A stretch of DNA of 40,864 nucleotides from an uncultured Verrucomicrobiota bacterium (GTDB lineage: Bacteria; Verrucomicrobiota; Verrucomicrobiia; Methylacidiphilales; Verrucolacustridaceae): assembly GCA_903956835.1 (NCBI GenBank), contig CAJBOM010000065.1, forward strand, positions 1 to 40,864, given 5' to 3'. Below, piece by piece: positions 1 to 40,864 of this stretch (position 1 is its first letter; each line of letters begins with the position of its first letter). Under the pieces are notes generated by a model, which had not been told where the DNA came from, did no database searches, and was given only the letters and a program-made list of their open reading frames with translations. The translations under genes were made by a program, and so were the position numbers.

Positions 1-188
1 CCCGAAAACACCGCATAGTTGGTGGTGGTGGGAGCGCCTGCAGGAGACCAATTAGCGGCGCTGTTAAAATCCGTTGTGATGGGGGTCCAGGTAGTAAGAA
101 CAATCGCCGCCACTGCTGGAGAAGATATCGATCCAAGACAAAAAAGGATGCTTACACGCAGAAAGCAGGAATTGATCTTTTTGCTCAT
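1..188 (-). CDS. Secreted protein, N-terminal fragment (autotransporter-type beta-strand repeat-like)
   Basis: A reading frame opens with ATG at 188 on the minus strand and runs off the left edge, giving about 62 residues. It begins MSKKINSCF, continues with a hydrophobic signal-peptide core and has a likely cleavage after AVAA near residue 34. The following stretch contains FNSAANWSPAGAPTTTNYAV. The 'NW.P.G.P...' pattern is typical of the first repeat of large secreted beta-strand repeat proteins (autotransporter-associated repeat or PEP-CTERM-exported types) abundant in Verrucomicrobiota; that is family knowledge, not proof. The gene is divergent from the LacI-type regulator at 504 and shares the AT-rich gap with it, so that regulator could control it. 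No clear Shine-Dalgarno sequence precedes the ATG. The rest of the gene lies outside the window, so the full domain content is unknown. Confidence 0.65.
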   Translation of the reverse strand, partial: MSKKINSCFLRVSILFCLGSISSPAVAAIVLTTWTPITTDFNSAANWSPAGAPTTTNYAVFS

Positions 189-368
189 ACTACTTTGACC
201 CCATCAAGGGATAAACGTTCAGGCCAATAGATACCACTTGTACTGAAAAATAGCTCAACCCTTTTCTTGGTAAATGCCAATTGCCGATTAAAATATGTAG
301 GAATAATTGACATAGGTGGTTACTAGTGGTACAAAATCCTCTAACGCAATGATATCTATTTACACTAT

Positions 369-381
369 CTTGTTAAACAAG
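369..381. promoter_or_regulatory. 13-bp perfect palindrome, possible operator
   Basis: CTTGTT-A-AACAAG is a perfect inverted repeat with one central base. It lies in the divergent gap 123 bp before the LacI-type gene. It may bind a dimeric regulator, but a short AT-rich palindrome could also arise by chance. No second copy was recognised in the window. Confidence 0.3.
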
Positions 382-442
382 CAAATTAAACTTACTGTAT
401 TCTTATTCAGGATAGTTTTTGGAAGTTTGAAGTTTTATAGAA

Positions 443-462
443 ATGTAGGATCGTATCTACAT
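443..462. promoter_or_regulatory. LacI-type operator candidate before the first lacI-family gene
   Basis: ATGTAGGATCGTATCTACAT has six-base perfect inverted arms (ATGTAG/CTACAT) around N3-CG-N3. A central CG in an even palindrome is the usual form of LacI-family operators. It lies 41 bp before the ATG at 504. A near copy (ATGTAG-N3-CG-N3-CTACGA) overlaps the promoter of the other lacI-family gene at 35651-35670, which argues that it is functional. TATAGA at 436-441 could be a -10 just upstream. Autoregulation is inferred. Confidence 0.6.
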
Positions 463-503
463 AATTTGGAATCATAATTCTTTTTTTAAATTAGTCCAAC
501 CCG

Positions 504-1553
504 ATGGCATCTAAATCAGCCATAACCCAAGCGCAACTAGCCAAGGCGACTGGGGTCTCGCAAGCGACGATCTCCCGTTGCCTGCGTGGTGACCCTGCTC
601 AAAGTGCCACGAGTTGTGCTCGGATCAGAAAAATTGCCCAAGAGCTTGGTTATGTTCCTAACCCCTTCGCCTCAGGCATGGCCCGTGAGCGTCGCGAAAA
701 AAATCCAACCCCATCCTCTAGTCTTGCCATAATCGCAGGGAATCCCCACTACGATCCCCTGAAAATGGAGCCAGAGATTCAGCAGCTCGTTTCGGCCGCA
801 CGTGACCAAGCCAATGCACTCGGCTACTCCATCGAATATTTCTGGCGCTACAACCCAGAATTAGCTGGTCCACGTCTGGCGGAGGTCATTAAGACGCGCA
901 ACATCCTAGGTCTTTTTCTTTTCCATCTTTCTCACGAGGAACTCAACGTTCCCTGGGGTCAGTTCTCGATTGTCCTTCAAAATCCAACACATCACTCCCC
1001 TTTGTTCCACCACCTGACTTCCAACCGATTCCAGAACACTCAAATTGCCTTAGAAGAGTGCCAACGATTGGGCTACCGACGCCCCGCCTTGCTCATCAAT
1101 CTCGCAGACGATCTCAACCGCAAGGGGGAAATCATGAATCTAGGAGCTTATATGGCCTATTCTCACCTTCTGGGGGATGCTAAGCGCATTCCTCCATTCG
1201 ATCGGAATCAATCCGCGAAGGAGTTCGGCCTCTGGTTCAAAAAATACCAGCCCGATGTGCTCCTTGGCTCAGGTCCTGCTGCGCTTCCCGCACCCTGCGG
1301 ATTTAAGATTCCCCAACAGGTTGGCTACGTGAGCTTGAGCGGTGGAAAATCTCCCGTGCGGACAGGGGCTACCTATGTCGGAGATCGGATGGATGTGATG
1401 GGCAGTACAGCCATCGATCTGCTCACGACCCAAATCCATCGACACGAAAGAGGCTTCCCCACCCATCCTCGCTGTGTCGTCATCGCTGGGCAGTGGCATG
1501 AGGGTTCCACCACCCTCCGTCAAAGATCAACCTCTCCTATCCAGAGAAGTTAG
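504..1553 (+). CDS. LacI-family transcriptional regulator
   Basis: A 349-residue protein of the usual LacI-family length. Residues about 7-28 (ITQAQLAKATGVSQATISRC) form the N-terminal helix-turn-helix. The following PNPFASGMA segment matches the hinge region, and the rest fits a periplasmic-binding-protein-like effector domain. The C-terminal stretch around 'GDRMDVMGSTAIDLL' and the late 'GQWHEGSTT' element resemble the end of sugar-responsive LacI regulators of Verrucomicrobiota. It probably binds DNA as a dimer and responds to a sugar. The ATG at 504 is the only start that keeps the DNA-binding domain intact; no clear ribosome-binding site precedes it. It is 20 bp upstream of the beta-helix gene and probably leads that operon. 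The palindrome at 443-462 suggests autoregulation. Effector unknown. Confidence 0.9.
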   Translation: MASKSAITQAQLAKATGVSQATISRCLRGDPAQSATSCARIRKIAQELGYVPNPFASGMARERREKNPTPSSSLAIIAGNPHYDPLKMEPEIQQLVSAARDQANALGYSIEYFWRYNPELAGPRLAEVIKTRNILGLFLFHLSHEELNVPWGQFSIVLQNPTHHSPLFHHLTSNRFQNTQIALEECQRLGYRRPALLINLADDLNRKGEIMNLGAYMAYSHLLGDAKRIPPFDRNQSAKEFGLWFKKYQPDVLLGSGPAALPAPCGFKIPQQVGYVSLSGGKSPVRTGATYVGDRMDVMGSTAIDLLTTQIHRHERGFPTHPRCVVIAGQWHEGSTTLRQRSTSPIQRS

Positions 1554-1573
1554 CCACCCCCACCCATTCCTGC

Positions 1574-2995
1574 GTGAAATTAGAGCCCCAACTCTTGCCA
1601 ATTTTTTTTCGCCCCACCATCAGTCGAATCGTCCTCGGGTTTGTCCTCTTAGTTTTTTTACTGGATCTGAGCGTAGCGTGGCCAGCCGATCCCGCCCCCA
1701 TGGGGTTATCCCAAAACCTTGGAGGGCGGACGCTTTACGTGAGCCCAACTGGTGCAGATGACCGAAGTGGACTCACCCTCAACCAGGCCTTCGGCACACT
1801 GCAACATGCCGCCGACGTAACGCGACCGGGCGATACGGTGTTGATTATGGAAGGCACGTATTCCAACGTCCGATCAGACTACACCGCACTGTTACGGATC
1901 ACCCGTTCGGGTACGGAGCAGGCACCGATCCGATACTGCGCCTATCCCGGACAAAAACCACGCCTCCTCTTTGATTGCTATCAAGGGATCCGCATCGCTG
2001 GCGCATCCTACATCGAGATCCAAGGACTGGAAATGGATGGGGGCAAGGCAGGCATCACCTTGGAACTAGCGCGACAGTACGAAAAAGAAAACCGCGCCGA
2101 TTGTGACAATGACGGCATCGTGATTGGTCCAATGGGGGATTTCTCCAAACCCACAATCCCCTTCCCCCATCATGTCCGAGTGGTAGGAAACACCGTGCAC
2201 CACTGTGCTGGAGCGGGCATCAGCGCTTACCTCTCCGACCATGTCATCGTCGAAAGCAACGTAGTCCACTCCTGTGCTTGGTACAGTCCGTGGGCCAAGA
2301 GCGGGATCAATCTCGGATGGGGCTACAACTCCGACGAGAACACCCAGAGCTACAAGAATATCATTCGCGGAAATCTCACCCACGATAACGCAAATTATAT
2401 TCCTTGGCGCACAAAGCGAAAGATCACCGACGGCAACGGAATCATCGTGGACTCCATGCGGAATCAGGATCGGAACAAAAAGAAATTCGAGCCCTACCGA
2501 GGCCTAACCCTCGTCCAAAGTAATGTGAGTGTTCATAATGGTGGCTCAGGCATGCATGCCTTTCTTAGTGACCACGTCCATTTCGATGGAAATATCTCCT
2601 ACCAGAACGCTCAGGTTGTCAAGGATGGGTGCGAGATGTTCGGCATGGACTGCACCGATGTGCTCATCCTACACAATATTATTGCTCCACGCCCAGGGGG
2701 CAGGGCCAACGACAACCGATCTTGGCACGGGCCCAACCAGGATCTGTTTTACGACTACAACACCTATCTCGACCCCAGGAAGCTCGCAGTACGTGGAATT
2801 CACGACCAGATTGCCGACCCCCTTTTCATTCGTCCTACCACGAATGTGGAGAGTGCAGATTTCCGATTGCAGGCGGGAAGTCCTCATCTGCAGAATGGAT
2901 ATCTTGGTCTGGAGGAGTGGAAACGAGTCGAGTGGCCTCGCCTCCGAGAAATCCAATCGAAACAAAATAAAGATTCTAACTTTTCGCCCAAATGA
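1574..2995 (+). CDS. Secreted right-handed parallel beta-helix protein (polysaccharide lyase-like)
   Basis: A 473-residue protein starting at GTG (1574). Residues about 15-36 are a strongly hydrophobic signal peptide (IVLGFVLLVFLLDLSVAW, then ADPAP), so export is likely. The mature N-terminus has LYVSPTGADDRSG followed by a rung-like 'A.FGTLQHAADVTRPGDTVLIMEGTYSN', the classic opening of DUF1565/pectate-lyase-type beta-helix proteins. Later repeated V/I-x-x-N-x-V/I rungs (VVGNTVHHCAGAGIS, VIVESNVVHSCAW, VHFDGNISYQNAQ) continue the helix. Such proteins are lyases or hydrolases of uronic acid-containing polymers; catalytic residues cannot be assigned here. The stop overlaps the next ATG (ATGA at 2992-2995), so translation is coupled to the acetylesterase. 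The GTG start gives the complete signal peptide and no ATG does so. Confidence 0.85.
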   Translation: MKLEPQLLPIFFRPTISRIVLGFVLLVFLLDLSVAWPADPAPMGLSQNLGGRTLYVSPTGADDRSGLTLNQAFGTLQHAADVTRPGDTVLIMEGTYSNVRSDYTALLRITRSGTEQAPIRYCAYPGQKPRLLFDCYQGIRIAGASYIEIQGLEMDGGKAGITLELARQYEKENRADCDNDGIVIGPMGDFSKPTIPFPHHVRVVGNTVHHCAGAGISAYLSDHVIVESNVVHSCAWYSPWAKSGINLGWGYNSDENTQSYKNIIRGNLTHDNANYIPWRTKRKITDGNGIIVDSMRNQDRNKKKFEPYRGLTLVQSNVSVHNGGSGMHAFLSDHVHFDGNISYQNAQVVKDGCEMFGMDCTDVLILHNIIAPRPGGRANDNRSWHGPNQDLFYDYNTYLDPRKLAVRGIHDQIADPLFIRPTTNVESADFRLQAGSPHLQNGYLGLEEWKRVEWPRLREIQSKQNKDSNFSPK

Positions 2996-3732
2996 TCAGT
3001 GCAACATCTTCATCCGCTCCACTGGAATGCTATCTTCTTCTAGGACAGTCCAACATGGCGGGGCGGGGGCTTGTCCAAGAGGAGGACAAAAAGCCAGTCC
3101 GTAATATTCTCGTTTTCGATTCCCAAGACAAGTGGGTCAATCAAGGTGAGCCGATTCATTACGACCACCCGAGGGCTGGGGTAGGGTTGGGGATGGCACT
3201 GGCTAAACAAAGGGTAAAACGAAATCCCCAGACTAGAGTTGGCTTAATCCCGTGTGCGGTCGGGGGGACTCCCCTCGCCCTGTGGCAACCTGGAGCCGAC
3301 CTCTACTTAAAATCGATTCGCCGGGCGAAGCTGGCTCTCAGCGGGGGCATACTTCACGGATTCCTCTGGCATCAAGGGGAGAATGATTCTTTGGAGTCAC
3401 CGACGGCGCACTCTTATGCCGAAAGGCTCGCAGGGGTCGTTGCGGCCTACCGCGAAAATCTGGCTGCACCCGAAGTCCCCTTCCTAGCTGGAGAACTTGG
3501 CCGATTCCTTGAGCAGAACCCCAAAACTCCTTTCGCCACTCTGGTCAATCAACAGATTCATTCCCTCGTTCCTTCGATCCACCGTTTCGCCGTTATTTCC
3601 TCAGAAGGGCTCAGCCACGGCCATGAGGATCCCTTACATTTCGACGCGAACTCCCTTCAAGAGTTGGGTCGAAGATACGAGAAGGAACTTCAATCCATCT
3701 CCCTTAGTTCGAGTGGGCCCAAAAATCGGTAA
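2992..3732 (+). CDS. SASA-family carbohydrate acetylesterase (sialate O-acetylesterase-like)
   Basis: A 246-residue SGNH-type esterase of the SASA/DUF303 family, which removes acetyl groups from sugars (CE6-like). The catalytic Ser lies in GQSNMAGRG at residues 18-26 (Ser20). The oxyanion-type GGTPLALW lies at 91-98, WHQGEND at 126-132, and the Asp/His pair in EDPLHFD (Asp213, His216). All expected blocks are present, so the enzyme should be active. No signal peptide is visible, which implies cytoplasmic deacetylation of imported oligosaccharides, unlike the secreted beta-helix protein it is translationally coupled to. It ends 2 bp from the convergent GntR-type gene. The substrate (sialic acid, xylan or other acetyl sugar) cannot be read from sequence. 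Confidence 0.88.
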   Translation: MISATSSSAPLECYLLLGQSNMAGRGLVQEEDKKPVRNILVFDSQDKWVNQGEPIHYDHPRAGVGLGMALAKQRVKRNPQTRVGLIPCAVGGTPLALWQPGADLYLKSIRRAKLALSGGILHGFLWHQGENDSLESPTAHSYAERLAGVVAAYRENLAAPEVPFLAGELGRFLEQNPKTPFATLVNQQIHSLVPSIHRFAVISSEGLSHGHEDPLHFDANSLQELGRRYEKELQSISLSSSGPKNR

Positions 3733-3734
3733 AA

Positions 3735-4895
3735 CTAAGCGGGTGGAGCCGAAAGGGTGGAGCCGACACGCGAGACAGCAGAGAAGATTTCCCGAACCTG
3801 CGCACCGTTTCCGCGAATGATTTCACATAAATGTCTCAACCCTTGCGTGGTGATGGCCTGCGTTGGGTCAACATAGGCCGACCAGTTCACCTTCGCCCGG
3901 CTCAGAGCCACCTCTTCCGTCACCATCATGACGGAGAGCGCACGCGGCACATCGATTCTCAGCTGCTCAATGCACTTCTCAAAAGCAAGCGTCAAGGAGC
4001 TTCCGTCAACCAGAACGGCGGTGGCATCCATCTTTTTCACGAACTCTGCCAGCTCTTTTTCGACGGGTTCTTTCCTCTCTTTTTCTTTAAGAAAAAGAAC
4101 TCGTCCAGTTTCGTAGGAGATTCCTGCCCCCGCCAACGCATTTTGATAACCCTCCAGCGCGTTTTGAATGTAGGAATTGACGGGATCTCCTGCGATCAAG
4201 GCCACCCGACGATGCCCAGCCGCAAGCAGATCCCCTGTGGCGGTCTGAGCAATCTGGAAATGTTGGGCGGAAGTAAAGTGGATTTTTGGATTTACGAAAA
4301 GACGGTTGACCACCAAAAAGGGTAAAGTGGCTTTGGCGCTCGGCGGAATGGCTTCCAGATAATCAACCCAAGCTTGGGGAGGACGAAAGATGAGCACTCC
4401 ATCTCCATCGGAGGTGGAAGCTTGCAGAAGCTGCTGCAACTTTTCCAGAGTGGGAGTATAAACGTAATGGACTTCGCAATTCACTTCCTCTTCACCACGG
4501 TGAATCCAATCGTAATGAAAAGGCCTACTCTGCCAGTGATCCGATTGAAATCTCTCGGGAATCAATATCCGTAATAACTTTTTGGTCGGGGGGAGGAGAA
4601 CAAAATTTCCTCGACCCTGTTTGGAGACCAAAAGTTTTCTTTCAATTAAATGGCCGAGAGCCGCTCTCACCGTACGTCGGCAGATCGAGAGATTATCCAC
4701 GATCTTCCTTTCGGAAAGAAGTCGATAACCAGGAGGAAGTTTCCCAAGTTCAATCAGCTTGGCAAATCCATTGGCCAACTGAAGATAAAGAGGCGTGGGT
4801 TCATTTTCTTGGAGTTGTCCCGAAAGGTACTTAAAAACCTGCTCGGTTGTGGGGTTCTGGGGAACCAATGTATGCAACATTTCAACTGGTACCAT
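3735..4895 (-). CDS. GntR-type regulator with LacI-like sugar-binding domain
   Basis: A 386-residue chimera like AraR of Bacillus. Residues about 34-102 are a GntR winged helix (PTPLYLQL, then LPPGYRLLSERKI and CRRTVRAALGHLI, with a GRGNFVL wing). Residues about 106-386 resemble a LacI-type periplasmic-binding domain. It probably represses sugar genes and is released by a sugar ligand. It is divergent from the aminotransferase operon. Two starts are possible: ATG at 4895, or ATG at 4880 (residue 6). With the second, the TACCAGTTG element (minus strand 4891-4883) would lie in the leader, which suits autoregulation. Neither start has a strong Shine-Dalgarno sequence. The gene is convergent with the SASA esterase with a 2-bp gap. 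Confidence 0.88.
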   Translation of the reverse strand: MVPVEMLHTLVPQNPTTEQVFKYLSGQLQENEPTPLYLQLANGFAKLIELGKLPPGYRLLSERKIVDNLSICRRTVRAALGHLIERKLLVSKQGRGNFVLLPPTKKLLRILIPERFQSDHWQSRPFHYDWIHRGEEEVNCEVHYVYTPTLEKLQQLLQASTSDGDGVLIFRPPQAWVDYLEAIPPSAKATLPFLVVNRLFVNPKIHFTSAQHFQIAQTATGDLLAAGHRRVALIAGDPVNSYIQNALEGYQNALAGAGISYETGRVLFLKEKERKEPVEKELAEFVKKMDATAVLVDGSSLTLAFEKCIEQLRIDVPRALSVMMVTEEVALSRAKVNWSAYVDPTQAITTQGLRHLCEIIRGNGAQVREIFSAVSRVGSTLSAPPA

Positions 4896-4979
4896 AGGCA
4901 GAATATTCGTTATTTAAATTGATGTTACAAACCATTACTTCGCTTATTGACTCAATTGCGAACCAGTGTATACCAGTTG
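4883..4979. promoter_or_regulatory. Divergent regulatory region with TACCAGTTG elements
   Basis: The 9-mer TACCAGTTG occurs at 4971-4979 (plus) and at 4891-4883 (minus), with a third related half-site ACCAGT at 4962-4967. A perfect 8-bp palindrome TGGTACCA lies at 4887-4894. TTGACT at 4947-4952 and TATACC at 4969-4974 (16-bp spacing) could be a plus-strand promoter whose -10 overlaps the 4971 element. This fits repression by the adjacent GntR-type regulator of itself and of the aminotransferase operon. The assignment of the site to this protein is inferred. Confidence 0.5.
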
Positions 4980-4982
4980 TCA

Positions 4983-6254
4983 GTGCATCCTTCCCCTACC
5001 GGGATTCCCACCACGTCCTCTAAGCCAGCTATTCTTGGTGGAGATCCCCTATGCCAAGCCAGCGAATTTCAAAGGGACCTTATCGGTGACCAAGAGGAGA
5101 AAGCCGCCTTAGATGCCATTCGTTGGGCAAGAACCCACCACAAGGCCTTCGACCGATACGGAGGGATCGAGGTAGATGCCTACGAGAAAGATTTCGCCAG
5201 TTATGTCGGCCTCTCCGTCGCTACCGCCACCAGCTCGGGCACCGCTTCGATTCACGCGATTCTTGCCGCTCTCGATTTAGAACCAGGATGCGAGGTCATC
5301 TGCCCCCCCATCACCGATCCAGGAGGAATATCCCCCGTTCTTTTCTCCCTTGCCATCCCAGTCTTCGCCGATACCCGATCCGATAGTTTTAATATGTCGC
5401 CCACAGCCATCCTTCAGGCCATCACGCCGCGGACCCGAGCGATTCTCGTTACCCATATCGCTGGCGAGCCCTGCGAAATGGAGGAAATCATGGAGATTGC
5501 CAAAACCCACAACCTACCGGTGATCGAGGATGTCGCCCAAGCGCACGGGGCCCTCTACCACGGAAAAATGTGCGGAAGTTTCGGGCACGCCTCAGCCTTC
5601 AGCATGATGGGAGGCAAACACCATACTTCCGGTGGACAGGGAGGCATGGTGGTGACAGACAACCCCGCCCTCCTCGAGAAAATTAAGGCTTTTGCCGATC
5701 GCGGAAAGTTCTGGACCTCTCGCGGTGTGAGAAACCAAACGGCTGGACTGAATTATCGGATGACAGAACTGGAAGCCGCCATAGGGCGGGTGCAATTACG
5801 CCGCCTGCCAGATATCCTAAAACGGCGTCGCGATGGGGCGCTCCATTTTCAAAAAATGATTCAAGGGAGCCAACTCTTTTCTCTCGGTTGGATACCCGAG
5901 GGTGCCATCTCATCCTACTGGTTCCTCCGGATCAAAGTGCACACCCAGTTCTCTTCTCGAAGTAAGGAGGAGATCGTCAAGGCGATGGCAGCCGAAAATA
6001 TCCCCTCCGCGCCTACCTACACCTCCATCATCTACAATCAACCCTGGATTCAAGATCGAGCCATCTTTGCCAAATCCGGAATCCCATGGTCCTTGGCTCC
6101 ACAAGGAATCGAATACGACTATACCCACGCCTGCCCCAACGCAGAACAAGCTCTCGCCGATCATATCCTAATTTCCCTCAACGAGTCTGTTTCAAAGGAA
6201 ACCCTTTCTCGTGTGGCACTCGCCATGCAACGGATCGAGTCCGCCTACCGCTAA
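4983..6254 (+). CDS. DegT/DnrJ/EryC1/StrS-family sugar aminotransferase
   Basis: A PLP-dependent aminotransferase of about 423 residues from GTG 4983. Family blocks, numbered from that start: SSGTASIHA near 85-92, PPITDPGG near 108-115, IEDVAQAHGA near 181-190 (Asp and Gln bind PLP), and the Schiff-base Lys212 in SMMGGKHHTSGGQGG. The family transfers an amino group to or from a keto-sugar, often next to a Gfo/Idh/MocA dehydrogenase that makes the ketone; such enzymes lie nearby at 15394-19487. A longer frame reaches TTG 4947, but that would place the promoter and TACCAGTTG element inside the gene, so GTG 4983 is preferred; the start remains uncertain. It begins a plus-strand operon with the heparinase-like gene 4 bp downstream. 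Substrate unknown. Confidence 0.85.
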   Translation: MHPSPTGIPTTSSKPAILGGDPLCQASEFQRDLIGDQEEKAALDAIRWARTHHKAFDRYGGIEVDAYEKDFASYVGLSVATATSSGTASIHAILAALDLEPGCEVICPPITDPGGISPVLFSLAIPVFADTRSDSFNMSPTAILQAITPRTRAILVTHIAGEPCEMEEIMEIAKTHNLPVIEDVAQAHGALYHGKMCGSFGHASAFSMMGGKHHTSGGQGGMVVTDNPALLEKIKAFADRGKFWTSRGVRNQTAGLNYRMTELEAAIGRVQLRRLPDILKRRRDGALHFQKMIQGSQLFSLGWIPEGAISSYWFLRIKVHTQFSSRSKEEIVKAMAAENIPSAPTYTSIIYNQPWIQDRAIFAKSGIPWSLAPQGIEYDYTHACPNAEQALADHILISLNESVSKETLSRVALAMQRIESAYR

Positions 6255-6258
6255 TTCA

Positions 6259-8235
6259 ATGTCCCGATCCCTTATCGACTCCGAGCGTAACAAAAAAGCC
6301 AAAAAAGTCCTCTCGTACAAAAGTCGGCGTCCGCAACGAAAACCCCAGCCGACCCTTCTTTCACAATCCAAGCACCCCCCTCACCTGCGAGAGGAAATTC
6401 TCCGTCGTGCAATCTCACTCGCCTCTCAACAAGTTCTCCAGGTGGATTACTATCGGATTCAAAGAAAGTATGCTTGGAAACTTCCTCTCACCTCACTCAG
6501 CGAACTTCCAAACGATCCCGTCCCAGGTTTACCCAACTATCCTTGGGCCACCTGGCTGACTTGGACTCTGGAGGAGAGAATCTTCACTTTGGGTTGGGCG
6601 GCACAATGGACGGGCGAAAAGAACTGGATTCTACTGGCCCAACGGGATCTACAAGCGCTCGCCTCATTTCCGAGATACTTCTCCGACCCTCACCACTGCA
6701 CCCTGGACGCGTCATGGTGTGGCAGAATTCTCGCCACCGCCCTTCTCGATTGGACTTGGCTTAGCCCAGCTTTAACCCAAGCGATCCGCGTGGCCCTCAA
6801 CCGCTTTCTTCAGGAAGCCAACACCTACCTAACCTCGATCCTTGGCCAACTTTCTGACCCAGTCACACGCCCTGCTCAAACAGCCAAACTTATGTCCAAT
6901 ATTCCGCTGATCGGATTTCTCACCTGCGCTCTCGTCGCCACCATGGTGGATCACCCGAAGAAAGATGAGCTCAACAACCGCACCCAGGAACTGCTCACCG
7001 AACTCGCACGCCAATATGCGAACGGATTATCCGAAGGCGTTTGTTATGACGGCTTCATTCTCGATATTGTCTCCACTTGGATCCGCGCCCTCCCAGGTCG
7101 CGATGGCGCGAACCTAATCCCTCCTCTGCGACTCAACGATCTTTTCACCCGCACCCTCGCTTTCGGATTGCCGGCCGATCCGAGCAACCTCGCCCCCATC
7201 GGCGATGTGGAACCGCAAATGACTTTCCATATCTCCGCTCAAGCCAAGTTAGAATCCCTCCTGCCCTGCCCATCGCGCCGTGTCTGGCTCCAAGCGATTC
7301 CACTTTCCAAAATGCGCACCGAAGCTCTGGCCTTTCTTCCTCATGCGTCCGATGCTTCTGACCAATCCTTCTCCACCCAAGGAATTTATGATGGTGGCTA
7401 TGGAATCTCATTACGTAATTCTCCCAAGAAACTGGGCCTCACCCCCGTCCTCAGCGTGCACAACTCTGCCTCGGGACATCTTCACAAAGATGCTGGCCAC
7501 CTCTGCCTCGGGAGCCAACACGAGTGGTTAATCACCGATCCAGGATACCAGCAGTATCAGCCCGGTGCTGAAAGGGAGTTCACCCTTGGTCCCACCGCAC
7601 ACAACGCTCCTGTCATCGATGGCCAAGGACAGTCACGCGTTCTCGCTAACCGTTGTTTTCAGACCATCACAGAAATTCATTTTCAAGGGATTGGGATCGA
7701 TCTGACCTCGGCCTATGCTGACCTCCCATCCCTTTCATCAGTTCACCGATATGTTTGGCTGACCTCGGATGGTATGGTTGTAGCCGCCGATAAATTTACC
7801 GCCACGGCGGAAATTGGGGTGGAGTACTTCTGGCACGGAGCCCCCGATGCTTTCTGGGAAAAAAGCCAAAACTGCTTCTCCATCCACGGACTCCGATCTT
7901 CGCTCACCCTACAAGCGGCGGGAATTTCCCTGAATAAGGCAACCGTGACCAAGCTGAATGGCTCCCTTGGTCATCTCACCCTCCAGGTGCGCACTCCGAT
8001 CCTTTCTGATCTTGTCTGGTGGATTTTTAGTCATGATCCCGATGCTGTTCCCACCTTTCGGCAGGCCTCCCCCACCTCCCTGATCCTCAACGAAAAGGTT
8101 CTCCTCACTCCCGAGGCCTTTGATCTTTCCAAGATCAATGCCTCTCAACACTCCACCCAGAATCTCCACACCACTAGTGTAACCTCCCCTCCTCTAGCCC
8201 GAGGAAGACCATTTGCAAAAGAATCGGAAGGGTAG
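6259..8235 (+). CDS. Heparinase II/III family protein
   Basis: A 658-residue protein from ATG 6259, four bases after the aminotransferase stop. The N-terminal half (about 40-300) is helical, as in the alpha/alpha toroid of polysaccharide lyases of the heparinase II/III type. The C-terminal beta domain carries VHNSASGHLHKDAGHL at about 401-416 and AHNAPVIDGQGQS near 447-459, both hallmark blocks with the metal or catalytic histidines. The family cleaves uronic acid-containing polysaccharides by beta-elimination. No signal peptide is visible: the N-terminus is Lys/Arg-rich, so it may act on imported oligosaccharides in the cytoplasm. The frame extends upstream to 6211 inside the previous gene, but ATG 6259 fits the operon spacing. 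Downstream is an amidohydrolase, 23 bp away. Confidence 0.85.
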   Translation: MSRSLIDSERNKKAKKVLSYKSRRPQRKPQPTLLSQSKHPPHLREEILRRAISLASQQVLQVDYYRIQRKYAWKLPLTSLSELPNDPVPGLPNYPWATWLTWTLEERIFTLGWAAQWTGEKNWILLAQRDLQALASFPRYFSDPHHCTLDASWCGRILATALLDWTWLSPALTQAIRVALNRFLQEANTYLTSILGQLSDPVTRPAQTAKLMSNIPLIGFLTCALVATMVDHPKKDELNNRTQELLTELARQYANGLSEGVCYDGFILDIVSTWIRALPGRDGANLIPPLRLNDLFTRTLAFGLPADPSNLAPIGDVEPQMTFHISAQAKLESLLPCPSRRVWLQAIPLSKMRTEALAFLPHASDASDQSFSTQGIYDGGYGISLRNSPKKLGLTPVLSVHNSASGHLHKDAGHLCLGSQHEWLITDPGYQQYQPGAEREFTLGPTAHNAPVIDGQGQSRVLANRCFQTITEIHFQGIGIDLTSAYADLPSLSSVHRYVWLTSDGMVVAADKFTATAEIGVEYFWHGAPDAFWEKSQNCFSIHGLRSSLTLQAAGISLNKATVTKLNGSLGHLTLQVRTPILSDLVWWIFSHDPDAVPTFRQASPTSLILNEKVLLTPEAFDLSKINASQHSTQNLHTTSVTSPPLARGRPFAKESEG

Positions 8236-8258
8236 CAATCTAGATTGAGTTTCTTCTT

Positions 8259-9227
8259 ATGAAAAAAAATCCCGTTCAACCCGCGCGCCAAGAAGTTTCT
8301 CCAAGCAAAACCACCGCCAACCAGAAATCTTCCTCCGGAAAACCACGAATTATCGACAGCCACCAACATGTTTTCTGGCATGGCCGCAATGATCGGGAGT
8401 TGATCGCAGACATCGATGCTGCAGGGATCGACTTGAGCTGGCTTCTGACGTGGGACATTGCCCCTTGGGAATATGTCCCTGGACATAACGAGTGGCTCAG
8501 CCCACTCAATCGCCGAGCGGACGGGACGGTAGCTGGCGTTACCCTAGCCGATGTCCTGCTGGCCCGTGACCGGTATCCGCAACGGTTCATTGCAGGCTAC
8601 TGCCCTCATCCCATGAGCTATGAACCCTGCGCCGCACTCCGCACGGCGGTGAAGATGTACCAAGTGAAAGTATGCGGAGAATGGAAATACCGCATGCCCT
8701 TCGATGATCCCCGCTGCATCGAATTATTTCGGACTGCGGGGGAACTAGGCCTCCCCATCGTTTTGCATCTCGATTATGCTTGGCTCCCAGAGTCCAAAGG
8801 ACGCCCAGCATATCGGCCCTACTGGTACGGCGGTAATCATGACAACCTAGAGCGGGCCCTCCAAGCGTGTCCTCAGACTCGGTTTATCGGCCATGCCGCA
8901 GGATTCTGGCGTGGAATTTCAGCCGATTTCGATACGAATCCTGAGATGTATCCAAAGTCGCCCGTCACGGGTCCAGGTGTCATCCAACGGTTATTCGATC
9001 GGTACGAAAACCTCTCGGCTGATCTTTCGGCAGGATCTGGACTAGGCGCACTCCAGAGGAGTCCGGAATTCTCTCGGAAGTTTCTCTGCGACTATTCGGA
9101 ACGCCTTCTGTTTGGAAGAGATTGCTATGGCACGGAGCTCCTCGATGCCTTGACGGCTATGGATCTTCCGCCTGCCGTCTCTGCGGCCATCTTAGGCGGC
9201 AACGCCCAAAGACTAATTCCTTCTTAA
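8259..9227 (+). CDS. Amidohydrolase family metal-dependent hydrolase (Amidohydro_2-like)
   Basis: A 322-residue TIM-barrel hydrolase. Metal-binding elements are visible in order: HxH in DSHQHVF (His35, His37), a His in IVLHLDYAW (His170), a His in FIGHAAGFW (His212), and the late Asp in LLFGRDCYG (Asp288). The end ILGGNAQRLI is typical of Amidohydro_2 proteins. The family hydrolyses lactones, amides or C-C bonds. In sugar clusters such proteins are often lactonases acting after a sugar dehydrogenase, which would suit the oxidoreductases nearby, but that is inference. It is the third gene of the aminotransferase-heparinase operon and lacks a signal peptide. It converges on the pseudopilin gene with a 26-bp gap and no obvious terminator. 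Confidence 0.85.
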   Translation: MKKNPVQPARQEVSPSKTTANQKSSSGKPRIIDSHQHVFWHGRNDRELIADIDAAGIDLSWLLTWDIAPWEYVPGHNEWLSPLNRRADGTVAGVTLADVLLARDRYPQRFIAGYCPHPMSYEPCAALRTAVKMYQVKVCGEWKYRMPFDDPRCIELFRTAGELGLPIVLHLDYAWLPESKGRPAYRPYWYGGNHDNLERALQACPQTRFIGHAAGFWRGISADFDTNPEMYPKSPVTGPGVIQRLFDRYENLSADLSAGSGLGALQRSPEFSRKFLCDYSERLLFGRDCYGTELLDALTAMDLPPAVSAAILGGNAQRLIPS

Positions 9228-9253
9228 CTCCGATTTTGCGTACTCTCCGCAGT

Positions 9254-9943
9254 TCAATAAGCTAGCTCGGGTCCAGTGCCCTTCCAAAATCGGTTGGTCA
9301 CACTGGCTCTACAACTATCGAATACGGTCATGGGCACACGTCCAACATGCCCATCGCAGTAACCCACATTCACAAACTCTTTGTGCCTCTTTTTTAGAGC
9401 TGTAATCCGTGATGCTTTGCTACCTGTTACGGTGTTCTCTACAATCGTCCAGTGCTCCTCAAAATCCATCGTTAGTGCTGTTGCACTTGGATACATGATA
9501 CGAGCCATTTTCACACCACTCATATACCCATTCTGGCCGTAACTAACGCCCATGTAGGGTCCATAGACCCCATTGCTGACCGTCCCGTATTTGTCCGCAG
9601 GACAGACCAGAATTTTCGTGCCTTTATTTGTTCCGCCAAGGTACGGGATAATCGACATAACATACGAGGTACCCCAATTCGCATCATTTTGAGGAAATTC
9701 CCCGTCATTATCCGCTGCGCAGCTAAGTGAAGCAGCCCCGATCTGTTGCAGATGTCCCACGCACGCCCCTTGGTCCGCCGAGGCGCGAACTCGCGCCAGG
9801 GCCCCCAAAGACAAGCCAGCGAGCAGACCAATGATCGTGATCACGACCAGCAATTCCACCAAGGTAAACCCAGACCGAGCCAACCCAGTCCACACGGAAT
9901 CCACGCGACTGGAACGATCTCCATCCTCATCGCAGATTTTCAC
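9254..9943 (-). CDS. Type II secretion pseudopilin-like secreted protein
   Basis: A 229-residue protein with a prepilin leader of 25 residues ending RSG, followed by FTLVELLVVITIIGLLAGL. Gly(-1), Phe(+1) and Glu(+5) are all present, as PilD-type peptidases require. The C-terminal domain has a few Cys residues and the late GYCDGHVG element (H..DG type) common in pseudopilin-like proteins of Verrucomicrobiota and Planctomycetes. It may be assembled by a type II secretion or pilus machine, or stay anchored in the inner membrane. The start is GTG at 9943, which overlaps the stop of the DUF4838 gene (GTGA), so the two proteins are coupled. It is the last gene of a four-gene operon, whose order recurs in permuted form at 26903-34467. 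Confidence 0.85.
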   Translation of the reverse strand: MKICDEDGDRSSRVDSVWTGLARSGFTLVELLVVITIIGLLAGLSLGALARVRASADQGACVGHLQQIGAASLSCAADNDGEFPQNDANWGTSYVMSIIPYLGGTNKGTKILVCPADKYGTVSNGVYGPYMGVSYGQNGYMSGVKMARIMYPSATALTMDFEEHWTIVENTVTGSKASRITALKKRHKEFVNVGYCDGHVGRVPMTVFDSCRASVTNRFWKGTGPELAY

Positions 9944-11895
9944 GGTTTTTTCTTTTTAGCTGGAGGGGTGTACTGCAATACGGCTGATTCTTGAGGTGAT
10001 TTACCCAAGAAATCACCAATGGTGGCGTGCCACTGCCTCATCCCATACTCAATGGTGATGGCCAGTAATCCCTCATCCAAAGCAAAGGTGCTCTTCTGGG
10101 TATTGAGCATTTCAATCCGCTTTTGGCCTAAATCCCATGCACGGAGAAGCCACTCGTCTTTTTCCGCCAAGGTATAAGGGAAGGTCTGCTGTTGAAGTTT
10201 TTCAAAAAAATCTCGTGAGACATCGAAATCGGGTACCGCCGTAACCTTCCTCGGTGCACGAGCCGTTGCCTCCCACTCAAACGCTTCCATGGGAAAGCCT
10301 GTTCTCCCCAATTTAGCATAGAGCCCCAGGAGCTCCGACATAAGGGAGGTGTACTCGCAACCCACCCGCAGAAAGGAGATTCTTTTTTGCAGTTCAAGAT
10401 CAGTGCCCGCTGCCTTTTGCGCTTCGTCAAGGCAGAGTCCAGCCCGTGTCAGCTGTTCCGGGGAAAACATTTTAGGGATCGCGTTAAGGATAACGACGTA
10501 GCGGCCATCGATATCCAGCTTGCGCCAACTTTCGCGGGTAGCCTGGAGAAACACCTCGTGATACCGACGCACGGGATCAGCCGCCACCCCAAAGGCACTG
10601 TAAAACTCCTTCTCTAAATCACCGACTTTCCGATCCGGATCCCAAAGAAGATGGGTCACGACATAGTAGTTGAGCGCCATGTTCGAAAAGTTTTTTCCCG
10701 TTTCCCCATAAGCCCCGATCATTCCAGCCTTTCTTGCTTCGGTAATCGTCGTGGCGATTTCTTCAGGATAGAGAAATGGAAGATCCATCCAGTAATGGGT
10801 GCCCCAATATTCGCGCATGATAATTTTCACTCCCTTGGTTTTCCAAGAGCGAACGAAATCTCGGTATTCCTGAGCTCCCTTTTCCGAAAGGAGCATGGTC
10901 GCATAGGTTGTCATCGAGAGGTACACGTTGTCGGGCAGGGTCGGAATTTTGCTCGGAGGTTGCCGACCCACGGTGTAGGCAAACGTGCCGATCCCCTTTT
11001 TCGGTCTCTCCTTTTTCATCCGCAGTGCCATATCATTGACAAAGTCCCAATAGGCGTCGCCCGTAGTGCCCTTGGCCTGACAAAGAGGGCATTCGCAGAA
11101 TCCGTATCCATCGTTGGCTGAAACTGAGACAATATCCAAGCCTGATGTGTCCGCCGCTTCTAGAAGATTTTTAAAGAATTCGTCCCGGAGTTCAGGTTTC
11201 GATTCACAGAGTTGGGCAGGATTTCTTTTTCCACCGACCAAAGCGAACCAGTCGGGGTGAGCCGAAAAGTAAGTCTCCTTTGGAATCATATGGGACCAAG
11301 CGTGACCAAAGTTGGCCTTCAACTGATCCCCTTGGCGAGTTCGCCGCACCCAACGGGCCAGTTCTGGTTTCAGCTCAGCCCAGAAGCGGGCGTAGCCGAA
11401 TTTTAATAACCGCCGTTTGAATTCAGGAGTCCCGCCCTCCTTGATGGGGGGGAGCACAAGTTGCGGGCAGACGGGTATGACCTCGCCACTGGCTCCTGGC
11501 CACAACCAGCGAACCCCGCAATATTTCTCCAGGAAAACCGAAACGGCGTGACCCACCCCTTGGGCATCGCCCCTTAGGCAAACCCCTTGGTCATTAGATT
11601 GTAGAGCCCATGTTTCCTTAGGCACTTCTCCCTCCAGTTGAAAAAGAAAAGCTAACCCCGCCCCAGTATCTTCGGCGACGATGGGCAGGGATCGTCCGGT
11701 TGCTTTTTGTAGATGGTACTGCAGGTCTTCTGCAGATTGTTGGAGCGTACCACTAGCTCCCTTGGCCATCACAATTTGATCGAAGTCAGCCAGATTCTGG
11801 GAAGCGGCACCTGCCTGGGAAACCCCCAGTAAAGCAGTGGCTTGGATAAGGCGAAAGAGCGTTACTTTACAAACGGTGGATGTTTTTAAAAACAA
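9940..11895 (-). CDS. Secreted DUF4838 protein, paralogue 1
   Basis: A 651-residue protein with a signal peptide (about 1-31, ending AGAAS). Residues about 35-150 resemble the alpha-glucuronidase/GH20 N-terminal-type domain that precedes DUF4838 ('LQYHLQKATGRSLPI', 'VSVFLEKYCGVRWLWPGASGE'). The DUF4838 region follows, with SVSANDGYGFCECPLC near 257-272 (Cys267, Cys269, Cys272), REYWGTHYW with Glu362, and GAYGETGKNFS with Glu398. The two Glu residues are shared with the paralogues at 19542 and 31125 and are candidate catalytic residues. Function of the family is not established; a glycosidase-like role on polysaccharide is inferred from the fold and setting. The start ATG at 11895 is 33 bp after the previous gene. 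Its stop overlaps the pseudopilin start. Confidence 0.88.
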   Translation of the reverse strand: MFLKTSTVCKVTLFRLIQATALLGVSQAGAASQNLADFDQIVMAKGASGTLQQSAEDLQYHLQKATGRSLPIVAEDTGAGLAFLFQLEGEVPKETWALQSNDQGVCLRGDAQGVGHAVSVFLEKYCGVRWLWPGASGEVIPVCPQLVLPPIKEGGTPEFKRRLLKFGYARFWAELKPELARWVRRTRQGDQLKANFGHAWSHMIPKETYFSAHPDWFALVGGKRNPAQLCESKPELRDEFFKNLLEAADTSGLDIVSVSANDGYGFCECPLCQAKGTTGDAYWDFVNDMALRMKKERPKKGIGTFAYTVGRQPPSKIPTLPDNVYLSMTTYATMLLSEKGAQEYRDFVRSWKTKGVKIIMREYWGTHYWMDLPFLYPEEIATTITEARKAGMIGAYGETGKNFSNMALNYYVVTHLLWDPDRKVGDLEKEFYSAFGVAADPVRRYHEVFLQATRESWRKLDIDGRYVVILNAIPKMFSPEQLTRAGLCLDEAQKAAGTDLELQKRISFLRVGCEYTSLMSELLGLYAKLGRTGFPMEAFEWEATARAPRKVTAVPDFDVSRDFFEKLQQQTFPYTLAEKDEWLLRAWDLGQKRIEMLNTQKSTFALDEGLLAITIEYGMRQWHATIGDFLGKSPQESAVLQYTPPAKKKKP

Positions 11896-11928
11896 GCTAA
11901 GAACCTCTTTCTGTTCTGTGTCCCAGCG

Positions 11929-12696
11929 TTAGCCATCCTTGGCCGTCGCTGCCTGGATGATGATATTGCCGAATTTAACAAAAGGTGTTTTCACTCCATC
12001 GCTACTTCCTTCCGCATAGATCCCGACGGCCGTCACTCCCGACAGCTTGGGTTTAAGTTCGGCGGAACCGATTTTGTCCAAACTGCTGGCAGGATCGTAT
12101 GGATACCATTGAAGGGAAGACGGGTCGGAAATGGCCACAGGGAAACGTCGGGTGCCAGAGGAAATACCCAGCTCGGAGGAGATAAGATATTGCGAACCCA
12201 ACTGGACCACCAGACGCGTAGAAACCACGATGCCGCTTCCTCCCCAAAAGTTAAAAGAAATCGGAGTCTTGGCATTCAGGGTCACTTCCCCTGTCTTCAA
12301 GGCAAGAAAATCCTCTTGTTTCCATAAAACAAGTAGACGGACCTTGCCAGTAGGGTCGTGCGCAGACGCAGAGAAATAATCCGGTTCAGAAGACTTACCA
12401 CCATCAGCGATTTTGCAGGGACCCAGCCCACCAGTCCCCGTGGCACTCGCTCCCCCGTAGAATTTTGAACTCGGCAGAGCCGTGTTGTAATGGGCCGTGG
12501 GAGAGAGAAAGTTTTGATCAGAAAAAGTCATCGTGGGGGCGCCATCGACCCAACCCGTAAAACATTGCCAGTTGCTGGCCGTATAAATGGGAGAATTAAA
12601 ATTAACGATCACGGGACCCGCCGTACCTAGAGATGGCAGTGAACCTAGGAGCCCGGTGAGAAAAACCCGTCTCCATAAGCAGAGGTTAGGCTTCAC
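11929..12696 (-). CDS. Small secreted beta-rich protein of unknown function
   Basis: A 255-residue protein with a signal peptide (about 1-26, ending GTAG). I do not recognise a named family. The mature part alternates short hydrophobic strands with Gly/Ser turns (KVRLLVLWKQEDFLALKTG, GIVVSTRLVVQLGSQYLIS, KLSGVTAVGIYAEG, KFGNIIIQA). This pattern suggests a jelly-roll or carbohydrate-binding-like sandwich. The start is GTG at 12696 and overlaps the stop of the upstream glycosidase-like gene (GTGA), so the two are translationally coupled. In the parallel cassette at 26903-34467 the equivalent slot next to the DUF4838 gene holds a LamG-like sandwich protein, which supports a binding role. That role is inference. 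Confidence 0.7.
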   Translation of the reverse strand: MKPNLCLWRRVFLTGLLGSLPSLGTAGPVIVNFNSPIYTASNWQCFTGWVDGAPTMTFSDQNFLSPTAHYNTALPSSKFYGGASATGTGGLGPCKIADGGKSSEPDYFSASAHDPTGKVRLLVLWKQEDFLALKTGEVTLNAKTPISFNFWGGSGIVVSTRLVVQLGSQYLISSELGISSGTRRFPVAISDPSSLQWYPYDPASSLDKIGSAELKPKLSGVTAVGIYAEGSSDGVKTPFVKFGNIIIQAATAKDG

Positions 12697-15332
12697 TTGG
12701 GTCCACCTTCGCTCAGCAGGCGGAGAAGCTCTCTCTTGGCCTCGTCAAGTTGATGGGTCGTGGCCGTCAACACTGTTTTGGGATAAGGCATATTTCCGAC
12801 CATCTCCTCCTTCATTTTTAACCCATAGGGCGATTTTTCCCCAACTACACTTCCCAAGAAAGCATCGGCCTTGCTCAGCCACTCTTTCTTGGAAGGATCG
12901 CTTTTAGCCACATCCACAGCCGACTGGAGCATACGGAGATAGACCGCATCGGCATATCCGGCTTGGATCCCCATCCCAGAAGCGCAGTTGATTGCCTTGT
13001 CCCCATCAAAAAGGACCAAGCGGGCGTAGGTGTAAAAATCCACCCCATCCAGTCCTTTAGTCCAAACCTCCCAAAAAACTTTCCGAGTATAAAAAGAAGG
13101 AGACTTATAATAACCCCAACTGCCGTAAGTTCCGATCAGGGTCCCCTTTTCTAGGGTGACTTCCCTTGCCTGTTTCCATTTCTGAAACTGATCGATAAAA
13201 TGCACATTCAAAATAAAGGACCGGCAAAGAGGGGCTATTTCATTCATCATAGCAGCCGAGGCGGCTTTACCTGTTGGATTGGTTTCAGGCATCCAGCCCG
13301 CTGCGGACGTGAGCTTGGCCATCGGCAACCAAATAGAATGCATTTCCTCCACACCAAGTTCGTCTCCAAATTTAAAGGTAAACTGACGAAATCCCTTTTT
13401 CTCCAAATAGCTTTTGAATTGAGTCCATATATCCACAAAAGATTTTCCCCAAGATTCGGAAAGGTTGGTACTTCCCGTAAGTTCAGTGATGTAGTTCCCA
13501 CCTTTTATCACCATGGCTCCAGCTCCATGGCGAATGTTAACCCGTGAAAAACCCAGGTCTCGAGCAACTTGGATCTGTTCGTCGTACCCCGAAAAATCCA
13601 GCTCGGGGAGGGTACCGTCAGGCTGGGCAAAAGCCTCTGTTTTACCAGCTTGGCGATTTGCGATGATTGTCTTGAGGGGGACCCCGGTTGATTTTACGCG
13701 AATATTTTGCAGCGTGATCGCGCCATCCACCACCCCATCCCCGCCCAGCTCTCCCATGTTCCGGAGTAAAGGAGTTGCTCCTGATACTGAAAATTTGATG
13801 TCTTTCGCCTTGCCCACCGCCACGGGAAATGCGCGGGGAAAGGGTCCAAGCCAATTGAATCCGTAAAAACCAAGATTCAGCCCCAAGGAACGGTTGAAAG
13901 GTACCGGCCATATCTTAAGAGTTACAGGAAGGACTCGCGAAGTTTCTCCTGATTCCATTACAAGCTGGTACTGATATTCTCCTGGCGCCATCGATGCGGT
14001 CTGCGCTCGGATCCAAAGGATAGCCGTCTTGCCCGCAGCCAAGCCCCCTCCTGTGTTTGGCAGAAGCCAGAACTCCTCTGCCGCTGGATCTGGTTCTCTG
14101 GGTGAAACCGCCGAAATTAATTTCTGGACGATGGATTTGTCTGCAGGTTCCGTGGGTGCTGCTTTCGATACTTCCGCACCCATCGCGGTGACCGCAACTT
14201 GGCGGAAAAAGGTAAGCGCTTTTTCTGGCGCCCCCTTCTGCGGTTCCAAGCGAAGGCGAAGCGAGGGGAGTTCCTCCGTGGCTGTTAGATTGACAAAAGT
14301 ACTGGCAATTTCCCCCTGTCCCGTGTCGATCCGCAGTTCACGAACAACCTCACTCGCTTCGGGTTGTGTCGGGCTAAAACGTGGACGCCCCGCCGTCATA
14401 TGGTAACCGTAAATCGATTCATCCGCCACCGCATCCCTTTGCCAAACCACCCAACGATCTCCCGCGGGCAAACCTAAATGCGCTGGAGTTGCCACGGGGG
14501 TGGATGGGGAAAGCGTACGCATCATCCCTTGGATTCCTTCAAGAAAGATAGAGCCCCGAGTGATACCAGACTGGGTGGCATTCGCTCTCGCTTCCGTAAT
14601 TTTTTGGATCTTTTTTTCCAGTGCATCCTTCGCGGCAGGTTCGGTGGTGCGGGCCAGAGAATTTTGCAGTTGTTTGAGCCGCGGTTCACTCGCATGAACC
14701 GCATCGACATGCATCACCCGAAAAAGCATGGTTCCGATGAAGATCACGCGACCCATTCCAACTCGTTGTACCGCAATAATTGCACTCGTCCCATCTGTCA
14801 CAATGGGCTCTGCCGTGGTCAACCCCTGAAATACTATAAAATCCTTACCCCACCCAGAATCTGGTTCGGCACTTTTCGGCCAGAGGTCTTGCTTATCGGA
14901 TAGGTGATAATTCGCCAGACCTTTAGCACTCACCACTCGGGCGGTTCCCAGCCAGTCTGCCCAAGGAGGGACTTTGCCTCCCACCATTGGGACTAGGCTG
15001 GAGAGGACCGAATCGACGAGAATAAGATTACCCCCCCCAGAAAGAAATGCCTTCACCGCTTCGGCATCCTCCGGCTGTAACTGCCCAGGAGATTTTGGAG
15101 CAATCAGCACACTTTGGTAGGCAGACCAATCCTTTGGAGGTACCCAAGTGGCGGAGTATTGAAAGCCGATCTGCCCAGGATTAAGGACAGACAGAACCCA
15201 TTTGTCACACTCATACTTTCCATACTCCACCCCCATCAAAAGCACCGGTTTCTCGCCCAGGACCAAACTTGGTCCTAAAAACAAAACAACCATCAACGAA
15301 ATACAAGCAGTTCGGAACCTTATCCTTGACAT
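12693..15332 (-). CDS. Large secreted glycoside-hydrolase-like protein (DUF4091-type C-terminus)
   Basis: A protein of 879 residues from ATG 15332, with a signal peptide MSRIRFRTACISLMVVLFLG cleaved near VLGE. The N-terminal part ('VLIAPKSPGQ', 'VKAFLSGGGNLILVD') resembles the glutamine-amidotransferase-like or trimerisation-type domain that often accompanies beta-galactosidase-like enzymes. The central part is beta-rich. The C-terminal third has a TIM-barrel-like run (RVNIRHGAG, FTFKFGDELGVEE, then YGSWGYYKSP and GLDGVDFYTYARL) like DUF4091 glycosidase-like domains. The Glu in FGDELG is a candidate catalytic acid; not certain. A longer frame starts at TTG 15368, but that would run through the palindromic regulatory site, and the ATG gives a clean signal peptide. 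It leads the operon. Divergent from the oxidoreductase operon. Confidence 0.8.
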   Translation of the reverse strand: MSRIRFRTACISLMVVLFLGPSLVLGEKPVLLMGVEYGKYECDKWVLSVLNPGQIGFQYSATWVPPKDWSAYQSVLIAPKSPGQLQPEDAEAVKAFLSGGGNLILVDSVLSSLVPMVGGKVPPWADWLGTARVVSAKGLANYHLSDKQDLWPKSAEPDSGWGKDFIVFQGLTTAEPIVTDGTSAIIAVQRVGMGRVIFIGTMLFRVMHVDAVHASEPRLKQLQNSLARTTEPAAKDALEKKIQKITEARANATQSGITRGSIFLEGIQGMMRTLSPSTPVATPAHLGLPAGDRWVVWQRDAVADESIYGYHMTAGRPRFSPTQPEASEVVRELRIDTGQGEIASTFVNLTATEELPSLRLRLEPQKGAPEKALTFFRQVAVTAMGAEVSKAAPTEPADKSIVQKLISAVSPREPDPAAEEFWLLPNTGGGLAAGKTAILWIRAQTASMAPGEYQYQLVMESGETSRVLPVTLKIWPVPFNRSLGLNLGFYGFNWLGPFPRAFPVAVGKAKDIKFSVSGATPLLRNMGELGGDGVVDGAITLQNIRVKSTGVPLKTIIANRQAGKTEAFAQPDGTLPELDFSGYDEQIQVARDLGFSRVNIRHGAGAMVIKGGNYITELTGSTNLSESWGKSFVDIWTQFKSYLEKKGFRQFTFKFGDELGVEEMHSIWLPMAKLTSAAGWMPETNPTGKAASAAMMNEIAPLCRSFILNVHFIDQFQKWKQAREVTLEKGTLIGTYGSWGYYKSPSFYTRKVFWEVWTKGLDGVDFYTYARLVLFDGDKAINCASGMGIQAGYADAVYLRMLQSAVDVAKSDPSKKEWLSKADAFLGSVVGEKSPYGLKMKEEMVGNMPYPKTVLTATTHQLDEAKRELLRLLSEGGPK

Positions 15333-15368
15333 AGATACCAGTTGGAGCCAGTTGGTAATATATGTCAA
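15326..15368. promoter_or_regulatory. Nested palindromic operator in a 61-bp divergent region
   Basis: Perfect outer arms TTGACATA (15326-15333) and TATGTCAA (15361-15368) enclose inner arms TACCA (15336-15340) and TGGTA (15353-15357). The inner block includes TACCAGTTG at 15336-15344, the same 9-mer as in the GntR/aminotransferase region, and a related copy on the other strand. The site fills most of the gap between the start codons at 15332 (minus) and 15394 (plus), so one protein bound here could block both operons. The left TTGACATA overlaps the minus-strand ATG. No convincing -10/-35 pair was found. Confidence 0.55.
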
Positions 15369-15393
15369 CCCAAACTTTCACACACCCAATCCC

Positions 15394-16296
15394 ATGAACG
15401 TTTTCCGAATCGGTATGGTTGGGTTGGATACCTCCCATGTGCCCGCTTTCGCAAATCTCCTGCACGACACATCTCATGAACACCATGTGCCAGGGGCGCG
15501 CATCGTGGCCGCTTTTCCAGGGGGATCTCCGGATTTCGAAATGAGCATCAACCGCGTGCCGAAATACACCGAGGAGATGAGAGATAAACACCAGGTCGAA
15601 ATCGTTAATTCACTTTCCGCTCTTCGAGGAAAATGCGATGCCCTAATGCTGGAAAGCATCGACGGACGGGTCCATCTTGCACAATTCCGCGAAGTGGCCG
15701 ATTGGGGAGTACCCGTCTTCATTGACAAGCCGTTGACCGTGTCGACCTCCGAAGCGAGGGAGCTGGTGAGGATTGCCAAAGAAAAGAAAGTACGAATGAC
15801 CAGCGCCTCCGCCATGCGCTTCGCGGCAAGTTTCCAACAGGCGTTGCATGCGGACACAGCAGAACCGGTGATCGGCGGGGATTTTTATGGCCCCATGCAA
15901 TGGCAGGAGAAGTGCCCTGGATATTTTTGGTATGGAATTCACACGGTTGAAATGCTCTTTGCAGCAATGGGAACCGGCTGCTGTGAAGTGCACTCTTTTC
16001 GAGAAGAGTTGCACGATGTCGTAGTCGGTCGATGGACGGATGGACGATTGGGTATGGTCCGTGGCAATCGCGCGGGAAATCCTGGTTTCGGCGGGGTGAT
16101 CCATAGGAAGAACAAAAGTTTCGCCTTCGACGTTTCCACGGGCACGAAGCCGTTTTACGCAAGCCTGCTCGAGAAGATTATTCCTTTTTTCAAAGGACAA
16201 GCAGAGGTCGTCCCACCGGCAGAAATGATCGAAGTGATCGCCTTTCTTGAAGCCGCCAACCATAGTGCAACCTCCAAACAAAGGGTGATCCTATGA
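15394..16296 (+). CDS. Gfo/Idh/MocA oxidoreductase 1
   Basis: A 300-residue protein from ATG 15394. The N-terminal Rossmann strand is unusual: FRIGMVGLDTSHVPAF (residues 4-19) replaces the normal GxGxxG with GLDTSH, a form seen in a subgroup of the family. The conserved substrate/cofactor block is FIDKPLT (Asp111-Lys112-Pro113) instead of EKP. The C-terminal half has an alpha/beta sheet domain with WYGIHTVEMLF, in which the His of GIHTVE is the expected catalytic position. The family oxidises or reduces sugars and derivatives with NAD(P). The 192-bp longer frame from 15202 would read through the divergent gene and is rejected. It leads a run of four oxidoreductases; 61 bp separates it from the next start. 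No signal peptide: cytoplasmic. Confidence 0.85.
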   Translation: MNVFRIGMVGLDTSHVPAFANLLHDTSHEHHVPGARIVAAFPGGSPDFEMSINRVPKYTEEMRDKHQVEIVNSLSALRGKCDALMLESIDGRVHLAQFREVADWGVPVFIDKPLTVSTSEARELVRIAKEKKVRMTSASAMRFAASFQQALHADTAEPVIGGDFYGPMQWQEKCPGYFWYGIHTVEMLFAAMGTGCCEVHSFREELHDVVVGRWTDGRLGMVRGNRAGNPGFGGVIHRKNKSFAFDVSTGTKPFYASLLEKIIPFFKGQAEVVPPAEMIEVIAFLEAANHSATSKQRVIL

Positions 16297-16357
16297 ATTT
16301 CAAACAAGTCCGATGGATCGCAAGGTTATCTCTTCTTAAAGTGGAGCGACTTTTGTG

Positions 16358-17410
16358 ATGAAAAGCCTTTCCCCCTTGTCCACCCCTGTCCGTGTCGGAA
16401 TCCTTGGCTTGGGTCGTGCGGGTTGGAACCTGCACTTCGAACCCATGCGCAAGCTAGCCGGTTACCAGATCGTCGCCGTGGCTGATCCCCTACCCGAACG
16501 CGCTCAAGAAGCCGCCAGTTTGACCGCTTGCCAAACCTTCTCTTCCTTGGACGAACTGCTCGCCAAATCCAATGCCCAGCTCGTGGTGGTCGCAACCCCT
16601 ACGGCAACCCACTATCAGGATTGCCTCAGAGTCCTACGTGCCAAACGCCACTGCATCGTTGAAAAGCCGATGGCCCTCACCACCGAAGAGGCAGCCGAAC
16701 TGGTGTCCCTCGCCCGTAGCCATGGACTCGGACTTTTCGTGCACCACAACCATCTCCACCTGCCCACCTATCATCATCTCAAAAGCATCATCGATCAAGG
16801 GATGCTGGGCACCCTGTTTTCCATTCGGGTCTTCTGGGGAAACTACGCCCGAAGATGGGACTGGCAGACCCTCCGAAAAAATGGAGGTGGCCAGTTGAAC
16901 AATACCTGTCCCCACGTTCTCTCGGTGGTCCTGCCGCTCCTCGGTTCTCCTGTTCGTCGGGTCTTCGCCGATCTGCGAAACATCAAGGACGCGGGTGACG
17001 CGGAAGATCATGTCCACATGGTGCTTCAAACGGAATCTGGAGTGACCGCCGACATCGTCGTTTCCTCCGCCATCGCTTTGTCAGGACCAAAGTGGATGCT
17101 CTGCGGTAGTCGCGGCACCCTGATTTCAGACGGAGAGAAAAGCAAACTACGCTTCTATGATGGGACAAAAGTGGAGCCCCTCAACGTCATCGATGCAGCC
17201 GCCCCTGGACGGAAATATTTGAGTGAAACTCTGCCGTGGGAGGAAAAAGAACTTCTGGCCTCACCTGCACCCGTGAAACCCTTTCACGAGAATGTCCTCG
17301 ATGTCCTTACCACCCGGGTCCAACCCATCGTCACACCGGAAAGTGCCGCTGAGGTCGTCCGGGTTATGCAGGAGGTACGGCGGGCGGCGCTGTCCAAGAC
17401 TCAGAAATGA
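16358..17410 (+). CDS. Gfo/Idh/MocA oxidoreductase 2
   Basis: A 350-residue protein from ATG 16358; a GTG directly before it would add one Met only. GGAG at 16343-16346 is a possible ribosome-binding site, though 11 bases away. It has a canonical GILGLGRAG (residues 14-22) and VEKP (Glu102-Lys103-Pro104). The Rossmann domain spans about 11-125 and the C-terminal domain has NGGGQLNNTCPHVLSVVLPL, in which the His lies at the expected catalytic site. It is a standard NAD(P)-dependent sugar oxidoreductase. The stop overlaps the next ATG (ATGA at 17407), so it is coupled to oxidoreductase 3. Substrate unknown. It differs clearly from oxidoreductase 1, so the set is not a recent tandem duplication. 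Confidence 0.9.
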   Translation: MKSLSPLSTPVRVGILGLGRAGWNLHFEPMRKLAGYQIVAVADPLPERAQEAASLTACQTFSSLDELLAKSNAQLVVVATPTATHYQDCLRVLRAKRHCIVEKPMALTTEEAAELVSLARSHGLGLFVHHNHLHLPTYHHLKSIIDQGMLGTLFSIRVFWGNYARRWDWQTLRKNGGGQLNNTCPHVLSVVLPLLGSPVRRVFADLRNIKDAGDAEDHVHMVLQTESGVTADIVVSSAIALSGPKWMLCGSRGTLISDGEKSKLRFYDGTKVEPLNVIDAAAPGRKYLSETLPWEEKELLASPAPVKPFHENVLDVLTTRVQPIVTPESAAEVVRVMQEVRRAALSKTQK

Positions 17411-18396
17411 AAAAAATTGCTCTCCTTGGATATCGCCATATTCACATTGCGGATCTTAAAAAGCGTGCCGAAAACCACCCACGGGTCTCCTTCGTCGCGC
17501 TCTGTGAAGAAAACCCCGCCACGTCCCTTCTCTCCAGCGACAAAGCGACGGCCACCCATCAGAATTTCGAATCTCTCCTGCGTGAGGTTGATTTTGAAAT
17601 CCTCGGTTTAGGGGATTGCTACGGGAAACGTGGCCACCAAGCCATTCGGGCGTTGGAGGCCGGCAAACACATCTTGGCCGACAAACCCCTCTGTACCAAC
17701 TTGGCCGAGCTAAAGAAGATCGAACAGCTGGCCACGAGCCGATCCCTTTCCGTTGGATTGATGCTCGATCAGCGGGACCACGGGAACATGATCCGCCTAC
17801 GCGAAATAGTCCGCTCGGGACAAATCGGCGAGATTCAAACCGTGAATGTCACCGGTCAGCACCCTCTGCTCCAAGGGAAACGCCCAGACTGGTATTTCGA
17901 ACCTGGCCTGCACGGTGGAACTCTCAACGACATCGCCATCCACGCCCTCGACCTTATCCCTTGGATCACGGGGCTGGAATTCTGCGGAGTGGATGCCGCG
18001 AGAACTTGGAACGCCAAAGCAAAGTTTGCACCGCATTTTCAAGATTGTGGGCAGTTTATGCTCCGCCTTTCCAACGGCGGGGGGGTGATCGGCGATGTCT
18101 CTTACCTTGCGCCAGACACTTGTGGCTACGAACTCCCCCAATACTGGCGCTACACTCTCCATGGCACCCGTGGCATGGCAGAGACTTCATGGAAAACAGA
18201 CGGGGTAACCGTAGTGAATGACTCCGACTGGAAGCCCCAACTTTTTCCTCCCTCGCCCACTCGTTCGGGAGGATATCTCGAGGATTTTCTGGACGAGATT
18301 GAAGGCCGACCCCGTCTGGATGGGTTGACCACCGCCAAGGTCTTGGCGGCGACCCGGCTGGCCTTGGAACTCGAGGCCAAAGCCCAACTCCAGTGA
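17407..18396 (+). CDS. Gfo/Idh/MocA oxidoreductase 3
   Basis: A 329-residue protein coupled by ATGA to oxidoreductase 2 and by GTGA to oxidoreductase 4. The nucleotide-binding start is degenerate (KIALLGYRHIHIADL, residues 3-17). The conserved block is LADKPLC (Asp92-Lys93-Pro94). The catalytic-type region is GLHGGTLNDIAIHALDLIPW, with a typical H-x-x-D ending. The shift from GxGxxG to GYRHIH means NAD(P) binding may be weaker or altered; the fold otherwise matches the family. It probably acts on a sugar or polyol derivative in the cytoplasm. Neighbours point to one pathway with several redox steps. Which step it does cannot be told. Confidence 0.88.
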   Translation: MKKIALLGYRHIHIADLKKRAENHPRVSFVALCEENPATSLLSSDKATATHQNFESLLREVDFEILGLGDCYGKRGHQAIRALEAGKHILADKPLCTNLAELKKIEQLATSRSLSVGLMLDQRDHGNMIRLREIVRSGQIGEIQTVNVTGQHPLLQGKRPDWYFEPGLHGGTLNDIAIHALDLIPWITGLEFCGVDAARTWNAKAKFAPHFQDCGQFMLRLSNGGGVIGDVSYLAPDTCGYELPQYWRYTLHGTRGMAETSWKTDGVTVVNDSDWKPQLFPPSPTRSGGYLEDFLDEIEGRPRLDGLTTAKVLAATRLALELEAKAQLQ

Positions 18397-19487
18397 AGGC
18401 ATCCCCCATCCGTTTTGCCATTATCGGGTCCGGAAATATTGCCGAGAAACACGCCCAGGCCATTGCTGCCGTTCCCGGCGCTAAACTCATCGCCGTTTGG
18501 GGCCGAGACCCAAACCGCGGTCGCTCGTTCGCCAAAACCTTAGGGGTAGATTTCGTGACCGACCTAGCATCCTTAGCTGCGCGAGACGACTTGGACGCGG
18601 CAACCATCGCCACCCCCAGCGGTGTTCATGCCGAAAGCTCCCTCCCCTTTCTCCGTCAAGGCAAGGCCGTCCTTTGCGAAAAACCTCTCGAGATCACCAT
18701 GGAAAAAGCCGATCTGATGATCGACACTGCACGGGAGCATGGGGCCATCCTTGCGGGAGTTTTCCAACAGCGCCTAGGAGTTGGCGCTCAAGCGATGAAG
18801 AAAGCGGTCTGCGATGGACGTTTCGGAACAATCACCCTCGCGAGTGCGCAGCTCAAGTGGTGGCGTGAACAGGCGTATTACGACTCCGTTTCCTGGCGAG
18901 GGACCCTCTTGCTCGATGGGGGCGGGGCTCTCATGAATCAGGGAATCCACGTCGTCGATCTACTTCAGTGGTTGGTGGGAATGCCAAGTGAGGTCTTTTC
19001 CTACTCCGCTTGTTTGGCTCACAAACGGATCGAAGTAGAGGACACTGCGATCATCGCCCTCCGCTATCCCAGTGGCGCCCTTGGCACAATTGAAGCCTCG
19101 ACCGCCTGCAAGCCCGGTTTCGCAATGCGCATTGAGTTGTGTGGAGACAAAGGCTCCGCCGTACTCGAAGACGATCGGATCGCCCGCTGGCAGTTCGACG
19201 ATGAACGACCTGAGGACAAATCGGTCCGCACCATGGGAAGTGGTGCGATCGTTGGCGGCTCGGGCGACCCTCGCGCTATCGGTTTCGAAGGCCACCGGAT
19301 TCTCATTGAAGACCTTGTCGGGGCGATCCATGAAAAACGCTCGCCCATGATTCCAGGAAGCGAAGCGCGTAATGCCGTCCAACTAATCCTTGCCGCATAC
19401 GAATCCGTCCGGTCCGGAAAACCCATCCGATTGCCTCAACTCAAGAAGCACGCCCATACCAACTCTATGGGTGGCACGAAAAAGTGA
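18393..19487 (+). CDS. Gfo/Idh/MocA oxidoreductase 4
   Basis: A 364-residue protein that starts with GTG at 18393, overlapping the stop of oxidoreductase 3. It has canonical AIIGSGNIAEKH (residues 9-20) and CEKPLE (Glu96-Lys97-Pro98), followed by GGGALMNQGIHVVDLLQW near 175, whose His is the usual catalytic residue. The Lys-Pro and His pair support normal NAD(P)-dependent activity. It closes a run of four coupled genes, all of the same family but not close copies. A 54-bp gap then leads to the DUF4838 gene, where GC content and ribosome-binding style change. Substrate unknown; it may work with the aminotransferase at 4983 on keto-sugars, which is inference only. Confidence 0.9.
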   Translation: MKASPIRFAIIGSGNIAEKHAQAIAAVPGAKLIAVWGRDPNRGRSFAKTLGVDFVTDLASLAARDDLDAATIATPSGVHAESSLPFLRQGKAVLCEKPLEITMEKADLMIDTAREHGAILAGVFQQRLGVGAQAMKKAVCDGRFGTITLASAQLKWWREQAYYDSVSWRGTLLLDGGGALMNQGIHVVDLLQWLVGMPSEVFSYSACLAHKRIEVEDTAIIALRYPSGALGTIEASTACKPGFAMRIELCGDKGSAVLEDDRIARWQFDDERPEDKSVRTMGSGAIVGGSGDPRAIGFEGHRILIEDLVGAIHEKRSPMIPGSEARNAVQLILAAYESVRSGKPIRLPQLKKHAHTNSMGGTKK

Positions 19488-19525
19488 GTCCTGTCGGTTT
19501 AGTCATGCACAATTCATGTTTTTTA

Positions 19526-19533
19526 AAGAAAGG
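19526..19533 (+). promoter_or_regulatory. Shine-Dalgarno-like site before DUF4838 paralogue 2
   Basis: AAGAAAGG ends 8 bases before the ATG at 19542. Among the plus-strand genes here it is one of the few convincing ribosome-binding sites, which fits the view that this gene has a different history from its neighbours. Confidence 0.55.
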
Positions 19534-19541
19534 TTAAAGTT

Positions 19542-21563
19542 ATGTCGAAAATAAAAAATAGCCTGTTTTTATGCCTATCTGTCGTAATAGCAGGAGATAT
19601 TTCTGCGCATGCCGCTTCTGGGTTGATCATAAAACAGGGGCAAGCTTTCAAGATTGTTTACCCTGAGAAAGCCCTGCTTGTGGAAAAAACTTCTGCTGAA
19701 GAACTTTCTCAATATATTCGGCAGTCCACCGGGGCACGGACAGAAGTACTCTCAGAAAATAACCTAGAAACAAAGGATGCTGCCGACGCCTATATCGGGC
19801 AGTGCAGTTTCACGAAAGAACAAGGTTCTTATGTAAAGAGCTTCAAACAGGAAGAGTTCATGATTACGGCAAGTGAAGGCAAGCTCTTCATCTACGGAGA
19901 TGACGGAACAGGGAGTCCCTTTGCCCAGAATACAAGAACTGGAACGCTTTTCGGAGTGTATGATTTTCTAGAAAAAGAGGTTGGGGTGGCCTGGATCTGG
20001 CCAGGTAAGAGCGGTGAAGATGTGCCGAATCGAAAAACATTTCAGGTTGCTTCGTTTTCCAGGAGGGACAGTCCACGCCTCTGCTACCGCGGATTTAAGT
20101 TCTCCGCTGCATATAAGGAATCAAAAGAGTTTAAAACTGATCTTAGTTATTGGTTTAAGCGGATGAAACTGAGTTGGATACCTCAGGCCTGGTTTGGTCA
20201 CAGTTGGGGAAACTATATGGTGAAAACAGGAATGGATAAAAAACATCCTGAATGGCTGGCATTATGGGGAGGAACAAGGAGGAAACCGCAGTACTGCACA
20301 TCCAACAAGGACTTTCGGGATTATATTGTGGACCAATGTCTGCACAATCCAATCAACAAGGACAAATGGATTGTTTCGGTATCACCGAACGATGGCTATG
20401 GCTTCTGTGAGTGCGACAAATGCCGAGCCCTTGACCCCGCTAACACTGATTATACATCAGATATCCCGAATTTATCCAACCGCCATTGGGATTACGCTAA
20501 TTATGTGGCCCAAGAGGTAAAGAAACAAAGGCCTGGCCTGAATGTCGGGATGTTGTCCTACACCGCCTATAGTAGTCCTCCTACGAATATCGCAACGATG
20601 GAAGATAATCTTTTTGTCTCCCTGTGCTTCTCCGCGTCCTATTGCGTTCTTCCGGAAAAGAAAAAGCGTTTTTATGAGGACATTCTCTTATGGAAATCAA
20701 AAGGTGCAAAGTTCGTTATAAATGAATATTGGGGGATGCATTACTGGTTAGATTTGCCCTACATATTCACCAAACAAATATCCGAGTTCATGCCACTTAT
20801 CTATAAGAATGGCCTGATTGGAATGGGCGGGGAAGCGCAGAAGAATTTCTCTACCCAAGGACCCAACTACTATCTCGTCTGCCATTTAATGTGGAACCCG
20901 GAAGACAATTCCGAACAGATCCTCCATCGTTACTACGAGGCTTTCGGTCCTGCGGCGAAGTATATCAGGAGTTATTACGACACCTTTGAGACCTCCATTC
21001 TGGAAAACCAGAAATGCGATTTCGCGTACCTACATTTAATCAATTCATGGCCTGAAATATTTCCGCCAGCGACAATCACCAAGGCCGAGGAATGTCTCAA
21101 GAAGGCTCAAGATGCCGTGCAAGCCAGCCCGATTCATGCCGAGCGCGTGAAACTAGTTGCCATCGGCTTTGAATACACCAAAGACATGGTTGAACTACTT
21201 CGCATCTACAGAACCCTGGGAAGAGCTGGGGTTCCCCTTTGGTTCTTCGGTTATCAAGGGGCCTTAGCAGAGATGAGTTACTGGAAGCATTTACCAGAAA
21301 TGCCTGCTTCCTGGACCCAGTTCTGGAAACAGCATCCCGACGAACCGATCTCCCAGGTAGAGAAGTTGAAGTTACTGAGGCGCGCCTATGACCTCGGAAA
21401 TGAACGAGAAAGAATAGTAAATGAATATGCGGATCGGCCCATCGTATCACTGGGAATGTTTAACCACTTCAAAACAAATGGACTCTCCCCATGGCAACAG
21501 ACCATAAAACAGGAGCTTGAAAAAGAAGGCATTACTGTTGGGGCAGATCCGAAGCAGAAATAA
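19542..21563 (+). CDS. Secreted DUF4838 protein, paralogue 2
   Basis: A 673-residue protein with a signal peptide (about 1-25, ending AHAAS). The N-terminal domain has SAEELSQYIRQSTGARTEVL and LFGVYDFLEKEVGVAWIWPG, as in paralogue 1 at 9940. The DUF4838 region carries VSPNDGYGFCECDKC (Cys289, Cys291, Cys294), NEYWGMHYWLDLP and GMGGEAQKNFS, so it keeps both candidate Glu residues. It is clearly homologous to paralogue 1 along the whole length. Sampled 60-base blocks have about 38-47% GC, against about 60% in parts of the preceding oxidoreductase gene. No pseudopilin gene lies next to it. Enzymatic function of the family is unproven; a polysaccharide-processing role outside the cytoplasm is inferred. 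Confidence 0.9.
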   Translation: MSKIKNSLFLCLSVVIAGDISAHAASGLIIKQGQAFKIVYPEKALLVEKTSAEELSQYIRQSTGARTEVLSENNLETKDAADAYIGQCSFTKEQGSYVKSFKQEEFMITASEGKLFIYGDDGTGSPFAQNTRTGTLFGVYDFLEKEVGVAWIWPGKSGEDVPNRKTFQVASFSRRDSPRLCYRGFKFSAAYKESKEFKTDLSYWFKRMKLSWIPQAWFGHSWGNYMVKTGMDKKHPEWLALWGGTRRKPQYCTSNKDFRDYIVDQCLHNPINKDKWIVSVSPNDGYGFCECDKCRALDPANTDYTSDIPNLSNRHWDYANYVAQEVKKQRPGLNVGMLSYTAYSSPPTNIATMEDNLFVSLCFSASYCVLPEKKKRFYEDILLWKSKGAKFVINEYWGMHYWLDLPYIFTKQISEFMPLIYKNGLIGMGGEAQKNFSTQGPNYYLVCHLMWNPEDNSEQILHRYYEAFGPAAKYIRSYYDTFETSILENQKCDFAYLHLINSWPEIFPPATITKAEECLKKAQDAVQASPIHAERVKLVAIGFEYTKDMVELLRIYRTLGRAGVPLWFFGYQGALAEMSYWKHLPEMPASWTQFWKQHPDEPISQVEKLKLLRRAYDLGNERERIVNEYADRPIVSLGMFNHFKTNGLSPWQQTIKQELEKEGITVGADPKQK

Positions 21564-21743
21564 TGCATAGAACAACTTTCAGCATGGTTCCCACTGGGCT
21601 TGAACAGAGGAGCGGATCGTGGCACTCAATGGAGAGGGTCCACTCCCACGCTCACCCCGACGACTACCGGATTCAGCCAAGGGAAGAGTAGGCAGATTGA
21701 AACCCTTCGATTTGGAACGATTGAGAGGAAAAGCAAGGCAGGT

Positions 21744-23018
21744 ATGAGCTTAAGGTTTATCAACGGTCGTGAATCAATACGGGACCCGATTCAACCTGAT
21801 ACTTTTAGCGTGATTATTGCCGGGGATTGTTGTCCGTGGGAGAACTCCATTGAAACAATCCGCGATGGCAAGGCAGCGCAGATTATTTCCAGTGTAAAAC
21901 CATTCATTGACTCCGCCGACCTGAAAATAATCCAATTTGAGTCCCCGCTGACGAACAACGACACCCCCATCGATAAAAGCGGGCCTAATTTGAAATGTCC
22001 GCCGGAATGTATTGATTTGGTGCGGGCTGGCGGTTTCGACGTGGCCTTGCTCAGTAATAATCATATCGGCGACCATGGCTCGGCCGTGGTCATGGAAACG
22101 ATTGAGCATTTTAAGGCCGCTGGCATAAAAACCGTGGGAGCAGGGAAAGACCTCGCCACGGCACGCATTCCATTAAAGGTTGAATGCAAAACCATTCAGA
22201 TTTCGATTCTTAATTTTGCCGAAAACGAGTTTGGGATAGCTGGAAAGGATAGCGCGGGATGTGCCCCGCTTAATCCGATTGAGAACATACAAGCCATCAA
22301 GAGGGCCGCGCAATCTGCCGACCTGGTATTTGTGGTTGTCCATGGCGGCCACGAACGTAATCCCCTGCCTTCCCCACGCATGGTCAGTGCTTATCGCGCG
22401 TTTGCCGACGCTGGTGCATCCATCGTAATGAACATTCACCCCCATTGCCCTGAAGGAATTGAATTATGGAATGGCGTTCCTATCGTTTATTCGCCTGGGA
22501 ACCTCTTCTTCCCATGGTCCGATTTATCTTCCGACCATTTAAATGCGATGTGGTGGATTGGCTATTTACCCAAGTTTACCTGTGACCGTAAGGGTGTCTA
22601 TGCCATCGAGTTAATGCCCTATCGGTTCGACAATGAACGCATGCATTCATTGCCTCCTGATGATACAGAGAAGTTTTTTAACTATATGTCAGCTCTGTGC
22701 AATCTCATTAGTGATCCAGAAACAATTCAGAGCTACTTCGACGCATGGTGTGCTCATGAAGGTTCTAAATATCTATCTTGGATTCGTGACCGACTTGCAA
22801 AATGGCCGATAGAACTCAATTCTCGTGAGGCCGTGCGGGAATTATTGCCAGTTCGCAATATGTTCACTTGTGAAGCACACAATAATATGATCACCACCTA
22901 TTTGCGGCTGGTCGAGGAAGGGCGAGTGCCTCAAGCATTAGAAGGTTGGCCAAAAATAGAAATACTTCAAAGTCCTGCCTGGGCTCAGAAGTATTGGGAA
23001 AAGCTTCAAATTCATTAA
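21744..23018 (+). CDS. CapA-like PGA capsule protein family metallophosphatase fold
   Basis: A 424-residue protein from ATG 21744, with AAGG five bases upstream of GTATG. The frame extends to TTG 21600, but the added part looks non-coding. Family blocks of the CapA/PgsA calcineurin-like fold: IIAGDCCP (25-31), QFESPLT (64-70, with Glu66), LLSNNHIGDHG (102-112, Asn106-His107), VVVHGGHE and NIHPHCPEGIELWNGVPIVYSPGN. The metal-site Asp, Asn and His residues are present. CapA proteins are linked to poly-gamma-glutamate polymers; here no other capsule genes are visible, so the true substrate may differ. No signal peptide or membrane anchor is seen, which is unusual. It follows the low-GC DUF4838 gene. 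Confidence 0.85.
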   Translation: MSLRFINGRESIRDPIQPDTFSVIIAGDCCPWENSIETIRDGKAAQIISSVKPFIDSADLKIIQFESPLTNNDTPIDKSGPNLKCPPECIDLVRAGGFDVALLSNNHIGDHGSAVVMETIEHFKAAGIKTVGAGKDLATARIPLKVECKTIQISILNFAENEFGIAGKDSAGCAPLNPIENIQAIKRAAQSADLVFVVVHGGHERNPLPSPRMVSAYRAFADAGASIVMNIHPHCPEGIELWNGVPIVYSPGNLFFPWSDLSSDHLNAMWWIGYLPKFTCDRKGVYAIELMPYRFDNERMHSLPPDDTEKFFNYMSALCNLISDPETIQSYFDAWCAHEGSKYLSWIRDRLAKWPIELNSREAVRELLPVRNMFTCEAHNNMITTYLRLVEEGRVPQALEGWPKIEILQSPAWAQKYWEKLQIH

Positions 23019-23034
23019 TTTGTTTTAATCTACA

Positions 23035-23063
23035 TTGGAGATAGATAAATGATTATTTATAAT
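23035..23063 (+). promoter_or_regulatory. Possible promoter before the cysteine-synthase-like gene
   Basis: TTGGAG at 23035-23040, a 17-bp spacer and a perfect TATAAT at 23058-23063. The -35 is weak (TTG only). Transcription would start near 23070 and leave a leader of about 125 bases before ATG 23195. Nothing else is seen in the 176-bp gap. Confidence 0.4.
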
Positions 23064-23194
23064 CTGAGGCAGACTTATCGCCATCTCGCAAAGTGTGCCA
23101 TCCGATAAGGCGTTATTGAGCTTTTCTCTTAGACTCAGACTATCTTTCCGATCGCTCGACAGGGCTACTCCATTCACCATCAAGTTCACAAACA

Positions 23195-24181
23195 ATGAGA
23201 AAACAAGGAAACTCACGATATCAACCGCTCTTATCTTCGATTACTGGAGCGATCGGTCAGACACCTTTACTGGAACTCCAGCGGTTGACGAAAACGTGCG
23301 AAGGAAGAATTCTCGCCAAGCTGGAGTACCTCAATCCTGGTTTTTCTAAGAAAGACCGCATTGCCCTCCAGATAATGGACGATGCCGAAAAGGCAGGTGA
23401 ACTTTCTCCCGGGCAGACCGTCGTAGAACTGACCAGCGGCAACACTGGAACCGGTTTGGCCATCGTCTGCACTACCCGCGGTTATCCTTTCGTGGCTGTC
23501 ATGTCGAAGGGAAACTCCATGGAGCGAGCCCAGATGATGACTGCACTCGGGGCGGAGGTGATTTTGGTGGATCAGGATCCTTCTTCCATCCCGGGCGAAG
23601 TCTCCGGCTCTGACCTTGAACTGGTCGAGATAAAAACGGCAGAAATCACCCATAAGCGGAAGGCGTTTCGGGCGAATCAATTTACCAATCGTAGTGCCTT
23701 CATGGCCCACTACCAGCAGACCGGTCCAGAGATTCTCGAGCAGTCCCATGGAAAAATCACAGCTTTTTGCGATTTCGTTGGAACTGGAGGAACCTTTGCG
23801 GGATGCCTAAAGGCATTCAAGGAGTTCAATCCTCAGATCCTAGGTTTTTTGGTTGAACCCGAGGGAGCGTCCATTTTGCACGGGGACTCAGTAACCAAGG
23901 CGAACCACCGGATTCAAGGAGGCGGATATATCCGGCCTAATCTTCCTCTGCTCGAGGGCTGCTTAGCGGATGGATATATTCAAGTGAGCGATAATGAAGC
24001 AATTCAGGCGGCACGACGTCTCGCTCTTGAGGAGGGAGTCTTTGGAGGGTTTTCTTCTGGGGCGAACGTGGCGGCAGCTCTCCAGTTATTACGGGGTCCT
24101 TGCCGAGGAGGCACCGTGGCAATCTGTATCTGTGATTCAGGATTGAAGTATTTATCCACCGATCTCTGGCCGAAAAGATAA
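23195..24181 (+). CDS. Cysteine synthase family PLP enzyme (fold type II)
   Basis: A 328-residue protein with all fold-type II blocks: GQTPLLEL (21-28), LNPGFSKKDRIA (46-57), ELTSGNTGTGLA (78-89), GTGGTFAGCL and FGGFSSGANVAA. The PLP lysine should be Lys53 in SKKDR; the residue before it is Lys52 in place of the common Val in SVKDR. Family members make cysteine from O-acetylserine and sulfide, but relatives make 2,3-diaminopropionate, cystathionine or remove amino groups. A cysteine role is not certain because no serine acetyltransferase or sulfur genes are near. ATG 23195 is the most upstream good start, with no strong ribosome-binding site. It converges on the threonine-aldolase-like gene. 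Confidence 0.88.
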   Translation: MRKQGNSRYQPLLSSITGAIGQTPLLELQRLTKTCEGRILAKLEYLNPGFSKKDRIALQIMDDAEKAGELSPGQTVVELTSGNTGTGLAIVCTTRGYPFVAVMSKGNSMERAQMMTALGAEVILVDQDPSSIPGEVSGSDLELVEIKTAEITHKRKAFRANQFTNRSAFMAHYQQTGPEILEQSHGKITAFCDFVGTGGTFAGCLKAFKEFNPQILGFLVEPEGASILHGDSVTKANHRIQGGGYIRPNLPLLEGCLADGYIQVSDNEAIQAARRLALEEGVFGGFSSGANVAAALQLLRGPCRGGTVAICICDSGLKYLSTDLWPKR

Positions 24182-24229
24182 CTCTGCTTCCCGTTTGCTT
24201 AAAGGCGATCGAAGTTTGTTCCCTGTCCA

Positions 24230-24249
24230 TTCTCTCCCGTGCGAGAGAG
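24230..24249. terminator. Weak hairpin between convergent genes
   Basis: TTCTCTC (24230-24236), loop CCGTGC, and GAGAGAG (24243-24249) can form a seven-pair stem with one G-T pair. It sits between the convergent cysteine-synthase-like and threonine-aldolase-like genes. No T-run follows on either strand, so a standard rho-independent terminator is not shown. Confidence 0.25.
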
Positions 24250-24275
24250 TGGCCTCCTGAACATTTCTGTCGAAG

Positions 24276-25394
24276 TTATTTCTCCGAGGACTTGCTCTTC
24301 TGGGAGAGTCCGGCCGCATATCGGGTCATGTCCCCCAAGAGAGCCTGCACATCTTCTTTTTGGGTTTGCCAAGAGCACATGAACCGTGCCCCGCCCCCGA
24401 TGAAGTGATAGTATTTCCAACCCTGTTGTTGGAGGAATAAATCCATCGAGTCTGGCAGATAAAGGAAAACGGCGTTTGATTCAACGGGGTGCAGCAACCG
24501 GACTCCAGGGATTTTCACTGCCCGCTCTGCGAAAAAGCTGGCGAGCCCGAGTGCCGACCGTAGATACTTTTCGTAGGCGGAGTTCTCTAACATGGAAATC
24601 CAAGGTGCCGTCAGATAGCGCATTTTGGAGGCAAGCTGACCCGCTTGTTTGCATCGATAGTCAAATTCCTTTGCCAGTTCGGGATCAAAGAATACCACCG
24701 CCTCGGATAAGCCAATCCCGGCTTTTGTCCCGCCCAAGCAGAGCACATCAACCCCTGCTTTCCAGCTGAGTTCCTTGGGGCTCAGCCCAGAAGAAACCAC
24801 CGCAAGGAGAAACCTCGCCCCATCCATATGGACACGCATGCCGTGTTTTTTAGCGACGGTGCAAAGTTGCTTGAGCTCCTCGGGTTGGTAGCGGGTTCCC
24901 AGCTCTGTCGGTTGCGACAAGGAAAGAACCCGGGGTCGGGGATAATGGATATCCTGTCGTTTTGTGATAAGTGCCTCCACCGCCGCCGGGGCAAGCTTTC
25001 CTCCAGCACCCGTTCCGAGAAGGAGTTTCGTCCCGTTGCTAAAGAATTCTGGCGCCCCGCATTCATCCGTCTCAACATGGGAGGTGTCGTGGGCAATGAC
25101 GCTGTGGTACGATTGACAGAGAGAAGCCAGCGAAAGTGAGTTGGCTGCCGTTCCGTTGAAAACGAAAAACACTTCGCAATTGGTTTCGAAGTAGGTCCGG
25201 AAAAGATCACTAGCTTTTTCTGTGTGGCGATCCATGCCGTAGGATGCCTCAAATCCTTCATTAGCTTTCCCCATGGCCGTCCAAGCTTCCGGACAAATTC
25301 CGGCAGTGTTGTCGCTCGCAAACTGGTACTTCGCTTGCACCTCCCCTAAAGAGATGGAGGCAGAATGGGCGGGACGGCGGGATGCGTGCTTCAT
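24276..25394 (-). CDS. Threonine-aldolase/beta-eliminating-lyase family PLP enzyme
   Basis: A 372-residue fold type I PLP enzyme from ATG 25394. Visible blocks: FASDNTAGICPEAW (25-38), GTAANSL (81-87), HDTSHVETDECGAPE (102-116), HMDGARF (189-195, Asp191 pairs with the PLP nitrogen) and CLGGTKAGIG (219-228, Lys224 binds PLP). The family splits threonine or other beta-hydroxy amino acids to glycine and an aldehyde; related enzymes use phenylserine. A longer frame reaches 25535 but overlaps the upstream oxidoreductase, and ATG 25394 lies 28 bp after its stop. It is probably co-transcribed with the oxidoreductase at 25423. Cytoplasmic. Exact substrate unknown. Confidence 0.88.
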   Translation of the reverse strand: MKHASRRPAHSASISLGEVQAKYQFASDNTAGICPEAWTAMGKANEGFEASYGMDRHTEKASDLFRTYFETNCEVFFVFNGTAANSLSLASLCQSYHSVIAHDTSHVETDECGAPEFFSNGTKLLLGTGAGGKLAPAAVEALITKRQDIHYPRPRVLSLSQPTELGTRYQPEELKQLCTVAKKHGMRVHMDGARFLLAVVSSGLSPKELSWKAGVDVLCLGGTKAGIGLSEAVVFFDPELAKEFDYRCKQAGQLASKMRYLTAPWISMLENSAYEKYLRSALGLASFFAERAVKIPGVRLLHPVESNAVFLYLPDSMDLFLQQQGWKYYHFIGGGARFMCSWQTQKEDVQALLGDMTRYAAGLSQKSKSSEK

Positions 25395-25422
25395 ACTTTC
25401 AAGGAATACGCCTGAGTTTTTT

Positions 25423-26805
25423 CTAAAGTGCCGGACGATAGCATTCACCCAACAGATCTCGGATCTGGTAAGATCGCCCATCCTGAGCCGATCGCCAGAT
25501 CGCTTCCCCCGTGGCAATGGCCAAAGCTCCCGCATAACTGTCGGAGGAGAGCTTCAGTCGGAGACTTTTATCGTTCGGGCCGAGAAATAGGTCCCTGCGA
25601 ATCACTGGATCCGCACCACCATGCCCCCCCGGGGCCACCGGCACGTCGTACTCTTCGCGACCACCAAACAACGGCCAAACGACGATCTGATCCTTGCTGG
25701 GTTCCCCCGAGCCGGCTCCCGTAGGATCGGTATAGTAACGATGACTGACCTCAAGGCGTCCGCGAGTTCCATTGATGGCCAAGGTGTACCCTTCCCAGGG
25801 TGCGGAGAAGTTGATTGAATAAGCCAGCGAGGCACCGTTCCGATACCGTATGACGGAAGAATACGTGTCCTCAATATCGATGGCTTCGTCGTAGATATAA
25901 TTATCCAGCGGATACTGTTCGGCATACGGTAACTCGAGTTTATCCCAACCGGGTCGAACGCGCTCCGAGGGTTTATCCCCTCGCGGAGCATAGTGGGTTT
26001 GAAAATAGGGGCACGCTTGCCGAACTTCCGTAAGAGTAAGCTTACGACCGTCTGGAGATTTGGGGCGGTGTGCTCCGTGGGGCCCGTAATAATTTCGCGC
26101 ACCAAAGGCGAAGACCGTTTCTGGAGGAGAATCGATCAGCCAACTGATTAAATCAAGGTGGTGAACGGATTTGTGGATGCTCAACCCGCCTGATTTCGAC
26201 CGCTCACGATTCCATCGATAAAAGTAACTTGCCCCATGAAAAGTATCGAGGTTGTAAGCATATTCTATGTTGGTGGGCCGCCCTATCTTGTTTTCCAGCA
26301 GAAGCTCTTTGATGCGACAATTAATGTCGGTGTAGCGACAATTGTGGGCAACCACCAGAGAGCCTCGGCTTTTCTTTTCCGCAGCGAGCACTTGACGGAT
26401 TTGCTCAGAGTTAATCACAGCGGGCTTTTCTGCGATTACCCGCAAATCATTTCGCAAACCGGCTAAAATATATTCGGCGTGAGTAAAGTCGGGTCCAGCA
26501 ACCAACAGAACATCGGGATGAGTCTCGCGAATCATGGCCTCGACCCCTTGGGTCGGCGTGAAACTTGGAATCGAGAGCCCCAGTTTCTTCTGAAATTGCT
26601 TAATCCGCTCCAGATCTAGATCGAGAATACCCACCACTTCGGCTTGATCCCGGAAATCGCCCGCATCCTGCGTATCGGCTCTGCCCAGAAGGGGAAGCAA
26701 AAAATGATAAATACCCCGCACACTCAAACCGCAAATTGCATAGCGAGTTTTCCTACTAGGAGTCATTTCCGGCGAGTGCTGGGCAGTGGGGTGAACAAGA
26801 CTCAT
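25423..26805 (-). CDS. Gfo/Idh/MocA oxidoreductase 5
   Basis: A 460-residue protein, longer than the usual 330-400. The Rossmann part has RYAICGLSVRGIYHF (21-35) and VIAEKPAV (Glu126-Lys127-Pro128). The catalytic-type region is KSGGLSIHKSVHHLDLISWL. An extra segment of about 60 residues follows (GPHGAHRPKSPDG, then a run around YFQTHYAPRGDKPSERVRPG and YIYDEAIDIEDTYSS), which is typical of the longer members of this family in Verrucomicrobiota and Lentisphaerota. It is unlike the four oxidoreductases at 15394-19487. The ATG at 26805 lacks a clear ribosome-binding site; an internal ATG at residue 14 is also possible. A palindrome lies 43 bp upstream. Forms an operon with the threonine-aldolase-like gene. 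Confidence 0.88.
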   Translation of the reverse strand: MSLVHPTAQHSPEMTPSRKTRYAICGLSVRGIYHFLLPLLGRADTQDAGDFRDQAEVVGILDLDLERIKQFQKKLGLSIPSFTPTQGVEAMIRETHPDVLLVAGPDFTHAEYILAGLRNDLRVIAEKPAVINSEQIRQVLAAEKKSRGSLVVAHNCRYTDINCRIKELLLENKIGRPTNIEYAYNLDTFHGASYFYRWNRERSKSGGLSIHKSVHHLDLISWLIDSPPETVFAFGARNYYGPHGAHRPKSPDGRKLTLTEVRQACPYFQTHYAPRGDKPSERVRPGWDKLELPYAEQYPLDNYIYDEAIDIEDTYSSVIRYRNGASLAYSINFSAPWEGYTLAINGTRGRLEVSHRYYTDPTGAGSGEPSKDQIVVWPLFGGREEYDVPVAPGGHGGADPVIRRDLFLGPNDKSLRLKLSSDSYAGALAIATGEAIWRSAQDGRSYQIRDLLGECYRPAL

Positions 26806-26847
26806 GTTAGAAGGATCTCACTTGGGTGAAGGCATGACCAGTTTTTA

Positions 26848-26863
26848 TGTGTTAGATGACACA
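26848..26863. promoter_or_regulatory. Inverted repeat TGTGT-N6-ACACA, possible operator
   Basis: TGTGTTAGATGACACA lies 43 bp upstream of oxidoreductase 5 in the 97-bp gap after the 1169-aa gene. The five-base arms are perfect. It resembles neither of the other two motif families, so it could bind a third regulator for the oxidoreductase and threonine-aldolase pair. No clear promoter hexamers were identified. Confidence 0.35.
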
Positions 26864-26902
26864 CTGCCCATAAGCCAAGGTCAGACTGGAATCGGTTTCT
26901 TT

Positions 26903-29900
26903 TCATCGGGATGACACTTGCTGGGCTTCCACATAGTCCCCAGGCACCTTTTTAGGCACATCCATATCCCTCTCCACGGAAACTAGGTTGCGTAGGTAGA
27001 TTTCCGGACGTGCTACCGCGGCATACCGATTGAGGTGCAGCGTTTTTTCAGGGATTTCAACGATCAGTTTTTCGAGCAGAAGGGGATAGTGAACGATCCC
27101 ATCTCCATCTGAAAACCATTGGCTATTGGCCGGCCAGTGATACCCCTCCCCTGGGTATTGCCCCGGTAGCGGAAAGCCGAGATAACGCCACCCATCGAAA
27201 TTGATCCGGCTCAACCCAAAAGGATCATCCGTATTGAAATCGGCTATCTTTCCTGGTTTGTAGTTTTTCAGGAGATCCGGGGTCAGCCAATCTCCCATCC
27301 ATTCCGAGGCCCCCTTGGCTGCCGCTCCAATTGAGACCCACCGCTGCCCTGAAGCATCCCGCAGTGAAAAGATCACCCTAGACCAGCTGGAATTGCCATT
27401 CACCCACAACCCTATTTCGGCAGGCTTCCCAGGTAATTCCATTCTCTTTTGAAATGCGAGCTCCGCATACATCGGCATGACGCTTTTTCCTTCTTTGACC
27501 GGTTTGGGCGAGATGCGCAGAGCTGGCCCTTCCCCGTCGATTTTTGAAACAATGGAAAATTCAAAGTTACCTTTCCGCCTAGGCGTCAACGGATTGTACA
27601 TTTCCAGCTCCGGACTGCGTTCGGGGACGACTTTCCATTTTTCAAGGGAAACAAGTGAATCAATTTTGCTGATTCGCCCTACTGGCTGATCCTCATACTT
27701 CGAGAGCCCCAGGACCACCGAGGCGACACGACCTCCCTTTGGTAAAATTAAGTAGGCTGGTTCGGGTGAGGCATCCAGACGGATCGTCCCCTGCAAAACC
27801 GGGACCTCTTTCTCAAGACCATTCGCCTCCACGATCCGCGCTTTGCTTGCCCCATCAAGAAGCAGAGTAAAATCCCGCGTTCCACGTACGACCCAAAAGG
27901 GGAAAACGGTAGTGCCGTCCTTTTTGGAAAACGACATGAGGTAGGCACTGTCGCTACCCGTATCCAAAAAGTCCTCGTAATGGGCGCCGTCCAGCACCCT
28001 CGTTAAGGTGGCTAAACTGATCGCCACAGGCTTGGGTGCTTTTTCCGGGGCACGTTCGAAGAGACCGATCCCACCCCAGTTGCTGTGGTAGTAACTGTCC
28101 CCCGCGTCGAGGAGAGTCCCAGCTCGAATCTGGGGAATTCGCCAGGCCATCGAGTGGAGAATGTGCCGAATGAGATACTTGGCCTGAGTCTCCAAACTGA
28201 GGTTGCCAGGATTCGTCGATGGATAAATGGTCTCGTGACACTGGGTGACACTTTTTTCACGGTATCCGTAGGCATCTAACAGCTGGCGGTCCATCCAAAG
28301 ACTGGAGTTGTTTCCGATCGGATCGGGAGGTTGGGTCTCGGGAAGGCGACTAAAGGCAGGATTCTCGTTCCCTCCCGAATCAAAAAGATCGGCCGGAAAT
28401 CCATGCCGATATAATTCTTCCCGCACCACCATTGGACCATTCCCCAGACTGATTCTCATTTCCGGATGTTTTTCCCGGAATCTTTTCGCAGTGCTCAAAG
28501 CAACTTCCTGCAACAAGGTGAACCGTTTTTGCTCTTCTGGGTTCAGGACGTACGGCGGACGATCGTGGAAAAAATCCGGAGTCCGGGTTGCGTGCTGGGC
28601 ACTGATAGCATCCTCATGAAAAATCATAAGGTGAGGAAGTAGATCCGGGGATTCCTCCAGCCGCTGCGCATAAGCAGCCAGAGAGTTGGTCCATCGTTTT
28701 GTGGTGACGGAAAATTCCCGCCCGATCCGAACACCAGCCCGTTTCCGGATTTCCGCCGAGGCAAAATCCATCCCATAGGTCAGCCCCAGTTTCCGGTAGA
28801 GATCCCCGATGACCTCAGGATCGCACGGGGTAAAGTGGCCCGAGTTCATATCTCCGGTTCCCACCGAACCTTCGGATACAAAATGTCTTTGATTTGGGGG
28901 CAGAACTCCAAAGGAAGTGCGCCGGGTCAGTAGGTGATCCCCCTTCCCGCCCGACAGGATAGCCGAGAGCTTAACATACCCGAGCGGAACCCCGCTTAGC
29001 CTGATCGATTCTCGAACGCTTTGTCCAGGCCCGATCTCCCCTCGGAGCGAAGCCTCTGGCGAAACTCCGGTTTTCAAAGTCAGGGAATACTTCTGAGGTT
29101 CACGGGTGATGTTTTTCAAAATGACCCTGAATTCAGGTTCAGCAGGTTGTTCAAATAAGTTCCCACCCGCAGAAGAACGAAGCTCCATCTGGATCGGGCT
29201 TCGTTCCAAGGTAAGACCGGCAATATGGACACTGCTGGTTCGTCCCAAGGGCACCCACTGGAATCGGTTTGGATCGGGACTCCGCCTCGCCAGACGAATC
29301 TCTTTTGTCATTTCAATGTCGAGAATTCCATCAACGATGTCCTGAGCCAATGCTTCAGTGAACGGAATGCGAATGACGCAGAGCCGCTTGTCGGGCTCGA
29401 TCGTTTTTTTTGTTCTCGGGATCGTTGCAGAGAAGTCCTTTCGAAAGACTTGGCTTTTACTCGACGCCCCCTTCATCCGACGACCCACCCGGAGAGTCAG
29501 TTCGTTTGTCGTGGAGTCATCCTCGTCGGCCTCAGCCAACACATAGGCGGCGCAATAGTCCGCACGTGGAACTTGCACAATTGGCGTATACGGATCGCCG
29601 ATGTAGTAAGCCCCAGCATCATAGGCCTGCCCGTAACTACTGGGATCCCGCCTCCAGTCTAGCCAATGTGCCTTGGCTAGAGAAACCTGACTGTGACCAC
29701 GATCCCACAATTCGAACGGGACCCCCCCGACCATCACTTTTTCCGAGACAGACTTCGTATCTTGGGTTCCTTGGATCAGGTGAATAAGCTCCACTGGCAA
29801 AAAGTTCTCCCCCTCGGCGAACGGGGCCTGCACTTCCAGAAAGCTTTTCATGTCCGCCCCCGGATGCAGGAAAAACCGGATGGGGCCGGGCTTTTCCCAG

Positions 29901-30412
29901 GCCCGCGTGTGGATTAATTGTCCTTCCAGCCAGACGGCGAGATGGCCCGGTTCGCGGCGAACCCTGCCGTGGAGTACTTTTCCCCGCCAGGTTTGCACAG
30001 GGATTTTGTTTTCCTCCAGAGTGGCGAGGGTTTTGAGATCTTTGGGGGCGGGCCAAAAGGCGAGCTCAGTCTGGCCTGCCGGCTCCCATTTTTGATTCTC
30101 TAGGGACCGGAACTCGGATCTCACCACCAACGTCGTTCCCTCCTTGTCCGGAACGATTTTAATTCGGAACGCCGGCACTCCAAGATCAGCCGCCTGAAAT
30201 TCCAGCCGGACGGGCCCGGCTTGGACTCCCATTTTCAATGTAAAGCGCGCGGTGGTCGTGACCTCATCCCCAAGCTCGACCTCGCTGGAAACCGGCGAGG
30301 TCTCAGCCCAGACTTGGGCGAAAGACAAAAAAACAAACGCCGGCAAAACACTGACCAATTTTCTAGCTTGGCCTAAGCTCTGCGAGAACAAAAAAGGAGG
30401 AAGAGTCCTCAT
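26903..30412 (-). CDS. Very large secreted glycosidase-like protein
   Basis: A 1169-residue protein with a signal peptide (about 1-36, ending VWA). Residues about 40-510 are beta-rich, with several sandwich-like parts. A TIM-barrel-like region follows, about 520-780, with LLPHLMIFHEDAIS (Glu600) and SVTQCHETIYPS (Glu727) as candidate acid/base and nucleophile, and SLGNGPMVV between them. A C-terminal sandwich of about 200 residues (ELPGKPAEIGLWVNGNSSWS) resembles a carbohydrate-binding domain. I cannot place it in a numbered glycoside hydrolase family. The ATG at 30412 overlaps the stop of the pseudopilin gene (ATGA), so it is coupled to it as the last gene of the cassette. Secreted polysaccharide processing is inferred from architecture and neighbours. 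Confidence 0.75.
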   Translation of the reverse strand: MRTLPPFLFSQSLGQARKLVSVLPAFVFLSFAQVWAETSPVSSEVELGDEVTTTARFTLKMGVQAGPVRLEFQAADLGVPAFRIKIVPDKEGTTLVVRSEFRSLENQKWEPAGQTELAFWPAPKDLKTLATLEENKIPVQTWRGKVLHGRVRREPGHLAVWLEGQLIHTRAWEKPGPIRFFLHPGADMKSFLEVQAPFAEGENFLPVELIHLIQGTQDTKSVSEKVMVGGVPFELWDRGHSQVSLAKAHWLDWRRDPSSYGQAYDAGAYYIGDPYTPIVQVPRADYCAAYVLAEADEDDSTTNELTLRVGRRMKGASSKSQVFRKDFSATIPRTKKTIEPDKRLCVIRIPFTEALAQDIVDGILDIEMTKEIRLARRSPDPNRFQWVPLGRTSSVHIAGLTLERSPIQMELRSSAGGNLFEQPAEPEFRVILKNITREPQKYSLTLKTGVSPEASLRGEIGPGQSVRESIRLSGVPLGYVKLSAILSGGKGDHLLTRRTSFGVLPPNQRHFVSEGSVGTGDMNSGHFTPCDPEVIGDLYRKLGLTYGMDFASAEIRKRAGVRIGREFSVTTKRWTNSLAAYAQRLEESPDLLPHLMIFHEDAISAQHATRTPDFFHDRPPYVLNPEEQKRFTLLQEVALSTAKRFREKHPEMRISLGNGPMVVREELYRHGFPADLFDSGGNENPAFSRLPETQPPDPIGNNSSLWMDRQLLDAYGYREKSVTQCHETIYPSTNPGNLSLETQAKYLIRHILHSMAWRIPQIRAGTLLDAGDSYYHSNWGGIGLFERAPEKAPKPVAISLATLTRVLDGAHYEDFLDTGSDSAYLMSFSKKDGTTVFPFWVVRGTRDFTLLLDGASKARIVEANGLEKEVPVLQGTIRLDASPEPAYLILPKGGRVASVVLGLSKYEDQPVGRISKIDSLVSLEKWKVVPERSPELEMYNPLTPRRKGNFEFSIVSKIDGEGPALRISPKPVKEGKSVMPMYAELAFQKRMELPGKPAEIGLWVNGNSSWSRVIFSLRDASGQRWVSIGAAAKGASEWMGDWLTPDLLKNYKPGKIADFNTDDPFGLSRINFDGWRYLGFPLPGQYPGEGYHWPANSQWFSDGDGIVHYPLLLEKLIVEIPEKTLHLNRYAAVARPEIYLRNLVSVERDMDVPKKVPGDYVEAQQVSSR

Positions 30413-31128
30413 GGCGCAGACAACTTTCCAGCTTTCATCAGCCCAAATTGAGCCGCGTCATAAAAGTAGCCGTCGTTCTTGCCGTCCCCATAAACTGGAG
30501 AAGGTTTTTTCCAATCGTTTCCTACCGAAGGTACCAACTGGGCATGGCCATCGAGGAAAAACATATTTAAACCCCGTGCCTCCTTCGATCCATGGTATTG
30601 GGGAGGACGTGTCACTCCCTCATTCCCAACTTCCCCCGAACTGTTTCCCCAAATAGTTTGATTTAGGTTTTTTCCGCTATCGAAACTCTCCCAATACCAC
30701 ATCTCTGAAACTAGAACTATCCTAGATGAAGGAACTGGGATGCTCAGTGCCTTGGGATAATTTTTCGCCAAACCCGCATTGATTCCATAGCAGAATCGAC
30801 CAGCCGTTGTGAATTTAGCCGGCTTTGTAGGACAATAAAGGGGGCCAGGAATGTACTCTGGGATCAACCACTGTTGGGTCAATATATCTCCGGGCGGGAA
30901 CCCTTGATTTTCAGCGATACATGACAATGTGGCCAGCCCGTAGGTTCTCACGTTCCCGAGACAAGTCGCCGATTTGCCCTTATCCATCATCTGTTTGACC
31001 CCTGGAGCCACTAAGCCAACCAAAATTCCAATGATGACGATGGTCACCAAAATCTCCACCAAGGTAAAGGCCGTCGCTGACCTTTTCGGAAGGAAGACTT
31101 TTATTTTGCTTTGGCGAAAGAAATTCAT
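30409..31128 (-). CDS. Pseudopilin-like secreted protein, second copy type
   Basis: A 239-residue protein with a 20-residue leader ending in SATA, then FTLVEILVTIVIIGILVGLV. The conserved Glu(+5) and the hydrophobic helix are present; position -1 is Ala rather than the usual Gly, a tolerated but less common residue. Later comes GLNMFFLDGHAQLVPS, the DGH-type block seen in these proteins. It starts with ATG 31128, overlapping the stop of the DUF4838 gene (ATGA), and its own stop overlaps the next ATG. It is similar in plan but not in detail to the pseudopilin at 9254, including the same position directly after a DUF4838 gene. Surface or periplasmic display is inferred. Confidence 0.85.
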   Translation of the reverse strand: MNFFRQSKIKVFLPKRSATAFTLVEILVTIVIIGILVGLVAPGVKQMMDKGKSATCLGNVRTYGLATLSCIAENQGFPPGDILTQQWLIPEYIPGPLYCPTKPAKFTTAGRFCYGINAGLAKNYPKALSIPVPSSRIVLVSEMWYWESFDSGKNLNQTIWGNSSGEVGNEGVTRPPQYHGSKEARGLNMFFLDGHAQLVPSVGNDWKKPSPVYGDGKNDGYFYDAAQFGLMKAGKLSAP

Positions 31129-33665
31129 CGGGCAGGGCTTTCGGAAGTTTTTGCCACCTCAGAAGGAATCAGCAGTTCTTGAGGAGTTCTGGAGAGGAAC
31201 GGGGGCACAGTCATAAAAAGTTTTTTCCCGGACGCGTTCTCCAATCGAAACACCCGCACCCGTGGGGACGGACGGATAGGAATGTCAAAAAATTCCGGAG
31301 CCGCGAGTTTTTTGAATTCATAAATGATCTGGTCGGTCTCGTTCCGAATGACACCCGCGGCGGTTTCGGAATAACCGGATACCCGGTCGCTTCCCGCAGG
31401 CACCACAAAACAGCCGGAATAGCGGCCGCGCAGGTTCGCGGCATCCTCCACCCCCGAAGGCACGGCGATCCGCTCACCCTCAGGCCAGCCGATCTCAGTC
31501 TCATTGAATCCGTCGTCCACCATCAATCGATAAAGTCCATCCTCCTTGGCCGTGAGGAAGATTTCATGCCAGTTCTGGTCGGCAGGAGCCTCCGCTTGGG
31601 CAAGGATCGCCTCGGGGTTGCCCTCCCCCTCGGCCACAGGATCCCGCGCGGGCCTCAAGGTCACCTGAATGGCCCGTTTTTCCCCGTGTCCCCTCCATCC
31701 ACCGGAAACTTTGAGGTTTAATTTCGCGCCCGGATTTTTCGCCCACCACCAAAGAGTCTGGGACTTGGAAAAACGGAAGTTGGCGCCCCCCGTGCCTGGT
31801 GCATCAGGGAAAGCCAAAGGGACAAGGTTTTCGGAAAACCGAGACGGCAGGAACGGCAGAAGCTTATTGGCTTGGACTCCAACCCTAACCAAAGCCTCCA
31901 ACTCTTCCGTGGTAGGAACCGGCGTCAATTTCATATCGACGGGGATGACCCCATTCCAGAGTGCTCGTTGCTCCTTCTTGTATCGGTCAGCCAATTCGGG
32001 GCGGCGGGTCACCACATGATAGTCAAACATGGGCATCTCCCGGCAGGCAAAGGTGTGCCTCTCCAACTCCTGAAAAGCCAGGGCCCGAACTTTTCCCTCG
32101 GTGGACTGGTACTGGTGCATCAACTCGACGAATCGCGTGTAAGCAGCCAATTGCAAAATCCTCTCTCGAATCACCGTCCGGGATTCAGCCGCCAGAGCCT
32201 GCTCCAAACAACGGTACATTCTCGCCACAAGATCCTCCGACAAGAGGGGTTTGCTGGATCCATCCAGCAGATTGTAGAACCGGCGCATCGGGTCTTGGGC
32301 AGATCCGAAGCAGTTGATCGTGAATTCATTCAGTAAAGCTGAGGCAGTCGGCGCTAACGCAGGATTCCAGAGGGATCTGGCAGCCAAGTAATAACCCAAT
32401 CCGTTGGGAGCCCAACCGGATCCGGCTTCACCGACCCAGTAACGTGCACCCGCCTCGTGATATTTCAAGATCGAGTCACGCACAGTGGAGAGATTCGAGG
32501 CGGGGGACCGCCCAGGCAGGTTGAGCTCTATCTTGGAGTTATCGAGGTATTCATAGATCCCCACGTCGGCTCCTTTTTCTTTCCACGCCCTAACCAATTC
32601 AAGAGGGGTATGTCCTCCCCTGATAAAAGTGGTGGCGACTAGAACAATGGCTCCAGGTTGGAGCTGCAACGACGGAGCCTGTGACTGCATATGGTAGGCC
32701 AAAAAAGCAAGTTTTGTGGGAAGCTTTCTTCGATTGAATTCCGCCAATATATAATTGGCAAGATAGACCAGTTGATCCGACGGGGTTCCTATGGCAGACG
32801 TCGTTGGCCAACCTCCTCCATCGGTGGGGCTAAGCCCCAACGTATCCGGTGGTGGATCTTTGTGGACCTGTTCAAGCGCGCTCCTTCGCACCGACTCACA
32901 CAGTTCGGCTTTGTCCACTATCGGCTTAAGACCGCTTCCCTTCGGATTCTCAGGAGTGAACCATTCGGGATGGTTTTTCAACGCTTCCCCACTGGGTCGC
33001 AGGAGTCCGACGGTTTCAAGGACGAAGCCACCTGGAACACGGTTTTTTTTCTCCCAATCTGAAAAGGCTTTCCGAGCCACCTTGCGGTTGGTTTGAAAAA
33101 AAGACCGGGTGAGGAAAGCTGGCGTTTCCCAGCGATCCACATCAACGACAAGTTGAGGAGTTTCCGGAATGAATTCCCAAACAGGTGTTGGAAAATACTG
33201 ACGATAGCCCAAGGAATGGAGCAGGTCGAAAACTCCATCCCGCACCGCTACAGGGGTCTCTCCAACAATCCAAAGGGAGCCACGCTCACTGAGCAATCGA
33301 TATCCTTCCCTCCCTTCCGGCCCCAAGGGGCTTGGCCGGCTGTTGAGGATCTCAGGAAAATCGGCGCGCGTGCCGAGGAAGATTGCAGGCCCAGGAGACG
33401 AGCCTGAGACCACCTCAAACGAGGAGGCGCATATTTTCCCAAGAATCAAAGCAAGATATTGACCCGCCTCAGTTAGGATAGGGTCTGAATCCTTCGGAAG
33501 GGAGATGGCGAGAAATGTTTTGCCATCTGCAGCCAACCGCACCGGCGCAGCTTCACTTGGCCGCAAAGTCCAGCCAAAACAAAGAACACTTACCGCGATA
33601 CAACGCGCCAGAAATCCAAGCGAAAGATCAAAGATGCGAGAGAATTTATGGCGGAGACTTGGCAT
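31125..33665 (-). CDS. Secreted DUF4838 protein, paralogue 3 (divergent)
   Basis: An 846-residue protein with a signal peptide (about 1-39, ending PSEAA). The N-terminal domain (AGQYLALILGKI, AIFLGTRADFPEI, VFDLLHSLGYRQYFPTPVWE) and the central DUF4838 region align with the paralogues at 9940 and 19542. In the usual Cys-rich block it reads LGLSPTDGGGWPTTSAIG (277-293), so the C-x-C-x2-C motif is lost. It keeps the counterparts of the two Glu residues in IYEYLDN and WVGEAGSG. About 200 extra C-terminal residues form a beta-rich domain (LNLKVSGGWRGHGEKR, GLYRLMVDDG). The start ATG overlaps the LamG gene end by 20 bp and the stop overlaps the pseudopilin start. Function unknown. Confidence 0.85.
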   Translation of the reverse strand: MPSLRHKFSRIFDLSLGFLARCIAVSVLCFGWTLRPSEAAPVRLAADGKTFLAISLPKDSDPILTEAGQYLALILGKICASSFEVVSGSSPGPAIFLGTRADFPEILNSRPSPLGPEGREGYRLLSERGSLWIVGETPVAVRDGVFDLLHSLGYRQYFPTPVWEFIPETPQLVVDVDRWETPAFLTRSFFQTNRKVARKAFSDWEKKNRVPGGFVLETVGLLRPSGEALKNHPEWFTPENPKGSGLKPIVDKAELCESVRRSALEQVHKDPPPDTLGLSPTDGGGWPTTSAIGTPSDQLVYLANYILAEFNRRKLPTKLAFLAYHMQSQAPSLQLQPGAIVLVATTFIRGGHTPLELVRAWKEKGADVGIYEYLDNSKIELNLPGRSPASNLSTVRDSILKYHEAGARYWVGEAGSGWAPNGLGYYLAARSLWNPALAPTASALLNEFTINCFGSAQDPMRRFYNLLDGSSKPLLSEDLVARMYRCLEQALAAESRTVIRERILQLAAYTRFVELMHQYQSTEGKVRALAFQELERHTFACREMPMFDYHVVTRRPELADRYKKEQRALWNGVIPVDMKLTPVPTTEELEALVRVGVQANKLLPFLPSRFSENLVPLAFPDAPGTGGANFRFSKSQTLWWWAKNPGAKLNLKVSGGWRGHGEKRAIQVTLRPARDPVAEGEGNPEAILAQAEAPADQNWHEIFLTAKEDGLYRLMVDDGFNETEIGWPEGERIAVPSGVEDAANLRGRYSGCFVVPAGSDRVSGYSETAAGVIRNETDQIIYEFKKLAAPEFFDIPIRPSPRVRVFRLENASGKKLFMTVPPFLSRTPQELLIPSEVAKTSESPAR

Positions 33666-34467
33666 CCCTCTTTCCCTTGCTTACAAATTCCTTCAATCCT
33701 TTTTGATAAAGTTCGCGCATCTCCGCATCCGTCAGGACCGAGCCCCCGAAAAACCCCAGATCATCCACATGGGTCTTGGTCGGCAAGTTGCCCATAGCCT
33801 TCAGGCTGGGCTTGGTCACCGGATCTTCCTCCATAGACCCAATCTTGGTGGCGGGTGTTGATTTGGTTCCTTCCAGAACCCCATTTTTGTAAAACGTCAC
33901 GACCCCGCGGTCAAAAGACATTCCGAGATGGATCCATTCGCCGTTTTCAATTGCAACAGCCTGACTCACCGCCGATCCGTCCTTGGTGGCGAAGCGCAAC
34001 CCCAAACGCGGATGACGGACAAAAGTAAACAAGCCGGAATCTCCCCCGCTCTTCACCGAATCACGACGAAATAGAGTCGCCGATTCCCCTCCGCCTTCAG
34101 GGGGCAAAAGGATCCAGCAGACGATGCTGAACCGCTCCAAAGATCCTCGCAATGAGGCATACGGCTTGGCCAAGAGAGATTGATGGATAGATCCAGCCGT
34201 ATCCCCCTCAGTGGGCACGAGGATTTCCAAACTCCCATTGCCGAATTTTTTAACGTCCGCGTCGATCCTCACATCCTGGGGAACCCGATATAGAAGATCA
34301 TACCCATGCCCGCTCGAGTCCTTAGCCCAACCCGAAGCTTCCGTCTCATCAAAATAAAGGAAGATATCCATGGCAGATTGCTGCCACGCCTGCGCGGAGT
34401 CTAGGCAACCCCAAAGACCAAAAAGGATCGCCAGTCCAAGTCTTAGCCGAAATTGTTTTTTCTGCAT
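33646..34467 (-). CDS. Secreted LamG-like (concanavalin-type) domain protein
   Basis: A 273-residue protein from ATG 34467, with signal peptide MQKKQFRLRLGLAILFGLWG, cleaved near AQA at about 27. The mature part starts MDIFLYFDETEASGWAKDSSGHG and then shows LERFSIVCWILLP, GEWIHLGMSFDRGVVTFYKNGVLEG and VDDLGFFGGSVLTDAEMRELY. This is the classic LamG/concanavalin A-like sandwich used for carbohydrate or surface binding. The frame extends to 34665 inside the LacI gene, but ATG 34467 gives the signal peptide; GGGAAAG-like sequence lies about 6 bases before it. It lies 17 bp after the LacI-type gene, and its 3' end overlaps the DUF4838 start by 20 bp. A binding partner for the enzymes of the cassette is inferred. 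Confidence 0.85.
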   Translation of the reverse strand: MQKKQFRLRLGLAILFGLWGCLDSAQAWQQSAMDIFLYFDETEASGWAKDSSGHGYDLLYRVPQDVRIDADVKKFGNGSLEILVPTEGDTAGSIHQSLLAKPYASLRGSLERFSIVCWILLPPEGGGESATLFRRDSVKSGGDSGLFTFVRHPRLGLRFATKDGSAVSQAVAIENGEWIHLGMSFDRGVVTFYKNGVLEGTKSTPATKIGSMEEDPVTKPSLKAMGNLPTKTHVDDLGFFGGSVLTDAEMRELYQKGLKEFVSKGKRDAKSPP

Positions 34468-34484
34468 GGTGACTTTCCCGTCTG

Positions 34485-35633
34485 CTAAAAAGGAATCACG
34501 TCCTGCCCACAGGCACGAGTTTCTGCAGCCACCTCTTCCCCGCCCATCGGGTTGGAACGGCCACAAGAGGTGCGTAAAACCAGCTCCGATTGAAAAATTT
34601 TCGAAGCCCGAAAGGACGTTTTCTTCTGAATTCGGTCTTTCAAGAGCTTCACGCCCGCAGCGCATGACTGGGCCACATCACTCCGGATGGTCGTAAGTCC
34701 AAACATCGGATATTTTCCAAACTCGTCGTCGTCCGCGCCAGTCACCGCCAGATCCCTGGGAATGCTCAATCCTCGTTCGGTCGCCGCATTAAAGACCCCG
34801 AAAGCTCCCTGATCATTCGAGCACATAATCGCATCGGGCAAAATGTCCGTGCTAAAAAGCCGCTGACTAAACGCATAATTGGCAGCGGCAAAATCATAGC
34901 TAAAACTCTTTGTCTTCAACTGAACCACGATGCCCACCGTGGATCCATGCGTTTGCTGTCGAAAATCAGCCCATCCCTGAAAAAATTCATCCTCCTTGAG
35001 TTGGGGACAGGGTTCACCCAAGGCCTTCTCAAGGCCATCGATTCGTTCCTTGACGGGTCTTGCTTGCGATTCCCCAATCGTCAATAAAAGACATTGATGG
35101 CCAACCTTTTGAAGATGTAGTCCCATTTCACAAAAGGCAGAGCGCATGTCATTGGAAACCGCGACAATGTTCAGCCGATCATCTCCGTAGACTGTAACCA
35201 CAGGAATGCCGGCGCGATTTAGAATTTCAATATATTCGGACCCAAAAGCCTCCATCATGTTGGAGATAATAACTCCTTCGACACGGGCTTGGATCATTTC
35301 ATTGAGGACACGCTCAATACTTCCACCGTGCCACTGAATATCGACCACCATGTAATCGTAACCTGCCGCATTGATGGCTTGCGGGAGCTCAAACGCCACT
35401 TTTCGCGCGATTTCCAGAGCCAATCCAAAATGAATAATTCCCAGTAGATTACTTCGCCCTCTTTGGACTGCCCGAGATGCGCGATTCGGTTGATAGCCGC
35501 ATTTCTTGGCCGTCTGTACAACTAACTCTCTTGTCTTCTTGCTATAACGAAGACTCGCAGAACCCCCTAAAATGCTTGCCACTGTGGATGGTGAAAGCCC
35601 TAGTTTTTCACCGATTTCTTTCTGAGTAATCAT
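34485..35633 (-). CDS. LacI-family transcriptional regulator, second
   Basis: A 382-residue protein. The N-terminal helix-turn-helix MITQKEIGEKLGLSPSTVAS is at residues 1-20, with the hinge PNRASRAVQRGRSNLLGII near 50-68. The rest is a periplasmic-binding-like effector domain ending in RSDVAQSCAAGVKLL and a short tail. It leads the LamG-DUF4838-pseudopilin-glycosidase operon. ATG 35633 has a good ribosome-binding site: AAGGAT, seven bases upstream on the minus strand. The promoter upstream has its -10 inside an operator-like palindrome, so autoregulation is likely. Its operator resembles that of the LacI gene at 504, although the two proteins are not close relatives. Inducer unknown. Confidence 0.92.
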   Translation of the reverse strand: MITQKEIGEKLGLSPSTVASILGGSASLRYSKKTRELVVQTAKKCGYQPNRASRAVQRGRSNLLGIIHFGLALEIARKVAFELPQAINAAGYDYMVVDIQWHGGSIERVLNEMIQARVEGVIISNMMEAFGSEYIEILNRAGIPVVTVYGDDRLNIVAVSNDMRSAFCEMGLHLQKVGHQCLLLTIGESQARPVKERIDGLEKALGEPCPQLKEDEFFQGWADFRQQTHGSTVGIVVQLKTKSFSYDFAAANYAFSQRLFSTDILPDAIMCSNDQGAFGVFNAATERGLSIPRDLAVTGADDDEFGKYPMFGLTTIRSDVAQSCAAGVKLLKDRIQKKTSFRASKIFQSELVLRTSCGRSNPMGGEEVAAETRACGQDVIPF

Positions 35634-35640
35634 TTGTGCA

Positions 35641-35689
35641 ATCCTTATCTATGTAGAGACGATACTACGAAATAACAATTTTTTGTCAA
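35641..35689 (-). promoter_or_regulatory. Promoter, operator and ribosome-binding site of the second lacI-family gene
   Basis: On the minus strand: TTGACA (35689-35684), a 16-bp spacer and TAGTAT (35667-35662). The -10 lies inside the LacI-type palindrome ATGTAGAGACGATACTACGA (35651-35670), which shares ATGTAG-N3-CG-N3-CTAC with the site at 443-462. AAGGAT (35646-35641) lies seven bases before the ATG at 35633. Transcription would start near 35655, giving a leader of about 22 bases. Repressor binding would block the -10. This is the most coherent promoter in the window. Confidence 0.7.
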
Positions 35690-36018
35690 TCGCACCTATT
35701 GTATGATTCTTCATTTAAGCTTTTGGCGGAATAAATTATATTCGTAACCTCTTGAAAGGAATCACTTTTCCGACCCACCGGATGAGCTAACCTGAGTTCT
35801 AATCATTGGACCCAGGGCATGAAAAGAGACGATCGAGAAGATACGCGCCATGAAGTGCTGCCATCTTTACTCTTGAGACGAGTCCTTAACCCGTCTACTT
35901 AAGAATTAGTGGACGATCGTATTCTGCCTAGCATCAGCAAGTAGCTCGCCGACTCTATCCTGACAAAGTTTCCCGCAATGATATCTCTTTCTCAGCACAG
36001 TCCATCCGCTCAACACCC
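35690..36018. other. Gene-free stretch between divergent genes
   Basis: No gene is supported in these roughly 330 bases. There is a hairpin AGACGAGT/ACCCGTCT at 35876-35896 with one mismatch and a five-base loop, but no T-run follows. A 27-codon frame from ATG 35819 has no usable ribosome-binding site. The octamer GACGATCG occurs near 35827 and 35912. No clear promoter for the gene at 36019 was seen. Confidence 0.4.
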
Positions 36019-37548
36019 TTGAAACCGCAACGTCTTCTGCCAGATCTTTTCCTTTTTAAAGATCTCTGCAATGTCTTTGTCATTCGCGATGGCTCCGAGG
36101 CGATCGCCATCGATTTTGGATCCGGGCGATGGAGAAAATATCTTCCTCAACTAGGCATCAAGAACCTCCGACACGTCTTTTTGACCCACCACCACGCCGA
36201 TCAATTGATCGGCCTGTCCGGCCGTCGTTGGCCTTTCGCTATCCATGCCTCCGCTGGCGAAAGGACATTTCTCGACCCTGCCATGCTCCGCACAATCCTC
36301 TCGAAACCATCCGGAGCGGTCTGCCCGCCTAGTTATGCTCCCCCAGCGAAAGGAATTCCAAGAATCTTATTTGATATGGCTCCTTTCGGAGACTTTTTTT
36401 GGAACCGCCATCGCTTCCGCTTTGTCTCTACGCCAGGTCACAGCCGATCCGCTCTGACAATCCTCGCCAACCTCGGCGACCAGCAAGTTGCCTTTTGTGG
36501 AGACGCCGTTTTCGGAAATGGAAAAATCTGGGAACCCCATCACTTGGAATGGCACCATCTTTATCCAGATGGAGTCGAAGCCGCCCGAAACGGCATTCTT
36601 CGACTGGCCGATTTAGGCAACGACCTGCTTTGCCCGTCCCATGGCCCAATCTTACGGACCCGGCCGGAAAAGATTCTCCGCCGCCTCGCAAAAAACCTAG
36701 CCGCCCTGATTCGTGCCCGTGGCAGTGTTTGCCCAGGTGAACCCGACCGTCTCGTACCTGAAACAGCCGCTGGCGAGGGCGCTCGACAGCTCCTTCCCCA
36801 CCTCTACCGCTTTGGCGTCAATGGGTACCTTCTGCTTTCCAAGAGTGGCGAGGCCCTCGCCGTGGACACGCAAGAAAAGGAAATGCCCGTACTTCGCTCC
36901 CTGCTGGCTCGATTGCATATTCCAAAGGTGAGTTGTGCCGTGTCCACGCATCACCATCTGGATCACGCCGATGGCCTACCCGCCCTACGTAAGCAGGGCG
37001 CCCGGATCGTTCTACACCCTTGGGTGGCCCAATGGCTCCGCCAAACCGGTACAAGTCGGCACCCATGGTTTGAAGTTTTGATCCCACGCCGACCGATCCT
37101 GGCCGATCAACTTTGGCCCACTCAAGGAACTTGGCGTTGGAACGAATACCAGTTCCAGATCGCTCCGTTTCCCGGTCAGACTTGGTGGCACTGTGCTTTT
37201 CAAACAGTAGTCGATGGGCGAAAGGTACTGTTCTCCGGAGATAATTTCCAACCCCCATCGCGTTGGTCCGGCCAAGGAGGTTTCTGCGCTTGGAACAGTA
37301 GCCGCCTCGTCACGGGCTATGGAAGGAGCGCCGCCCTTGTCCTGCGGTGGCGTCCAGAAATTCTGGCTTGTGGACACGGCACCAGTTTTTATTTTTCAAA
37401 TAGACATTTCAGGAAAGTCGTGGCCTGGGCCAAGAAAGCGGAACGAGCCCTCCTGAATCTCAGCCCCCATGGTAATTTAGAGCAGGACTATTTTCTGCCC
37501 GCCAAACGTGCTTGGAAATCAATTCTACATTCCCCTCATCTAAAATAA
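36019..37548 (+). CDS. Protein with two tandem metallo-beta-lactamase folds
   Basis: A 509-residue protein made of two MBL-type hydrolase domains. Domain 1 (about 10-230) has THHHADQ (His57, His59, Asp61, but Gln62 where HxHxDH needs His), STPGHS (His141), FCGDAVF (Asp162) and PSHGP (His208). Domain 2 (about 262-470) has THHHLDH (311-316, complete), FPGQTWW (Gln387 where His is expected), FSGDNF (Asp408) and CGHGT (His453). Each half thus lacks a different metal ligand. The function may be one active domain with altered metal binding, or a structural pair. The start is TTG 36019; no in-frame ATG or GTG exists upstream before a stop, and there is no ribosome-binding site, so the N-terminus is uncertain. 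Substrate unknown. Confidence 0.8.
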   Translation: MKPQRLLPDLFLFKDLCNVFVIRDGSEAIAIDFGSGRWRKYLPQLGIKNLRHVFLTHHHADQLIGLSGRRWPFAIHASAGERTFLDPAMLRTILSKPSGAVCPPSYAPPAKGIPRILFDMAPFGDFFWNRHRFRFVSTPGHSRSALTILANLGDQQVAFCGDAVFGNGKIWEPHHLEWHHLYPDGVEAARNGILRLADLGNDLLCPSHGPILRTRPEKILRRLAKNLAALIRARGSVCPGEPDRLVPETAAGEGARQLLPHLYRFGVNGYLLLSKSGEALAVDTQEKEMPVLRSLLARLHIPKVSCAVSTHHHLDHADGLPALRKQGARIVLHPWVAQWLRQTGTSRHPWFEVLIPRRPILADQLWPTQGTWRWNEYQFQIAPFPGQTWWHCAFQTVVDGRKVLFSGDNFQPPSRWSGQGGFCAWNSSRLVTGYGRSAALVLRWRPEILACGHGTSFYFSNRHFRKVVAWAKKAERALLNLSPHGNLEQDYFLPAKRAWKSILHSPHLK

Positions 37549-37720
37549 GCTCTACCCACCTCCCCCCACCTCGTTTTCTTACGCGCTCAAGCCGGGCACC
37601 CTCTTTTCAAGTGGATGAGCTTCTTTCCATCCAATCGCCGACAATGAATTTTCTTCTGGCTGATTTTAGTTCATAAAACATCCATGGTTAGATCAATAGC
37701 AGGTTCACACTGGTGCCGAC

Positions 37721-38680
37721 ATGCCGACTCTTGATAAACCTCTTACCGAACTCAGGCAATACCAAGGGATCAATCCCAAACCGGCTGATTTTGATACCTA
37801 TTGGGATCGCGCCCTCCAAGAACTCAACTCCACTCCTCCCCAGCCTAAACTCCAACCCAACCCCACGATCCAAAGTCACCACTTTGATTGCTTCGATCTG
37901 ACTTTCAACGGTGTCGGAGGTAGCCGCATTTACGCCAAGTACATGCGGCCCCGATCCAAAGGCCAGCATGCGGCGGTTCTTAATTTCCATGGTTACGCTG
38001 GAAACAGCGGAGATTGGGTTTCCAATACCCCTTTTCTCGCCAAGGATGTCTGCGTTGCATCGATGGAGTGTCGCGGCCAAGGAGGGCTGAGCGAAGATCT
38101 CCTCTCCGTTAAGGGCAATACTCACACCGGTCACATCATCCGTGGCCTCCATGACCATCCCGATAAACTCCTTTTCCGCCAAATCTTTCTTGATACCGCT
38201 CAGTTGGCACGTGTCGTTGCTTCCTTTCCCGAAGTCGATCCCGATCGTCTTGGTGCCCAGGGCTGTTCCCAAGGCGGTGGTCTCACCCTCGCCTGTGCAG
38301 CTCTAGAACCCAGGATCAAGCGGATTGCACCTCTTTATCCCTTTCTTTCCGACTATCAACGCGTCTGGGACATGGATCTGGCAAAGGGTGCCTATCAGGA
38401 ATTAAAGACTTACTTCCGCCTTTACGATCCCCGTCATCAACGAGAAAAAGAGATCTTCACCACTCTCGGCTACATCGATGTCCATCATTTGGCCCCACGC
38501 ATCAAGGCAGAAACTCTCATGGGCATAGGATTGCAAGATTCAACGACCCCACCCTCCACCGTCTTCGCCGCTTACAATCATCTGCCGGGAAAGAAAGAAA
38601 TGCTAATTTACCCCGATTACGGACACGAGGTTCTGCCTGGGTTCGCCGATCAGGCGTTTGAATTTCTCGGAAAACTTTAA
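37721..38680 (+). CDS. CE7-type acetylesterase (acetyl xylan esterase/cephalosporin-C deacetylase family)
   Basis: A 319-residue alpha/beta hydrolase with the complete family signature: RGQGG at 118-122, GCSQGG at 181-186 (Ser183), Asp273 in GLQDSTTPP and His302 in YGHEV. Length and motif spacing are normal for CE7. The family removes acetyl groups from short xylan-type or other acetylated oligosaccharides inside the cell. No signal peptide is seen, in keeping with the SASA esterase at 2992. It is 172 bp after the tandem MBL gene. A sequence ACTGGTGCC near 37707, close to the start, is similar to half of the TACCAGTTG family (reverse complement CAACTGGTA), but imperfect. ATG 37721 is the best start. 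The gene is convergent with the ADC-like gene. Confidence 0.93.
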   Translation: MPTLDKPLTELRQYQGINPKPADFDTYWDRALQELNSTPPQPKLQPNPTIQSHHFDCFDLTFNGVGGSRIYAKYMRPRSKGQHAAVLNFHGYAGNSGDWVSNTPFLAKDVCVASMECRGQGGLSEDLLSVKGNTHTGHIIRGLHDHPDKLLFRQIFLDTAQLARVVASFPEVDPDRLGAQGCSQGGGLTLACAALEPRIKRIAPLYPFLSDYQRVWDMDLAKGAYQELKTYFRLYDPRHQREKEIFTTLGYIDVHHLAPRIKAETLMGIGLQDSTTPPSTVFAAYNHLPGKKEMLIYPDYGHEVLPGFADQAFEFLGKL

Positions 38681-38764
38681 CAAACCATTTATCGTTTCAG
38701 TCCTAAGCTGAGGTACTCCTGTTCAGGCTGGGCACTCCTCAATCTATCCTCTGCTGGCTACGCT

Positions 38765-39571
38765 TTATGCTGGCTCAAGAATACGCTGATCCGCCAAGTC
38801 TTTCCCCCCTCGCGAGACGACCCAAGTTGCACTACGCAACTTACCCAATGGCAGATCCGCCAATGCGTTAACAACGTGAAACAGCGTGGGCAGTTGTTCC
38901 CAAGTGGAACGATGAAAATGCACTTTTCCTAATCCGACGAGACGCTCCGTTACTATCAAGGTAGGGTTCTCCGCCGGAGTGATCGTCGCGTAGTTTGCGT
39001 CCGCTTCGCCCGGGCAACCAGTCTTGGGGATATATTTGTAGTGCAATAAAGGGCGCCGCGCGGGGGCAGGCTCGGTTGCTGGATGAAGTTCGTTGAGCTC
39101 CATATCGAGGAAGAGGTGCCCTAACCAGCTTGCACTAAAAAAGCGTGAATCCGCTGGACGGACAGCTTCTTCAATCTCACACCATAGTTTCGCGTAACCC
39201 AGCTCTTCCCTTCCGCTGAGGATGGGATCCGCAAGATTTTCCCAAAGCACGGCAAGAAAATCCCCTTCGACGGGACCCCCGCGAGCATGAAAGATGGCCG
39301 GAAATTTGATTGCTAATGTGGAGTACCCACGTCCGGCCAGCCAATCAACCTTACGGAGGTGCTGAGCCTCGAAAATAATCCGGGTATCGTCCGCTGGAAA
39401 GAACCCTGGCGGCAGAATTCTGGCAATGGCATCTTTTTCAGTCTCAAAAACCACAGAAGCAACCGCCCGTTCTGGAGAAGAATGAGGATCACGCTGGCCT
39501 GGAACTGGGATTTGGCGCGGTCCTGGAAAAGGTCCAAAACCTATAGGCATGCGGAAGTAGGGCTTCATCAT
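38765..39571 (-). CDS. Acetoacetate-decarboxylase-like protein
   Basis: A protein of 268 residues from ATG 39571 (ATGATG; the next ATG at 39568 is equally possible). It matches the ADC fold family: VLPPGF-like ILPPGFFPAD, then GREELGYAKLW, in which Lys128 aligns with the Schiff-base lysine of acetoacetate decarboxylase, and beta-rich C-terminal blocks. The family decarboxylates beta-keto acids or has other Schiff-base functions, and many members are not true acetoacetate decarboxylases. A longer frame starts at TTG 39598. It is downstream of the NagB-family gene on the same strand, 58 bp away, so both may be part of one amino-sugar operon. Actual substrate unknown. Confidence 0.75.
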   Translation of the reverse strand: MMKPYFRMPIGFGPFPGPRQIPVPGQRDPHSSPERAVASVVFETEKDAIARILPPGFFPADDTRIIFEAQHLRKVDWLAGRGYSTLAIKFPAIFHARGGPVEGDFLAVLWENLADPILSGREELGYAKLWCEIEEAVRPADSRFFSASWLGHLFLDMELNELHPATEPAPARRPLLHYKYIPKTGCPGEADANYATITPAENPTLIVTERLVGLGKVHFHRSTWEQLPTLFHVVNALADLPLGKLRSATWVVSRGGKDLADQRILEPA

Positions 39572-39628
39572 AAATCGGCAGAAGAACCTACCCCCCAACC
39601 CAACTCGGATATTCCCGAAGAAGCGTCC

Positions 39629-40375
39629 TCAAAGTAAAGAGGCGGAGTTTTTATCCAGAAAACACCAAGCCGCTTTATGCCGCTGAAGAATCGAGGAAGG
39701 ATGCATTGGGGTAATTCCTCCACGCAGACAGTTCGACACAGCCTGAGCCTTACGCCTGTCCGGTACGCTACAGAGGATGGCTTTGGACTTCATGATTTGA
39801 GTAATGGACATGGAAATCGCCCGGTCAGGAACCTGTCGGAGCGTCTTGAACCAGCCCTCCCCCATCTGCTGCCGCCTGCAGGCATGATCAAGCTTCACCA
39901 CAATATAAGGAGCCTTTGTTTTAAAATCAGCTGGTGGGTCGTTAAAGGCCAGATGCCCATTCTCCCCAATGCCGGCAAAACAAACATCAATCGGATGTCG
40001 CGCAAGAATTGCGCCCACCCGACGACATTCCGCCAAAAGATTGCCCTCGCCGTTAATATAGTGAAACGCCGCCAAGGGCAGTGGCAGTTTTGAGACAAAT
40101 CTTTCCCATAGATATTTTCGAAAGGAAGAAGGATGCGTGATCGGGGTGCCAAAATATTCATCAAGATGGAACGCGGTGACCCTTGTCCAATCGATCCCAG
40201 GCTCTTGAACTAACTGCCCCAGCATTTCGAATTGGGAGGCGCCTGTGCCCACAATGATGTTTGCTCTCCCATTCTTCCGGATCGCCGCACGGATCAGTTG
40301 CGCGCCAAGTCCAGCCGCCGCGGCACCTAGCTCCACTTTTGTTTTTTTAATTATGATTCGTACTTTTGATTTCAT
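39629..40375 (-). CDS. nagB: Glucosamine-6-phosphate deaminase family protein
   Basis: A 248-residue protein with NagB family blocks: [10 protein letters not shown] (43-52), [17 protein letters not shown] (69-85, Asp72) and [15 protein letters not shown] (134-148, His141). NagB turns glucosamine-6-phosphate into fructose-6-phosphate and ammonia. By alignment with the E. coli enzyme, Asp72 and His143 are kept (His141 here), but Asp141 is replaced by Asn139 and Glu148 by Asp146. This variant is common in a branch of the family, so the specificity could be for another amino sugar phosphate or sugar isomerisation. The start overlaps the stop of the gene at 40372 (ATGA). The epimerase-like upstream gene fits amino-sugar breakdown. 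Symbol is given at family level. Confidence 0.85.
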
Positions 40376-40710
40376 TGGGCTTCGTCTTTCTTTTGTTTGG
40401 TTTTATTTTTTCTCAGCGTCTGCCGAAGAATAGAAAGGATCTCGAGAAAGGAAAGGTTACTATGGTAGAGAGGGTCACCTTCCGGAATCGCGGGCACCGA
40501 ATTCAACACCTTACCCGTCCGTCCACATCGGGTTTGGTATGGAAAATACATCATATCCGGATTCAGGTAGTGCCGAAAGTACGCGTTGTGACACTTCGCA
40601 TAGATGGCCAGACACTCCTCTCGCACCCCAGTCTCTGTCGTAGCGAGGGCCGCTAAGAGTGCGGCCCGCATGGTTTCAGGAAGGTTCCACCAAGGCATAT
40701 CGAAATCCAT
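40372..40710 (-). CDS. C-terminal part of an AGE-epimerase-like protein, 5' end broken
   Basis: A reading frame of 112 residues from ATG 40710, coupled by ATGA to nagB. The frame stays open and protein-like further upstream to 40776 (TEFTRWEGIFKAVNNRTGEV), then meets TGA at 40779-40777. The sequence [27 protein letters not shown] and [19 protein letters not shown] resembles the end of N-acylglucosamine 2-epimerase-type alpha/alpha barrels; identification is tentative. True members are about 400 residues, so the N-terminal part must lie upstream, but it does not continue in this frame. Either a frameshift, a real truncation or a chimeric contig end explains it. An epimerase would supply the deaminase with GlcNAc- or ManNAc-type sugars. 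Confidence 0.5.
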
Positions 40711-40864
40711 GACCTCCCCAGTGCGGTTGTTGACCGCTTTAAAGATTCCCTCCCAGCGCGTAAATTCGGTGCGGCATCATGTTTGCGCCTCTCTTGTTGC
40801 AGGGTTCGCCAGCGCCGGGCACGACTGGTCCGACGCCGCCCCGGCGACCGTGGCCTCAGTGAAG
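40711..40864. other. Window end with composition change
   Basis: The coding frame of the preceding gene is open to 40776 and then stops. From about 40801 to the end the sequence is about 75% G+C (about 48 of 64 bases), well above the roughly 50-60% of the rest. One plus-strand frame there is open (GFASAGHDWSDAAPATVASVK, which I do not recognise). This could be a chimeric assembly end or the edge of foreign DNA. No feature is called. Confidence 0.4.

Follow-up and report, generated by a model that had tools for sequence, protein, structure and literature searches.

Why does a freshwater Verrucomicrobia genome carry four adjacent genes of a single oxidoreductase family, and do their products serve one pathway? 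The window, by which we mean the whole 40,864-nucleotide stretch of DNA that we analysed, contains at 15394-19487 a run of four Gfo/Idh/MocA genes, all on the + strand (G1 to G4), and a fifth gene of the family on the opposite strand (G5):

15394-16296, +, G1: divergent Gfo/Idh/MocA protein of the GLDTSH / DKP / WYGIH subfamily (ATG start, 300 aa)
16358-17410, +, G2: Gfo/Idh/MocA oxidoreductase with normal GLGRAG and EKP motifs (350 aa)
17407-18396, +, G3: Gfo/Idh/MocA oxidoreductase of the GxRHxH / DKP subfamily (329 aa)
18393-19487, +, G4: Gfo/Idh/MocA dehydrogenase, nearest in sequence to WlbA (GTG start, 364 aa)
25423-26805, -, G5: Gfo/Idh/MocA protein with a long insert (460 aa)

Re-reading the coordinates and motifs bore out the four genes, positions, 4-nt overlaps and motifs described in an earlier, sequence-only reading of this DNA. 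G2 and G3 share 4 nt (17407-17410, ATGA), as do G3 and G4 (18393-18396, GTGA), and 61 nt separate G1 from G2. All four proteins exceed the 24-bit cut-off for PF01408, the N-terminal NAD-binding Rossmann domain (38.7 bits for G1, the weakest, and 94 bits for G2). A C-terminal family domain (PF02894 or PF22725) is matched by G2, G3 and G4; G1 matches neither of these two, although its structural model matches members of the family over the N-terminal and the C-terminal domain alike. The catalytic Lys of the E/DKP motif (DKP in G1 and G3, EKP in G2 and G4) and the downstream His are present in all four genes. The nucleotide-binding starts differ: GLDTSH in G1, GLGRAG in G2, GYRHIH (GxRHxH) in G3 and GSGNIA in G4, so that GxGxxG/A, which is typical of the family though not universal in it, is present in G2 and G4 and absent from G1 and G3. 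The 2.17-Mb genome has 15 places matching PF01408, five of them inside the window and four more on another contig, C166. The run is not due to chance, yet clusters of such genes are not rare in this genome. A second set of four Gfo/Idh/MocA genes lies on C166 (9412-18557, G000), with a DegT gene nearby, and in the tree G5 falls together with a paralogue that this genome carries on contig C130.

The four genes are not a recent expansion. Pairwise identity among their products is 16-27% (local BLASTP), and in a tree of their homologues and the genome’s own paralogues they fall into four separate clades with 98-100% bootstrap support, each of which includes members from other families of Verrucomicrobiota; together, the identities and the clades rule out recent tandem expansion. 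The sequence-only reading had proposed four different family members, with phylogenetic placement as the check and grouping as one recent expansion as the contrary outcome; the tree instead places them in distinct subfamilies. The nearest solved relative of G4 is WlbA (3q2k, E 7e-52, full length, phmmer), and G4 also matches a chain of glucuronide 3-dehydrogenase (8tdi, E 2e-27). The nearest solved relatives of G2 (3e18) and of G3 (2p2s and 3u3x) are uncharacterised, and a search of PDB sequences returned no full-length solved relative for G1. None of the four reaches an NCBIfam equivalog cut-off. The best NCBIfam score of G4 is to TIGR04380 (inositol 2-dehydrogenase), and the fold that best matches G1 is that of 4hkt, a putative myo-inositol dehydrogenase; however, the TIGR04380 scores (145 bits for G4, 85 for G2, 64 for G3 and 19 for G1) fall far below the 355-bit cut-off, which rules out IolG membership, and no other inositol genes were recognised in the window.

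The suspicion that the first and third enzymes, lacking the normal dinucleotide motif, may work differently holds in part. In both, the glycine motif is replaced by a conserved one: G10, D12, S14, H15, D111 K112 P113 and Y180 G181 H183 are invariant in a 33-row alignment of the G1 family, and G8, H11, H13, E34, D92 K93 P94, D175 and H179 in a 21-row alignment of the G3 family. At the position of the third glycine or alanine of the canonical motif, five residues past the first glycine, both families have a His (G10/H15 and G8/H13), and they align with each other in profile comparison. Because the replacements are conserved within each subfamily, we reject decay of the two motifs. As regards G3, the oddity is not unprecedented, since its solved relative 2p2s has G-L-A-H-N-H at the same place, and G3 retains Lys93, Asp175 and His179 as well as E34, the invariant acidic residue after strand 2. 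G1 keeps Lys112 and His183 but lacks the canonical Asp, and after strand 2 it has a conserved PGGS and no acidic residue; since the canonical NAD ribose-binding acid is missing, its redox role is putative. The AF2 model of G1 (pLDDT 96.8) matches Gfo-family dehydrogenases, including inositol dehydrogenase, GenD2, KanD2 and GnnA.

What surrounds the run? Several further genes in the window bear on the question:

4947-6254, +, DegT/DnrJ/EryC1 aminotransferase, hereafter DegT (TTG start at 4947, or a start further on, for example at 4983; PF01041, 266 bits)
6211-8235, +, heparinase II/III-like protein, between DegT and the amidohydrolase (PF07940, 44.6 bits)
8259-9227, +, amidohydrolase-2 metal-dependent hydrolase or decarboxylase (PF04909, 35 bits)
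9940-11895, -, DUF4838 protein (PF16126, 142 bits)
19542-21563, +, DUF4838 protein related to GH163, the next gene after G4 (PF16126, 146 bits)
39629-40375, -, NagB-like protein, divergent and glucosamine-6-phosphate deaminase-like (PF01182, 63 bits)

DegT has its PLP-binding lysine in a GGK motif conserved in the aligned rows, and its nearest solved chain is that of a sugar aminotransferase (7b0m). The amidohydrolase has invariant metal ligands (H35, H37, H170, H212 and D288, that is, HxH, two His and Asp) and a TIM-barrel fold matching decarboxylases and lactonases alike, including 2-pyrone dicarboxylate hydrolase, so that the fold does not separate the two activities; against PDB sequences, the single sequence found nothing and a profile gave weak matches only. 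The NagB-like protein carries LDEYFG and a second motif of 14 residues, and a stronger NagB copy is found on contig C78 of the genome. DUF4838 has been annotated as GH163 (PMC9870897), and the Pfam scan, which covered 30 window genes, recognised three DUF4838 proteins in all, together with LacI/GntR regulators, a beta-helix protein, an acetylesterase, AXE1, a CapA-like protein, PLP enzymes and an acetoacetate-decarboxylase-like protein. The sole Pfam match of an 891-aa protein at 12693 is a weak one to DUF4350, and for a 1169-aa protein (26903-30412, -) Pfam gives nothing, even with the threshold relaxed to E 1. Immediately after two of the three DUF4838 genes comes a gene whose small product carries an N-terminal methylation motif resembling that of type IV pilins (9254-11895; 30409-33665, -). 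At the pilin-like gene, a stretch of about 60 bp (9812-9872) has copies of 77-89% identity in several genomes of the same genus and is perhaps a conserved pilin signal sequence.

Here, DegT and the amidohydrolase lie in a separate operon, 6-10 kb from G1. The earlier suggestion that the run might work with these two genes is nevertheless supported by conserved neighbourhoods in other Verrucomicrobiota. Using G1, G3, G4 and the amidohydrolase as queries, we searched 388 genomes of Verrucomicrobiota, some of which have dozens of candidate Gfo/Idh/MocA places, and counted pairs lying within 6 kb. The G3-G4 pair was observed 13 times against 0.19 expected, always on the same strand and in nine genera of four families; the counts were 9 against 0.14 for G4-amidohydrolase, 6 against 0.32 for G1-G4, 4 against 0.22 for G1-amidohydrolase, 4 against 0.12 for G3-amidohydrolase and 4 against 0.27 for G1-G3. 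Linkage among the four is thus about 15-70 times above expectation, in counts from related genomes that are not independent events and against expectations that are rough. Of 19 loci with the amidohydrolase, 9 have a DegT gene no more than 3 kb away from it, compared to about 0.5 expected on the basis of 6-30 DegT genes per genome. Near-complete operons (Amid, amidohydrolase; GDH, glutamate dehydrogenase) read DegT-Amid-DegT-G4-G1like-GDH (L138), GDH-G3-G4-G1-DegT (L061), GDH..DegT-G3-G4-DegT-Amid (L117), Amid-DegT-Amid-DegT-G1-G4 (L067) and DUF4838-DUF4838-Amid-G4-DegT (L135), and L118 was also counted as one. In L135, a 38% relative of the window’s DUF4838 protein at 9940-11895 stands beside the amidohydrolase, G4 and DegT. 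The GDH, of about 1000 aa (PF00208, 88 bits), is present at four loci among those retrieved (L061, L076, L117 and L138). Of 39 loci with a G1 homologue, 6 also have a NagB-like relative no more than 3 kb from it. In a plasmid of Spirosoma (Bacteroidota), a homologue of G1 (38%) stands ahead of a further Gfo gene, nagA, DUF5009 and TonB/SusD genes, and in a Haladaptatus plasmid a relative of the amidohydrolase comes after a heparinase II/III gene, the same pairing as in the window.

Since relatives of three of the four enzymes recur elsewhere in the phylum beside an aminotransferase, a metal hydrolase and an enzyme that releases ammonia, these dehydrogenases probably catalyse steps of an as yet uncharacterised pathway for the breakdown of an unusual amino sugar. 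Our preferred reading, to which we give slightly less than even confidence, is more specific: the run would supply the redox steps of a module that breaks down an unusual amino sugar or amino-uronic acid in the cytoplasm, and that module would be encoded on an accessory island for polysaccharide degradation. Gene order, family membership, the catalytic residues and the linkage across genomes are observed directly; it is from gene neighbourhood and precedent that we infer the pathway itself, with its substrate, direction, step order and any role of G2. Extracellular lyases, esterases and the DUF4838 (GH163-like) hydrolases would release the sugar; DegT, a PLP enzyme, would transfer the ring amino group to 2-oxoglutarate, leaving a keto-sugar; the WlbA-like G4, and probably G3 too, would reduce or oxidise that or a neighbouring ring carbon with NAD(H); and the amidohydrolase would open a lactone or remove a carboxyl group. 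In relatives, regeneration of 2-oxoglutarate, with release of ammonia, would fall to the glutamate dehydrogenase encoded in the same operon.

Precedent comes from systems in which a Gfo enzyme is paired with a DegT enzyme for oxidation at C3 and transamination of the resulting keto-sugar, namely WbpB/WbpE (PMC10622841), GnnA/GnnB (PMC7663294) and GenD2/GenS2 (PMC4340712). WlbA/WbpB with WbpE (UDP-GlcNAcA 3-dehydrogenase and 3-aminotransferase) resembles the window in this pairing, and WlbA and G4 align over their full length and share an EKP and MNQ..H active-site signature; however, the characterised enzymes are biosynthetic and act on UDP-sugars, whereas the neighbours in the window are degradative and include no UDP-sugar enzymes. 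GenS2 and GenD2, supplied with 2-oxoglutarate and NAD(P)H, also run in reverse, converting the 3''-amino group to a 3''-hydroxyl (PMC4340712). GenD2/GenS2 and KanD2/KanS2, both from aminoglycoside pathways, thus set a dehydrogenase and an aminotransferase to work on one ring carbon, and the G1 model matches the GenD2 and KanD2 folds; these systems, however, belong to antibiotic biosynthesis, and the structural matches share only 16-18% identity with G1. The degradative setting, the GDH and the NagA/NagB-like neighbours make the reverse, deaminating direction the better reading. The catabolism of GlcNAc by NagA/NagB is a further point of comparison, since the window encodes a NagB-like protein, G1 homologues elsewhere have NagB-like neighbours and one has nagA nearby; standard NagA/NagB breakdown, unlike the module proposed here, is not known to need DegT or Gfo enzymes.

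Several observations count against the module. No relative of the large GDH was seen in the window genome, and DegT and the amidohydrolase belong to a separate operon here. G1 stands in many loci without other module genes, as G3 often does (DegT lies within 3 kb in only 3 of 20 G3 loci), and G2 is without close relatives in the module, the homologues beside G1 elsewhere reaching only about 30% identity. The earlier reading is thus supported in part: the oxidation, isomerisation and reduction of a sugar ring that it offered as an example, like a single pathway shared by all four enzymes, is hypothetical.

Could the four enzymes instead handle 3-keto-glycosides? Here, C3 of a glycoside or uronide would be oxidised, the 3-keto compound cleaved by elimination and its product re-reduced by another Gfo enzyme, with DegT being incidental. 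Gfo enzymes are common in pathways of this type, and the match of G4 to glucuronide 3-dehydrogenase (8tdi, E 2e-27) fits, as does the levoglucosan pathway, which proceeds through oxidation, elimination, hydration and reduction (PMC7676230). However, none of the 30 scanned window genes belongs to the sugar isomerase/epimerase (PF01261) or 3-keto-disaccharide hydrolase families, and the conserved DegT and GDH partners are left unexplained; we regard this route as unlikely. We give an equally low chance to there being no shared pathway at all, that is, to four generic dehydrogenases for different sugars gathered in a polysaccharide-utilisation island: that G1 and G3 occur in many contexts without each other, that contig C166 has another group of four and that the island is accessory all speak for it, but the reading frames overlap here and the linkage of G1, G3, G4 and the amidohydrolase recurs in other genera. 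A biosynthetic cluster for an amino sugar or aminocyclitol running in the amination direction, like WbpB/WbpE or GnnA/GnnB, is very unlikely: while G4 is nearest to WlbA, and DegT scores with LegC and other biosynthetic families (all below their NCBIfam cut-offs), the 30 window genes scanned include no member of a glycosyltransferase, N-acetyltransferase or nucleotidyltransferase family, the neighbouring genes encode LacI/GntR regulators, esterases, lyases and DUF4838 hydrolases, and the linked GDH and NagA/NagB-like genes point to deamination.

The catabolic module may have a wider bearing. Gfo/Idh/MocA genes are many in Verrucomicrobiota and their roles mostly unknown; the recurring partners (DegT, amidohydrolase, GDH and NagB-like) turn anonymous dehydrogenases into a testable pathway, and suggest that chemistry known from the making of amino sugars also serves their breakdown. 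A bolder version, which we think rather doubtful, is that of a widespread, undescribed Verrucomicrobiota pathway for sugars with the amino group away from C2 (e.g. 3-amino or amino-uronic sugars), in which the Gfo and DegT chemistry by which antibiotics and O-antigens are made is reversed and G1 is cofactor-divergent, its GLDTSH and PGGS loops defining a new way of binding the dinucleotide or of doing without it. The enzyme families are known, but their combination appears undescribed in the literature searched: in the full text of open-access papers, we found no description of it.

Is the island a genuine part of this genome? Positions 1-19557 are covered at about 95% nucleotide identity by two overlapping contigs of a second species of the genus (G010), and about 36.0-40.8 kb matches a third species at 87%. 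Given these matches, a chimeric or foreign contig is unlikely: the contig seems authentic and its island an accessory one, present in just 2 of the 21 species of the genus. Among 20 other genomes of the genus, G1 occurs in one, the sister G010, which was also the only genome returned by a search for related loci with G1. Among named genomes, the closest is a Verrucomicrobia subdivision 6 MAG.

The near-identical locus of G010 (L086, near 5630) lacks the DUF4838 and CapA-like genes of window positions 19557-22952; there, the beginning of the DUF4838 gene runs straight into the last CapA codons, with a short A-rich repeat at the junction, as if 3.4 kb had recently been deleted in G010. A stretch of about 46 bp covering the last codons and stop of G4 (19449-19495) has copies of 85-87% identity in other genomes of the genus (G016, contig C35, and three contigs of G008), all outside any G4 homologue. 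The tail of G4 may be the leftover of a mobile element; the copy in G016 lies near a transposase-like reading frame.
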